NCBI GenBank assembly: GCA_947462335.1
Contig: OX381721.1
Location: 3,906,001-3,970,000 of the forward strand
Reading direction: 5' to 3'
Origin: Harmothoe impar
Lineage: Eukaryota > Annelida > Polychaeta > Phyllodocida > Polynoidae
Length of the DNA stretch: 64,000 nucleotides
A program made the position numbers and the translations under genes. A model generated the notes under the pieces. It searched no databases, was not told where the DNA came from, and worked only from the letters and a program-made list of their open reading frames with translations. Shown in pieces: positions 1 to 64,000 of the stretch. Every line of letters begins with the position of its first letter. Within the stretch, counting starts at the first letter, position 1.

Positions 1-1
1 G

Positions 2-1441
2 GTTACCAAAAAGGATGGCACCTGTCGGTTCTGTATAGATTACAGGAGACTAAATGGGATTACGAGGAAGAATGCCTACCCCTTGCCACGCATTGACGAA
101 AGTCTGGATTCCTTGGGAGGTAATCACTGGTTTAGTACCTTAGATCTCCAGTCAGGGTACTGGCAGATTGGGATGCACCCAGAGGATAAGGAAAAGACAG
201 CATTCACAACCCACAGGGGGTTGTTCAAGTTCAATGTAATGCCATTTGGCTTATGCAATGCTCCGGCTACTTTCGAGAATATGATGGAGACAATGCTAAG
301 GGGATTGTTGTGGAAAAACTGTCTAGTTTATCTAGACGACATCATAGTTTTCGGGAAAACTCGGGAGGAGTGTCTATCGAATTTGAACAAGGTAATGGAT
401 CGACTGAGATCCTACAACCTTAGACTGAAAGCTAAGAAATGCAAGTTCTTCAGGCAATCAGTGGAATATCTGGGCCGAATAGTCAGTGGCACAGGTATTT
501 CGGCGGATCCAGGGAAATTAGAGGCTGTAGCTAATTGGGCAACGCCAAAAGACCAGAAAGAAGTGAGGTCATTTTTGGGTTTTTGCTCATACTACCGCGA
601 TTTCATTCCCGGATTTGCTGAGGTGTCGGCTCCATTACAGGCGCTGGTAGTAGGAAAAAGGAAGGGAATGTCGAAGCTACCTCCGTTTATTTGGACGGAA
701 TTAGCTGGACAGGCTTTTCAGAAGCTGAAGGAGTTATTCACGGTAACTCCTGTGCTGAGCTATCCTACTGAGGGTGATCAGTTCATCCTGGACACCGACG
801 CTAGCAACGATAGCATAGGCGCTGTCTTATCCCAAGTGCAGGAGGGTAGGGAAGTGCCCTTGGCATTTGCTAGCAACAGCTTGAGTAAAACTCAACGCAA
901 TTATTGTACCACCAAGAGAGAGTTGTTGGCCATAGTAGTATACACAAAGAAATTCCGCCATTATTTGTATGGTGGGAATTTTATTCTACGAACGGACCAT
1001 TCATCCTTGAGATGGCTCCTTAATTTCAAGGAGGCAGATGGGATGATGGGCAGATGGATCTCCTCGTTGTCTGAATTAGGGATAGAGAATACCCAGATTC
1101 AGCATCGGAGCGGAGTAAAGCACGTGAATGCGGATTGTTTGTCTAGGAGACCAATCCGAAGATGTGCAAGAATGGACTGTGAAGACTGTGGCATACATAA
1201 CGCGTTGGTGGCGCCAATAATGAATTTTGATCCGGCCTGGGAAGAGAACTTGGTGTTTTGGTCGGCGGAGTCCATACTTGAAGCTCAGCAGGAGGACGAT
1301 GGTATCAATATGATACGGAATCTGATCCTGGAGAGAGCTGCTCGTCCCGTCAGACCTGCTCTGTCATTAGAATGTGTGGAAGTAAGGAACTTGGTGGGCC
1401 AATTGGTCGCAGTTGGTAGTGCGAGACGGCCTATTGTGTAG
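2..1441 (+). CDS. pol: Gypsy pol, reverse transcriptase-RNase H part (5' partial, frameshifted at 3' end)
   Basis: Codons are in frame from base 2, so RT continues past the left edge; the first visible residues include the conserved RFCIDYRRLN block. An STLDL motif (first catalytic Asp) follows, then the YLDD active site at 329-340. RNase H acidic residues sit in DTDAS (791-805) and RTDHSSL (about 989-1009). The protein copies element RNA into DNA and degrades the template inside the particle. The frame ends at 1441, between RNase H and integrase. Integrase resumes in the +1 frame, and one base too many near 1391-1396 would explain this. I see no internal stop before that point. Confidence 0.9.
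   Translation, partial: VTKKDGTCRFCIDYRRLNGITRKNAYPLPRIDESLDSLGGNHWFSTLDLQSGYWQIGMHPEDKEKTAFTTHRGLFKFNVMPFGLCNAPATFENMMETMLRGLLWKNCLVYLDDIIVFGKTREECLSNLNKVMDRLRSYNLRLKAKKCKFFRQSVEYLGRIVSGTGISADPGKLEAVANWATPKDQKEVRSFLGFCSYYRDFIPGFAEVSAPLQALVVGKRKGMSKLPPFIWTELAGQAFQKLKELFTVTPVLSYPTEGDQFILDTDASNDSIGAVLSQVQEGREVPLAFASNSLSKTQRNYCTTKRELLAIVVYTKKFRHYLYGGNFILRTDHSSLRWLLNFKEADGMMGRWISSLSELGIENTQIQHRSGVKHVNADCLSRRPIRRCARMDCEDCGIHNALVAPIMNFDPAWEENLVFWSAESILEAQQEDDGINMIRNLILERAARPVRPALSLECVEVRNLVGQLVAVGSARRPIV
1386..1441 (+). other. Overlap of pol reading frames (frameshift site)
   Basis: The RT-RNase H frame (2 mod 3) and the integrase frame (0 mod 3) overlap here. Integrase-frame residues that look like the normal RNase H-integrase linker begin about 1392, so the shift lies at the G-rich stretch around 1391-1397. 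It could be a single-base insertion or, less likely, a programmed +1 shift. Programmed shifts in Gypsy elements usually sit between gag and pol, not inside pol, so decay is the simpler reading. Confidence 0.7.
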
Positions 1442-2810
1442 ATGGAAAACTCTTGAGGGCAAAGCCAGAAGAAGGCTACAGATAGTCTTGCCAGCTTCTC
1501 TGAGATGGGAAGTATTCGAGTTTTTCCATGGTCATCAGACTTCCGCTCATTTTGGCAGGAAACGGACTTTGGACAAACTAGCGAGGAGATATTACTGGCC
1601 TGGGATGTCTAAGGACGTAATACGTTGGTTGAGTGAATGCCCGACGTGTTGCCTGGTGAAGCCGGGCCCTGGGAAAGGTAAAACATCTCTCAGACAGGAA
1701 CTGTTCGGAGTCAGATTTGCGAGGATAGCCATTGATATAATCACTGGCTTCCAGACAACTCCAAACTCCAACGTGTGCATGATGGTGGTACAAGACTACT
1801 ATACAAAGTACGTGAAGGTGATCCCAATGAAAGATCACACAGCATTAAGTTGCGCACAAGCTTTGGTTGAGGAGTGGGTACTAACATTTGGCGCACCTCT
1901 CATGTTACATTCAGACCAGGGTAGGGAGTTTGAATCGCGTCTCTTTCAGGGGATGCTGGAAGAATTGGCCATAGTTAAGACACGCACTAATCCGTACCGA
2001 CCGCAGTCGGATGGGATGGTTGAGAGATTCAACCGCACGTTGATTCAAGGGCTGACCACACTGGTTAATTCTAATCAGGATGACTGGGACACGTTTTCCC
2101 AGTATGTGGCTCATGCATACAACGGTACGGTGCATGCTTCAACTGGCTGCACTCCTAACAGCTTGGTATTTGGATCTGAGATCATAATGCCTGCAGATTT
2201 GGTCTTTGGCAGTGTACTGCGGAGAAAGGATGTCCCATGCCGTGTGGCATTTGCGGAATCTCTGCGTAGAGAATTGCGGGAAGGCTATGCATTGGTGAGA
2301 GGCCATTTGAAGAAAGCGGCCATCCATCAGAAAGTAGGGTATGATACAGGCTTGAGAGAGAGGAAGTATGTAGTTGGACAGAAGGTGGTGAGATTGAAGC
2401 CACCTGTACATGGAAAAATCTCGAAAGGTTGGGATGGGCCATTTGAGGTGACAAAAGTAATATCGGATGTTACTGTGTTGTTGAAGAATGTGAAAGGCAA
2501 GATAGTTGCAGGCCATGTGGATCGCCTGAAGCCTTGGCTAGGTCGCCGGCCCGGCGATGAGAATGAGCCTTTGGTAGAAGTGCCAATGCCCCAACCCAGG
2601 TGGGTGCGTAAAACACAGGTTACGGCACCCCCGCCTACAAAGAAGACTAGAAAAGCAACGACAGCTAGAAAAGTCGATGGTAGGAAGAAAAAGAAGAAGT
2701 TGGTTACTGAAAAGGGAACTAGGGAGGTTCCTACAGTAATTGAGAAGAAGAAACCCCAAGGACCCATACGTAGAAGTGCTCGTATAGCGGGTCGAGGTGC
2801 TGTTACGTAA
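1386..2810 (+). CDS. pol: Gypsy pol, integrase part (in the +1 frame relative to RT)
   Basis: This is integrase of a Ty3/Gypsy element, which joins element cDNA to host DNA. The zinc-binding HHCC module is visible: His codons at 1533 and 1548 (H-x4-H) and Cys codons at 1638 and 1647 (CPTC). The catalytic DD35E triad is Asp at 1734, Asp at 1914 and Glu at 2022, with exactly 35 residues between the last two. A GPFEV...HVDRLKPW segment (about 2437-2541) is the usual C-terminal DNA-binding region. The tail (about 2640-2810) is very basic (KKKKK, RRSARI) with no chromodomain. The frame is open upstream only to 1386, so no start codon is expected: this is the second half of pol. Confidence 0.9.
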   Translation, partial: GTWWANWSQLVVRDGLLCRWKTLEGKARRRLQIVLPASLRWEVFEFFHGHQTSAHFGRKRTLDKLARRYYWPGMSKDVIRWLSECPTCCLVKPGPGKGKTSLRQELFGVRFARIAIDIITGFQTTPNSNVCMMVVQDYYTKYVKVIPMKDHTALSCAQALVEEWVLTFGAPLMLHSDQGREFESRLFQGMLEELAIVKTRTNPYRPQSDGMVERFNRTLIQGLTTLVNSNQDDWDTFSQYVAHAYNGTVHASTGCTPNSLVFGSEIIMPADLVFGSVLRRKDVPCRVAFAESLRRELREGYALVRGHLKKAAIHQKVGYDTGLRERKYVVGQKVVRLKPPVHGKISKGWDGPFEVTKVISDVTVLLKNVKGKIVAGHVDRLKPWLGRRPGDENEPLVEVPMPQPRWVRKTQVTAPPPTKKTRKATTARKVDGRKKKKKLVTEKGTREVPTVIEKKKPQGPIRRSARIAGRGAVT

Positions 2811-3756
2811 GAGCGGCGGGGCTGGGTTTGTTTGTTGTGGTTACCCGAAATAGTTCGGGTCTCCAAGGACTTACCCGGTAAACCCCGGAAAGTTGCGTAA
2901 CTGGTGCTAATTGTCAAAAACACAACGAGAAATACCGGATTTTATTCTTTAGTCTTTGTGACGGGAATAATGGTGAAATTGACCAGTAGATGGCATTGGG
3001 GTACCCAACGTTCTGCTTTACTAAAGTTAGTTTTGAATGTTTACATGCTATGGTCTGTGAGTTGGTTTCCCATTTAGTACTTGTCGTGATGGTTTCGGAT
3101 TAAAATCCAATCAAACCTAGTCAGTAATTTTTCTAAGGATAGATATGAGGATCCTAGTAAGAAATATTATGTAGAAAGTACGGGTGTAGAACTCGTTACA
3201 ACAACATGAGAATGGGACTCATACGTATTCCGAATTTGTTCGGACAACCAAAGAAATTTACTTTGACACGTATTTTTTTATAATGTTTGTTTAAACAGCG
3301 TTCTAAAAGTTCATAAGCTACAAATAATACAGCCGTGACGAACTAAAGAATTGCTATTACTTGAAATGATGTGTAAAATACAATCCGAGAGAACCCGGCG
3401 AAGATTGCAACTACTACGCAGTTTACTCCGCCACCCGGTTTTCTTCGGATAATACCGGATAACTTCTTCGGGAAGGGCTATCCGGTACCCGTGATCCTTT
3501 GCGCTTGGATGCGCACGCATGCTGGTTTGGCGCGGAAAGCGTCAGTCCTGCACATACCGTTGGAGAGGGTGGATGCGAAGGCACCTCTCTCCGCGTATGT
3601 AAAACACCGGTTAGAACATCTACATGTGAGGGAGAGAGGAGACACTAAAGTGAGGTAGTACAGGAGGACACTTTTGTAACAATTTTCCTGATTCTACTAC
3701 TCATTTAAGCTCATTTTTAGAGTGGGCTCCTCTGGGCCGCCCTCTGTGTAGTTATC
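2811..3756 (+). other. Noncoding spacer between pol and downstream ORF of the Gypsy element
   Basis: There are 946 bases with no ORF on the sense strand. I see no LTR-like pair, and no TATA box next to a polypurine tract that would mark an element boundary. The spacing suggests that the downstream ORF needs its own message (splicing or an internal promoter) rather than readthrough from pol. A TATAAT-like stretch near 3278 and a pyrimidine-rich AG near 3719 exist but are weak. Confidence 0.5.
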
Positions 3757-6700
3757 ATGGCGGATAACTATCCGTCGGGAGACTCCCATAGAAGGAGTCA
3801 CTCGACGGAGGTTACCCCTCTGTCGCAGGAACAGAGAGAATTGTTAGCTTTGGGGGACCTGGAGTCAACAGCTCCGGTCGAGTATGACCTTCCAAAACAA
3901 TTTCGGGATGCAGATTTACCTAAATTTGTGTATCAACCACCGGCTAAGATGAAGAATAGGGGTGTGAAACGCCGAAATCACAGTAATATCTCGGAGATAA
4001 GGAGAACTGAAAAGGTTAAAACCACACAGTATCTCCTAGCTCGGGGAGAACATGTAAGGAAACTGGTAGATATGGGTTTATCAGTGGCGCAGGCTAGGGG
4101 GTTCGTGTCAGGGCCGGGGTTGAAAGGACTCGAGGCCGGGGGATTTCCCTTGTTCCAGGTTGGGAATATTGCGTCACCACCTACTTCGGGAGTGACCCGG
4201 ACTGACCCGAATATGCCCGGGATACCGGTGCACTCGGTCAGTGACGTTCCAGTGGGCGCTCCGTGGGGTGTTATGTCGTATGACCGTGCGGATGGTTTAC
4301 ATCCGGTGCATGGTAACTTTGTACCCGATTGGAATGCCCCTACACAGTCAACTCCGGAACGTATTCCAAACATGGCAGTAATGCATTTAGCAGCTAAATT
4401 CGAGAAATTTAAGCCGGATGCAGTGATTCCCGGGAGTAGGATATGCAGGGGGGCATACATCCAAGAGTTGGACAAGTTCAACGAGAAGAAATGTACTAAA
4501 CTATTCAGATCTCCTTCCGATAATTCTAAGTCCAGACCCTATGTAGGAGAGGTTACTGGGGAGATAGGGAGCCGAGCTAGGCTACCATCCTACGAAGATA
4601 CAGAGAGGGATATGGAGTTCTGGTTAGAGCATACCAGTTCGGGGGCACATCAAGCGTACAAGTTCTGGGATGAGGTTATAAAGCAAAGTATGGGGACATA
4701 CAGGGCTGCCGACCTCTCCAACGAGGATAGAGATCGGTTGAAATGGGCCTGGATGACATTTGTTCCGCCGGGTATGCCTACTTATAAACCTGGTAGAGGT
4801 TGGAGAATAGGTTCGGGGCAATGCCCATTCAATGAGTGTATGGATAGAAATCCAATAGCTGAGTATTTGGACCTGTACCAGTTCGCACGACATCTAGTGG
4901 AGTTCCACGCGCACTCCAAAATGATGTGGCAGTGCCGGGCCAAGTCTAATCGCTCAGTTAAATGTATGAAAGATGGTGAACCTTTCAGCACATCTAGAAA
5001 GGGCTGTATGATAAGGCATTTAGTGGATGTACACCATATGAAGGCTGAAACTGCCATGTCCAATCTAGATATTCTCGAGAATAGTCCGGAGGCCTTAGGA
5101 CTCACGGACAGAGAAAAGTGTGTGAGGGTACCACAGGGGTTGGCATACACCTTGATGTTCAACCATAACCCGAGAAGGTTGTGGTTGAATCGAAAGGCGT
5201 GGCCATACTACATTCAGGACTTTCCAGAGAAAGCCTCTGATTATCGTAGTAAAATGGAGTTGGCCACTCCTCCTAAAGGTAAAATGCTGTCTGAAGGTAA
5301 AACTGTGGACCATGGAGTGTACACTCCTGTCTCAGTTACCTTAGGAGAGATGCGGACCACAGGTTCAGAGGAGTCCTCAGCTTCTGCTGGGTTAGACTCA
5401 TCACCTGACGGCCGATCGACCCCAACCAAAAGACGTGCTCCAGGGTCTTCCTGTGGGTTTAGTAGGAACACTACTGAATCCAACAAGGAGGGCTCTGGCG
5501 GATCATTACCGAGGGTTGCTGTTAGCCCAAGGCTAGCCATAGAGGAGAAAATGGTAAATGACCTGTTGGCTTCTCCTGTAGAGGAGGAAGATGACTGTGT
5601 ATTTGTGGGAGAGGAGGTAATACCTCCTACCACAATCTCTGAAGCTAGAGGGAACCCGGGAGTGTCAAGGAAGATATTAAAGACAGAAAATACTTCTACT
5701 GATAGTCAAGGGTATGTAACAGGGAAGATAGAGTCAGTTAGTGGGAAAGAGGATTCCAAATCTAAAATGACCTATAGAATGATTGATTTCCAATCTGAGG
5801 GAGATGATTGGGTGGACCAAAAATTTGCCCCACCCGCAGGCAGGGTTCAATCGAGTAAAATAGAGATGAGGAAGGAACAGGAGATTGGTCGTAGACTATC
5901 CTCCGTTCCATCACCATCTACCTGTATGGGGGGTCTCTCACTAAACTCTCCATCATCTGGAGTGGGTGAGGAAGATATCTCTTTGGAGTCGGTCCCTCTG
6001 CCTAAGCTGACTGGTGATATTGATCACCCTGAGAATATAAGTATCAGGAATCTTCTGAAAGAACAGTATGTCACTGGACTTAAAAGTTCATTTGACACAC
6101 TGGATCTCGCTTGTCAACTAGCTCTGCAAGGAGCTAGGGCTCAAGCTGAGCAATTGGTAAAGGAAAGTCGTTTGGCCGAATTAGAGAAAGTGGAGACTGC
6201 TAAAGCAGAACTCCTATCTAAAATGTCCAAAATGACTGAGGAGAATGAAGCCCTCAAAAGACAATTGGGACAACGAGATGACATGGTAGCAACCTCAACC
6301 AGAATAGTAGATGATTTGAGATTGAATATTGAAAAATCTCGTATGGAAAGTCAATTTTTAATTGATGATCTCAAAGTCAAGTTGGATCGCAGTAAGGATA
6401 TGGTCAGTTCTGCTGAACATAAGCTAACTGCTGCCAGGACTGAAATTAGTCTAAAAATCAAAATTATTCGGAAGTTAGAACACGAAATTGGTGGTCTAAC
6501 AGAAGAATTTTCTAGCTATAGAAAGGAAGCTCAGCAGAACGATGACTTCTATGAAGAGTTGGCTGAGTTTTTCGAGGACTGCTATGAGATACCATTGTCA
6601 AGTTGGTACGACGAGAGTGTGTACAGGGTTGAACGGGGTTCTGCCCCTCTTCCCTTAGGATTTGACGGTGATGCATACGCACAAAGGTTGAGAGCTGACT

Positions 6701-7563
6701 CCAGGGCTAGTAATACCCCTAGGAGTCCTCCACCTCCATCTACAGAAGACGAGACGCACCTGGCCGACTGCAGTTACGTGGCTGCCACCTCCATGGCCTG
6801 TGGGTCATCGGAGTTGGTTCCTGTGACGTCTGTTCCTAAGACGTCCGTGGCTGTGACGTCTGTTCCTAAGACGTCCGTGGCTGTGACGTCTGTTCCTAAG
6901 ACGTCCGTGGCTGTGACGTCTGTTCCTGTGTCACCTGTCTCGGTGACATCTGTTGCTGTGACGTCTACTTCTGTGTCGTCTGATGCTAAGACGATGCAGT
7001 ATGCTACAATGGGGGTGGACACAACCGTGTCTTCCTTTGAGACTATGGATACTCCAGCCGGGGTGTCCACTCTAGCGAGGATGGTGGTGAATGAACTGCA
7101 GGCAGAGTCATATAACTCGACTCCTGTCTCAACACCAATACTCGACACCACCTCTTGTCAGTCACCTTGCCAGATAACGGAAAGTGAGACTAGAGAGGCG
7201 GTTCAGATACTGATGGAGCTGAACGATGCAATTGCAGAGGCTGACCTACGTCTGTCTATCCGTGATGCTGAGGCGCTTATGGCTCCTGAAAACGAACTTG
7301 AACAATCCATGATGGTGGATCCTCCAATGGACCTACCTGTGACGACTGGTTCTATGTCTGGGAACCATCGTCCATCTACCCTGGACATTCCTGTATCCAT
7401 GGCGAGTGTACCTATGGGTACTCGAGTGCATTTTCCTAACCCTGATGCTTTGCAGCTAGGGTCTGGGATGGACATATCCATTGAGATGAGTGACAATCGA
7501 TCTAGTGAATGCATGTCTCCAGTGTCCAGAAATGAAGAACTTTTGCTGAGTGGCGAGTCATAA
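3757..7563 (+). CDS. 1268-residue accessory ORF of the Gypsy element (CCHH fingers, coiled coil, Thr/Ser/Val repeats)
   Basis: This uninterrupted ORF lies between pol and the 3' LTR. The ATG at 3757 has a good context (atcATGg). Two CCHH-type finger candidates are visible: C356-x4-C361...H379-x4-H384, and C393-x9-C403...H421-x4-H426. Residues about 430-780 are low-complexity and rich in Ser, Pro and acidic residues. Residues about 799-925 form a long heptad-like coiled coil. Residues 1023-1052 are three exact 10-residue repeats (VTSVPKTSVA, 30-bp units). I see no signal peptide or membrane segment, so it does not look like an envelope protein, the usual occupant of this position. Finger plus coiled coil would suit a nucleic-acid-binding or Gag-like structural role, which is inference. 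I do not recognise the family. An intact frame next to a broken pol suggests recent activity. Confidence 0.75.
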   Translation: MADNYPSGDSHRRSHSTEVTPLSQEQRELLALGDLESTAPVEYDLPKQFRDADLPKFVYQPPAKMKNRGVKRRNHSNISEIRRTEKVKTTQYLLARGEHVRKLVDMGLSVAQARGFVSGPGLKGLEAGGFPLFQVGNIASPPTSGVTRTDPNMPGIPVHSVSDVPVGAPWGVMSYDRADGLHPVHGNFVPDWNAPTQSTPERIPNMAVMHLAAKFEKFKPDAVIPGSRICRGAYIQELDKFNEKKCTKLFRSPSDNSKSRPYVGEVTGEIGSRARLPSYEDTERDMEFWLEHTSSGAHQAYKFWDEVIKQSMGTYRAADLSNEDRDRLKWAWMTFVPPGMPTYKPGRGWRIGSGQCPFNECMDRNPIAEYLDLYQFARHLVEFHAHSKMMWQCRAKSNRSVKCMKDGEPFSTSRKGCMIRHLVDVHHMKAETAMSNLDILENSPEALGLTDREKCVRVPQGLAYTLMFNHNPRRLWLNRKAWPYYIQDFPEKASDYRSKMELATPPKGKMLSEGKTVDHGVYTPVSVTLGEMRTTGSEESSASAGLDSSPDGRSTPTKRRAPGSSCGFSRNTTESNKEGSGGSLPRVAVSPRLAIEEKMVNDLLASPVEEEDDCVFVGEEVIPPTTISEARGNPGVSRKILKTENTSTDSQGYVTGKIESVSGKEDSKSKMTYRMIDFQSEGDDWVDQKFAPPAGRVQSSKIEMRKEQEIGRRLSSVPSPSTCMGGLSLNSPSSGVGEEDISLESVPLPKLTGDIDHPENISIRNLLKEQYVTGLKSSFDTLDLACQLALQGARAQAEQLVKESRLAELEKVETAKAELLSKMSKMTEENEALKRQLGQRDDMVATSTRIVDDLRLNIEKSRMESQFLIDDLKVKLDRSKDMVSSAEHKLTAARTEISLKIKIIRKLEHEIGGLTEEFSSYRKEAQQNDDFYEELAEFFEDCYEIPLSSWYDESVYRVERGSAPLPLGFDGDAYAQRLRADSRASNTPRSPPPPSTEDETHLADCSYVAATSMACGSSELVPVTSVPKTSVAVTSVPKTSVAVTSVPKTSVAVTSVPVSPVSVTSVAVTSTSVSSDAKTMQYATMGVDTTVSSFETMDTPAGVSTLARMVVNELQAESYNSTPVSTPILDTTSCQSPCQITESETREAVQILMELNDAIAEADLRLSIRDAEALMAPENELEQSMMVDPPMDLPVTTGSMSGNHRPSTLDIPVSMASVPMGTRVHFPNPDALQLGSGMDISIEMSDNRSSECMSPVSRNEELLLSGES
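6823..6912 (+). repeat. Three exact 30-bp tandem repeats inside the accessory ORF
   Basis: The units 6823-6852, 6853-6882 and 6883-6912 read the same, each encoding VTSVPKTSVA. Degenerate VTS-containing units continue to about 6970. The repeat unit is a multiple of three and preserves the frame. Confidence 0.9.
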
Positions 7564-9055
7564 AAACATTCCCAGTTGCAGCATATATGGAACCTCTACC
7601 ATGTGTCGTCATCAAGATTGAACTTTTGCAGTAGTGGGGTTATTAATACACCACGGACCGTATGATGCTTTATACCATAGACTATGGGTCACAATATGTA
7701 CGTATATATTTATGAAAGACTGAGATGACAAGAACAGAGGATCATTATCACCTATTTATGAAAAGACTTTGATATGATCTAGGTTTGCAGTTGTCGTCAT
7801 ATAAGAAACTGTTAAAACCATCACCAAAGAGTGTTCTATTTTGCCATAAGACAGTATTTGTAAAACGGGTTCTGTTTGATTTGATGACATGTGCTATAGG
7901 TATGATTATTGTATGCCGATTGTGATACTCTGAATTAACCGTCCAATAAGTAAAGGTATGAGGGACTGGATCCTGATGATACCTACTGAAAGGTTGCTTG
8001 ACTGCATTCGTACTATGTGTAGATCTGTGGTAATAACATATCAATGAACCTGAGAAACGTAAAATTTATTCAGGTACTAGGAATGGAAATTGCGTAAGTT
8101 GTTATGGAGATCCGTAGGCTCCCGTTGATTACTTTCAGAAGGAAGGTATCGAGTGAGGAGCCGGATCATTCTATTTTTCAGCTTGCTGCGTTTTTGATCT
8201 TTGAACTAAGTGTGGAGACTAATTCTCCCTGAAACGTTGAGATATGTTGCCATGACACTTGATCTGATTGCTTTCAGTATTCCTATATGGAGAGTGTCAC
8301 TTGTGTTATTGTGTAGAGTACGCCAAAAAGGACACCTGGGTGACCATGGTGCATAAGGTTTTGGAGACCTTGATTGGATTGAAAACTGCATTTACCGGAT
8401 CTACGCTATATGTTCATTTATTCCAAAAATATTGATCTTTCAAACCTTACTCTGGCACGTAAAGCGAGTGAGTCTATTCAAATAGACGGGTTGGGTCAAG
8501 GTTTACTATAAAGTCGACACTTGCCACCTTTTTGTTTCCAATATGTCTTGTACTAAAAAAATTGGTAACTTTTAAGGAGAAGTGCTCATATTTGATCTGT
8601 ATGTATACGATACCTGTTGTAACAAATCGTTTTCGATGAGACATGGTTAGTATGCGATAAATATGTCTTAAAGGTTTTATATATTTTTTTATGATATATA
8701 GTCAAGTTTGTTTTATAGGGCTTGACTGGCTGTGTGGAGTTTATCCTCTTAGTCCCATAAATCATGACTGTTATTGAAGGATGATACTCGATTATTGTGT
8801 AACTGGATCCTGATGGTTGATATGATTGACGTTAATATCAAAAAGGATGAATACATATCTATGATACCCAAGAAATATATTAGTGTTTCTGATAGAAAGA
8901 GTTACGCTTGCCTCCACTATGTATGTGTTTGGAGACAATATATTTGTTTTTTTGGGTTGTTTGGAGATAAAATTTGTCATTGTATCAAGGTAGTATAATA
9001 ATACTGCACTTTGTGCTGCTATTTGGACGCTATGATATTGTCTGAAGGGGGGTAG
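7564..9055 (+). other. 3' noncoding region of the Gypsy element
   Basis: Nearly 1.5 kb separates the accessory ORF stop from the polypurine tract. Only short ORFs occur and none has recognisable domains. The stretch is AT-rich. It could hold splice or export signals, but none is evident. Confidence 0.5.
9045..9055 (+). promoter_or_regulatory. Polypurine tract (plus-strand primer site)
   Basis: A purine run (AAGGGGGG then TAG) lies directly before the TG that opens the LTR. This is the position and composition expected for the plus-strand DNA primer of an LTR retrotransposon. Confidence 0.7.
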
Positions 9056-9833
9056 TGTAGTGGGTCGCCGCTGTACTATTTCTATGGAACCAGTTGGAGT
9101 TATATTTGGTATATGTGTTGTCGTGTATCCAGGCCGCACTCCTGTCTACTGCCGAGTATAAGGTTATATAAGCCCACCTGAGGAATGGTGGAGCGCGGCC
9201 TGGTTATGTGCATTGAGCCGTGACCGCCACGTGTCACCCGACATATCTCGGGTACGGTGTCGGCTCGGATGCACCGGCGCGTGGTTACCCGGAGTTCCTC
9301 GGGAACTCAAGTGTTTACGAGTAATGGAGAGAATTACATAACGACCAGTACATAAGACCTGGGGTTCTGCTAATCGAGGACCCAGTCTTGCTGCGCACTT
9401 CGGCCAGCTTGGCTGCTCCACAACAGAGCTTCCCCGAACTCTGTTGTGCCTTTTAGGCCTAGTCCTGTCGCTGCTTCCACCTTGGTCACCCTGCGTCTTT
9501 CTCTGTTCCACCCTCTGGGGGAACTAGAGGAGATAGACGCACTGGTGTACAACTCCGGGTACAGAACTCCCTCTGGGGGAGTCTGATCCAAGTGGAGTTA
9601 ACCAAGATGGAAGAGAGCCTTGGAACTCTGGAATTATGTACTAGACCGTGAGCGTATACCTCCTGTATGTTCATATGACCACTGGTGTTCAGAAGCCTAT
9701 TTGATTATTGCTATCCGTCTGTATGATTACGAGCCGTATGTCAGAATGAATAAAGTGTAATTTCTGAACAACCTATTTTCGAATCTGGAGTTTTTCATAG
9801 CAGATGTCTATCTTAGAATAGCCAACAGCTACA
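9056..9833 (+). repeat. 3' LTR of the Gypsy element
   Basis: It begins TGTAGTGGGTCG right after the polypurine tract. It contains a TATA box (TATATAAG, 9165-9172) and an AATAAA signal at 9749-9754. CA ends occur at 9770 (TGAACA) and 9833 (AGCTACA); the second gives a TGTAG...CTACA structure like the BEL element in this window. Only one LTR is in view, so the end cannot be fixed by pairwise comparison. Confidence 0.65.
9165..9172 (+). promoter_or_regulatory. TATA box in the Gypsy LTR
   Basis: TATATAAG lies about 110 bp inside the LTR, upstream of the AATAAA at 9749. It is the likely U3 core promoter. Confidence 0.6.
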
Positions 9834-10001
9834 ATATTATAGATTTATTACCCATCTGGCGGCCAGTTTAATTTTCACTTATGGGGGTAGGGGTATATAT
9901 TTACCTTTAGGTATGTGAGAAATCGCTGTCATTTGGCCTACATCTGACTCATAAAAATCATGATCGTTTATACTCTAATCTGTAGGGTTCTACTTCTAGG
10001 C

Positions 10002-10340
10002 GTTCTCCCCCTCTGGAATTTTCCCCCATGAAATTCTCCCACCCTGGAATTCTTCCACCCGGAATTCTCCCCCCTGCCCTCATCAGTTTGATACTTTCAT
10101 CAAAGTCTCCACGTCAGGGGAGTATTTGTCTAAAGTATTATTGGGTAACGTTTTATTTAGTATATTTGGGGCTTCCCCCCCCCCTCACCCCCTTTTCTCC
10201 TTTTCCCTTCTGTTTTCTTCTTTTCGACAAGACAAACCCTATTTCCTTTAATCCTATAAAGAAGGGGGGAGAATTCTGGAGAGGAAATTTTCAAGGGGGG
10301 AGAATTCCAGGCGGGAGAATTCCGGGGGGGGGGGAATTTG
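10002..10340. repeat. Foldback element of GGGGGAGAATTCC units
   Basis: The left arm (10002-10075) consists of repeated CTCCC...GGAATT units and the right arm (10262-10335) is their reverse complement. Both arms are internally repetitive with a 13-20 bp period. No coding capacity. The 9834-10001 stretch before it holds nothing I can identify. Confidence 0.7.
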
Positions 10341-10490
10341 ACTGATATTATTCCATCAAGATAATTTTGCTGAAACACCTCACGTGTATTTCATTCATTG
10401 TAAGACGTTTTCATTTCGCAGTAATAAAACGCTAAAATAAGATAGTGCCAATCTTTTAGGGGTTTTGGCAGGAACAATGCTAAATTTCAA
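10341..10490. repeat. Dispersed repeat, copy 1 (second copy at 63567-63710)
   Basis: It shares the ATTATTCCATCAA start, the 'GCTGAAACA...CAC' block and a later 'GGGGTTTTGG/GGGGGTTTGAGG' block with 63567-63710, in the same order and orientation. It looks like a diverged mobile repeat or an ancient duplication. From 10491 to 10886 I see nothing further. Confidence 0.5.
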
Positions 10491-10886
10491 TCCGTATTTT
10501 GCACCGTGAACCATCTTACTATTTAAGATATATCGCATATCTCAAATCCTCCTCAAATGCGTTCCAAATGCTAGTACAGTTTCATATTTAGGGAATAATC
10601 ATAATTTTTATCGTGATTGGCTTTGTTACCACATTTATAGCGAACACACCAGGTAGAAAAAATAACAAAATCAAAAACATTTCTAATTATATCTGAACAA
10701 ATACCAGTTTACTTTCAGTAAAGAGTATACTTTACAGGGGTAACTAAAGAATAACTTTTGGCTATTTCATTTTCATAATTACACACCAAGCCATACTAGT
10801 ATTGAGTTGGGATGTATCCCTGATAATTTCCATCCCATATTCAATGGAAAGTACATTTCTCTGACATCTATTGCATATTTTTGTAG

Positions 10887-11055
10887 TTGACCCTGAAGAC
10901 TTGCTGAAGGAGATACACCCGGAGGGTGGCATGAACCAGAGGACCCTGTCTGTGGTTGTGGCTGTGTCGGTGGTGGCCGGTGTCTCCCTGCTCAGTGCTG
11001 GGGTCAATGTCTCCCTCTGTCTGCACAGGAGACACCCCCATACACAGTTCTCTAA
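10887..11055 (+). CDS. Candidate exon encoding a transmembrane segment
   Basis: An acceptor (TTTTTGTAG, ending 10886) and a strong donor (GTGAGT at 11056) bound an open frame. It translates to an acidic stretch (DPEDLLKE), a hydrophobic helix rich in Val and Ala (about 10945-11015) and a basic stop-transfer (LHRRHPH). That is the pattern of a type I membrane protein exon. GC content is above the neighbourhood. I found no convincing partner exons on either side, so this may be an isolated exon of a larger gene or a relic. Family unknown. Confidence 0.45.
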
Positions 11056-11396
11056 GTGAGTAGTAGGTTCTTTTTCACATGGAAAAACAAAGTTACTAAG
11101 CTCAATTACTAGAATGGCCATTCTCCACAACCCAGTGGTACAAGCTCTCAGAGATGTGCCTTGTTTAATGCGTGAGGTATATGATGTACACGTATGTCAA
11201 TGGTGTGGAGCCTATTTATTTTTTGGAAATACAAGATTCCCTATGGAAGAATCATTGTAATTACTTATGTAATTATATTAGGTGAAATAAACACATTATT
11301 GATCAGGTAGATCACACTCAACATTTTGAAGAATTTCCTGTGGGTCACCTGGGCCATTGGGAAGGCAGTTTTAAAGAAAACTGCGGGCCCGGACCC

Positions 11397-11473
11397 AAAA
11401 CTACAGGCCATTGGCTCCCGGGCCAGCGTTAGTGCAAAACTACAGGCCATTGGCTCCCGGGCCAGCGTTAGTG
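11397..11473 (+). repeat. Direct duplication of a 38-bp unit
   Basis: Two adjacent copies start AAAACTACAGGCCATTGG and end CCAGCGTTAGTG (11397-11434 and 11436-11473). The flanking 11056-11396 holds no identifiable feature. Confidence 0.85.
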
Positions 11474-11555
11474 TGTACCCCTGCTTTATTACACGACCTA
11501 ACGTTATAAGTACGATCCTGTATTAGAACAAAGTGGTACGCTTTTTGGGGCTCTA

Positions 11556-11605
11556 GACCAATCAGAGGGCAGCATTTTGGTCACGTGATATAACAATGGC
11601 GGCGA
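11556..11605 (+). promoter_or_regulatory. Promoter-like cluster: CCAAT, E-box and YY1-like site
   Basis: CCAATCA (11558-11564), TCACGTGA (11581-11588) and AATGGCGGC (about 11595-11603) lie within 50 bp. This is a common architecture of TATA-less metazoan promoters. No first exon can be defined after it. From 11606 to 12756 only AT-rich sequence, a weak acceptor near 12020 and an AATAAA near 12570 are seen. Confidence 0.35.
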
Positions 11606-12756
11606 TGTAAACAAAGCAGACGACGATGTGAACGATGCAAATTAACGATATAAACAACTAAATTGGAGATGTAAACATCAACTAAAAGGTAGGGGGGGCT
11701 AAAAATATGTCTTTTGGGCGTGTAATAAAGCTTGTATTGTATGATGAGGTCACGTATGGGCCGTACCAGCCCGAGGTGCATCTGCCTTTATAAGGCACCG
11801 AGATACTAGCTATGTATGCTGTGTGTGCTGTGTGTCTAACAGGGTGTGTAGTCTGTGGTATCCTGATCTGTGCCGGTGTACGGTGGGACCTTGATAATCC
11901 TACCACCCTTTTTCAGAAAAAAACACCGCCAATCTTAGATCTTCACACCATTTAACCTTAGAGACACCTCTGCTATTTTTGGCTCTATTTTAATAGAATT
12001 GATCTTTGTTTTATTTCAGACCACTGTTTTAGTCTCCAACTGCTGCTGCAATGAACTAATTCATGAATTAATTTACACAAGAATAACATAAACAAGAAGC
12101 GAACCCACTTCAATGGCATTGTAGGAATATTTTCCAATGTTCTAAAACAACATATATATATATATCTATTTTACTCTTTTTCACACATATCCTGTGCTGG
12201 CAACTGACATCAGAACCTAGTGAGGCTATACAATCAATACAGTATTTATCTTTAAGATGTACTCTTTGACACTAAAACGGTGTTTTTAGAATCTTAAAGA
12301 TAAGAAGTCTAGAGACATTTTGAATGGTAAAAGGATGGATGCCAAGTAGAATTATAAAGGTATAGGAATGTATACAATTAACATAATATTAAATTGCGCC
12401 ACTGTTCACAATTATTTGATTCTAAGGACTCATCAAATGAGGGTTCTAAAGGATAACTTCCTTGATGTTATTTATAATACTTTGTTTTGCCTAAACGTAT
12501 ATTTTACAAAAAGAAATAAGCCTGTTCTATTTATTCTGCACCTACTAGTATATTGATGTATTTGAAATTAAAATAAAGCACCTTTTTACAATATCAAGCA
12601 TTGGACTTACAATTTACAAGTACACTGGGGGAAGTTGTCCAGGATATGTTTCTGCCATGGTCCATAGTGTCAATCTGGTCCACCAGGTGGAGTTACTGTC
12701 TGTGCTTTGGTAAATTGAGAATGATTCATTAAATGAGCCGCCTTGGCCAGCTACTA

Positions 12757-13020
12757 CACTGAAAAAACTAACTTGTCTTCAGACTCTTCCAAGTGACGGT
12801 CATAAAATAAACGAGTCAAAAGGTGTCTAGCCTATCAGGTTACCATCCCACAGATAGAATCTGGAGCTGGCAAATGTCGGGTTTTGGGCTGGCACATGCC
12901 AAGTGGGTCATCTATCTCCAGCTAGAAGACCAACTTCCTTGTCACTTAGACAAGTTTTTGACTCGTTTATTTTATGACCGTCATTTTGAAGAGTCTGGAG
13001 ACAAGTTTACTTTTTGAGTG
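12757..13020. mobile_element. TIR MITE (CACTGAAAAA family), copy 1
   Basis: About 60-bp inverted termini (CACTGAAAAA...CTTGTCTTCAGACTC and its complement ending TTTTTGAGTG) flank a noncoding core with an inner hairpin. TA occurs on both sides, consistent with a 2-bp target duplication. A second copy is at 43277-43540. Short ORFs inside are incidental. Confidence 0.75.
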
Positions 13021-13505
13021 TATCTTACAAGTTTGATAGCGGGAGAGCAGGCTGTCATCCCACCCCGATCCACATCTTCACATTGTTTCTGTCAAGTCTA
13101 GGTGTTAATTACACAGTAGCACCCACCAACTTTGATTACCCCTTTGATCTAGATAAGGATACGTGCGTAGTTGCATGTGTATTGACCAATACACAACCAT
13201 TTGCACCACCAAAATAGGTGCAAATTGGTATCAAGTGTGATGAAGATCTGCTCCCAGACCACACACAGTGTTGGGATGGGAGTCCGAGACGGTGAAACAT
13301 TTTATAAAATGGCGTAGTGGATTCGGAAGCAAGAGTCAAACACAGGTTCAAAATTCGGTTTTAAATGCAGCATGTTTTATTTGTAATGGGTGGGCTCGGA
13401 TGATTACTCACAGTGTGAATTTCACTGACCAACAAATGAATATAATAGCTCCTTCTGTAGGAAAATGACTCATTGGAGAGAGCTTCGGTTCATGACCAAT
13501 GGTAA
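13021..13505. other. Intergenic sequence without identified features
   Basis: Only short ORFs without domain content. No repeat partner was recognised in the window. Confidence 0.4.
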
Positions 13506-13832
13506 GGACACTTAGGAAATTAAATGGTTTCTCATCACCGCGTGCATCATAAAAATCTGCTTTGGAGGAAACCTTTTTTTTTTTGCAAGTTTCTTTGATG
13601 AAGAATATGATAGAAATGGACATATATTTGGTGTAAAATTACAGATAATGCTGCCAGTTATAACTTACAATTTCCCCACTTTTAAAGATCAATAAATTCT
13701 TAACTACTAAATTTTGAATTTTGGTTGTGAAAAAGATACATTAGCTTGTACATGCTAGTGAGTAAAAAAAAGCCTCCCTCGCATTTTTTCAGTCCTTGGT
13801 GATGAGAAACCATTTCTTCTTTTTGAGTGGCC
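13506..13832. mobile_element. PIF/Harbinger-like MITE (GGCCACTC family), copy 1
   Basis: Inverted termini contain the shared block TGGTTTCTCATCACCG and its complement GATGAGAAACCA. The outer ends are degenerate versions of GGCCACT...AGTGGCC. Flanks read TAA and TGA, close to the TWA target of PIF/Harbinger elements. The same family occurs at 38514-38869 and 48199-48561. Confidence 0.65.
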
Positions 13833-13904
13833 TGACATCAAGGTGTCTACTTCAAAGGGAGCTCATGAAATGTACTAAGGAAGGAGCGGATGGGGCCTCC
13901 CTAT

Positions 13905-14125
13905 TTAACCCTTTAAGGGCGGCATAGTGCATTCATGCATCATACCCTTGGTCATCATGATGCATGAATACAGCCCTGGCAAGTAACTTGCCAGGGCTGC
14001 ATTCATGCATCATGCCGACCCTACAGAGTTGAGTCACTCCCGAAGGGTCAGCATGATGCACCTATGCAGCACCAGTGAGTTACTCGCCAGGGCTGCATTG
14101 GTGCATCATGACGACAAATGTCATC
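13905..14125. repeat. Dispersed palindromic repeat with CATGCATCATG motifs, copy 1
   Basis: Multiple inverted copies of TGCATTCATGCATCATG with 'GCCAGGGCTGCAT' segments. Related copies are at 21405-21650, 33480-33660, 41060-41300 and a fragment at 61643-61680. No coding capacity; likely a nonautonomous mobile repeat. Confidence 0.7.
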
Positions 14126-14384
14126 TTCTAGCAACACCTGTCCATAAAGGGATATATACGACTTCCGATCATTGCTCCACTGGAAGTCCAGCCGTGAACT
14201 GACCATGTCTCAAGTGGGTCTTCCCCCCTGTGCTAAAATGAGGTCTGCACTCTCTGGAGATCCCTGCCATGTCCTGTGTTGCATTATCTATATATAAGCT
14301 ACCCTTCATATGCCACCAATATACGATGACATCATGAAGCGTCGGACAACATCGGACAATATTAGCTCCCATCAGAACACAGCA

Positions 14385-14610
14385 TACCGTAAAACCTTTC
14401 ATACAAGGCTAACTAGCGTATAAGCTGCACCCCGAGTTAAGGTCTATCCTATAAGCCACACTGGCGATCTGAATGTGCCGATTTTGGTAGGGTACCATAG
14501 TGGCAAAAACTCGCGTATAAGCTGCACCCTAACTCTGGGCTGATTCTATAAGCCGCATTGCCGAACTGATTTGCGTACTAGCTGTGGCGTATATGTGAGG
14601 TTTTACGGTA
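14385..14610. mobile_element. MITE with TACCGTAAAACC ends, copy 1
   Basis: The termini TACCGTAAAACC and GGTTTTACGGTA are perfect inverted repeats. The core contains tandem 'TATAAGCCGCACC'-type segments. TA ends fit a Tc1/mariner-like target. Other copies are 37186-37412, 47627-47835 and 59386-59610; a degenerate relative lies near 49355-49590. Confidence 0.75.
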
Positions 14611-14614
14611 CCTT

Positions 14615-14850
14615 AGGGAGTGATCATTTTTTAACAACAGTGGGGGGGGTGGTGGGTTTGGGGGGGGGTAAAAAGATTTGGACCCCTTGACCGGGGGGGG
14701 GGCAAAAAAATTTGGACCCCTCTTGGGGGGGGTCAAAATAATTTAACCTGATTTGAGCCAAAAAGCCCGTGCGTTACTATGCTTCAAAGGGCGCGCGAGC
14801 CGATTTTCGGCCCTAAGGGTGGGGGGTAAAAAGACCAACATGAACTCATT
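14615..14850. mobile_element. G-rich MITE relative, 3' end unclear (same family as 54108-54423)
   Basis: After TTA it starts GGGAGTGATCATTTTTTAAC and continues with GTGGGGGGGGTGGTGGG and repeated 'TTTGGACCCCT' blocks. These match the MITE at 54108-54423 in order. No matching right terminus is visible, so the copy is truncated. Confidence 0.6.
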
Positions 14851-15486
14851 ATGACTCAAAACACACAGCTTAAAATACCCTTTTTATGACAGTCAACTAT
14901 GATTCAATAACTCCATGGTGATTGGTTCAGCCCTCCTCCGGAGTGTGTCACGTCAGATCTGGGTGTGGTAGGACCGTCCCCCAGGTCGTCATGGTGTAGT
15001 GTTCCCCATCTCTGGACGGCGGTGATCCCTGACCACCTGAGTCTCATCTACTCGTATCCTGTCACAGAAAATGATGCATACATAAGTGGTATTTAAGTAT
15101 CTATACAATTCAAAATGGGCCAATTTCGGCCTAAAAATACTAAAAGTGTCCGATATTATTAGTCAATTAGAAAGGCTTAATGCATTATCTACAATAGTCA
15201 GATTGGCCGCAAATCGGTCCAATGGATTACACTACTGCCAAAGTTATCTTGCTGATTTTTCTGTGGGGGTCTATTGAACTGAATCTTTTTCTTCTGGAAA
15301 AAACGAACCTCTCTTGATTTCTGTGAATGAGAATAACATTGACTTCATAGACCCAGAATCCCAAAAAACTGTTATCAATCCCCCTGTTGTTAAAAGATTA
15401 TCACATCCTTAGAAACTAACTTGAATTATGCATCCCATAGTTCAGTATTGAGCCTCCAGGTGGCAGTATATGGGGCCCTTGATGGG
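14851..15486. other. Intergenic; one CTCF-like site, otherwise nothing identified
   Basis: The only motif noted is CCTCCAGGTGGCAGTA at 15453-15468, which matches the CTCF core consensus reasonably well. No coding exon is supported. Confidence 0.4.
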
Positions 15487-15670
15487 GGGGTCCCCATGTC
15501 GCATGTCGGATTTAAGAAATGACCATGTCGCATGTCTATGTCGCTTAAAATGCTCATGTCCCATGTCAATTTAAGAAATGTCCACGTCCCCTGTCACTAA
15601 GCCTCATGTCGCATGTCACTAGGACTCATGTCGCATGTCGATTTTAAGAAATGCCCATGTCGCCATATCG
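15487..15670. repeat. ATGTCGCATGTC minisatellite, locus 1
   Basis: Degenerate tandem units combine ATGTCGCATGTC with TTTAAGAAATG. Related arrays lie at 18355-18510 (opposite orientation) and 46700-46822. Confidence 0.75.
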
Positions 15671-15686
15671 AATTTAGGGGTCTAGA

Positions 15687-16527
15687 CCCAGTAAACACCC
15701 TACGTAGTTCCAACGTAGCTCAGAGGTTTCTCTAGGTAGATGTCCAACCAAATGGTTTGAGATTGGTAATTTTGGAAGGTTTGTAGACGTCAAAATGTTA
15801 AGGTTTATTTACGTTCAACAGATGTAGACGTCTGATTTACGTTGATCTACCTCATTCAGACGTAAAAATTCTACGTAGATCTACGTTAAAAGATGCAACT
15901 TTTCAACTTCAATTTGGTAGATGACTTTTCCGTGTCACACTAGGTGGCAGCACTATCAATTATGGAGAGAATATTACAGCTCTTTAACAAATCTACCACA
16001 TTCAAGCAGTAAATTCTCATTAATTATGAATTCAATATCATGTAAATAAACCGTATTCAATAGAATATTTATATATAAAGGACAGGTGACTAAAGTATTG
16101 GGCATGAATAGGTGCTTTGAGGCACTTTACTGTGAGGACACCACATTGGTGGTAATGGAAGAAATACAAAGCCTCTCTGCAGCCAAAACTATTCAACAGA
16201 TCTATATTGTCAGTCTGTTCAATTGAACCACAAGAGTATAGTATGTAGAATGAGATGAGATTGAAAATTAGAGTAGTTACTTTGCATGAATATTGTTTGT
16301 AAATGTAAATTTGTCTGCAATATATTTCAAGTCCCACTATGTAGAACTATATGTAATGTGTTAAACATAGATTTACCTCTTCAGGAGCTACGTAAATCAG
16401 ACCTGCAGGTTTGAGATTGGTAAATAAACCTTAACGTTTTGACGTTGATAAACCTACTAAAATTACGTAGTTCAGACCAAAATTCAACGTAGATTTACGT
16501 CTGACCAACGTTGTTGTGTTTACTGGG
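15687..16527. mobile_element. Foldback element with ~230-bp inverted termini rich in ACGT
   Basis: It starts CCCAGTAAACACCCTACG and ends GTGTTTACTGGG. The inverted arms share 'GGTTTGAGATTGGTAA', 'AACGTT' and 'TCTGATTTACGT' segments over about 230 bp. The centre (15920-16350) is AT-rich and noncoding; a CTCF-like ACACTAGGTGGCAGCA is at 15937-15952. Transposase is absent. Confidence 0.7.
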
Positions 16528-16622
16528 GAGCCATGTATATATCAGTTGCAGTACCAGCAGTCTCGAACCCCAGTTAACTCTAATGGCGGCACGCTTAGTA
16601 GATCGTCTGGAAAGACTCATAC

Positions 16623-16925
16623 CTAACCACTGTATGGTCAATTCACCAGCAACCAGCGAATCATCAGGATCCCGGGGAAACTACGGTGGCACCAACTCAC
16701 TACACGAGTATATAGGCATAGAGGTTGAGGCAGGGTTCATTGTTCACCGTAACAGGCCAATTTTGAAATGCTGACCATTGCTCTATTCCAGTATCCCTGA
16801 CCGAGCACTGTTCATAGTGTTACGTAACAGCGCTGCGATGTGCTTGCGGGGGTGTAAAGCAGCACCCTCAGACTATTGATAGAGTCGGCGCGGCTGAGAC
16901 TGCAGTACCAGAATCAGCAGGAGAA
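16623..16925 (+). repeat. Dispersed repeat, inverted partner at 47913-48199
   Basis: It matches the reverse complement of 47913-48199 along its length, from 'CCACTGTATGGTCA' through 'TTGTTCACYGTAA' to 'AGAGTCGGCGCGGCTGAG'. Any ORF here is not conserved in the partner. It is probably a mobile repeat of unknown class. Confidence 0.65.
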
Positions 16926-17491
16926 ATATCTCAAGATGCAGTGTTACAGGTTAACACTCTAAGATATGTGTGTTGTGGGAACTTTTATCTGGTCTAGATT
17001 GATTACATTAATTTTCCAATTTCAGCATCAGATTTACCTTTCGACCAGCTATAGTTCATGGGCAAGCCATCATCACAGAGTAACACACTTTTGAGGTCAA
17101 CAAACTTTGAGTAGCGTGTAGTGTGTCGCAATACAAACGTGTGTTAAAGGTGACTTTAAATAGCATGTAAACACAACATACTCTTCTCTTCTTGTAATTG
17201 GTACCCAATGGTGGCCATATTTGGTACAGACTAGATATATAATGGTATTATACATCTAGTCTTCTACATGTTATGGTCCGTCCATCGATTACTGAATTTT
17301 TTTACTACATTTTTTTTTTTTTCAATGTTCAATACATGATATCTTAATAAGTAATTGTACTATGTAAATTGGGGTGTGTGTAGAATTGAAAAACTCCTTT
17401 TTCAATGGTACCAAGCAATTAAAAAAAAATTACAATAGCACTTTAAATGAATTATCATGTAAATGCTTAGATACACTAATGCTAGTACAGC
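16926..17491. other. Intergenic, with a small perfect-looking hairpin
   Basis: An ACTAGATATATAATG...ATACATCTAGT hairpin spans 17229-17260. Nothing else could be identified. Confidence 0.4.
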
Positions 17492-17635
17492 CTAGATGGT
17501 GAGTACAAGTACAGCACACTTAGGGCGTACCAGAATAGTGGGTGTGTCCTCAACCTTCTTAGCCACATAGGAACCGTCAAATACCTCCAGGACACTCAAC
17601 GGGACAGATTCACGAGGGAGCGTCAACAACAAAAA
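17492..17635 (-). pseudogene. Coding-like fragment of unknown origin
   Basis: On the minus strand an open frame of about 48 codons ends in TAG at 17494-17492. It has ordinary protein composition, for example VPLSVLEVFDGSYVAKK followed by VEDTPTILVRP. An AG follows GGAC just upstream (17638-17636). No start codon and no neighbouring exon are apparent. It may be the last exon of a host gene or a fragment of a transposon protein. I do not recognise it. Confidence 0.3.
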
Positions 17636-18238
17636 CTGTCCAATCTTAAAGATCTTAAAATGGCCACTCTTGAAAACGTCACACTCTTTAAGTCAATTGA
17701 CTATCTTATACAAAACATTTATTTGAGATAATCATTGCTCACTATCTCCTTGCATACACAACACACCTTTCTTACAGTGTTATTAAGGAGAATTGCCACT
17801 TAAAAGCCATTATGACCTGTCCATGACACTTACAGGGCATTACTCAACTTAAGGACACTTGAAGTGTCCCTTTACTGCATTTGCTTCAATGTGAACACTC
17901 ATGCAGTGATGGATACTTATAATACTGCATACCCGGGCAGGAGAAGGCGGTGTGGATTAGTTCCTCCATCGTGGTAACACCCAGGAGGAGTAGCCGCGTC
18001 CCTGGGGTAGACCCAGCTCCTGAGGATGAAGAACATATAGCCCAGTGAACAAAAAACGTATTTTTACGTTTTGAAACGTTCTCATGTACAACGTTATATT
18101 ACGTTATATGTAAAACGTTATTTTACTTTCTTTTATGGTTGTACATGTGAACGTTTGTATCCACAACGTTATTTAACGTTATTTAACGTTTCTAGAGGTT
18201 ATCATTGAGAGATTAGGGTGTGGTTACCTTTTACCAAA

Positions 18239-18341
18239 CATTAGAAAGGGGCATTAAACGCAGACGTAGTAGTGCTAAAGGGATACGCTACTTCTGCGTT
18301 TAATGAGCTTTTATGTGGTTGCTAAAGGCCCCTAATATGGG
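18239..18341. mobile_element. Short palindromic MITE (GGGACCTTTAGCAA family), 5'-truncated copy
   Basis: It shares the core 'AACGCAGACGTAGTAGTGCTAAAGGGATA' (given in parts) and the end GGTTGCTAAAGG with copies at 19018-19130 and 48719-48833. The left terminus is replaced. Confidence 0.6.
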
Positions 18342-18354
18342 TGTGGACCACTAA

Positions 18355-18510
18355 ATTCGACATGGCGACATGACCGTTTTTGGGCCTAGTGACATGCGAT
18401 ATGAGGAATATTAGAGATAGTGACATGGGACATGGACATTTCTTAAAATCGACTTGGTGAAATGGGTATTTCTTAAAATCGACAGGGTGACTCGGTCATG
18501 TCCTTAAAGA
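18355..18510. repeat. ATGTC minisatellite, locus 2 (reverse orientation)
   Basis: It contains 'GTGACATGGGACATGGACA' and repeated 'ATTTCTTAAAATCGAC' units, the complement of the array at 15487-15670. Confidence 0.65.
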
Positions 18511-18517
18511 GGTACGC

Positions 18518-18593
18518 ATGGCTCTGTGGCCCAATGGATAAGGCGTTGGACTTTTCATGCAAAGGTGGGCTGTTCGAATCCCACTCAAGTCAT
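18518..18593 (+). tRNA. tRNA-like sequence (probable tRNA pseudogene or SINE head)
   Basis: It contains an A-box-like TGGCCCAATGG and a B-box-like TGTTCGAATCC at tRNA spacing. A 7-bp acceptor can pair at 6 of 7 positions (ATGGCTC with AAGTCAT). The anticodon stem has one mismatch and would present TTT. The T stem fits poorly (loop too long). Three such segments sit within 1 kb, which argues for degraded copies rather than functional genes. Confidence 0.4.
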
Positions 18594-19017
18594 ATTGCAT
18601 ATAATATATATTTTATAATGCTACAATTAAAAATTGAATAGAATACTTTTTAAGGTGGCCGGCGGGGATAGCCTAAAAGTAACTTCGATTTAACAAGATT
18701 TATACCATATGACTCTAAGGGTGTATAGTTTCCAAAAATACAAAAAGAAACAGATGGTCCCGAGCTAGATTCCGAGATATTTTACCACAAAGTTTGAGTG
18801 AACTATGATAGGATCATATAGTATTTTCTCACATAAACTGAGAGAATGACTGTAAAAAGTAACTATGTTTTATAATACTCTGTTACAATATTGTTTATAA
18901 TATTATCTATCCAGAAAATGTGTTTCTAGCACATGGTCCCGGGCATATAAATTTGTATGTTTTTTGTAATTTGAAAAATAAAAGTTAGGGGAATCTGATC
19001 TGGTCACAGGAAGGCAA

Positions 19018-19130
19018 TAGGGACCTTTAGCAAACCCGACGTAGCTCATTGAACGCAGACGTATCCTATCCCTTCAGCACTGCTACGTCTGCGTTTTATG
19101 ATCTTTTACATGGTTGCTAAAGGTCCCTAA
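19018..19130. mobile_element. Short palindromic MITE (GGGACCTTTAGCAA family), full copy
   Basis: About 113 bp, with inverted ends TAGGGACCTTTAGCAA and TTGCTAAAGGTCCCTA. Noncoding. Confidence 0.7.
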
Positions 19131-19160
19131 TATAAGTCTTCAATGTGTGCTTTATACCAT

Positions 19161-19236
19161 CTAGCTCTGTGGCCTATCTGTATAAGGCGTAAGGTAAGAG
19201 ATCAGAAGGTTGTGAGTTCGAAACTAACCCATACCA
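19161..19236 (+). tRNA. tRNA-like sequence 2 (pseudogene/SINE-like)
   Basis: TAGCTCTGTGGCC and TATAAGGCG resemble a D-arm/A box, and GTGAGTTCGAAAC resembles a B box at normal spacing. The D loop is enlarged and the acceptor ends do not pair. Not a functional tRNA as read. Confidence 0.3.
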
Positions 19237-19397
19237 ACATCAAACTATTTTTGGAGTTTGGTTATAATAATTACATACACATGCACATTATCAATACGAC
19301 TATCCTCTCCAATTTATTCACATAAAAACTCTCCCTCATTCACATGAACATTACTTTGGTCTTCATTATTGACCTTGGGTATTTCCATGTGAAAAAA

Positions 19398-19469
19398 CAT
19401 GAGCTGGATTAGAACACCTGACCCTCTGATCACGAGACATGCATGGAACACTTAGGCCATGAAGGCTCC
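19398..19469 (-). tRNA. tRNA-like sequence 3 (pseudogene/SINE-like)
   Basis: On the minus strand: CATGGCCTAAGTG (A-box-like) and GGTGTTCTAATCC (B-box-like), 72 nt in total. The stems are incomplete. It has the same character as the two neighbours but opposite orientation. Confidence 0.3.
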
Positions 19470-19769
19470 GTGGAACCTCAGGTATATTTCTACTTCCATA
19501 TAGCTCAATAGCTAAGCTAAATTGCGCAGAAGGTGCAAATTACTGCCCTGGGGATTTGAGTTTTAGATCTTTTCAAAACCAAAAAAACACGTAAAATAAC
19601 GTTGTCATAACGTTAGACATTCAAACGTTTTTGTATAACGTTATTATAACGTTATTTTGAGTCAACGTTTTAACGTCAGATAACGTCATATTTCCGTCAT
19701 TCTATAACGTTTATCAAACCTTTAGAAAACGTTATTGTAACGTCAGATAACGGTTTTTTGTTAGCTGGG

Positions 19770-20069
19770 AGGCCTGTTAACCCTTTTACTAGTTTTAGGA
19801 TGATTTGTTGGCTTAAAGCTCCATTTGGTACCACAATGAATTTAAAACACTCTGCAAGGTTTGAAATGATTCACCCATGCAGCCCTAGTAAGTTACTTTC
19901 CGCAGAAGAAGAAACAGGAGGAATGATGGGAGGCGAAATGTACAGCCAAACCTCTATTTTGATGTCTTCCCGGTGAGGAGAAGAACAAAAGAACAATAAC
20001 ATGAACTGATAAAGACTGTGTAAAGGATGTATTTTTATGATAGATAGACTATTTGATATTCTCTGGTAT

Positions 20070-20125
<56 letters not shown>

Positions 20126-20682
20126 TATATTTTAGTGGTGCTCTTATACTGTTTGTTGGATGTTGATGTTAAACCAGTTCATCTTGTTGGATTGTAGCAA
20201 TGACTTTTAATGTACCTCCCCCCCCTCCCCCCCCTTTCCCCTCTACACCCAAACCTCTACGTAAACCTACTCGGTATTGCATACCAGCAGTTAAGTCGTC
20301 AATCATTGTACCACCTCATCCATTTGTAAATATCATCTATGTGTATGTAGTTTAGTAACAGACTGTCACCTAAGCAGCAAAACCGGGTGGAGCCAAAAGG
20401 TTGTCTAAAATTGATAAACCATATGTTAAACTATGAGTATCTACTTTACTGGATGGATTACCCCTGCAAAATTACCAGGAAGACCTTCATGTATCACTTG
20501 CTGTATGTGATGATCGGTTAAATACAAAAAATCAAAATAAATAAAAGTTAATCCTCACAGAAGACATGTGGATCATGGCTACTCATCTCATTAGAAGGCC
20601 TGTAACTTTGTGCCGGACTTAAGTTTAATTAAGTGATTAATTACATGTATGCATGTACATACTATAATTATGAAATACTTAC
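19770..20682. other. Intergenic with a (TA)n microsatellite
   Basis: A TA dinucleotide run of about 50 bp lies at 20071-20121 and a C-rich run at 20217-20240. The rest holds nothing identifiable. Confidence 0.6.
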
Positions 20683-20772
20683 TATTTGTGGATGAGTTGG
20701 TCACGGTGGTCGCCCGGTCTTCCATGTCCTGAGCACCATACACTGCATTCAGTCGTCCACTGAGGCCATCTC
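20683..20772 (-). CDS. Candidate 90-bp phase 1-1 exon
   Basis: On the minus strand an AG acceptor (CCATAAG) precedes 90 bp of open frame containing GRLNAVYGAQDMEDR and then TTVTNSSTN. It ends at a strong donor (GTAAGTAT, from 20682). Both ends are phase 1, typical of exons in extracellular proteins; an N-glycosylation sequon (NSS) is present. No partner exon was found. Family unknown. Confidence 0.4.
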
Positions 20773-21019
20773 CTTATGGACATAAGGATTAACATTATTA
20801 AGGATATCAAATCAAGCAAGAAGATCAGGTAATAACCGCAACTTTTATATCTGTACTTATAAATTGATTTTAGATTAGGATATTACCCAGTGGATTTCAC
20901 ATGAACATGCATTTTATGGACGATATGAGGCAACTTGCAATGAAGCACACCGTAAGCCTCTCAGAACCCCATGTTGATCATGACTAAAGGGTACACTTGT
21001 TATCAAGATATATCTACAC

Positions 21020-21401
21020 CACAGAGAGAAGAAACATAGTCCAGGTTGCATCCAGAATGACTCCCCTCTTTAAGGGAGCCCAGATCGCCTGAGGGAGCCT
21101 AGGTGACTCTCTGGCTGACCTCTGGGAGTCACCTTGGGGAATAATATGACCCAGAGAGCTATATGACTCTCAAATGTGACTCCCATAGGTCAGCCAGAGA
21201 GTCACCTACACACACAGAAAAGTGAGAGTCATTGTCGCTAAAACTAGCCTCAGGCACTCTCAGGTGAGGGTAGTTTTAGCGACAATGACTCTCACTTTTC
21301 TGAGGGTGTAGGTCCCTTAGGCGACCTGGGCTCCTCCGGAGAAGGGAATTCATTCTGGAGGCAGCCTGGACTCCATTTTGGCGCTGTTTCTTTTCTCTGT
21401 G
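21020..21401. mobile_element. TA-targeted MITE (CACAGAGAG family) with a nested relative
   Basis: The termini are CACAGAGAGAAGAAAC and GTTTCTTTTCTCTGTG. The body is strongly palindromic ('GACTCCC', 'GTCAGCCAGAGAGTCACC'). It matches the copy at 51444-51714 along its length, apart from an inserted 100-bp element at 21209-21308. Confidence 0.75.
21209..21308. mobile_element. 100-bp palindromic MITE nested inside the larger MITE
   Basis: Inverted arms of about 36 bp (CACACAGAAAAGTGAGAGTC... and complement) are flanked on both sides by TA (21207-21208 and 21309-21310). Removing the insert plus one TA restores the sequence seen in the homologous element family. Confidence 0.75.
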
Positions 21402-21404
21402 AAT

Positions 21405-21650
21405 GCAGCACTGCATGGTGAGTGACTTTCAAGTGCTGCGTTGGTGCATCATACCGACCCCTCAGAATCCCAGAGTCACCACACTGCAATAATGCAGTAT
21501 TTGTGAGTTGTAACCTAAGCTGCATGAATGCATAATGTTGACCCTTTCGCAGTGGCCAGCAGTGCAGGATCGGCATGATGTATGAATGCATCATTGGTAA
21601 GTTAATACCCTGGGTTGCAATCTATATATCATGACAACAAATGGCACACC
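21405..21650. repeat. CATGCATCATG palindromic repeat, copy 2
   Basis: Repeated GCAGCACTGCATG, GCATCATACCGACCC and ATGATGTATGAATGCATCAT blocks match the family at 13905-14125. Confidence 0.6.
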
Positions 21651-21814
21651 ACCGCCCCTGGAGGGTTGATAAAATATCAAACATTGAGAAGTGCCATACA
21701 GGTCTGGAGTTACCGGGATATTTACATAGAACAGAGTATGTGCTCTTAGATTAACATTTTGTTAACTCATTAAATTAGTTGAGAACAGGTTTTGTGTAAT
21801 AGTTTGGGCCGTGA

Positions 21815-22350
21815 CTATTGACAGTTCGAACTGTCAATAACAGAACAAAATTCCCTTATTGACAGTTCAAACTGTCGATACCAGGATATAATTCCCTTAT
21901 TGACAGTTTGAACTGTCAATAAGGAAAAAACGATTCTCTTATTGACACTTCCAAAAAGGAACTGTCAATAAGAGAATAATATCCCACTATTGACAGTACG
22001 AACTGTCAATAAGGGAATTATATCCTGGTATTGACAGTTTGAACTGTCAATAAGGGAATTCTATTCTCTTATTGACAGTTCAACCGTCAATAAGCAGATT
22101 GATTTCTACTATTGACAGTTTGAACTGTCAATAGCCGGCCCACCTTGGTTTAGCTATTGACAGTTCAAACTGTCAATAGTGGAAAACTTTCCTCTTATTT
22201 ACAGTTTGCACTGTCAATAGCGGGATATTTTTCTCTTATTGACAGTTCAAACTGTCAATAGTGGTAAATTATTGCGTTACTGACAGTTCTTCAATGAACT
22301 GTCAATAGTGGGAATTTCCTCTCTTATTGACGGTTCCTTATCCGTCACAA
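21815..22350. repeat. Array of ~13 palindromes TATTGACAGTTYRAACTGTCAATA
   Basis: Each 24-26 bp unit is a near-perfect palindrome (TTGACAGTT/AACTGTCAA) spaced about 40 bp apart by variable AT-rich spacers. At least 13 units are seen here and 3-4 more at 22865-23016. The units differ by a few bases; two carry short loop insertions (near 21945 and 22280). Noncoding. The pattern resembles CRISPR but the context is eukaryotic and the units are themselves palindromic. Confidence 0.85.
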
Positions 22351-22369
22351 CCCTGAGAGTGATTTTGAC

Positions 22370-22830
22370 GGAGAAGTCGATTTTGATGGAAAAGTTGATT
22401 ATGGTGGAAAAGTAGATTTTGGTGGAAAAGTAGATTTTGGTGGAAAAGTAGATTTTGGTTGTAAACAGATTTTTGGGGCAGAACCAATTTTTGGGGCAGA
22501 ACCAATTTTTGGGGCAGAACTAATTTTTGGGGCAAAACCGATTTTGGCTCCAAAACCGATTTTGGCTCCAAAACCGATTTTGGCTCCAAAACCGATTTTG
22601 GCTCCAAAACCGATTTTGGATCCAAAACCGATTTTGGATCCAAGACCGATTTTGGAGACAACCGATTTTGACCAATTTTCGGGACAAAACCGATTTTAAC
22701 CAATTTTGGGGACAAAACCGATTCTGTATACAAGACCAATTTTGGGTCTAAAGCCGTTTTTTGGGTCCAAAACCGACTTTGGGTCCAAAACCTGTTTGGG
22801 GGCAAATCCGATTTTGGTGAATAAAAACAC
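22370..22830. repeat. 18-bp minisatellite (AAAACCGATTTTGGCTCC-type) between the palindrome arrays
   Basis: Tandem 18-bp units in several homogenised variants: GGAAAAGTAGATTTTGGT, then TTTTTGGGGCAGAACCAA, then CCAAAACCGATTTTGGCT. Because 18 is a multiple of three, long repetitive ORFs appear on both strands (155 codons on minus). These are not evidence of a gene. Confidence 0.85.
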
Positions 22831-22864
22831 TTTGGCCTAAAAACACTAATTTTTTTACTCCAAT

Positions 22865-23016
22865 GTCAGTGGGAAGTGTCAATAAGACAAAAATATTCCA
22901 CTATTGACAATTCGCATGAGGAAGTGTCAATAACAGGAATAATATCCACTGTTGACAGTGTGAACTGTCAATAAGAGAAATATTTTCCACTATTGACAGT
23001 TCGAACTGTCAATAGC
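22865..23016. repeat. Second block of TTGACAGTT palindromes
   Basis: Three to four units continue the array after the minisatellite, ending with a perfect CTATTGACAGTTCGAACTGT...AG palindrome at about 22992-23015. Confidence 0.8.
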
Positions 23017-23389
23017 GTTTTTGAATAGTTTGCGAGCAATTTTGTTCTCTAGCAAGTTAAAAATGAACCATGATATCAGAACTTTCTATTTAAGCAAACT
23101 AATCACAAGTCATTTCAACATCTATTCAGTATTTAGTATAGATATCGAACCTACCAAAGAGGGATCCCAGGTGGACATCCAAAAGGTCAAAATCATACTG
23201 ACTCTCGGGCACTCGATATGGCTCTGTAAACAATCAATAGTATCTAATAGTTTTATGCGTATAAATGTGCAGTTATTACGTGGTGAATTCATGGAATCGC
23301 CATATGTATTCCATGCCCCCATGAAATACAGTGTAGCTGTATTCCATGGCCTATGGCATCACTAAATTATAGCTATCTTAATCAATTTG

Positions 23390-23905
23390 TTTCACATATG
23401 ATGAATGCAAAAGGTCGAATCGCACAACGCGAGAGAGGGTCAGAAAATGTTGTGAATTGGTCTTATTGCCGATTTTGGGCCCTATATTGGCTAAGACAGA
23501 CCCAAATCGGTGAGAAAGTGTTTGTCTTGTGATTTGGGAAATCACAAGGATCGAAGGAGTTAGATATTTTCCACCAGAAGGCATAGAAAATGTTGCTTAT
23601 TGGAATATGTCAACGATTTGGTTTATATAGGGGGGACACTCCAAATATCTATAGGCTAATTGAGAGGGAATAGTGAGGACAAATCATACTGTGAAGTAAC
23701 TCCCCTCAAACAGACCCATTAACCAGTCCTGCATGCAACACTTTGCTTGCCTATAATTGACCACTGTGGGATTTGGAGAGGCACAAGATCATGGGACAAG
23801 TGTTGCGATTTACAATATTGGCAACAGTTGCCCCTTGTTTTTATGTCAATAATCAACACTTTCTGGCCCATTTTTCGCGTTGTGGGATTTGACCTAAAGA
23901 CTCAC
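23390..23905. repeat. Left arm of a ~500-bp inverted repeat pair (partner 34235-34790)
   Basis: The segment 23590-23900 matches the reverse complement of 34235-34560 closely, for example 'GGGGGGACACTCCA', 'CCACTGTGGGATTTGGAGAG' and 'GCGTTGTGGGATTTGA'. The outer part (23390-23560) matches 34620-34790 more weakly. The arms are about 11 kb apart and enclose the BEL element. The adjoining 23017-23389 and 23906-24135 hold nothing identified. Confidence 0.65.
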
Positions 23906-24135
23906 TCATTGGACATAGTTTTATCACAGCCGAGGTTCAACTCATGAAGAACGAGCTATGCACCTTTGTGGTTGGCCTTTGTATATTTATTACACAAGCA
24001 GATTCATCAATGTATAGTTAACAATGTTATGTGAATACTTCTCTAATTACATCTACTGAATCGGTGTTCTACTATATACCAAAAGAATATTAAAGGAAAT
24101 TTCGCCAAAAAGGTTTTCTGAATGTTTTTTTATAT

Positions 24136-24140
24136 CTATG
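24136..24140. repeat. Target-site duplication CTATG, left
   Basis: CTATG immediately precedes the 5' LTR and the same 5 bp follow the 3' LTR at 32253-32257. Five bp is the usual BEL/Pao duplication size. Confidence 0.9.
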
Positions 24141-24853
24141 TGTAGTGTATGTGTTGCAATCCAGTGAGGGTATTGCGTCATCTCTTTATATGGTGCTGAC
24201 CTCACCCTTCTAGAGTGTTCCAGACTATGTTGCAATCAGGTAGAGGTATTTCATCATCCTCTTTCTACTGTGTACTATGTATGTTTCATCACCCAGTTTG
24301 GTTATTGCATCATACTTTTTCTGAGAGTCTGACATCAGCATGTTGGTGTATTGCATCATCCTGTCTGTGGCCTATAAAAGGCAGTGCTGTGGAGGTGGTG
24401 AAATCAGTAGCTACAAGACCACCATGGGGAGCAGACCTGTGTCAGAGTGCTCCAGGATTACCCCACCTGTATACATTGGACTATATTGAACTTGCTGAAG
24501 CTGGACTTTGTACCTGAGGACTATAGGAGACAATATTCTTTGTACAGTTAAAGTTAAAGTTGGAGTTATACACAGTTCCATTTACATTCACCAAAGGACT
24601 TGCAAAGACTTCAACACTTTAAGACATTATAAGGAGTGTATGGACTGTATGTGTGCTACTGTGTCAAACCATAGGAAATAAGTATCTACCCAAGAGATCT
24701 CCTGTGGCTATTCTATGTGATTGCAGGACATTCATCAACTCTGTAAGAGTACTCAAGCACCTGTAACTGCTCTCATGTGGAAAAGGTAATAAACAGTAGC
24801 AAGTCAACTTCTGTCACAATACTTTGTCTCAATCATTGGCTTTGGCCACTACA
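24141..24853 (+). repeat. 5' LTR of the BEL element
   Basis: It starts TGTAGTGTATGTG and ends GGCCACTACA. Contains the TATA box CCTATAAAAGG (TATAAA 24373-24378) and AATAAA at 24788-24793, defining U3, R and U5 roughly. A 100-codon ORF inside is also in the 3' LTR and is not a gene. Confidence 0.95.
24373..24378 (+). promoter_or_regulatory. TATA box of the BEL LTR promoter
   Basis: TATAAA within GCCTATAAAAGGC. The matching copy in the 3' LTR is at 31772-31777. Confidence 0.8.
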
Positions 24854-24855
24854 TT

Positions 24856-24873
24856 TGGTACAAAGAATAGTCT
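24856..24873 (+). promoter_or_regulatory. Putative primer-binding site
   Basis: TGGTACAAAGAATAGTC begins two bases after the LTR. The leading TGG is complementary to the CCA end of a tRNA. I could not assign the tRNA. Confidence 0.45.
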
Positions 24874-24915
24874 ACAAGAACCGGGATATTCAGCAGGTAC
24901 ACCAAGTAAGTCATC

Positions 24916-27900
24916 ATGTCACATACAAGTTCAAGGCAAAGAGAACCAAGCAAGATGCTGGACCCTCATAGTGTCAATACTGAGAAACTGTTGGCACTAC
25001 GCCGTTCAAGAGGTGGTTATGCTGGTCACCTGACCAAAAAGACTAACATGCTGATACAACTGATGCAATGTGATGCCGGTCTACCTGAACTTCAAGTTGC
25101 AGCTGAGAAGATGACATCTGCATTTAAGGACTTATATTCAGTGCACCATGACTTCATGGATTTAGTGCTGGACATTCAACCTGATAGGGCCACTGATGAA
25201 GAGGCCTGGTATCAACAACTTGAAGACAGGTTTCAAGGTGCACAAAGACAATATATCTGTCTTCAGGAACAGCATAGCCTGCAGGAGAGTGTCAAACCTG
25301 AGGATAGTGTGTCACAGGGTGGCTCTGGTGCCACATCCAGGGCGTCGCGGGCATCAAGTACCAGAACCAAGGCAGTCGCGAAACGGGCTGCCCTTGAAGT
25401 CAAGGCTAGAGCTCTCCAGGAGCTGCAAGAGCTTGAGCTCACCCAGCTACAACTGCACCAGGAAGCCGAACGTCAGCACGAAGAAGCCGAACGTCAGCGC
25501 CAAGAGGCCGAACGTCAGAGGCAGGAGGAAGCTGAACGTCAACGCAGAGAAGCTACACATCATCAGAGGGAAAAGCAGCAAAGGCTAGAGCTTGAAAAGA
25601 AGAAACTGGAGCTACGCCGTCAGCAGCTACAAATACAGACTGAACTTGCTGCTGCAGCAGCAGAAGAAGAGGTCCTGACCAAGAGTGTTCATAATCCTGA
25701 GTATGTGTATAAAGGTTCAAAGGTCAGTCAAACGTTTGTTGATAACTGTTCAAATGTTAACTTTGATTCTGTTTATGATAATGTTGTAGCTAGAGAAGAT
25801 ACTGATGTAAAGTTGCAATGTGGGGAGATGCTTGATTCAACTATTGCCAGTAGGGCCTACCGTCATCTGGGGGGTCCCATAAGTGCTAGTACTGCCCAAA
25901 AGACCAACAAACCTACAGCCTTTAGCTCAGACAACAAAGGATCAGGGGGTGTGGGAAGGTCAATGCTCAACCCATTTGCACCTGAGTGGACAGGATCTCC
26001 AGTAACAGAGAATGCTGATAAAAGGTCAGATGAGACATTCACCATTGGACAAGTAGCTAAACTCATGGAGTTAGTTAAATCACCACAAGCTCCAGTAGCC
26101 ATAAAGCAACCGTCTGAACCAGTTTTGAAGGGTCTTAGTGAAACTTTAGGTGAAATTCAGGAGAGGAGTCAGTCAGCTTTAGAATCCCAAATGATGACTC
26201 AACGCCAAATGCTCAATGTCATTCGCCTTCCTAAGACTAGCCTGACAACCTTTGATGGGGATCCTTTGAAGTATTGGACATTCATGAATGCCTTTGACAG
26301 CTGTGTTGATAAGACTGATGTTGAGGATATTGATAGACTTAATAGGCTGTTAGAGTACTGTACAGGCAAGGCATTAAAGGTGATACAGCCATGTGCATTG
26401 ATGACCGCAACAGAAGGTTACAAGAAAGCAAGATATCTGTTGAAACAAAGATTTGGCAATGACTTTGTAATCTCGAAGGCATGTATCTCTAAGATAACTG
26501 AAGGCCCAGCAGTGAAGCCAAATGATGGTGAAGCCCTTCAGGACTTTGCTGATGATGTCAGGGGCTGTTTGGAGACACTGCGTGCTATGAATAAGCTTAA
26601 AGAAGTAGACTCACAGGACCGAATGGTGAAGATCCTGACAAGGTTGCCCATGTATCTTCAAACCCAATGGCGCAAGGAGGCATATAAGGCCCGTGAGAGA
26701 TTTGGAGAATATCCAAACTTTGATGAGTTTCTAAAATTCCTTGAGATGGCAGCCGGAGAGGCCAATGACCCAGTATTTGGAAATATAGGGTCAGCCCCCA
26801 AGGAAGCAAAGCCTAAGCCTTCCATACCCAAGAAGAAGGGATCAAGCTTTAATGTAAAGGTTACTGATAAGTCTAGCCCAAGCTCAAATCAAGACACGAA
26901 GCTCAAGCCCACTGATGCACCACAGAAGGACAAGCCCAAGAGCTACAAGTGTCGCATGTGTGATGCTGATGGTCACACAGTGAGTGGATGTGAGAAGTTT
27001 AAGAAGATGCCCCTGGAAAAGAGACGGGAGGTGGCAAAAGAAAAAAGACTGTGTTTCAATTGTCTTGACTACAGCAATCATACATCTAAAGAATGTAGAA
27101 GACCCAGAGGCTGTCAAGAGAAGGATTGTAAGGGGAAACACGCAACATTGCTGCATCAACCATTGAAAGTCTCCGAGCCTGAGTCTGCAAAGGACAGAGA
27201 ACAGAATGAGGAGCAGAAGTCCCCAGACAAGCCGGTAGAAGCCAAGAGCTATGCATGTGGGCAATCAGACGTTGAAAGCACAAAGGTCGCCTTACCTATA
27301 GTTCCTGTGTATGTGCGAGGGAAGGGTCAGACCAATTACATACGCACACATGCCCTGCTTGATCCAGGAAGCAACAAGACCTTCTGCTCGAAGGACTTGG
27401 TCAAGCAACTAGAACTAAAAGGAGAAAATACCTCTCTATCATTAGAGACCCTGAGTGAAGGGAAAGATATGGACGCCCTTGAAGTCTCTCTAGAAGTCAC
27501 AGCAACAAAAGGACCAAAGAAGAAACGTAAGGTTGTCAAACTTCCTAGAGTCTATGCACTGAGCAGGTTTCCAAGCCTAAGGGACAGTGCACCATCACAA
27601 GCAGATGTTAAGAAATGGGATCATCTCAAGTGTCTGGAAATACCTCTGCAAGAGAAATCAGGCATTACTCTCCTCATTGGTCAAGATGTCCCAGATGCAC
27701 TGATTCCCCTCGAAGTGAGGCGAGGAAGGGAAAATGAACCCTATGCCACCAGAACAAGTCTAGGATGGACACTCAATGGCCCAATGCAAAGTGGGAATTC
27801 AAATAATTCTGCTGTTTGCCACTTCATTCAAGCTGACCAGGGACCAGATGTGAGACTTGAAGCTCAAGTTGAGCAGTTCTGGAAACTGGACGTGGGACAG

Positions 27901-30900
27901 ACGCTGGCTGGAAGTCTCCCACAGATGTCTCAAGATGACAAAAGAGTTTTGGATGTCTGGAATGAGTCCATCATACTCAAAGATCAACATTATGAGATGG
28001 ACATACCCTTTAAGGTCACACCACCAGCACTGATAGACAACAAGAAAAAGGCAGAGAAACGTCTACAGAGTCTTGGGAGAAGACTGTCAAAGGATCCTGA
28101 TCTTCATAGACTTTACAAAACAGGTATAGAGGATTTACTCCAGAAGGGATATGCAGAACCTGTTCAAGACAGTGATGATGATAAGGATAATGGAATCAAG
28201 TGGTATATCCCGCACCATTCCGTTACAAGTCCAAATAAGCCAGGAAAGCTTAGGATTGTCTTCGATTGTGCAGCAGAATATGGTGGTACATCATTAAACA
28301 AGCAAGTGCTGCAAGGCCCTGATATGACCAACAAACTGATAGGCGTGCTACTAAGATTCAGGGAAGACCACATAGCAATCATGGGAGACATAGAAGCCAT
28401 GTTCCATCAAGTGCGTGTGTCTCCGCAACACAGAGACGTATTAAGGTTCCTGTGGTGGAAAGATGGTAACCCTGACCTTCCTCCACAGACTTACAAGATG
28501 GCAGTGCACTTGTTTGGTGGAGTATGGAGCCCTAGTTGTGCAAGCTTTGCTCTAAAACGCACTGCTGAGGACCACAAGACTGAGTTTGATGAAGAAACTG
28601 TCAAGACCGTGATGGAGAACTTCTATGCAGATGACTGTCTCAAGTCACTGTCAACAGTGGATCAGGCAAAGAAACTGGTAGAGGAACTTTGTCAACTCCT
28701 GAAACTGGGAGGTTTCCGCCTGACCAAATGGATCTCCAACAGCAAAGAGGTTATAGAATCTGTTCCGCCTGAGGACAGAGCAAAGGAAGTCAAAGACCTA
28801 GACCTTGATTCAGCAGCCCTTCCTATTGAAAGAGCACTAGGTGTCCAATGGGATACCCAGGAAGACATGTTTGGCATCAGGATCAAGCAAAAGGAAGTGA
28901 CTTTCACCAGAAGAGGGCTTCTCAGAGTGGTCAGTTCAGTGTATGACCCGTTGGGATTTGTATGCCCATTCATACTACAAGCTAAGAAGATATTCCAAGA
29001 TGAATGCAAAAGAGAGAAAGGATGGGATGATGAACTGGAACCTGACAACATAAAGAAATGGAAAAGATGGCTAGAGGATCTCCCACGTCTTGAAGAGTTT
29101 AAGATAAGGCGTTGCCTCATACCACAAGACTTTGGTAAGTGTGTGGAAATCCAACTTCACCATTTCTCTGATGCATCTGAAGAGGCCTACGGCACAACTT
29201 CTTATCTACGTGTGGTGAATGAGCAAGGAGATGTCCACTGTTCATTCTTGCTGGGTAAATCACGACTTGCTCCCGTCAAACACATGACTATTCCAAGACT
29301 AGAACTTTCAGGAGCTGTGGTGGCTGTTAAGATGGATAGCCTGCTCCGCAGAGAGATACGCCTGGAAGTTACCAAATCCATCTTTTGGACTGACAGCATG
29401 ATAGTCTTGCAGTACATCAAGAACACCACCAAGCGGTTTCAGACTTTTGTTGCCAACAGAGTAGCAATCATCCTTGATGGATCATCACCGACCCAATGGA
29501 GGTACGTAGACACCAAGTCAAACCCTGCTGATGATGCTTCTCGTGGCCTCAGTGCAAGTGAAATGCTATCCAGCAGAAGATGGAAACAGGGGCCGGACTT
29601 CTTGTGGGAAGACAAGTCCCAGTGGCCAGTTGTTCCTCAAAGATCTCCTGACCTACTATTGGATGATCATGAAGTCAAGAAAGAAGCCAAGGTTTGCATT
29701 GCAGTCACAGATCCAGAAGACCGCTTGGAACAAATGTTCAAACGATATTCAAGCTGGTTTCGTTTGAAGAAGGCAGTTGCATGGCTGATTCGCTTTGGCG
29801 AGTGGCTCCGAAAGGGAAAGCCCAAACTGACTTCTGATCTATCTGTGGATGAGCTCCAAAATGCTGAGAAGGGCATTATCAGGCATGTGCAAAGAAGGTG
29901 CTATTCAGATGAGCTCACCAGCCTGGCATCAGGTAAGCAAGTCTCCCATAAAAGCACTATCTACAAATTGGAGCCGTTCAGAGATGAGGATAACATGCTC
30001 CGAGTACAAGGCAGACTTCAAAGTGCACCTATAACTGACTCTGCCAAGCACCCCTTGATATTACCAAAGGACCACCATGTTGCAGAGCTGATTGTACGAC
30101 ACACTCATGAGTGGATCTCCAAACATTCAGGACGAGAGTATGTGCTCTCAAGACTGCGGGAGAGATACTGGATACCACAAGGGCGTCCCTTGGTAAATAG
30201 AGTACTGCAGAACTGTGTGATATGCAAGAAATTGAGAGGAAGATTAGGTGTCCAGAGGATGGCTGACCTGCCAAAGGACAGAGTTACACCTCACAAACCA
30301 CCCTTTACCTACACAGGAGTAGACTGCTTCGGCCCCTTCTACGTGAAGAGGGGCCGGAGCCAAGAGAAAAGGTATGGCTGTTTGTTCACCTGTTTGACAA
30401 CAAGGGCAATACACATTGAGGTGCTAAATTCAATGGATGCAGACTCATTCATCAACTCCTTGATAAGGTTTATCTCTAGAAGAGGGGTTCCTGAGAAGAT
30501 CAGGTCAGACAATGGAACCAACTTTGTTGGAGGAAACAAGGAGCTGCATGAGTCGCTACGAAGGTGGAATGAAGATCACAAAACCAAGGAAAGTCTTCTC
30601 ATCAGAGAAATCAAGTGGGAGTTCAACCCACCAGCTGCATCTCACATGGGAGGAGTCTGGGAAAGACAAATCAGGACAGTACGCAAAGTACTGAATTCTA
30701 TACTCAAAGATCAAGTCCTTGACGATGAGAGGTTGAGCACAGTATTCTGTGAAGTTGAATACATTGTCAATGGTAGACCACTCACTCCGGTATCAGACGA
30801 TCCAAAGGACTTGAAACCTCTAACCCCAAACGACTTACTTCAGCTAGGTGTAGGACTTAGAGCATCCCCAGGAACCTTCCGAAAGGAAGATATGTATGGT

Positions 30901-31200
30901 CGTAGATGGAGGCATGTACAGTACTTGGCAGACCAGTTCTGGAAACGGTGGGTAAAAGAGTATCTCCCTACATTGCAGCTAAGACAGAAATGGTTAGAAA
31001 CAAAGAGAAATGTCCAAACAAATGATGTGGTGTTGGTTATGGATGAAAATCTGCCTAGAAATAGTTGGCCACTTGGTCGTGTTGTCAAAACGTTCCCAGG
31101 TAAAGATGGCCTAGTGCGGTCAATAGAGGTCAAAACTGCTACAAATGTACTCGTGAGACCTATTGACAAACTTTGTTTGCTTGAATCTGTCACATCATAG
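24916..31200 (+). CDS. gag-pol: BEL/Pao gag-pol polyprotein, intact
   Basis: A single 2094-residue frame from ATG 24916 to TAG 31198. In order: an N-terminal Glu/Arg-rich coiled coil (about residues 165-252); a DUF1759-like Gag region (about 438-595); zinc knuckles at 679-692 (CRMCDADGHTVSGC, a CCHC) and from 713 (C-x2-C-x5-H-x4-C); a retropepsin-like active site LLDPGS around Asp816 (Pao-type DPG); reverse transcriptase from about 1113 with the active site YADD at 1237-1240; RNase H with Asp1419 (FSDASEEAYG); and an integrase zinc domain. The integrase DDE core is Asp1803, Asp1865 and Glu1916, followed by a DUF5641-like tail to the end. It drives particle assembly, reverse transcription and integration of this element. 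No broken key residue was seen. Confidence 0.95.
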   Translation: MSHTSSRQREPSKMLDPHSVNTEKLLALRRSRGGYAGHLTKKTNMLIQLMQCDAGLPELQVAAEKMTSAFKDLYSVHHDFMDLVLDIQPDRATDEEAWYQQLEDRFQGAQRQYICLQEQHSLQESVKPEDSVSQGGSGATSRASRASSTRTKAVAKRAALEVKARALQELQELELTQLQLHQEAERQHEEAERQRQEAERQRQEEAERQRREATHHQREKQQRLELEKKKLELRRQQLQIQTELAAAAAEEEVLTKSVHNPEYVYKGSKVSQTFVDNCSNVNFDSVYDNVVAREDTDVKLQCGEMLDSTIASRAYRHLGGPISASTAQKTNKPTAFSSDNKGSGGVGRSMLNPFAPEWTGSPVTENADKRSDETFTIGQVAKLMELVKSPQAPVAIKQPSEPVLKGLSETLGEIQERSQSALESQMMTQRQMLNVIRLPKTSLTTFDGDPLKYWTFMNAFDSCVDKTDVEDIDRLNRLLEYCTGKALKVIQPCALMTATEGYKKARYLLKQRFGNDFVISKACISKITEGPAVKPNDGEALQDFADDVRGCLETLRAMNKLKEVDSQDRMVKILTRLPMYLQTQWRKEAYKARERFGEYPNFDEFLKFLEMAAGEANDPVFGNIGSAPKEAKPKPSIPKKKGSSFNVKVTDKSSPSSNQDTKLKPTDAPQKDKPKSYKCRMCDADGHTVSGCEKFKKMPLEKRREVAKEKRLCFNCLDYSNHTSKECRRPRGCQEKDCKGKHATLLHQPLKVSEPESAKDREQNEEQKSPDKPVEAKSYACGQSDVESTKVALPIVPVYVRGKGQTNYIRTHALLDPGSNKTFCSKDLVKQLELKGENTSLSLETLSEGKDMDALEVSLEVTATKGPKKKRKVVKLPRVYALSRFPSLRDSAPSQADVKKWDHLKCLEIPLQEKSGITLLIGQDVPDALIPLEVRRGRENEPYATRTSLGWTLNGPMQSGNSNNSAVCHFIQADQGPDVRLEAQVEQFWKLDVGQTLAGSLPQMSQDDKRVLDVWNESIILKDQHYEMDIPFKVTPPALIDNKKKAEKRLQSLGRRLSKDPDLHRLYKTGIEDLLQKGYAEPVQDSDDDKDNGIKWYIPHHSVTSPNKPGKLRIVFDCAAEYGGTSLNKQVLQGPDMTNKLIGVLLRFREDHIAIMGDIEAMFHQVRVSPQHRDVLRFLWWKDGNPDLPPQTYKMAVHLFGGVWSPSCASFALKRTAEDHKTEFDEETVKTVMENFYADDCLKSLSTVDQAKKLVEELCQLLKLGGFRLTKWISNSKEVIESVPPEDRAKEVKDLDLDSAALPIERALGVQWDTQEDMFGIRIKQKEVTFTRRGLLRVVSSVYDPLGFVCPFILQAKKIFQDECKREKGWDDELEPDNIKKWKRWLEDLPRLEEFKIRRCLIPQDFGKCVEIQLHHFSDASEEAYGTTSYLRVVNEQGDVHCSFLLGKSRLAPVKHMTIPRLELSGAVVAVKMDSLLRREIRLEVTKSIFWTDSMIVLQYIKNTTKRFQTFVANRVAIILDGSSPTQWRYVDTKSNPADDASRGLSASEMLSSRRWKQGPDFLWEDKSQWPVVPQRSPDLLLDDHEVKKEAKVCIAVTDPEDRLEQMFKRYSSWFRLKKAVAWLIRFGEWLRKGKPKLTSDLSVDELQNAEKGIIRHVQRRCYSDELTSLASGKQVSHKSTIYKLEPFRDEDNMLRVQGRLQSAPITDSAKHPLILPKDHHVAELIVRHTHEWISKHSGREYVLSRLRERYWIPQGRPLVNRVLQNCVICKKLRGRLGVQRMADLPKDRVTPHKPPFTYTGVDCFGPFYVKRGRSQEKRYGCLFTCLTTRAIHIEVLNSMDADSFINSLIRFISRRGVPEKIRSDNGTNFVGGNKELHESLRRWNEDHKTKESLLIREIKWEFNPPAASHMGGVWERQIRTVRKVLNSILKDQVLDDERLSTVFCEVEYIVNGRPLTPVSDDPKDLKPLTPNDLLQLGVGLRASPGTFRKEDMYGRRWRHVQYLADQFWKRWVKEYLPTLQLRQKWLETKRNVQTNDVVLVMDENLPRNSWPLGRVVKTFPGKDGLVRSIEVKTATNVLVRPIDKLCLLESVTS

Positions 31201-31526
31201 ATGTATGATCTAGTCGTGTTTGTAAGTAAAGGATATCCAAGATGATGTCATATTGTACACAGAGATGTTAGTACTATGCATATTGTATTGTACCTAAATA
31301 GTAAAGAACATACACAGATAATGTTGTTCCATGAAAGGTTGTATGTTATTATCATTTATGTATGCTAATGTTTGAACTATGTTCTATTGTTCACTGTATG
31401 CACTATAGATAGTATTGTGTATGTCATTGTCATGTCACTCATACAAGTGTAAAGTTTGAAATATTTATATTGATATTATGAAGAACTAAGGTTGTTTGTA
31501 AATGTTCACTTCTATAGTTCACATTT
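31201..31526 (+). other. BEL 3' noncoding region
   Basis: AT-rich sequence between the polyprotein stop and the polypurine tract; no ORF. Confidence 0.7.
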
Positions 31527-31539
31527 AAGGGGCCGGGAA
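31527..31539 (+). promoter_or_regulatory. Polypurine tract of the BEL element
   Basis: AAGGGGCCGGGAA directly abuts the TG of the 3' LTR. Two pyrimidines interrupt the run. Confidence 0.75.
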
Positions 31540-32252
31540 TGTAGTGTATGTGTTGCAATCCAGTGAGGGTATTGCGTCATCTCTTTATATGGTGCTGACC
31601 TCACCCTTCTAGAGTGTTCCAGACTATGTTGCAATCAGGTAGAGGTATTTCATCATCCTCTTTCTACTGTGTACTATGTATGTTTCATCACCCAGTTTGG
31701 TTATTGCATCATACTTTTTCTGAGAGTCTGACATCAGCATGTTGGTGTATTGCATCATCCTGTCTGTGGCCTATAAAAGGCAGTGCTGTGGAGGTGGTGA
31801 AATCAGTAGCTACAAGACCACCATGGGGAGCAGACCTGTGTCAGAGTGCTCCAGGATTACCCCACCTGTATACATTGGACTATATTGAACTTGCTGAAGC
31901 TGGACTTTGTACCTGAGGACTATAGGAGACAATATTCTTTGTACAGTTAAAGTTAAAGTTGGAGTTATACACAGTTCCATTTACATTCACCAAAGGACTT
32001 GCAAAGACTTCAACACTTTAAGACATTATAAGGAGTGTATGGACTGTATGTGTGCTACTGTGTCAAACCATAGGAAATAAGTATCTACCCAAGAGATCTC
32101 CTGTGGCTATTCTATGTGATTGCAGGACATTCATCAACTCTGTAAGAGTACTCAAGCACCTGTAACTGCTCTCATGTGGAAAAGGTAATAAACAGTAGCA
32201 AGTCAACTTCTGTCACAATACTTTGTCTCAATCATTGGCTTTGGCCACTACA
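31540..32252 (+). repeat. 3' LTR of the BEL element
   Basis: Same 713-bp sequence as the 5' LTR. AATAAA at 32187-32192 is the likely polyadenylation signal for the element RNA. Confidence 0.95.
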
Positions 32253-32257
32253 CTATG
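32253..32257. repeat. Target-site duplication CTATG, right
   Basis: Copy of 24136-24140. The following 32258-32541 shows nothing identifiable. Confidence 0.9.
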
Positions 32258-32541
32258 AGCAAAGGATCAGAAAATATTCAGTATTTGACAAAATTGAGCA
32301 CCATTTTCTTGGACTTTTCCGCATGTTCAAACACCCTTCTTGTATCCTACACTACTTTGTAAATCAGAGGCATATTGCACTGAACATAGATTCCAAACAT
32401 GGATGTTACAAGCCATTACACCTCCAATATACCACTAGCGTTTTTGACTATCTTTCCAATTTCCATGCCCTTTGAATCATAACATGTTTTTTCTATTTGT
32501 GAATCAATCCTTATCCGTGGATTCATGACCTACACACTTAC

Positions 32542-32608
32542 CAGGCTCCACCCCTGTTGACCAGGTTGCAGAGAGGTGGGTTGGAACTGGCCGTCTGGTC
32601 TGCAGTCG
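32542..32608 (-). CDS. Candidate 67-bp exon, faintly thyroglobulin type-1-like
   Basis: On the minus strand a CTGCAG acceptor and a strong GTAAGTGT donor (from 32541) bound GC-rich sequence. One frame reads DCRPDGQFQPTSLQPGQQGW, which recalls the C-x(3)-G-x-[FY]-x-P block of thyroglobulin type-1 domains but lacks the expected later Cys and CWC. No partner exons were found. Could be chance. Confidence 0.25.
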
Positions 32609-33479
32609 CTGCAGCCAACCTGAATGTAAACACATTGTTACTACAGTATAAATCAGTTCAATATTAGGGCCCGATACCGCTAAAATCAACAAGGCAACAA
32701 GACCGTGCTTAATCCAACGGACGAGGGTCAACATAAGAGAATACTGGGAGTTGTTAATAAGGGACAAGGCCCATAAAATCGGCAAGGGAGATTGCCATTT
32801 TTAAAGATCGACCAGGAACATTCAATGCTACATCAAATCGAGAGCTGACAAAAGAAAGGGTCCTTACATTTGATCAACACTGACCAACTTGTGCTGGGTA
32901 ACCCGCAATGCACTGTGCTTATAATGCATAGCAAAAAATGCTCAACTTTATAACTGATATGACCACTGAAACGATGTGATATCAGATATTGGACAATAAT
33001 AAAGAACACCTTATACCTAATTCTGTTGTTGTAGTTGTGTTCACTTTATACACTGAACTCTGTTCAGTTTATAATGCAAAGCATGCTTCATTGTTATTAA
33101 CCAAGTCTAGGGTTACGTCTAGAAGGCAGAAGCAAGATATAGCATTGTTTACTTGTGGTGGTATGTCACACAGACGAGAAGGGCTTCCAACCATGGTACT
33201 TCCGAGTTGGTTCCATGCTGAACAAAAGTGTACCATACCTTGGATGACGTTGAAATGAGTTTGTTTATCTTAAATATACACTTACTTGTAACACCTCTCG
33301 AAGACATTGTTAAAATCCCGCACAGATAGATAGATATGTAAACTGAAATCTCGGTTTAATCTTGTATAGATTTGCAAACAAGTTTGATCTAATTTGCAAG
33401 TGACGGTAGCGCATGCGTATACCGGTCAGTGAGTCACTGCCATAATCTCTCTCAACAAGTGAGTTGTATTGCTAATTAG
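32609..33479. other. Intergenic without identified features
   Basis: Short ORFs only. No repeat partner noticed in the window. Confidence 0.4.
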
Positions 33480-33660
33480 CCCATTAAGGACAGCAATATG
33501 ATTTAATGCAGTATGCCACTAGTCATCATGATACATATAAATGCATGCTGAATTCATGCATCATGTCGACACCCTTCCACAAGGTCGGCATTAAGCAGTG
33601 ATGAGCTATTCACCGGCACTGCATTGGTATATATCATGGCGACAAATGTTGCTTTAAGGT
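33480..33660. repeat. CATGCATCATG palindromic repeat, copy 3
   Basis: Contains GAATTCATGCATCATGTCGACACCC and 'GCACTGCATTGGTATATATCATGGCGACAAATG' (parts), matching 13905-14125. Confidence 0.6.
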
Positions 33661-34234
33661 AAGATGCCATTTTTTAAAACAAATTTGAACTTTCATTTGG
33701 TCTAAGCTTAGTACATTGATATAGTGAGTTCCAATGGGTAATGTACTGGTCGACCAAATAAGTTCATGGACAATCCATCTGCAAGCAGTTATTAGAGATT
33801 GTCATACTTAAAGGGTTTGTCTTCTTATCGGACACCAATGTTTACCTGTATGCTGCTACTATTATTGCCCATATATGGTCATATATAGTCTGAGACCTAG
33901 ATCCCTCCCCATCCAGGTGCCACATGTACACGTCACAGCTGAACCCTGTGCATTGCATTGATATGGTTCTATAAAGTGGGCATCCTAACCATCCCCATAT
34001 ACTGGGCTACCTTTGACAATAGTTGGGGTAGTTAGATTCCTCCATGACTCTCAACAACGAAGATGTGGCTTTTGCAAATAGCCTGAACAACCTATATATA
34101 TATACTGGGTACAATTAGGCTATGAATAAAAATTACTTTGGTACGGTGTTTCACAACCCATTGATAAATAGGATTGATATTAAGAGGTTACGATCAATGA
34201 CATACGAATGGTCATAGTAGAATGAGGTGAAGTA
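33661..34234. other. Intergenic without identified features
   Basis: AT-rich sequence. A short TATATATATA run is near 34093. Confidence 0.4.
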
Positions 34235-34790
34235 TTTCTCAATGAACACCTTAAGGTCAAATCCCACAACGCAAAAAATGGGCCAGAAAGTGTTGATTAT
34301 TGACATAAAAACAAGAGGCAATTGTTGCCAATATTGTAAATTACAACACTTGTCCCATGACCTTATGCCTCTCCAAATCCCACTGTGGTCAATAATAAGC
34401 AAGCAAGTGTTGCCTCCAGGACTGGTTAATGGGTCTAGTTGAGGGGAGTTACTTCATGGTATAATTTGTATTGATAATTCCCTCTCAACTAGCCTAAAGA
34501 TATCTGGAGTGTCCCCCCTGTATAAACCAAATAGTTGGCATATTCTAATAAGCAACATATTTGAGCATAATCAGAGCAGAATATCTAAATGTTTTGATAT
34601 CTTATTTATCATAATCACAAGACTTAGACAAGGGTTATAACCAACACTGGGCTTGTTTTGGCCGATATAACCAACCAATTTTGGCTAAGTGGTCAGGGTT
34701 TCACAATAAACTACATTTTTCGACCCTCATTTGCGTTGTGGGATTTGATCTTTACGATCAATTGTATCTCACCCATTGGTGGTATCTTTT
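34235..34790. repeat. Right arm of the ~500-bp inverted repeat pair (partner 23390-23905)
   Basis: Reverse complement of the left arm, as described there. ORFs within are not conserved between the arms. Confidence 0.65.
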
Positions 34791-35924
34791 GAGCAAAATA
34801 CGAATGCACCTTGTGAGACAGCTAGATATGACTGATCGTATCTTTATAGAGGTAGATATGACCAATTGATCGTAACAACTGGTTATTTACGACCAACGAC
34901 CTAGCTTTCTCTCTGCCATGTATACATTTTTGGAACCTACACTGATATTCCTAGGCTCCCTATACGCCCAACCTCTCAGTCACTAGTGCCTAACCTAGTT
35001 AGTCATTTTTTGGCTCCCTATACGCCCAACCTAGGTCAGTTATTATTGTCAGGTTGGTCAGTACTGACCAACCCACCTTAGTCTTTTTATTTCCAGGGGG
35101 AGCCACTGAGTGGTCATGACAGGTGGCCCCAACTAGTGGTATACAAATAGAACACACCAATGATGAACCTAGGTTAGCCACTACTGACTGACCCCTCGGT
35201 CATTTTTGAATATAACTTTGCCATTATGACTAACACTCATATGACCAACCTAGGATAGTCTGTACTGACTAACCTTTTCAAATTATGGATTTTCAGTGTA
35301 TATAGGTGTCTGCTAAACTAAATTCACATCATACAAGCAGAGAGGGCGATTGACATGAGTGATAGCCATGCTATGTGCCTCATATATCCCCATAAAAATA
35401 GAGTTTTATGTGACATTTGATGACACACATCAGCATGTATTAGTCGTAACTAATGAAAAAGATATGATTGGTCGTAAATAATCCAGCCTAAGTATTCCAC
35501 TGATGTCTTGCTAAAACGGTTATTTCTTGGAGGAATCATGTGAAATTGAAAAGAAATTATCTGTACTTCATAGTGTAGCTATAGGTGCAAATATATGTGT
35601 GTTTTCCAAATGGAAAATATCTAAGGGGCATGGTAAATGGTCCCCGTTAACTTATCCTAGGAAATGCTTTAATCTTGATCGTAAGTCACTCATAATCTTT
35701 ATGATTAATTGTATTTCTGGTCGTAAATGGTTGTGAAATGCTTAGATATACCATAATTTACGAGCAACAACAGCATTTACGACAAAGACTAAATACAAAT
35801 GCAGTTCGAAACACCCTACAGGTCTATTTATTAATAATATGCTTGTTGATATCCTAGGAATTTGGAAAGGGGTCTACGATTTTAAACCAGTCATACACTC
35901 CAATCATTACCAATACATTAAGGA
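34791..35924. other. Degenerate repeats and AT-rich intergenic sequence
   Basis: From 34920 to 35290 are degenerate repeats of 'GGCTCCCTATACGCCCAACC' and 'TACTGACCAACC' in both orientations. Beyond 35300 nothing is identified. Confidence 0.5.
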
Positions 35925-36665
35925 TACAAACTACCTTCCTCTTTCCAGACAGAAATTACACATTAAATGATCTATAACATGATGATTTCTTGTCCGAGCA
36001 TTGATTATATTACACCATTATGACCGTAGATAATGCCCCTTTCAAATTCCTTGGGTTTAAATGGCCGTTGCTAGGGAAGGAATGCGAATGGAACAAAAAC
36101 GTTCTATTTTAGGTCATCATTTTTTTTTCAGCCCTATGGGATGGAATATCATCAGAATTAACAGTTTTGATGATTTGAACCAAATATAGACATGATTTAG
36201 CAGGGAACCGTCTTTTTGTTAATGGATATTCCTATTATTAAGGTCTACAGAGCAGTTTAAAGTAAGAAAATTGGAAAAATATGGTGATTTTTCAATTTTA
36301 TAGATTTTTTCCCAACTTTTTAACTTTAAATAGCTCTGTAGACCTTAATAATAGGATTATCCGTTAACAAAAAGACTGTTCCCTGCTAAATTGTATGTAG
36401 ATTGCATTAAAATCCTCAAAAATGTTAATTTTGATGATTTTTTATCCAAAAGGGCTGTTTGAAAAAAAATTACGTTTTTGTTCTATTCACGTTCCATCCC
36501 TAGCAACGGTCATTCTAATGCAAGGCATTTGAAAGGGGCATGGTATACGGTCATAATGGTGTATAAAAAATTATGCTCGGACAAAAACTCATCAAATTAT
36601 AGACCATTTGATGTGTATTTTCTGCCTGGAAAGAGGAGGGTAGTGTGTATCCTTAATATTTGTTT
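35925..36665. repeat. Large foldback with ~360-bp arms
   Basis: The left arm (35925-36285) and right arm (36295-36665) are imperfect reverse complements nearly to the centre, with only a short loop. Matching blocks include 'TTGTCCGAGCAT', 'CACCATTATGACCGTA', 'GGTCTACAGAGC' and 'CTAGCAACGGTC'. No coding capacity; a foldback transposon or an inverted duplication. Confidence 0.75.
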
Positions 36666-36839
36666 CTGGGACCTGCTTCTCCCTATGTATACATGCCGTA
36701 AATAGAAAAAGGGATAGTGACACAATGTATATTTGTACAGCGACATGCTCAAAGGCATGGTTGAGGAGGGTCTTGATATAGGTTACAGTGGAAAGTTCAA
36801 CCTGAAAAAAAAATACCGACGAAAAATAATTTCCCAGTT

Positions 36840-37720
36840 ATATCAGTATATGATTAGAGTGGACTGAGCCCGACTGGGGAACTCTGCCCAGATGATCTTA
36901 TTACTTCCCACCTAGCTAGAGCCCGGTCACAGCTCTGGAATCTGGGTGGGGAGTGACTGGGCTCTGGGTGGGCTATAACTGGGAGGTATTTGGGCTGTAA
37001 TTGGGCTATATATGGGCTGTAACCCCACAAACTGTCACAAATTATACTGTGACTGGGCTCTAGCTTGATGTTTGGTTTTGACTGGGCCATGTTCTGGCAA
37101 TGTCTTGGCTCTGTTTGGGTAGAAGCTGGGCTCTGTAATTGGTCGATTGGGGGACTATTACTTGACTCTAGTTACATTTTGACTGCTGTAAAATCTCACG
37201 TATAAGCCTAACTCGCATATAAGCCGCACCTAGAGTTTGGGCCGATGCTATAAGCAGCACTGACGATCTGATTATGGTGACTTTTAATACCGTACCATCA
37301 TAGCAAAAACTCATGTATTTCCCGCACCCTGACCACTGGCCGATCCTATAAGCCGCACCGCCGATCTGACTTGCGTACTGGCTGCAGCTTATATATCCGA
37401 GGATTTACGGTAGACGCCAGTTGGGCTGCAATGACTTGTGACTGGATTCTGGTTGGGGGCAATGACAGAGTTCTGATTGTAGAGTGACTGGGCTGCGGTT
37501 ACCCTATGACTGGGCTCCACTGGAGTGGGCAGTGACCGGGCTCTAGTTGGGCAATTACTGAAATATAGCTAGGCAGTGACCGGGCTCTAGTTGGGCTGTG
37601 ACTGAAATCTAGCTGGGCAGTGACCAGGCTCTAGTTGGGCAATGACTGAAATCTAGCTGGGCAGTAACTGGGTTTGAGTGGGCTGTGACTAGACTAGCTG
37701 GTTTGTGATAGGGCATCTAT
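36840..37720. repeat. Degenerate GTGACTGGGCTCTAGTTGGGC minisatellite, interrupted
   Basis: Roughly 20-40 bp units containing 'TGACTGGGCTCTAG' and 'GGGCTGTAA' run through the region. The MITE at 37186-37412 interrupts the array. Arrays on both sides have the same unit. Confidence 0.7.
37186..37412. mobile_element. MITE with GTAAAACC-type ends, copy 2
   Basis: Ends TGTAAAATCTCACG and GAGGATTTACGGTA; the core holds 'ATAAGCCGCACC' segments as in the copy at 14385-14610. Inserted in the minisatellite. Confidence 0.65.
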
Positions 37721-37733
37721 ATGTGGTACACAC

Positions 37734-37820
37734 CTGGCTAATTTCTGGTGTACGATTGTTTTCCTCCTGTAGACTTTCCATCATTGCATGACAGAAGTCG
37801 ATGACTCTTGGTAAATCCAT
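37734..37820 (-). CDS. Candidate 29-codon first exon
   Basis: On the minus strand ATG (37820) opens MDLPRVIDFCHAMMESLQ and continues 11 more codons to a CAG|GTGTGT donor at 37734/37733. It lies just beyond the block at 38020-39545 that resembles the upstream region of gene A, so it might belong to a diverged third unit of the duplicated locus. The resemblance to the A/B peptide (VIxxC..M) is too weak to count. Low confidence. Confidence 0.25.
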
Positions 37821-38019
37821 ATTTCTGTGCCCTTATCCATTGTCGAGTAAATATATTTTCTCCAAAGTAGAATAACACACGTCCATGCATGGATAAATCC
37901 TTCAGAGGGTCAAAGTATCAAGACAGAGTTTTAAGACAGCCATGGCGGGTGGCCGTCTTCACATTAAGATATTACCTCCTGGTATATACCATTAGATTGA
38001 TGGACAAAGTAATATTCAT

Positions 38020-39545
38020 GCTTATCTGTTTGTAGATAAGGTGATCATTGATTATTCTTATTGAGGTGAGTGGTCATTTCTAAACGACAAGGGCATAGAT
38101 AAAATGGGGAAGGGCGTTCTTGACTATCTCTTTCTTAGTGGAGGTTAGCATTTATATACAATGTAACAATAGTTCAAATGTGTATCCCAAATAACAGCTG
38201 TCCTTGCAAGGGCAGTGATGTTGATCGCATCTATAAGAAGGGAAGGTACACTTCCCGTGCTTCTACAATGCTAATGGTTCTTTTATTTACCATTCAACAT
38301 AGGCATCTGACCCACCAGGAAGACCAAGGATCGAACACCAGTCTTCTGGATTCACAGTCATAAAGGCATACTCTACGTAAGCGCCCCCCCCCCCGCCTCC
38401 TTTGACCGATTAGACAGTTAGCATGGTAGCATTATCTGTGCCGCATGTCTTATCTGCAGTGCCTCACGTGAGCGTTCCTCGGGCGTCTTGGAATTCTGAA
38501 GCAGAGGGCGTAAGGCCACTCCAAATGATCTCCTTGTTTCTCATCACCGCGCGCGTCACCAAAATCGTGTCTTGGATTTTTTTTTTGTGCAAATTTGAAG
38601 GGAAAAAATTGATAATTATAGACAAATATGGGCATATTTGGTATCAAATTGAAGCTAACAGTGGTGCAAATAAAATGGGCCAGAGGAAATTTACCTATTC
38701 AAAACCTTTGTAGATTATTAATTTCTTAATCATTAAAATGGGTTTGCTGAAAACCTAGAATCCCCTATTTATTTGGTCTTCAGCAAAAAATAAAAGATAA
38801 ATAAAAAGCGCCCTCGTCATATTTGTCATGGCTCAGTGATGAGAAACAAGGATATTATTTGGAGTGGCCTAATCAGAAGGCTTCTCTATAACATAGGTTA
38901 TTCATGGTGGACTGTAATGGCCATATCCATACAGAGTGGTAATTGAGCTCGACAGATCTCTCACTACAGAACGGTGTTTAGGTGACTTAGCTTTCTCAAA
39001 CATAGGAATTAGTTACTTTAAAAGAACAATACTAGGTAATTCAACATTTAAGGCTATTCCTTGATTTCTCCTCTGAAACACGTATCCAATGTTTATATAT
39101 GTTACAATGGTTTAGCTGTTAAGACACAGACGTATCTTTAATTGATTCACGATCCATAATCACCATGGGTCACTGATAAGATAGCCCTTTATATCCATGT
39201 TGATTCTCTATCACTTAAAGAGTGGGCAAGAGTAACGTACCAGTCCTACTCAGAATACATTCAGTGGGTACCTTTTCATGATCCAGTGGAGTCATGGGGT
39301 ATTTTATATTGGTTCAGTCATGGATGTTATTTCTCAGAATGGAGATTACGCAATCCATGAGTATTCCAGGTTCAATTTTAGGTTTGCTTTCTTACAAATG
39401 GAAATTACTACATCGGCAGGAATTATAGGTGTACATTCTTAGCGTATGCTAAAGAATATAACAGCAATAGAACGGTGTGTAGAAGGTAGGTCTGTGATGT
39501 CTGGACATGTTGATGCTTTGCTTGTTATCGTAGAAAGCAAAGTTT
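38020..39545. repeat. Block paralogous to the A-E intergenic region (50160-50890)
   Basis: Shared blocks in the same order: 'TCATTGATTATTCTTA', 'TGAGTGGTCATT', 'GTTAAGACA...TTGATTCACGATCC/TTGATTGACTCACAGTCC', 'CACCATGG', 'TTACAAATGGAAAT/TTACAAGAGGAAAT' and 'GTAGAAGGTAGGTCT'. The 38110-39060 part is extra here and includes a MITE. No conserved ORF runs through both copies. Confidence 0.6.
38514..38869. mobile_element. PIF/Harbinger-like MITE (GGCCACTC family) with TAA duplication
   Basis: Ends GGCCACTCCAAATG and ATTTGGAGTGGCC are flanked by TAA on both sides (38511-38513 and 38870-38872). A TWA 3-bp duplication is diagnostic of PIF/Harbinger-type insertions. No transposase. Confidence 0.8.
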
Positions 39546-39872
39546 TATATTTGTTTTATGGGAGGAAGCTTTCTGTCAATTAATTGCGTTTTTGTCAAGT
39601 TATTGGAATTTTTGTATATGTCATACTTGATTGGCTTTGTTTGAAAGCCTTCTTATGAGAAATTTAGTCAATCTTTTTTCGTAATGCAGGTTGGTAGGAC
39701 GTAGGGCAAGGAATCCACATTAAACGTGTTTTGAGAATACACTGATAATAGAAAACAGCTTAGAGTATAGTCACTGCTGACTATCTCAATGAAGTACAGC
39801 AGTCTTTATAGTCATTTGTCTATGTACTATAGTCACTTCCTCGTCAGAAAGTTAGTCACTATGATTAATATA
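39546..39872. other. Intergenic; nothing identified beyond short TAGTCACT repeats
   Basis: 'TAGTCACTGCTGACTATCT' (39769-39790 area) recurs after the next element near 41028-41048 as a direct repeat. Confidence 0.4.
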
Positions 39873-40902
39873 CACAGAGAAAAGTAAAGGAGTCGCCACG
39901 ACTCTGACAGCCAGAGATGCATTTTGTCTCCCACATGACACCTGTAGAGGAGAGTCAAATGAGAATGAGTTTGACTCTCCGTTCCTGAAGAGTCAACAGC
40001 AGTTGACCCATCAAACGATGGAGGGGGGTCAAAATCGGATACATGAGTGCATGCAGGTCAGGTGGAGTGTGTATTTATACCAGGGTAGAGTGGGGGCAAC
40101 AGGTGTATGTAATTAGTGGGCAGGCCAGGTGAGGCCTGTGAGGGAAGTGAGGTGAGGCTATTGCCCAAGACAGGTCAATAACAAGACATGTTGTAATGTC
40201 TACCACTTCCCCCTGTGTGAGAGGGCTAAGTTATATCTGACTCACACTACATTCTACAGACCATTGGCCATACACATTTTAGATGCCAATATCAGATCAA
40301 TATGAAGTAGTAAGCAGTGCCACACATTATATCTCACACAATTAGTGCCCAGCCTTATCTTCATTTCCCATACCCATAAATACGGTGACTAAGCTCTTTA
40401 CTGTTGATGTTCTTGGAATGTATTATACAGTTTGTCATCAAATTTGATCCAGGTAAGTTAACTGGAAAGCTTATCCATTGACATCCCTTAACCACACTAT
40501 TTAGACATAGTGGACCTATCTATTAAGAATCAAAACTGTGTGGCATGTAACAATTATCTAAAATATAGATAGTGGCTCTGTCTTGTGGTTGCCACTGATA
40601 CCAAATTAGTGTTGGTTGCCCCACCAGGTGGTTTCACATGCAATTGCTATCAGAGTCAACACATTTTTTATTTGACTCTTCATGCAGGGTCAAACTACAA
40701 ATGACTCTGCTGTGGGCAGAGTCAACTCCACTTGACTCTGCATTGATAGAGTCAGGAGGGAGAGTCAATTTGTACAAGGAGCAAGGGGTATGACTGGAGT
40801 AACTGTGACCCCTCCACCAGAGTCATCATGATTCTGCTACCAAAGTCAACTAGAGTCGACTATGGTAAAAGAGTCATGGCGACGCCTTTACTTCTCTCTG
40901 TG
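39873..40902. mobile_element. 1-kb TA-targeted nonautonomous element (CACAGAGAG family)
   Basis: Inverted ends of about 33 bp (CACAGAGAAAAGTAAAGGAG... and ...CCTTTACTTCTCTCTGTG) are flanked by TA on both sides. Many GAGTCAA/TTGACTC motifs fill both halves (40620-40880 and 39890-40020). No ORF for a transposase. TA target and TIR suggest Tc1/mariner-type mobilisation. Confidence 0.75.
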
Positions 40903-41059
40903 TATACATGAAAACAACTATGTGTCATTTCTGATGCATGCAGAATGTGCCTTTATGACACGCTAAGTTATACATCTACTACTATGGCTGGATAGCCATA
41001 AATCACAATGTCGCTTGACTACGTAAAGTTAGTCACTTCTGACTATCTTTGGTAGTCTA

Positions 41060-41108
41060 TAGGCTGAGGGCAGCATAGTGCTTTAATGCACTATGCCCCT
41101 TCACCGTC

Positions 41109-41183
<75 letters not shown>

Positions 41184-41300
41184 GGATACATAATTATTGA
41201 TATATATGGATACACACAGGCAGCCCTGGCGAGTCAATCTCCCAAGGGCTGCATTCTTGCATCATGCAGACCCTTCGCTGTTGATACACTACATTGGTAT
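41060..41300. repeat. CATGCATCATG-family copy split by a (TA)n microsatellite
   Basis: Flanks 'GGGCAGCATAGTGCTTTAATGCACTATGCC' (parts) and 'GCCCTGGCGAGTCA...GCATCATGCAGACCC' belong to the palindromic family. A TA run occupies about 41107-41178. Confidence 0.7.
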
Positions 41301-41345
41301 ATCACCTTGACTCATGACTATGAGATGTAACGTTTCATGTGGCAC

Positions 41346-41424
41346 TTAGAGGATAAGGGAACTTCCGGTTGGAGGACAAAGATAGCACTCTAACCTCAGA
41401 TAACAAAAGTAGTTTGGCGGGAAA
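41346..41424 (+). promoter_or_regulatory. Promoter of gene D (ETS and E2F-like sites)
   Basis: ACTTCCGGTT at 41361-41370 (ETS core) and TTTGGCGGGAAA at 41413-41424 (E2F-like) lie just upstream of the first exon. The paralogous gene E has TTGGCGGGA in the same place (51841-51849). No TATA box. Confidence 0.5.
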
Positions 41425-41447
41425 TGCTACTGACGCTACTTGAGAAA

Positions 41448-42545
41448 ATGCCGGTGCATATAGGAATCGGGCTTGTTTTTTCCGTTATATCCGTTTTACT
41501 CGTCCAAGGTAGGGGGATTGTTGATTTATGCATATTTAGATTTATGTGGTCCAATTGTTACGATGTATTAGATAGAAAAATGGCGCTTCCTGAAACGATA
41601 TTCGTTGGAGTTACATCAAATATGGGTCAACTGCCGACATGGATGCTACTTTCCATTGTGAACGCCACGACGGGTTTTGTGTGCCAATATTTGATAGATC
41701 CATTGTGTCCGAAATTTTAAACTGAGACTGTTGACGATGAATTCCTCAATACATAGTTAAATTATTTTATATGTTTGATAGAGCGAAGCAGCATATTCAT
41801 TCTTGTTTTAGAAAACCTTATATAGCTGCAGTGTTCATTTGCAGTTAAATTTCTCATGTCCTATCTTCCATGATGGGGTTTTGGAATGTTATTAGCTACC
41901 GGTACCATGTCAAAGAATATTCTTTTCTCCAATAGCACTGAAGACCATTTCGCGTCGCATCTTCCCCAATAACCCAAATACAATTCTTCGCGAAGCTTGG
42001 TCAAACGGGATAGAAAACGGTAAGTAGTTTAATGGATGTAGACCGCTAACATTAACATCCTCGCTTTTTTTAATCTTCATTTAAACCGCACCTGTGCCAT
42101 CTTTTAAAATGTTTGATCTATTGATACAAACCACTATGCATGCCCTGCATCGCCATTGTCTATAAATACAGCTTCGGATAGTAACTTGTATGAATTCATG
42201 CATATTTTGAAAGTTTTGACATGACTTGGTGTATTTTAAGGTCAATTTGTGGGTATTTCTTTATATTACTATAGAGTTATGAATATATAGTTTATTAGCG
42301 TTTCAAAGATTTTGGGGGGCCAATAGAAACCTTGCCCCCCCCCCTCCCGTAGGTATAAATTCAATTCGGATGCTTTGCAGGTCAGCGAGTAACCTAATTT
42401 AGCACTATATGCATCGCTACATATATGGCATATATTCTGTTGAGGCGAAAAGTGGTTACTCAGAGCTGATAATTGATGTTTTTATCCTCTGCATACAGAA
42501 GATGAGCACATACAGAGCCTGGGGGAAGGAGATTCTAGCGGATAG
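41448..42545 (+). CDS. Gene D: small protein with N-terminal hydrophobic segment, three coding exons
   Basis: Exons are 41448-41508, 41936-42019 and 42499-42545 (stop TAG; donor GTGAGT after 42555). Introns are phase 1 and phase 1. An in-frame upstream ATG at 41424 would add 8 residues. The 63-residue product starts with a hydrophobic stretch (IGIGLVFSVISVLL), either signal peptide or membrane anchor, then a basic region (ISRRIFPNNPNT) and an acidic tail. Exons 2 and 3 align with gene E at the same phases. Exon 2 differs by exactly 3 bp (84 vs 87), sharing PN-x-PNT, EA-x-S-x-G and the E-(N/D) end. I recognise no family. Frame conservation between paralogues is the main evidence that it is coding. 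Confidence 0.6.
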
Positions 42546-42576
42546 CACATCATCCGTGAGTTACCGATAGAGTTCC

Positions 42577-42720
42577 ATGTTGTGTGTCTATCTGTCTCTG
42601 TCTACCTGTGTCTGTATCTATTCATGTGTGTGTGTGTGTGTCTCTCTCTCTCTTTCTCTCTATCTGTCGGTCTGTCTATCCTTCTTTGTCTATATGTATG
42701 TCTATCCTTTTTTTGTCTAT
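42577..42720 (+). repeat. Pyrimidine microsatellite in intron 3 of gene D
   Basis: TCTGTCTCTG, (GT)n and (TC)n runs. Gene E has an expanded TCTGTCTCC tract at the same place after its homologous donor. Confidence 0.75.
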
Positions 42721-42956
42721 CCATCTGATAAAATGAATGAAAATGCACAAACACACACAAAATGCATAATCTTATTGTTATATGCAGTAATAGATATCAA
42801 CATAGTATCATCTTTACACACTTAAGAATGGGTTCAATGTGGTTACATAAATAGCTTGGTAAATATCAAAATAATATACAAAATACATTGGCTTAAAGCG
42901 GCTTCGTATTTATTGGCCATTCAAGTGTCTCATACTTGTCTTTTGTCACAATTTAG

Positions 42957-43060
42957 AGAGACAGCCAATCAAAAACACTGCCACCTGAAATCTACCCAGC
43001 CTGACATTGCCTTCTTACAACTCACTCATCCACGATGGTCCGCTCCAAACAACACCAGCA
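42957..43060 (+). other. Gene D 3' UTR exon (homologous to 56221-56300)
   Basis: After a TTTAG acceptor, GACAGCCAAYCARAAACACTG is shared with the E locus. It lies after the stop codon in both genes, so it is taken as an untranslated exon although a short frame is open. The stop is close to the last junction, so decay by NMD is not predicted. Confidence 0.5.
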
Positions 43061-43180
43061 TGCCAGAATGAGAAGAATCGATGAGAGTAACTGGAGAAGT
43101 TGGCCCCAAAGAAGAAACAGCCTCTGTGAAAAGATGACCCTATGGATTAGACGGCCCAAGTGGGAAAATGGCCCTTTTAG

Positions 43181-43696
43181 TGGCGGATTCAGGATTGTTA
43201 TAGAGGGGGGGCCCAAACCTGGCCAATCGTGAATAACGGTCAGTTTCCCGCGAGCAAAGCGCAGCAGCCGCACACACACTCAAAAAATAAACTTGTCTCC
43301 AGACTCTTCAAAGTGACGGTCATAAAATAAACGAGTCAAAAACTTGTCTAAGTGACAAGGAAGCGGGTCTTCTAGCTGGAGATAGAAGACCCACTTAGCA
43401 TATGCCAGCCCAAAACCCGACATTTGCCAGCTCCAGATTCTATTTGTGGGATGGTAACCAGATACGTTAGACAACTTTTGACTTGTTTATTTTATGACAG
43501 TCACTTTGACGAGTCTGGAGACGAGTTTACTTTTTCAGTGCAGGGAATATCGGTGGCATGTCCCCAAGAAAATGTTGATGGTCTAGATTCGAAATGATGC
43601 ATTATCACACATCTTAGGAAAGAATATATTTTTCTCTTTTTTTTAGAGGGGGGGGGGGGGCCAAGGCCCGTCGGGCCACCCCTCTGTATCCGCCAA
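43181..43696. mobile_element. Foldback with TGGCGGATTCAGG / CCGCCA ends, hosting a nested MITE
   Basis: TGGCGGATTCAGG...AGAGGGGGGGCC and GGCCACCCCTCTGTATCCGCCA are inverted ends. The outer flanks carry a direct repeat (ATGGCCCTTTTAG / ATGGCCTTTAG), consistent with a duplication of about 8 or more bp. The element at 43277-43540 is inserted inside. Confidence 0.6.
43277..43540. mobile_element. TIR MITE (CACTGAAAAA family), copy 2
   Basis: Termini CACTCAAAAAATAAACTTGT and ACTTTTTCAGTG. The core is the same sequence as 12757-13020 in opposite orientation. CA occurs on both sides. Inserted in the foldback at 43181-43696. Confidence 0.75.
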
Positions 43697-43998
43697 TGGC
43701 CTTTAGTCAGTTATTACCTGATTTATGAAGGATCATGCCATGACAGAAAAGACAAAAAGGATAAAGGTTCTTTCAGAGCGTGTCACAAATTCATGGGCCT
43801 TTTTTCTGTAGGGTTTATAGTGGGCATTTTATCTTAAGACTGACCAATCTGTTCTGAAAGCGCCTCCAGGGGCCCATTTATCAATGGGAAAAGATCGCAT
43901 CATAAGCAAAACATTAATATCTGGTAAAATCGTACAGAGCAAATTGTCCAAGGCATGGCTTTCGTCCAGAGCTTTCGTCCAGAGCTAGCTTTCGTCCA

Positions 43999-44110
43999 GA
44001 GAGAGGGGGAGGCAGGGAGGTAGGCAGGGAGGCAGGGAGGCAGGGAGGCAGGGAGGGAGGCAGGGAGGCAGGGAAGCAGGCAGGGAGGCAGGGAGGCAAA
44101 GAGGCAGGCA
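43999..44110. repeat. (GGGAGGCA)n microsatellite
   Basis: An imperfect GGGAGGCA/GGCAGGGA run. The reverse strand gives Ser/Pro/Leu-rich ORFs that are repeat artefacts. Confidence 0.85.
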
Positions 44111-46699
44111 CACTTAAAACCCAGGCCCATATGAAGGTACTCACTACAGAGGACTTAGGGTAATCATGTCCTTAGGTGATCAGATTAATAAGGAAAGGTG
44201 ATCATTTTAAGGACATTATTTTGCCACTAGAGGGACCTACTATACAACAATGTAAGATATAGCCCCTGCTCCATGTGATCTATCGATTAAACCCTATAGT
44301 AATATTGGCCATACATGTTAACAAGTTGGAGGATATATGAAGACAATTATCACAGTTTAAAATCAAGTGATTTGATTGAAAATTAGGTAAGAACTTTCCA
44401 AACTATAAATATCTATACGCAAAGACACCATTTATGTGTCTGAAACCAATGTTCGAAGTGTGAAGATACAGCCATCAGTTATACACATCTGTTGTACATG
44501 GCTTTTTATGAGGACTGAAACATACTCTTAAAAAAGGCCAGATGATTTAAGTTGATGATCGAGACGGGGTTAATAATAATAGTACGAGAAAGAATTGAAA
44601 AGTAAAGGCAGTCATCAAGTCATCAAGTCATTGAGTACCCAGGGTCTTCCCATTGACAACCTAGCATGCTCTACAATTGGGTCGAAAGGGTGATCATATT
44701 GATGACCTGGGTCCTCACTCGTGATCACTTTAAAGATCATCGGGGTACTCCCCCACTTCCCAATCAAAATAATCACCCAAAAGTCCTCACTAGTGAGTAC
44801 TTATTTTAACATAGGGTTTTCAGTGCAGGGATGATCATTAGATAGCCATTTATACCTGTACGATTCAGATATATGTAGGGGGCTGCATGAATCGTTCACT
44901 TCTATATGTAAGTGTTCCATGAATCGTTCACTGCTTTACTTAAGCAATATTAAGCAAAATGAATCGTTCAAACTTGAGAAATGGGCCCCTGAGCATAACT
45001 TATACATAGAAATGTCTTCTATTTCATCATAATGATTACCTAAGAAAGGCATATTCCGTATTTAAATCTTTAACTAGCATATGCCACCTAATCTCAAATT
45101 CTATAGATTTAGTAATTTGTGGGATCTGCTGTGATTTTTAAGATCATGTAGGTTATGACTATACTCTCGTAACATGCATCATTGCACACGGCCATAATGG
45201 GAATGGTTGAACTTAGGCGGCTGAAGCTAATGATGTCAGAATGTTGACAAACAGGTTGTACGTCTATACATTTATGCAAATCCATCGATGTTTATGAATT
45301 AAGCAATCAGCTGCATACTTAAATAAACCCAGATGTTATGACATGAAATAACATAATATTCTAGAATTATCCTTATCCAAAAGGGAGATGAAATATACTG
45401 ACTGAATATAGTTATTCTATTATGCTTTTAATGTTTCCAAACAGGCAAATTTTATAGAACTTTGCATTTGCCCGGTTCAGGTATAGCTCTTAGTTTATGA
45501 TTAGGTATTGTGTAACATATACCTTCTAAATATTGAGAAATGAGATTTGAAGAAAAGGCTATGCCCAATTGCGCTACACTGTATCTTTTTATTCCTCCTA
45601 TCATGGCACTAAGTTTAAGAATTTAGGGTTCTAGGGCCATAACGGTGGGTGTTATTTGTAGTAGGCCACGCTTGTGCATCTTACACCTAGAGTACCGCCA
45701 CCTGGTGCATCTGAAAGGCACTATTAGCCTTGACAAGAAGAGCTCCTCGTGCAAGCTGGGCTGGTAAAGGCACCACTTTCGGACGCTCCTGGACAATGAA
45801 GGGGTGATCACTTCTGCCTGTTGAAATAGACACCTTTGAAAGATGTAATTTCTAACCCCATTAGACATATTATCTTTAAGGTTATATTCCTGATAAGATT
45901 GCTATAAATTCTCTCATATAAGTATGAATAAATCTGCGTCTAAAATCTTGATTTCAAAAGATTAAACTAGCCTAAAGTCGGACACTTCATGCCGGGGCAT
46001 CTGGGGCTGTTTCACAAGGGGGGAATACAATCAATTGTAGAATGAGTGTTTCTATGGGAGGATTTAATTGTATATAACTAGTGAGAGCAACATTTCGTTG
46101 TATCAATTGTATGCTGCTTATTAAAAGCGTTTAACAAAAGTCAACAACCAAGATGTTAAGTTGGGGTCTCTGGCCTACAATAGAGATACAACTAATGTAT
46201 AAGTGTTTCACAATGCATATTAGCATGGAGCTCATACCATGCCTGCTAATATTTTCCTCATAGATTTATTTCCATACTTTGCACGTAATATATGTGCCAT
46301 AATACACATAAGAATCCCTGAAAAAAGCTGTGCATTCAGGATGAAAATAAGCTGGTTATACACATTTAAACAAGGCTTGAATTAATTCTATTCTCATACA
46401 AGGGGAGAGTATCTAAGATTCATGCTACATGGTTATCACGATCGACATTACCAAATGTTAGTCCGTTGGTGCTTCACAAGCCGCATTAGTATCTACAATT
46501 GGAACAAAGTATACACCCATAGATACAATTGAATCTTGTGAAACATGTAGATAAGATAAACATTGGGTGATAGTAAGTTATATATAGAAAACATGTAAAA
46601 TTAATCAAGGAAGACGGAAAAGTGATGCTCTCCACATATGGAGGATATAAAGGATGGAGTGAAGGTCATGTTGTCGAGCTGTAGTTATGGGGCAGTCCG
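44111..46699. other. Long intergenic stretch; two CTCF-like sites
   Basis: CCACTAGAGGGACC (44224-44237) and TACCGCCACCTGGTGC (45693-45708) resemble the CTCF core. 'GTCATCAAGTCATCAAGTCATTGAGTAC' (parts) near 44610 is a short tandem repeat. No exon is supported. Confidence 0.4.
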
Positions 46700-46822
46700 G
46701 ATTAATTCATGTCACTAAACCCAATGTCTCATGTTGAATTTAAGAAATGACCCGTGTCACATGTCACTAGGATAGTCATGCTCCATGTTTAAGAAATGCC
46801 CATGTCACCATGTCGTTTTTAT
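46700..46822. repeat. ATGTC minisatellite, locus 3
   Basis: 'CATGTCACTA...TTTAAGAAATGACCC...CATGTCACTAGGA...TTTAAGAAATGCCCATGTC' matches the array at 15487-15670. From 46823 to 47422 nothing else is identified. Confidence 0.65.
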
Positions 46823-47422
46823 GATTAGATACTATTCATAAAGCCATATGCTACTACTAACCCGCCAATCATAGAAAAAAAGACATAAGAATTGAGGAAC
46901 AACAACTTTTATTTTGTATGATTGATTTATAGTGGCTGGTTTTACCTGGGCTGACCCTACTGAATCCACCCTGCATTGGGCATTGCGTTTGTTTGATTCC
47001 CATCATCCCCAAATAGCACTGACTAGCTTGATATGAGGCATATAGTTTGCTGCACATATGCATGGCACAAAGGTCGTTTTAGAGAAACTGGGACTGGACT
47101 GAAGTCTCAGACACCAATGCTAGTGCTATAGCACTAAGCTACTACCTCTCCTTGACATGATGCTATTTTGACATAACCTTTTGTGTGCAACTTTGTTATG
47201 CACATGAGCATTCCGTGTCACTACAAGACATAAGCCATCAAATTCAAATTCAAATGAAGCTACTGCTTTACAGTTTGTATGAAGTCATAGCTCTTATCAC
47301 TATTCGCGACCTTTGGTAAATACCTTTTGAAATTTAATCAATTTGTCAACTGTATATGTAGATTACATTAACGAATTAAACTTCATAGTGATATCAACTA
47401 TTATGTAGCTCTGTATCATTTC

Positions 47423-49647
47423 TCAATATTTTGTTTGTGGGAAACATAACGATTTCACAGAAACCATGGTTTTATCTAGTTTGCTCTTTGTAGCCTGATC
47501 CAAGTGGTTCATCCCACAGTTATTGGTATAAATCAGGCGTAGCAGATCAGCGCATGGTCCCGTTCTGAACTGCCTGCAAGATAAAATGACAGATTTTGCA
47601 TTAAAATGTGTTGACTTTCATTCAATTACCGTAAAACCTCGGTTATAAGGCAAATTTTATTTGGCATTTTTATTTGCCAAATTTTAAGGCCCAAACTTAC
47701 ATTCGGCTTATAGGCAATGTTCTAACAATGTAGGAACATAGTGAGAATAAACTTTTGTTATAAGCCAAATTTTTTACACCAAAACTCACATTCGGCTTAT
47801 AACCGAGGGCGGCTTATAACCAAGGTTTTACAGTACATTTCACCTCCCACCGGTTTCTTGAGAGAGCTTGCAGCATCAGTGGTTGGCCAGACAACATCAG
47901 AAAATAACCCAGTCTCAGCCGCGCCGACTCTATCTATAGTAGAGTCGGAGGGTGCTGGTTCACACGGCCGTGGGCGCATCGCGGCGCTATTACATGACCC
48001 TGTGCACAGGGCTGGGTCAGGCTGATCGAAATAGAACAGTAATCGATGTAGCATTTCAAAATTGGCCTATTACAGTGAACAATGAACACTGCCTCAACCT
48101 CTCTTCCTATGTACTCACGTAGTGAGTTGGTGCCATCGTGATTTCCCCAGGATTTTGAAGATCCGCTGGTTGTTGGTGATCTGACCATACAGTGGGTAGG
48201 CCACTTAAAAAATAAAATGGTTTCTCATCACCGCGCGCATCATAAAAATCCAGTTTTGGGGAAAACTTTTTTTATTTTGCCAATTTTTGATGAAAAAAAC
48301 TGATAAAAATTGACAAAAATTGTCATATTCGGTATCAAATGAAAGCTAATAATGCCAGCAATACAGTGGAATAGAGATAACTTACATTTTGTCCACTTTT
48401 AAAGATCATGTAATTCTTAACCAACAAAATGCGAATTTTGGTCTTGAAAAACGTAAATTATCCTATACATTTTAGCCCGCGAGTTAAAAAAAATAAAAAA
48501 ATTTAAAAGCCTCCCTCGTCAGATTTCTCATGATGAGAAACCACTTTTTTTTTGAGTGGCCTTAGGTATGAGCCTTACCAGACACTCTACTGAGCGTGCC
48601 ACCATTCAGAGTTGACTGGGTTCAAGACTGAAAATAACCTAGTGTGGCTTCTGCTGCCACCTGCTGGACAAAAGCTGAGGCATTTGAGGCGGATACACTT
48701 CTCTAGGTTAAATACCCATTAGGGACCTTTAGCAAACCCGACGTAGCTCATTAAACACAGACGTAGTAGTGCTAAAGGGATAGGCTACGTCTGCGTTTAA
48801 TGAGCTTTTACGTGGTCGCTAAAAGTCCCTAATAAACACAAACTGTACTCACCCGCAGAAGGCAGTCACCCAGTCACGGTAAGCTGAGATTCCCATGTTG
48901 GCACTGCGTACAGAACCATAGTGCTATTTAGTGTACACCCACATGAATGTTATCACAGCTTCATGGTAAACTTGATGCCTTTTCAAGTGAATTAAAACTA
49001 ATTTGTTATCTTTCTTACAAATTAGTGGAATGAACGCAGGCTGTTGACAGGAATTAGTGTACAGGATTTGATTGGGCAACTCCTGAGGGCAAGTTAGGGA
49101 AACAAGATTTTTTATACGAGTTTGCCCAGACTCTACTATTATAAAGTCGGGGCCTGAGACTGTGTGCTATAGAGCTACGTTCTATGTGGAGACGGGGTAC
49201 GTCCTGGTATAACGTCTGCTGTTCACTTTTCCGAAGCCTCAAGGAACTTCTCTATAGTGGGACAACTGTACGCTGAGCTCTGCAAATGATTCCAAATATA
49301 CCTTAAGTTCTTCTATTTGATAAAAGACATGCCTAATAATTAATAACCATATTGTAGATTGCCTTTGCACTGTTGTATGAAAACCATAAAATCTTGGTTT
49401 GGTATGAAAACCTTAAAATCCTGATTTGTAAGCTTAATGTGAGTTTGAAAATCGTCTCCCCTATCTACGCTTGATTATCAAAAACCTCGCCTATAAGTTA
49501 AATGGAGTTTTGAAGAGTAATATCTAGCTATTAACGATTTTAGCGAAATTTCCCCGAGAAGTTGACTTATAACTGATGTTTTACAGTGCTGTAACTTACC
49601 TGGTGGCACAGGGCTACAAGGAGGAATGCTGCCAGGATGACCTTCAT
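47423..49647 (-). CDS. Gene A: small secreted cysteine peptide, three coding exons
   Basis: Minus-strand coding exons are 49647-49600, 49279-49227 and 47573-47423 (stop TGA). The signal peptide is MKVILAAFLLVALCHQ, exactly filling the first coding exon (phase 0). The second exon ends in phase 2 at donor GTGAAC. Total 83 residues. The mature part has four Cys: SxC, CAD, NNCG and LCF. Acceptors are TTTGCAG and CTTGCAG. Relative to gene B, the second coding exon stops 51 bp earlier and loses two Cys codons, but the phase is kept; without that donor the frame would meet a TGA. It is likely an extracellular peptide; the role is unknown. I recognise no family. Confidence 0.7.
47627..47835. mobile_element. 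MITE with TACCGTAAAACC ends, copy 3 (intron of gene A)
   Basis: Ends TACCGTAAAACCTCGG and GGTTTTACAGTA; the core has 'CGGCTTATA' segments. It lies 54 bp upstream of the last coding exon of A, within the intron. Confidence 0.7.
47913..48199 (-). repeat. Dispersed repeat, inverted copy of 16623-16925 (intron of gene A)
   Basis: Reverse-complement match over about 290 bp. It starts CTCAGCCGCGCCGACTC and ends TGACCATACAGTGGGTAGG. Confidence 0.65.
48199..48561. mobile_element. PIF/Harbinger-like MITE (GGCCACTC family), copy 3 (intron of gene A)
   Basis: GGCCACTTAAAA...TGGTTTCTCATCACCG and TGATGAGAAACCA...GAGTGGCC. Right flank TTA, left flank GTA. Confidence 0.7.
48652..48667 (-). promoter_or_regulatory. 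CTCF-like motif in gene A intron
   Basis: The minus strand reads CCAGCAGGTGGCAGCA, a strong match to the CTCF core CCASYAGRKGGCRS. The same 16 bp recur in the equivalent intron of gene B (57606-57621). Confidence 0.5.
48719..48833. mobile_element. Short palindromic MITE (GGGACCTTTAGCAA family) in gene A intron
   Basis: TTAGGGACCTTTAGCAAACC...GTCGCTAAAAGTCCCTAA, a full copy matching 19018-19130. Confidence 0.7.
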
Positions 49648-50015
49648 GGTTGTAGTTTGGTGTATTAGGGCTGTGAGACCTGAAACTAATTCACAACATT
49701 TTATCAAATACACTAAGATAAATGCTCGAATATACATCGACAAATGACCAAGAGAATACAGTCTGTTGTCCACTCTTAGAAGCATGGAAACAAAGTGAGA
49801 AATGGTGTACACCAACTCTACTGAGTGGGACTTCCATTTATTAAACATAAAACAGTCTAGAGTTATTTTATATCAAGTCACATCCCATGGAAAACTGCCG
49901 TGTAGAATACAGTTACAAATAAGCATACGGTAGTAACTCTCCTATTCACTATGTTTTAAAATGAATCTGTTTAAAGAGTATACAATGAAATGCAATGTTA
50001 TGCTTCCATACACAC

Positions 50016-50103
50016 CTCTCCCTGTGGATGCAACCAGCTTGACCCCGTGGCCAATATATCATACAACAATAGGTCTGAGTCTCGACTAAGATCGTGCCTG
50101 GAG
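50016..50103 (-). other. Gene A 5' UTR exon
   Basis: It ends at a GAGAG|GTGTGTATGG donor (50016/50015), mirrored in gene B by GAGAG|GTATATATGG. The next exon begins at 49679 after TTAGTTTCAG and has 32 untranslated bases before the ATG. The 5' end is set by the TATA box at 50131-50136 and is approximate. Confidence 0.55.
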
Positions 50104-50130
50104 AGTGATGCAATTTGCACCAGCCAGCGG

Positions 50131-50136
50131 CTTATA
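50131..50136 (-). promoter_or_regulatory. TATA box of gene A
   Basis: TATAAG on the minus strand, about 30 bp before the expected start of the 5' UTR exon. The corresponding TATA of gene B is displaced (60922-60931). Confidence 0.55.
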
Positions 50137-50159
50137 TCATTCATTTAAAGAATAATGTC

Positions 50160-50890
50160 AATGCTGTTGGTCATAAGGAGTTCATTGATTATTCTTACTT
50201 AAAGTGACATAATCACCGAGCGTACCCCACTCACAACTCTAGTACTGTTCTAGTCTACTATGTGGTTAAGTGTGAGTGGTGAGAATGCCTCTTTGAGTGA
50301 GTGGTCATTATTTGACAATAAGAGAGGTAGATTTTAAAGTTGGGTGGGTCCTGAAACTATTCACACATTCAATGTTTTTAGATATCAAAATGGTCCAAGA
50401 GTTAAGACAGCGGTGTATACCTTTGATTGACTCACAGTCCACCCTCACCATGGCTGACCATGCCTCACATGATATCAGTATATATGTTACTGATAAGGTA
50501 TCATGTCACTATGTACCGACAGTATACAAAACCTCTTTATACTTGTATTGATTTTATGTCACTTGAGGTCCCATAAAGAGTCTGATACGAGTTCTATACA
50601 AAATAGATTCAGAACTGGTCATGATCTTGTTCAACTCCAACCATGACGTCTGTTATACTGTTTTAGCCATGGATTTATTGGACTGGATATGGTCGGTGTA
50701 TGCCTAGTTTTATCCCTTTCTGAATGACTACCTTACAAGAGGAAATGGCTACATCCACAGAAGTTTGAAGCCTGGATGGTTAGCATGGGCTAGAGGATAC
50801 TGCTGTAATGGAGTACAGCATGACTATGTAGAAGGTAGGTCTATACAATGGGGACCCTTGCATTGCTTAAGATGGTAGACAGGCTTTATT
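50160..50890. repeat. Block upstream of gene A paralogous to 38020-39545
   Basis: Same ordered blocks as listed for 38020-39545, at an estimated 60-65% similarity by eye. It fills the head-to-head space between genes A and E. The following 50891-51121 is AT-rich and featureless. Confidence 0.6.
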
Positions 50891-51121
50891 GACCGACTAT
50901 ATAGATTCTGTCTCGGAGAGCATTTTCTGTGATACATACATTTTTTTACCAATCCCCTTCCATATTCCGGAATTGAATTGGATCGGATTCTTTTTTTTTT
51001 TTGAATTACACATATATTTATTCATTAATTGATTTTCTATCTTAATATTTGAATAATAATAGTTTAGTATACTATATTCCTTTTCATCATAATGTATTAC
51101 ACTAGCAGATGTGGATATATC

Positions 51122-51227
51122 AAGTGGGCACACAATTCAGTTCAACATTGAGTCAACATTAAATCAACATTGAACCAGCATTGACAACCCCTAATCAATG
51201 TTGATTCAATGTTCTGTGCGCACTGGG
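51122..51227. mobile_element. Short palindromic MITE (AGTGGGCACA family), copy 1
   Basis: AGTGGGCACACAATTCAG and TTCTGTGCGCACTGGG ends with TCAACATTGA repeats between. An inverted copy is at 63179-63286. Confidence 0.7.
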
Positions 51228-51443
51228 TATATGTGTATAGATATCAAATTGAAAACTAATAGATTGGCCGTTATTCTATAAGTGCAGACGTAGGCCTACA
51301 TCCCATAGGTCGTGGTTCTTTTTGTAAGCAAAGTTTCTCATGAATACTGCATGTCTACCCCGTGTCTACCCGATGTCTACATATATACAAAACGTAGAAC
51401 TGTGAACATTCCATCCTATGTGCGGTGACGGGAGCCCCTCGTA

Positions 51444-51714
51444 CACAGAGAGAAGAAACAGCGTCAAAAGGGAGTCCAGGTTCCCTCCAGATGACTCCCC
51501 TGTTTAGGGGAGTCCAGGTCGCCTAAGGGAGCCAAGCTAAGGGAGTCACCTGGGGAAGTCATATGACCCAGAGAGCTATATGACTCCCCCAGGGGACTCC
51601 CTGAGGTCAGCCAGAAGGACACCTTGGCTCCCTTATGCGACCTGCTCCCCCCAAAGAGGGGAGTCATTCTGGAGGAAACCTGGACTCCCTTTCGACGCTA
51701 TTTCTTCTCTCTGT
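51444..51714. mobile_element. TA-targeted MITE (CACAGAGAG family), intact copy
   Basis: CACAGAGAGAAGAAACAGCG and CGCTATTTCTTCTCTCTGT ends; TA on each side. The palindromic body 'GACTCCCC/GGGGAGTC' matches 21020-21401 minus the nested insert. Confidence 0.75.
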
Positions 51715-51799
51715 ATGTATCCATACCCCTTATAAGGGGATCTCACCGTAACTAGGTCACAGGGACGCCTCTGACGTATGTCATGTGGAGATAAGGTCC

Positions 51800-51880
51800 T
51801 AGTCGCTCATTGGTTGGCTTATATCCAGTGGTTATAGAAATTGGCGGGACGGCATGGTTTGACCGTCGCCATTTTGGATA
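51800..51880 (+). promoter_or_regulatory. Promoter of gene E
   Basis: Inverted CCAAT (ATTGG, 51809-51813), TTGGCGGGA (51841-51849, E2F-like) and CGCCATTTT (51867-51875, YY1-like). TTGGCGGGA is also present before gene D. Confidence 0.45.
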
Positions 51881-51926
51881 ATGCTTGATCCAAATCTTGA
51901 AAAAGGAGACGAACTCAGTTTAAATC

Positions 51927-54900
51927 ATGTGCTTTGCTATCATCCAAGGTATGGCAATTGTTTATGCATGTGTATGGTTTCATTGTCTAACTATTATGAT
52001 ACATTAGATTCGTTAATGGTCCTTCTTGGTAGAATATTCGTTTGATAATATAGTCAATACAACTCTGTGTTGATTGTGATATTTTCTTTGCTTGAGTGCC
52101 GACGTTGTCTGTCCTGTCAAATGAATAGGCCTAATGTGGTATCTCAATAGAATTATACATGTTATACAGTGACAAAGGGCTCTGAAGTATAATTAAATAG
52201 TGCTTTAGTCGATCCCTCTGCTATAGATGTTTATTTCTATTCCGTGTTGTCGTTCCTTGTGACAGTTCATCATCTTGTAGTTGATATGGGTCAGTATTTT
52301 TGGAAATTGAAAATAGTTTTGCTTGATATATTAATCAAAAAGGACTTGTTATCATCATATGCTCGCAACATGACCATGCCATGTATAAACTGACATGTGA
52401 AAACTCTCACTGTTATAATGTGTTGTTTTTTTGAGTATTTTTGTGCCATCTGTTTCTAATTCTTCTTTTTTTCAAATACATTATTGTTTAAAATTGTGTA
52501 AATAGTCACATGTACATTTTCGTCATTGTATGTAACTGACTGATCATGAGGACATGGATTATTTTAATCCTATAACATTTGGTAAATTGAACAACTACAA
52601 AGGATAACTGTTGTTTATAATCACATTGTAAATTTATGGAAGACATTAAATATTTCTCAAACCTAAATTCAAATAATATGTCATAACAGCCTCATCCTGG
52701 GAGTAGGGTTCTAAAATGTCTGGGGAGCATCGGTCAAACGGATAACTATTTCCCCTATATATAAAACGTCATTATTAGGCCGCTGGTACCCACCACATTG
52801 AATCAGGCTTGAGGTGCTTGACAGGACCAGATGAACCAAAAGAGGCTAGATTAAAGTATGTACTTTTTTCAAAACTAATTCGATTTTTTTCTCAATTTTA
52901 CTCCCAATTTATATTTTGAGCCCTTTTTATGTGATAACCTACTCACTATAGAGATAATTCTTACAATTACACTGTATTTAAAGAAACAAAACATTAATAG
53001 GCCCTACAAATCATACTCTCGCATAGAGAACCTAGCAACAAGGGACAGAAAATCCCTCGAACCTCCACCATTTTTTCCTGGACTAAAAGGGCACTATAAT
53101 AACTAATCTATCAAACAATTGTGGTCAAATACACAGTAATTGCTCTTTAGATATTCCCCTATGAATATTATATTATAAACCATTCAAATATTGAAGATAA
53201 TCAAACCTAAACTTTTGAACCGGCCCCCTTCCGTAAGAATCTGTTAGCAAAGTGAGATCGTCATAGGGAGGCTAAGTCTCGCGATAAAATGTTGTCGTAA
53301 TTTTTTTGCCGATTCTAACTAAAAATACCCACGTCTAAGTTAGCCTAAAAAGGCCCCAGATCTGAAATTTTATAGCCCAACTCTCTATATTAGTGGAGAT
53401 ATAGGGGGGCGAAACTTTTCGCCTATCCTTCAGGCCTGCGGGCGATAATAGGGGGAGCCCGTAAGGGCCCGGAAGTTGGCGGTCACGTGACGAGACTTAG
53501 GCGCCCTATACAAGCGACACGGTTACCATGGCAAGGGGAAGGGAGATATAGGTCAGAGGAACGCTGGTCGGTGGCTCCGCCTTTTCCGCGCCCTCCCGTG
53601 TCATGCAGTGCAGTCGATCGGGGGAGGGGGGTACAGGATAGGCCTATAGACTTGGCTAACACCCAAAATCCCAGCCCCCGAAGGGGCTGGTTATCATTAA
53701 ATCAGTAGGGAACATTCACAAATGACGTCACCTATTTTGGGCCATTTTTTAAAGACCCCAGCGTCTGACACCTCGTGGACATGCACGACTAAATCCAACC
53801 CCTCCCCTATAGCCCGCTCTACTAAACTCAAAGACCTACCCAGCCGCTAGCAAGTGACATTATTTGTGAATGGTCCCTTAAATGGTTGTATTGGTTGTCC
53901 TGTTAGGGTAGACTGACCTAAAGGCAACCACGTACCATGAGATGACCACCTCAATTTTGTAGTCATTCATTCATGATAAGCTCTGTTTTTGTGTATCACA
54001 GTACACTTGAAGTGATACTTTTTCCAGAAAAGGACAAATAAGTACAATACCATACACAAATAACTACATGATTAAGGTGGACATCTCATGGTACGTGGTT
54101 ACCTTTAGGGAGTTTTCATTTATTAATTACAGGGGGGGTGGTGGGTTTGGGGGGGGCGTAAAAGTTTCCGACCCCTCGTGAGGGGGGGTTGTAAAAAATT
54201 CAGACCCCTCTTGAGGGGGTGGCCTAAAAATTTAAAAAAAATTTAAAAAAAGCCCGCGCATTACTAAAGTTCAAAGGGGGGGGGGCGAAAAATTTTCGGC
54301 GCCTTCGGTGAGGGGGGGCGCAAAACGTTCCAGGCGCTCTCGAGGGGGGGCCGGAAAAAAATTTCGCCCCTCCGCGTGAAATCTCACCACCCCCCCCCCT
54401 GTAATTAATAAATGAACACTCCCTTAGGTCAGTCTACCCTATAGTAGTATTTAATGTTACCTTTCAGGAGCACTGAGGCGCCTCTGGTGTCACCTCGTCC
54501 CCAACATCCCAAATACAACACTACAGGAGGCCAGGTCTGCAGGACTGGAAGATGGTTAGTACGATCGTAATGAGATTCTTTCCCTTCAACCATCTTTTGG
54601 CATGCTACCTTCAAATGAAGGAGTGAGACACTACCAATATCACGTGCTAGCTAAGGGTGTTTTGAATAGGAGTGAGACACCAATATCAACTATAGCTAAG
54701 GGTGCCTTGAATAGGAGTGAGACGCTACCAATATCAACTATAGCTAAGGGTGCCTTGAATAGGGGTGAGACACCAATATCAACTATAGCTAAGGGTGCCT
54801 TGAATAGGAGTGAGACGCTACCAATATCAACTATAGCTAAGGGTGCCTTGAATAGGGGTGAGACGCTACCAATATCAACTATAGCTAAGGGTGCCTTGAA

Positions 54901-55401
54901 TAGGGGTGAGACGCTACCAATATCAACTATAGCTAAGGGTGCCTTGAATAGGGGTGAGACGCTACCAATATCAACTATAGCTAAGGGTGCCTTGAATAGG
55001 GGTGAGACGCTACCAATATCAACTATAGCTAAGGGTGCCTTGAATAGGGGTGAGACGCTACCAATATCAACTATAGCTAAGGGTGCCTTGAATAGGGGTG
55101 AGACGCTACCAATATCAACTAGCTACTGTTTAAATTCATATGACTTCTGTTAATTATAAAGAGTTAGTGAACATTCACATGTCGATGTATCTATAGATGC
55201 TCCATGAAATAATCGGAAATTGGGGATGGGAATTAATGGACAGCTTGCTTACATTGTGTAGATCTGACCCTGAAAGTGAAAATCATGAAATGAAAACGTA
55301 TTAACTCAAACCACGGGTGTGTTTCAGAATGCGTTGCTATAGTTACCAAACTGCTGACAGGGGATGAAGCCTTACGGGGCCTGAAGGAACAACTTGAGTG
55401 A
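51927..55401 (+). CDS. Gene E: paralogue of gene D, three coding exons
   Basis: Exons are 51927-51948, 54468-54554 and 55361-55401 (stop TGA; donor GTGAGT after 55416). Intron phases 1 and 1 match gene D. The 49-residue product begins MCFAIIQ, much shorter than the hydrophobic start of D; an in-frame stop lies just upstream of the ATG, so there is no longer N-terminus. Exon 2 shares L, PN, PNT, L, EA, S, G and E positions with D (about 12 of 27). Exon 3 shares DE and L-x-E. Intron 2 contains nested MITEs and a minisatellite, intron 3 a pyrimidine minisatellite. It may be a decaying or re-targeted duplicate. Function unknown. Confidence 0.55.
51949..53707 (+). other. Intron 1 of gene E, first part; GC-rich patch
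   Basis: Mostly AT-rich. From about 53440 to 53650 the sequence is GC- and CpG-rich with GGCGGTCACGTGAC (ETS/E-box-like surroundings). This could be another promoter, but no exon could be placed after it. Confidence 0.35.
53708..53877. mobile_element. Foldback MITE (GGGAACATTCACAAAT)
   Basis: GGGAACATTCACAAATGACGT and GACATTATTTGTGAATGGTCCC ends; flanks GTA and TTA. Similar end type to the element at 54108. Confidence 0.6.
53906..54439. mobile_element. Foldback (GGGTAGACTGACCT...) interrupted by a second MITE
   Basis: The left arm GGGTAGACTGACCTAAAGGC...ATGAGATG (53906-53953) is the reverse complement of a right arm split into 54075-54107 and 54427-54439. The split is caused by the element 54108-54423. 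The right end lies only about 28 bp before the acceptor of gene E exon 2. Confidence 0.8.
54108..54423. mobile_element. PIF/Harbinger-like MITE with TTA duplication, nested
   Basis: Termini GGGAGTTTTCATTTATTAAT and ATTAATAAATGAACACTCCC are flanked by TTA at 54105-54107 and 54424-54426. Removing the element and one TTA rejoins the right arm of the host foldback exactly as predicted from its left arm. G-rich core, related to 14615-14850. Confidence 0.85.
54646..55122 (+). repeat. 45/48-bp minisatellite, ~10 units, in intron 2 of gene E
   Basis: Unit GCTAAGGGTGCCTTGAATAG...ACTATA, with 48-bp and 45-bp variants differing by one codon's worth. All units stay in frame and give a 16-residue repeat (GALNRGETLPISTIAK). 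The last six are nearly identical, so expansion is recent. It is placed in an intron and not counted as a gene. Confidence 0.85.
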
Positions 55402-55440
55402 GCCCTGTCTAATGATGTGAGTTGTATATACTGTATTACT

Positions 55441-55815
55441 CTCCGTGTCCCTCCTGTCCATCTTTCTCCCCTTCTGTCCGTCTCTGTCCCCTCCTGTCAG
55501 TCTCTGTCTCCTCCTGTCCGTCTCTGTCTCCTCCTGTCAGTCTCTGTCTCCTCCTGTCAGTCTCTGTCTCCTCCTGTCAGTCTCTGTCTCCTCCTGTCCG
55601 TCTGTCTCCTCCTGTCCGTCTCTGTCCCCTCCTGTCAGTCTCTGTCTCCTCTTGTCCGTCTGTCTCCTCCTGTCAGTCTCTGTCTCCTCCTGTCCGTCTC
55701 TGTCTCCTCCTGTCAGTCTGTCTCCTCCTGTCAGTCTCTGTCTCCTCCTGTCCGTCTCTGTCTCCTCCTGTCCGTCTCTGCTTGTTTCTGTCTGTCTCTG
55801 TCCCCTCCTGTCTTC
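55441..55815 (+). repeat. TCTGTCTCCTCCTGTCAG-type minisatellite in intron 3 of gene E
   Basis: About 20-bp pyrimidine units. All six frames are open, so the Leu/Ser/Val-rich ORFs are artefacts. Directly follows the exon 3 donor, as does the shorter tract in gene D. Confidence 0.85.
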
Positions 55816-56220
55816 ACCATATGGACAAAACATGTCATACAGAGTCTATTGTTCGATATTGGAATTATGGCCACAATTCTGTTGTCTTAAAAGTTGGTTG
55901 CCAAATGTATTAATATCAAAGTTGATAATTGGAACCCAAAAATTAATTTTCCGGAAAATGGGTCAAATATTTCCCGTTATATCTATTCCATTTCCCCATA
56001 TTCCCTACCATTTTGCTCAAATTTGATATACACTGTAAATACCATGGTAAATTATGCCCCATTGGACCTACTCTCTGAACAATTACTGCCGATAGATACC
56101 ATTTAAATGTCCCATTAATGATATTCTTTCACGGTATTTGGAACATCTTTATGGGGAATTCAGAATTTTGTAAAAATCGGATATCCCCACTTTAATGGCT
56201 GATTTCTTGTTACAGGTTAG

Positions 56221-56300
56221 AAAGACAGCCAACCAGAAACACTGCCACATGGATTCTCCTCAGTCTATCAGCCACTGCCTTCCCCAACATAAACACCCAA
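56221..56300 (+). other. Gene E 3' UTR exon (homologous to 42957-43060)
   Basis: An acceptor in the region TTACAG/GTTAG precedes AAGACAGCCAACCAGAAACA, shared with the D locus. Downstream of the stop codon. The 3' end is not defined. From 56301 to 56900 nothing else is supported. Confidence 0.45.
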
Positions 56301-56901
56301 CATAAACATAAATATCATCATTGAAGATGCATACAGGAGTATATTTTAACTGGATACCAAACTCAATGACAAGAACTAGAGAGGCACGCTGTACAGTCAC
56401 TCTCAAACAAAATGTCATTTAAAGACCAATTTAAAAATTCTCTTTTAAAACTCATTACATCGACAACATTGTATGATTTAATTTGATACCAAATATGCCT
56501 GTTTTAGCTGTAAATATCTAATCGAAAATGGTAAGGGGCCTTATTTGATCTCCCCATGAAGCGAGGTCATTTAGTCGTATCAAAAAAGATGCTATTCTTA
56601 ATAAAGTCATGATATTTGTCCATTATCGTAGCGTCATCCTCACAAATCCCTCTGTGTGTGCATGATAACTAATAATTAATAGACTTATACCACAGCGGGC
56701 ACGAGAACAAAGCATTTCACACCTCTTGTATAGGCCTACTGCATATAGCTGGTGGTATAAAGTAGTAATAGGCCTAGTACCAATCTGTAGGGGTATAAGG
56801 CTCCTTCACTGTATTTCGCGTACAGATTGGTACACGTCCTATAATTACTACATAAACACAGGCTTTGCGTAGGTTCACTAGGGTAGCCGGCACTAGTAGA
56901 G

Positions 56902-57020
56902 TATCGCCACCTGGTGGATCTGAAGGGAGGGAGGGAGGGAGGGAGGGAGGGAGGAAGGGAGGGAGGAAGGAAGGAAGGGAGGGAAGGAGGGAGGGGGGAG
57001 GGAGGGACGGAGGAGGGAGG
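56902..57020. repeat. CTCF-like site followed by (GGGA)n microsatellite
   Basis: TATCGCCACCTGGTGG at 56902-56917 (CTCF-like on minus strand) precedes GGGAGGGAAGGA repeats from about 56926 to 57018. Confidence 0.65.
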
Positions 57021-57086
57021 GCCAGAACCAAACACTCGGTTCTTGCTTGTAAAGATAATAAACATAACTAAGTTTAGTTTTGACTT

Positions 57087-57092
57087 TTTATT
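57087..57092 (-). terminator. Polyadenylation signal of gene B
   Basis: AATAAA on the minus strand about 41 nt beyond the TAA stop of gene B. Confidence 0.55.
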
Positions 57093-57132
57093 TTTTTATA
57101 TGTACAATATAGACCATATAATTGCTGTTGCT

Positions 57133-59818
57133 TTAGAAACACATAGATTTGACAGAACTCATGGTTCCCTCAAGTTGGCTGTACACTGCATCATTGCCGT
57201 AGTTCCGACCACAGTTATTTGCATAAATCTGACTCAGGTCGGCGCACGCTCCTGTTCTGAACGCCCTGCAATATAGAAGAAACATATTTTTGTGTTAAGA
57301 CATTTGTTCTCACTCATGTGAATTTTACCTCTCATTGATATCTTTAAAATCACTTGTGGTATTTAATGTTAACCATGTAAGTATGGAGAAACGTGGTATA
57401 ACATTAACATCACTGCACCAAACTCACTGATGGTGAGGTTGGACACAACAGGGGATCAGAAGAGACTATATTGATAGAAACATTGACAAAGGGCGGTGAC
57501 TCAGAGTATATCATGGTTTTAGGTCACATTCAAATATTTGAAGGTTTACCACTGCGCCCTCAGTGGGCAGTCAGAGAACTGCAGCCAATAACCTTGTGTG
57601 GCTCGTGCTGCCACCTGCTGGGCCTGGTGCCTGATAATAGTTAAGGCATTTGCCACCAGGCTGTGCAGGGGAGGCTGGATAATAGTTCTGAAAGCCTGAG
57701 TTACATCTTTAACTATTACGCCCTATTCACCACAAAAGGAGTAACATGAATGGGGCTACCCTATTCCTTGTACAACACAACATGTTCCTACCTGCACATG
57801 GCAGCCATGGAGGTGCTGGCAGCGTCCATGCCCTCTGCACACTCTATCACCTCCTCATAGAACGTCATCACAGCAGGACAACTGTAGGCTGAGCTCTGAA
57901 ACACACACAACATAGAACAGCATCACAGCAGGACAACTGTAGGCTGAGCTCTGAAACACACGTAACATAGAACAGCATCACAGCAGGACAACTGTAGGCT
58001 GAGCTCTGAAACACACATAACATAGAACAGCATCACAGCAGGACAACTGTAGGCTGAGCTCTGAAACACACGTAACATAGAACACCATCACATCAACTGT
58101 ACGCTGAGCTCTGAAACACACATAACATAGAACGTCATCGCAGCAGGACAACTGTAGGCTGAACTCTGAAACACACATAACATAGAACGTCATTGCACCA
58201 GGACAACTGTAGGCTGAGCTCTGAAACACACATAACATAGAACACCATCACAAAAGGACAACTGTACGCTGAGCTCTGAAACACACATAACATAGAACAC
58301 CATCACAAAAGGACAACTGTAGGCTGAGCTCTGAAACACACGTAACATAGAACATCATCACACCAGGACAACTGTAGGCTGAGCTCTGAAACACACACAA
58401 CATAGAACATCATCACAGCAGGACAACTGTACGCTGAGCTCTAACCACACGTAACATAGAACATCATCACAGCTGGACAACTGTAGGCTGAGCTCTGAAA
58501 CACACGTAACATAGAACAGCATCACAGCAGGACAACTGTAGGCTGAGCTCTGAAACACACGTAACATAGAACAGCATCACAGCAGGACAACTGTAGGCTG
58601 AGCTCTGAAACACGTAACATAGAACACCATCACACCAGGACAACTGTACGCTGTGCTCTGAAACACACACAACATAGAACATCATCACAGCAGGACAACT
58701 GTACGCTGAGCTCTGAAACACACGTAACATAGAACATCATCACAGCAGGACAACTGTACGCTGAGCTCTGAAACACACGTAACATAGAACATCATCACAG
58801 CTGGACAACTGTAGGCTGAGCTCTGAAACACACGTAACATAGAACATCATCACAGCAGGACAACTGTACGCTGAGCTCTGAAACACACACAACATAGAAC
58901 GTCACTACAGCAGGACAACTGTAGGCTGAGCTCTGAAACACACATAACATAGAACATCATCACAACAGGACAACTGTACGCTGAGCTCTGAAAAACACGT
59001 AACATAGAACATCATCACAACAGGACAACTGTAGACTGAGCTCTGAAACACACGTAACATAGAACATCATCACAGCAAGACAACTGTAGGCTGAGCTCTG
59101 AAACACACGTAACATAGAACGTTATCACAGCAGGACAACTGTAGGCTGAGCTCTGAAACACACGTAACATAGAACATCATCACAGCAGGACAACTGTAGG
59201 CTGAGCTCTGAAACACACACAACATAGAACGTCATCACAGCAGGACAACTGTACGCTGAGCTCTGCAAATAAATTCAGATTTACCATGAACTCCAGCATA
59301 TATATCCCAGAGGTTGTATATTGTACAGAATCAGCTTTGATATGATAAGTCATGCAATTAATATGAGGATGGTTATTACTGCATGTACCATAAAACCACT
59401 CTGATAAGCCGACCTCCCTTATAAGCCGACCCCCCAGTTTGAGGGAATTCTATAAGTCGAATTCTGGGTCATTTAAAGAGCTATAAACTACAATGTAATG
59501 GATAAAATACCTCCCTTATAAGCCGACCCCCCACTTTCAGGATATGCTATAAGCCGAATCAGGCCAAAAATCCCATAAAAGGGTCAGCTTATCAGAAAGG
59601 TTTTACGGTATTAATGTCCCAAAAATCATATCCTGAAAGCAACTATTGCTGTCACAATGTACCAACTCATGCACACTGACTTGTATCATGCCAACCCTTC
59701 GGGAGTATAGCATGATACAACTGTGTTAAACAATTGGCTTATAACTGACTTTTACTGTGCTGTAACTTACCTGGTGGCACAGGGCTACAAGGAGGAATGC
59801 TGCCAGGATGACCTTCAT
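57133..59818 (-). CDS. Gene B: small secreted cysteine peptide, three coding exons, with expanded intron
   Basis: Minus-strand coding exons are 59818-59771, 57895-57792 and 57265-57133 (stop TAA). The signal peptide MKVILAAFLLVALCHQ is identical to gene A. Intron phases are 0 and 2. Total 94 residues. The mature part has six Cys: SCPA, ECAE, AMC, ACAD, NNCG and MCF; four of these are shared with A. Exon 4 is about 56% identical to that of A at protein level (FRTG-x-CADL, NNCG, SVKS-x-CF). All splice sites conform (CAG|GTAAGT, TTTCAG, CAG|GTAGGA, TTGCAG). The first intron carries about 25 copies of its own 3' splice site (see 57900-59275). It probably encodes an extracellular disulphide-bonded peptide; the family is unknown. 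Confidence 0.75.
57606..57621 (-). promoter_or_regulatory. CTCF-like motif in gene B intron
   Basis: The minus strand reads CCAGCAGGTGGCAGCA, identical to the site in the same intron of gene A although the surrounding intron has diverged. Confidence 0.5.
57900..59275 (-). repeat. ~25 tandem copies of a 55-bp unit containing a splice acceptor and exon start
   Basis: Minus-strand unit: TGTGTTTCAG, then AGCTCAGCCTACAGTTGTCC, then TGCTGTGATGATGTTCTATGT. It is the 3' splice site plus the first ~40 bp of gene B exon 3, repeated. Only the last copy (57895) runs on into the complete exon. The copy furthest upstream (about 59258) has the TTTGCAG acceptor context seen in gene A. The unit is 1 mod 3, so read-through changes frame each time. 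Most units differ by 1-4 bases. Confidence 0.9.
59386..59610. mobile_element. MITE with TACCRTAAAACC ends, copy 4 (intron of gene B)
   Basis: TACCATAAAACCACTCTG and AAAGGTTTTACGGTA ends; 'CTTATAAGCCGACCCCCC' segments in the core. Gene A has a degenerate relative in the same intron near 49355-49590. Confidence 0.7.
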
Positions 59819-60213
59819 GGTTGTAGTTTGGTGTATTAGGGCTGTGAGACCTGAAAATAATTCAGAACATAGGAATAAATACACTGAAATATATATGCTT
59901 GACTACATAGAAAAATGACCAAAAGGGAGAGAGTCTGTGTACATCATTCTCCTTGTTGAAGCCAGGGAGTATGTCATAGGGCTGTAGTGTGATATGCCCA
60001 GGCTTTAATGAGTGGAATACAATGTACACCGACTCTACTGGATGGGTCTTTGCATTTATAACATGTAGAAATAGTCGCGAATAATTTTGATTCAATGAAG
60101 TCACATGCAATGGAACGCTGCTACATAGACTACAGTCACAAATAAACATACTACCTCTGTATTCACAATGTTCACCAGTACCATAAAATGTACCATTATG
60201 CTTCCATATATAC

Positions 60214-60305
60214 CTCTCCAATGGATGTAACAAGCTTTAGCTACCAGTGCCTATAATTCATACACCAATAGGTTTGAGTCTAGACCAAGATTGTGCCAGG
60301 AGAGT
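60214..60305 (-). other. Gene B 5' UTR exon
   Basis: It ends at GAGAG|GTATATATGG (60214/60213) and is homologous to the 5' UTR exon of gene A. The coding exon follows at 59850 after TATTTTCAG. The 5' end is uncertain because the A-like promoter is interrupted here. Confidence 0.5.
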
Positions 60306-60367
60306 GAACCACTCAGAGAGGGCTTCTACCTTGGGTATTTGTCTCAGAATGATCTGGTGAATGTGTA

Positions 60368-60475
60368 CACAGAGAGGAATGTGAGCGTCACTGCCACCAA
60401 AAGCACTCACATCTGCTGCCTGACTTTCAGCTGAGAGTGCTCATGGCAACAGTGATGCTCATATTGATCTCAGTG
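60368..60475. mobile_element. 108-bp TA-targeted MITE (CACAGAGAG family)
   Basis: CACAGAGAGGAATGTGAGCG and CTCATATTGATCTCAGTG are inverted ends; TA at 60366-60367 and 60476-60477. Inserted between the 5' UTR exon and the putative TATA of gene B. Confidence 0.7.
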
Positions 60476-60517
60476 TATACAGAGAGTATGGGAGAGAAAG
60501 ATGCTATACTTACTGTT

Positions 60518-60882
60518 GGTGCTGTGAGTGTTGTTGTTGCTGTTGGTGCTGTTGGTGCTGTGGGTGCTGTGGGTGCTGTTGTTGCTGTTGGTGCTGTTGG
60601 TGCTGTTGGTGCTGTGGGTGCTGTGGTTGCTGTTGGTGCTGTTGTTGTTGTTGTTGGTGCTGTTGGTGCTGTTGGTGCTGTTGTTGCTGTTGGTGCTGTT
60701 GTTGTTGTTGGTGCTGTTGTTGTTGTTGTTGGTGCTGTTGGTACTGTTGGTGCTGTTGGTGCTGTTGGTGCTGTTGTTGTTGTTGGTGCTGTTGTTGTTG
60801 TTGTTGGTGCTGTTGTTGCTGTTGTTGCTGTTGTTGCTGTTGTTGCTGTTGTTGCTGTTGTTGCTGTTGTTGCTGTGAGTGC
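60518..60882. repeat. (GTTGYTGCT/GTTGGTGCT)n trinucleotide array
   Basis: 365 bp of GTT, GCT and GGT triplets. The minus strand is a CAG/CAA/CAC run (Gln/His-rich frame) and the plus strand gives Leu/Val-rich frames. No start or splice context makes it a real protein. It could be in the 5' UTR of gene B. Confidence 0.85.
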
Positions 60883-60921
60883 AGGACTGGAGACAAGTGA
60901 TGCTCTACCCCGGTACTGGGG

Positions 60922-60931
60922 CCTTTATATA
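60922..60931 (-). promoter_or_regulatory. Putative displaced TATA box of gene B
   Basis: The minus strand reads TATATAAAGG. About 25 bp downstream is GCATCACTTGTCTCCAG, which resembles GCATCACTCTCCAG beside the TATA of gene A. The homologous 5' UTR sequence resumes only at about 60305, after the MITE and the trinucleotide array. Confidence 0.4.
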
Positions 60932-61519
60932 TACCTCTGTCTCTGAGATGACATGGGAACTGGACCTCATATTAGGGTTAAATTAGGGTTATCAGAACCC
61001 AATAGTGGCAGCCCCCAGTAGCGGGTCCTTATCCCATTATGGTGTAGCAGTAATGGCTACTGTTGGGTAACGCTGTCTGCGGGTCTTACAGCCGTGTTAT
61101 AGCTATTCAGAACTCATCAAGAGCTCTCCATGTGTCCTACCCAGTTGCTTTAAAAGTGGTTTTGTCTATTTATTTTCAAATGTACACTCCTGTTTAAACT
61201 CTGTTAGGGCCTAGGATTTTTCGTGTTTCTGGAGAATTCTTTCTAGTCCTCCTAGAAAAGCAAAATCATGTAAAATGTTGAAATTCTTTGATCGAAAAAT
61301 TAAAATATGTGTTTAGTCCCTGGCTACCATTTTAGGATTAGGTGTAGGGGGACCCTCAGAGGGTCACATAGATTGACTTGCAATTTACATCACTTACCCG
61401 CATGTCCATAGGGATCAACCCACTAGACCAAATAGCAGGCTGGCATAACCAGCAGCAATTAAGTATCATCCTAATGAGATGCAGCTGTCCATTAATGCTC
61501 CAAAGGCAGTATACCCCTT
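60932..61519. other. Intergenic without identified features
   Basis: No exon or repeat partner recognised. Confidence 0.4.
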
Positions 61520-61641
61520 ATTAGGCCCGTGTCCACTAGGATATGTCACATTATTTTGTCGCTGACCAACGTGTTTTTCGGTGACAAAATGGTTTTTTCG
61601 GTGACAAAACAGTGTTATATATTCTAATGGACACAGGCCTA
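61520..61641. mobile_element. Palindromic MITE (TAGGCCYGTGTCCA family)
   Basis: TTAGGCCCGTGTCCACTAGG and CTAATGGACACAGGCCTA are inverted ends around GTGACAAAA repeats. A fragment of the CATGCATCATG family follows at 61643-61680. Confidence 0.65.
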
Positions 61642-61680
61642 TTGACATGATGCATGAATACATCCCCGGTGAGTAACTGA

Positions 61681-63178
61681 AATTCTGTTTGTTTAAAGCT
61701 GTAGAAGGGCAGATCCCTGATATGTCGATTTATCAGGTAAAGGGCTCATTACTACCCTGTACTTCTTCTTCATCTCATCTCATCATTATCTATCTTACAT
61801 ACATATGAAATTCCTGTATTTTTTTCCATTTCTTTACATATAATTCTGGTGTTAAACATGTGGATGACATAGCATAATATTATAAGACCATCAAATATTG
61901 TTGTATAGGTAGGGGTGCTGGCGGCAGAAGGGCAATGCAGCCAAACCAGTTTTTGCGCTTAAGGAGAATTAGATCAAAAAAATATGTGGGGTCGGCATAA
62001 CCTGGGAAATTAATACTTTCAATTATTATTGAAAAAGCACTGAACTATGGTCATTTTTTTATGGATTTTGAAATATTACCTTTAAATAGATAGCATATGA
62101 TCAGTTTACAAAATAAAAGTCACAGATTTGATATTTTTTATTGTATTCTGGCAGTTTGAAAAAAGAACTAAGAAAATGGCCAAAACACTGAATTTCCCCC
62201 CAATACCAGTATTCTCACATATTTATGGTAGCAGCCTAAATAAATTGTCTCTTCATATGAAAATGTTTATTAAAATGTCAATTTCCATAGTCCCCAACCC
62301 TCAAGTCTTCTCTCTAGTCTACATTCTGATATAGGTTTTTGAAAAACTAGAATCTGAAATATAACTCCAAACACCTCCAATATTTAGTTAGTAAGGCGTC
62401 AGTCCGCTATTTGCCTGCCGGACTGATAGCTCATGGATTAGAGAGTGTAACACGAAGATGATATCTGTAATCTGGCTACATGGAGGCCGCTTATATCATT
62501 AAAAATATATTATATTTTTTCAAATCTTTTTGCCTTTCATAGTACTATGGCCAATAGGGACAGTATCCATAGGGTTGTTGTTTTTGTAGTTATAATAGAT
62601 CTTGAGGGATACAAGCATGGGTTTAACCTTTTTATAGATACTGTCGCAGTAAATAGTTGCCTCACTTCCATTTAGCAAAATTACGGACAGACTCAACCAG
62701 TGTAACACATCTACAGTACTGCCATCTGGTGGAGCTTATTGTCACTATTAGCCTTACTACTGATGCTGTGGTGAGATACATTGGTGTATCAGAGGGCACG
62801 TCCCTTAAAGGCCCAGTGCCCCTATATATAGGGCTGAGTACCTGTCCCGACTCCACTCCGACTGCCGCTGGAGGGGTAGGCCTACTGAGACCTGCGGGTT
62901 TAAAGGGTTGATGAAAGATTCACATTGTATAATGTAACCCTGATGAAGACTATATTAAGCCAAAACTATGGATTCTAACTAGATAAAGCCATCTCTTAAA
63001 CCAATGTATCTTTATTTACACAAACATTGATGAGCGTACAATACAATGGAAATCTGCTTATGACACCATGGATACGTCTTTGACGTTCTATGGCAGCCTG
63101 GCTTTCGTATTATGAGCTTCAAAAGAAAGGCCATATTCTAACATACTTTTGTATCTACCCATTCCAATATCCCTCTAT
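61681..63178. other. Intergenic; one CTCF-like site
   Basis: TACTGCCATCTGGTGG at 62717-62732 (minus strand CCACCAGATGGCAGTA) is a near-consensus CTCF core. Short ORFs only; no exon supported. Confidence 0.45.
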
Positions 63179-63286
63179 CCCAGTGGGCACAGATCATTGA
63201 ATCAACATTGATAAATGGTTGTCAATGTTGATTCAATGTTGATGCAACGTTGATTCAATGTTGAACTGAATTTTGTGCTCACTGGG
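63179..63286. mobile_element. Short palindromic MITE (AGTGGGCACA family), copy 2
   Basis: CCAGTGGGCACAGATCATTG and TTTTGTGCTCACTGGG ends with repeated ATTGATTCAATGTTGA. Matches 51122-51227 in reverse orientation. Confidence 0.7.
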
Positions 63287-63566
63287 ATGTTATAGAATGA
63301 GGGAATCCCTTAATTATGCATTTAACATTTTATGAATGCAATCTTAGAATAACCGGAACCGGAAATAGAAACTGTAAAGAGGTCACAGTTTTCACATGGA
63401 CATTGATCGAGTTGCAACATCAGAAAATCCCTACATAAAAACCAAATTGGCAGCGCTACCCACTAGGCGAATGTGCAGCCCACATGTGAATTATATATAA
63501 TTCAATATATATATTATGAAAATTTATAATATTAACACCATCTTTTTATTTGATAATTCAAGTTTA
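63287..63566. other. Intergenic without identified features
   Basis: AT-rich; nothing recognised. Confidence 0.4.
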
Positions 63567-63710
63567 TTTGTCAAAGATTATTCCATCAAAGTAGCTACGC
63601 TGAAACAGTTCACATGCATTCAAGCAACTATAAAACTAATAAAAACCTAAAGATAGATAATGGCACACTTCTGGGGGTTTGAGGCAATGTTAAGCTATAT
63701 TAATCAATAA
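63567..63710. repeat. Dispersed repeat, copy 2 (first copy at 10341-10490)
   Basis: ATTATTCCATCAAAGTAG...GCTGAAACAGTTCACATG matches the first copy in order and orientation. The remaining 63711-64000 holds nothing I can identify. Confidence 0.5.
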
Positions 63711-64000
63711 TATATTTTGAATAGTGAACCCTCTTTGGCAATACACAGAGCTGCTGACCAGGGAAACAACATAACGAACACATGGGTAACGAGATACTAA
63801 TATTGAAGTCAGAGACCTTTACTATTATAGTGAACACATTTATATTTCTGTTGGCGAGCTAGTTTACAATCTTCAATATTGTTTAGCAGATATTGTTTAG
63901 TACATAGACTTGATAGAATATTACTTATATGCTGAGGTTTGGGACACATGTATTTTTCATACATAGTTGCATTATACAAACGCAGCTATGTATTTGTGAG

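Follow-up and report, generated by a model that had tools for sequence, protein, structure and literature searches.

We find that genes A and B, which both lie on the minus strand, are probably two of 12 loci in a family of small secreted proteins, of which gene B represents an intact copy and whose intact copies experience ordinary purifying selection on their mature part. For the A/B/F group and locus E, the leader exon would be held nearly fixed at the nucleotide level by constraint, perhaps together with gene conversion, and in the B subfamily a segment over the border of intron 1 and exon 2 would have been amplified into a mirage-type minisatellite. The window, by which we mean the whole stretch of 64,000 nucleotides that was analysed, corresponds to C21:3906001-3970000, and the features discussed below are collected in Table 1.

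The longest block of identity between the two genes is exactly 100 nt long, which bears out the preliminary description of this DNA, where some 100 identical base pairs had been reported over the signal exon, its donor and part of the 5' UTR; the coordinates given there were right for A and off by one for B. The block is made up of 6 nt of a possible intron tail (TTTCAG), 32 nt of 5' UTR, 48 nt of coding sequence and 14 nt of intron, and its coding part encodes the signal peptide. Aligning the A and B flanks gave 439 matches over 634 ungapped columns, and the longest run of matches in 10,000 shuffles of the columns was 39. Upstream of the block, A is 71% identical to the corresponding flank of B (about 59857-60307), and the homology falls to random beyond about 50,110. 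Pieces of intron and 3' UTR (60-120 nt each, aligned) match at 43-48% only. Taken together, the flank and block alignments establish that the homology of A and B is real, and that the leader block stands out from it. In the last exon, 26 of 44 aligned residues are identical (59%, slightly above the 56% or so first reported), and the two proteins do have their last-exon cysteines in common, as had been proposed. The suggestion that both genes consist of four exons fared less well: gene B needs three coding exons, which are open over 94 aa, and the reading of gene A as four exons giving 100 aa relies on a doubtful exon 3 and a weak donor.

Table 1 Features of genes A and B (positions in the window) and family loci on contig C21 (Mb, grouped by hand)
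Feature	Position	Strand	Remark
Gene B exon 1, coding part, signal peptide MKVILAAFLLVALCHQ	59771..59818	-	5' UTR on to 59850; donor CAG/GTAAGT, 9/9 consensus
B side of 100-nt identical block	59757..59856	-	alignment
Gene B intron-1 array, 25 tandem units	57896..59262	-	22 units of 55 nt, others 53, 54, 50 nt
Gene B exon 2, 104 nt, via acceptor 26	57792..57895	-	donor CAG/GTAGGA, 7/9
Gene B last exon, stop included	57133..57265	-	homologous last exon in all 12 loci
Upstream flank of A homologous to B flank	49686..50110	-	282/397 ungapped columns
A side of 100-nt identical block	49586..49685	-	alignment
Gene A exon 1, coding part	49600..49647	-	5' UTR on to 49679
Gene A exon 2 remnant	49227..49279	-	TGA directly after; exon end and donor absent relative to A'
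Exon 3 of A in the preliminary description	48853..48903	-	51-nt frame between splice-like sites; in A and A' only
Gene A last exon, stop included	47423..47573	-	short C-terminal extension PQTKY
Locus C	3.680-3.686 Mb		
Locus G	3.6895 Mb		
Locus D	3.691-3.696 Mb		
Locus B'	3.701-3.703 Mb		
Locus A'	3.721-3.724 Mb		
Locus C'	3.869-3.873 Mb		
Locus F	3.886-3.888 Mb		
Locus D'	3.889-3.892 Mb		
Locus B''	3.897-3.898 Mb		
Locus A	3.953-3.956 Mb		
Locus B	3.963-3.966 Mb		
Locus E	11.605-11.607 Mb		

By searching the 1.51-Gb assembly with the B protein (threshold E 0.001 or better), we obtained 17 matched stretches, all on contig C21, which were grouped by hand into the 12 loci; 10 stretches were fetched, and exons were placed by tblastn. 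In 11 of the 12 loci we could assign all three of signal exon, exon 2 and last exon, with exon 2 incomplete in A, and locus G has the last exon alone. The assignment of exon 1 in C is weak (tblastn E 0.068), and its difference from C' there is far above that in the rest of the gene. Along C21, the block C, G/F, D, B'/B'' occurs twice, at 3.68-3.71 and 3.87-3.90 Mb, in the same order and orientation and about 190 kb apart. Counted by eye, six mature cysteines are found in 9 of the 11 protein models, in the frame C-x12-C-x10-14-C-x7-C-x10-C-x23-C-F, with a fourth gap of x8 in D'; A' has five mature cysteines by the same count, and A either four or five, according to the model chosen. An AlphaFold model of the last-exon pair consists of two helices at a pLDDT of 57.5, a low confidence at which it is not usable beyond a hint of helix. 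The mature chain is probably about 70-85 residues long, with six cysteines and mostly helical.

The possibility that this is an undescribed family of secreted peptides had been raised before, and our searches support it. The profile search then proposed found no known family: scanning the A and B proteins against Pfam gave no credible match, and neither did scanning 10 family members (A left out), where the one match to TBCC had an E of 0.086. Sequence searches of the PDB gave nothing credible, searches of 5.8 billion proteins, in a database that includes annotated marine animals, returned no homologue, and we found the leader sequence in none of the open-access papers in which it was looked for. 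The secreted six-cysteine family thus appears to be undescribed, and from its sequence features we would go no further on its role than a protein that acts outside the cell and is stabilised by disulphides.

The conservation of the leader reaches down to silent sites. Among A, A', B, B', B'' and F, none of the 12 synonymous sites in exon 1 differs in any of the 15 pairs, with pS at 0.04-0.45 in the rest of the gene. Comparing synonymous changes in exon 1 with those elsewhere, we counted 1/12 vs 39/53 between E and B (p 5e-5) and 2/12 vs 27/48 between C' and B (p 0.02). Between D and B the counts are 3/12 vs 24/50 (p 0.20, not significant), and special leader conservation was found neither for D' (5/12 vs 21/48 against B) nor between D and D' (2/12 vs 4/50); in C, the weakly assigned exon 1 has either diverged or been misassigned. 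Judged from these counts, silent-site conservation of the leader seems to be a property of the A/B/F group, E and C' and not of the D pair, so that the earlier notion of a conserved leader stands for the former, is not clear in D and does not apply to D'.

The mature part tells a different story from the fast-changing region that had been described. In the intact copies it does not evolve near or above the neutral rate, pN being well below pS (0.01 vs 0.15 for B-B', 0.01 vs 0.13 for B-B'', 0.01 vs 0.06 for B'-B'' and 0.09 vs 0.30 for B-F), and this comparison over further paralogues, which had been suggested as a check, revealed no hypervariable mature part; most models also keep all six cysteines. 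Exons 2 and 3 are 96-98% identical among B, B' and B'', vs 88-94% for intron 2. The pairs D-D' (pN 0.04, pS 0.08) and C-C' (0.01, 0.02) are too close to say much. The A lineage alone nears parity of pN and pS, with 0.31 and 0.43 between A' and B, and the 59% identity of A and B is accounted for by this one divergent, degenerating lineage (A/A').

Two other readings of this pattern have to be weighed. The identical leader might simply go back to recent gene conversion among A, B and close copies, an alternative already raised in the preliminary description, which we regard as possible without favouring it. It would explain why the 100-nt block extends into UTR and intron and by far exceeds any run in the shuffles, and it agrees with the near-exactness of the close copies, since the UTR and coding part of exon 1 are identical in A, A' and B, and B' and B'' are each only one UTR and one coding nucleotide off B. 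The D pair, lacking special leader conservation, also fits conversion within a subgroup better than constraint across the family. The coding exon is, however, kept where flanks differ: F matches the B leader at 48/48 coding nucleotides but at 24/32 in the UTR, and E, 7.6 Mb away, matches B at 44/48 coding nucleotides, with 13/32 in the UTR and 8/20 in the intron. That so remote a locus has kept its coding exon between diverged flanks argues that conversion is not the whole explanation, as do the silent-site counts for E and C'. We think that constraint at the nucleotide level is likelier than conversion by itself, and that conversion may have added to it in the close copies.

Conopeptides and amphibian skin peptides are secreted peptide families with conserved leaders, and the present family resembles them in that cysteine spacing is kept, the genes are clustered and, within the A/B/F group, the signal exon is more conserved than the rest. 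One could imagine a venom-like, antimicrobial or recognition family, the kinds to which the preliminary description pointed, in which the leader is conserved and positive selection makes the mature region hypervariable, and the identity of the A and B leader exons would suit it. So would the middle segment of A and B in the four-exon model, with pN 0.55 against pS 0.33; we discarded this contrast, which used A exon 3 rather than the end of exon 2 and was not significant (Fisher p 0.18). We consider such a family improbable, given that pN is well below pS in the intact copies. Charge, computed for A and B only, gives no net positive mature peptide for B, an antimicrobial trait, its mature part being acidic (-4.3 at pH 7, pI 4.3), and that of A in the four-exon model is weakly basic (+1.8). 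The present family further differs from the leader-conserved ones in the purifying selection on its mature part and in that no propeptide was seen, and no sequence relation to them was found. Ordinary purifying selection on the mature part thus remains our preferred reading.

Gene B carries a tandem array in its first intron, which was missed in the preliminary description although it lies inside the interval described there, and which TRF reports as 55 bp x 25.8 copies at 57856-59265. Each unit joins the first 40 nt of exon 2 to a 15-nt tail of a 3' splice site, such as TTACGTGTGTTTCAG, ending in CAG (TAG in one), and adjacent units show no clear excess of similarity over units far apart (permutation p 0.16, 22 units). 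The array thereby presents 25 decoy acceptors (59262, 59207 ... 57950) ahead of acceptor 26 at 57895, and all 26 end in AG. In models that join exon 1 to each acceptor in turn, the frame stays open as far as the last exon for acceptor 26 alone and runs into a premature stop for the other 25; going by the reading frame alone, B would splice to acceptor 26. The sister genes B' and B'' have seven acceptors (six units) and five acceptors (four units), respectively, with only the last productive in each, and F has a single acceptor and no array. The sequence leading up to the first acceptor of B, B' and B'' corresponds, by eye, to that in front of the single F acceptor, and in B it agrees with the sequence ahead of the A acceptor at 18/23 nt, compared with 13/23 for an internal acceptor. 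This resemblance to F and A marks the first acceptor as ancestral and the productive one as array-derived. Exon definition would pair the downstream donor with the nearest acceptor, so that the array would be passed over as part of the intron; splicing to one of the other acceptors would yield a truncated frame, expected to be degraded.

Gene A and its sister A' are 95-100% identical, segment by segment. Exon 2 of A' extends to a donor AG/GTATGG, and its last codons resemble, by eye, the end of B exon 2 with the cysteine replaced by serine. A lacks 4+34 nt that A' has kept, including the exon-2 donor, and its frame enters a TGA. Since A' retains the exon-2 end and donor that A has lost, we regard gene A as probably broken: it would be a pseudogene, or rescued only via weak splice sites, and it may be expressed through a cryptic donor. 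In the four-exon model, the exon-2 donor is a weak one with 6 of 9 consensus positions, and the 51-nt exon 3 is also found in A', with one amino-acid change, and in no other stretch searched. Between A and A', the UTR and exons 1, 2 and last differ at 2 of 284 nt, vs 60 of 1580 nt in introns 1 and 3 (Fisher p 0.004; not counted were 1 of 51 in exon 3 and 7 of 323 in intron 2), so the exon sequences were constrained for at least part of their history. In a tree, the A lineage sits on a long branch, with weak support within the B group. Intron 2 of A' (L012, about 2280-2900) carries an insertion of roughly 0.58 kb relative to A, MITE-like, with inverted ends and CGTCTTTGACCGG repeats; akin to the repeats in this insertion, CCGGTCAAAGACG-type repeats recur in L011, L015 and L016.

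Both observations invite other interpretations. The B array could be functional, its acceptors being chosen in a regulated or in a noisy fashion, or the units serving as 39-nt in-frame mini-exons encoding SSAYSCPAVMMFY. Several properties would fit: in 24 of the 25 units an open stretch of 13 codons precedes a GT, AG closes every one of the 26 acceptors, the best donors within units reach 5-6 of 9 consensus positions and so equal the A exon-2 donor, and the number of acceptors varies between sisters. We nevertheless hold a functional array to be unlikely. In the 22 units of 55 nt (the three of other length were dropped), the first, second and third codon positions show 10/15/12 changes (p 0.60), and the distinct unit variants number 11 non-synonymous to 4 synonymous, against 89 to 21 possible, which looks like no real excess of synonymous variants; on both counts the units look non-coding. 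In addition, the best-scoring donor-like site lies at nt 44 in 24 of the 25 units and would break the frame, and the upstream acceptors lead to stops. As for gene A, one could speculate that it gained an extra intron from a mirage array inside exon 2, in the manner of the intron gain proposed for amphioxus globins. B exon 2 shows local similarity to the last part of A intron 2 (shuffle p 0.01-0.04, post hoc), with 37-71 of 4744 control windows scoring equally high. Other forms of the test, however, gave p 0.13-0.60 (one 0.02), and the alignment to A' has the end of exon 2 in A lost, not split, which already refutes the simple form of this intron gain; we give what is left of the idea hardly any credence. 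Lag matches in A intron 2 showed nothing striking. In view of the alignment to A' we also rejected an extra intron in A splitting B exon 2, the sum of 53+51 = 104 nt being a coincidence. We thus retain the view of a skipped, non-coding array in B and of a degenerating gene A.

Other parts of the window were surveyed as well. A BEL/Pao-type retrotransposon lies at 24200-31916, with a long ORF at 24910-31200 and flanks (24200-24517 and 31599-31916) whose ORFs translate identically; in its pol, one part shares 97% identity with a metagenome protein. An ORF at 1386-2810 is integrase-like by eye, and a 1280-aa ORF at 3721-7563 is of unknown kind. Further tandem arrays are present at 54619-55121 (48 bp x 10.6, open on both strands), at 55446-55812 (20/58 bp) and, some 0.7 kb upstream of the first exon of gene B, at 60513-60876 (9 bp x 39). 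Six-frame Pfam scans of 8300-23290, 32500-47490 and 49700-64000 gave nothing at E 0.01; as a control, one frame with the BEL/Pao element was scanned and detected. Rfam and tRNA scans were empty.

The host is probably an annelid, judging by its mitochondrial genes; an amphioxus host, which the array by itself had suggested, was rejected. Contig C736 (15,367 bp) carries cox1 (Pfam PF00115) within the order, on one strand, cox1, cox2, cox3, nad6, cob, atp6, nad5, nad4L, nad4, a gap of rRNA size, nad1, nad3, nad2, where the genes other than cox1 were recognised by eye from ORFs, and atp8 and tRNAs were not identified. The available text of PMC2639372 describes four annelid changes: nad6/cob follow cox3, atp6 lies between cob and nad5, nad5 has traded places with nad4L/nad4, and nad3 sits between nad1 and nad2. 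C736 has all four. Its cox1 reads sensibly, by eye, with AAA as Lys, ATA as Met and AGA as Ser at apparently conserved sites. A second, divergent cox1 on contig C466 (L020) looks like that of a flatworm by eye and is probably from a parasite or contaminant in the assembly; it is unlikely that C21, which is 65 Mb long, is foreign.

In amphioxus, mirage minisatellites are known in the globins BflGb6 and BflGb9, in Adh3, in troponin C and in PGBD5; they are tandem repeats over an intron/exon boundary, with units that contain splice signals and with variable copy number, and, in the text available to us, are said not to disturb regular splicing (PMC3087553; PMC3902484). The B array is likewise a tandem repeat over an exon-intron boundary of a protein-coding gene (25 units, with 6 in B' and 4 in B''), its units keep their splice signals, as the 26/26 AG acceptors show, and its copy number differs, with 5, 7 and 26 acceptors in three sisters and 1 in F. 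There are also differences from the amphioxus cases as far as these sources describe them. Copy number changes here between paralogues that have an array-free sister, and in amphioxus between alleles; B has 25 units before the real exon, and haplotypes of BflGb6 have 3 and 6; and, unlike in the amphioxus mirages, the ancestral acceptor of B was apparently replaced by an array-derived one. Finally, cephalochordates are the only hosts in the available portions of PMC3087553 and PMC3902484, and the host here is the probable annelid. By its sequence, the B array thus has the structural features of a mirage, and its host does not fit a cephalochordate. Our literature searches, made in listings of open-access papers, turned up no report of mirage-type arrays in annelids.

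One may tentatively speculate, though we would rather doubt it than not, that mirages also arise in annelids and can move the functional acceptor to an array-derived site, and that their copy number (5, 7 or 26 acceptors) sets the share of transcripts that is mis-spliced and degraded, which would amount to an evolvable control of dosage. The cluster as a whole offers a place to ask why some signal exons are kept at silent sites. Within it, the B subfamily allows a direct measurement of how a large number of near-identical decoy acceptors affects the choice of splice site and the amount of mRNA, in three sister genes of different array length and an array-free sister, a set that the amphioxus examples, as described in those sources, do not offer.
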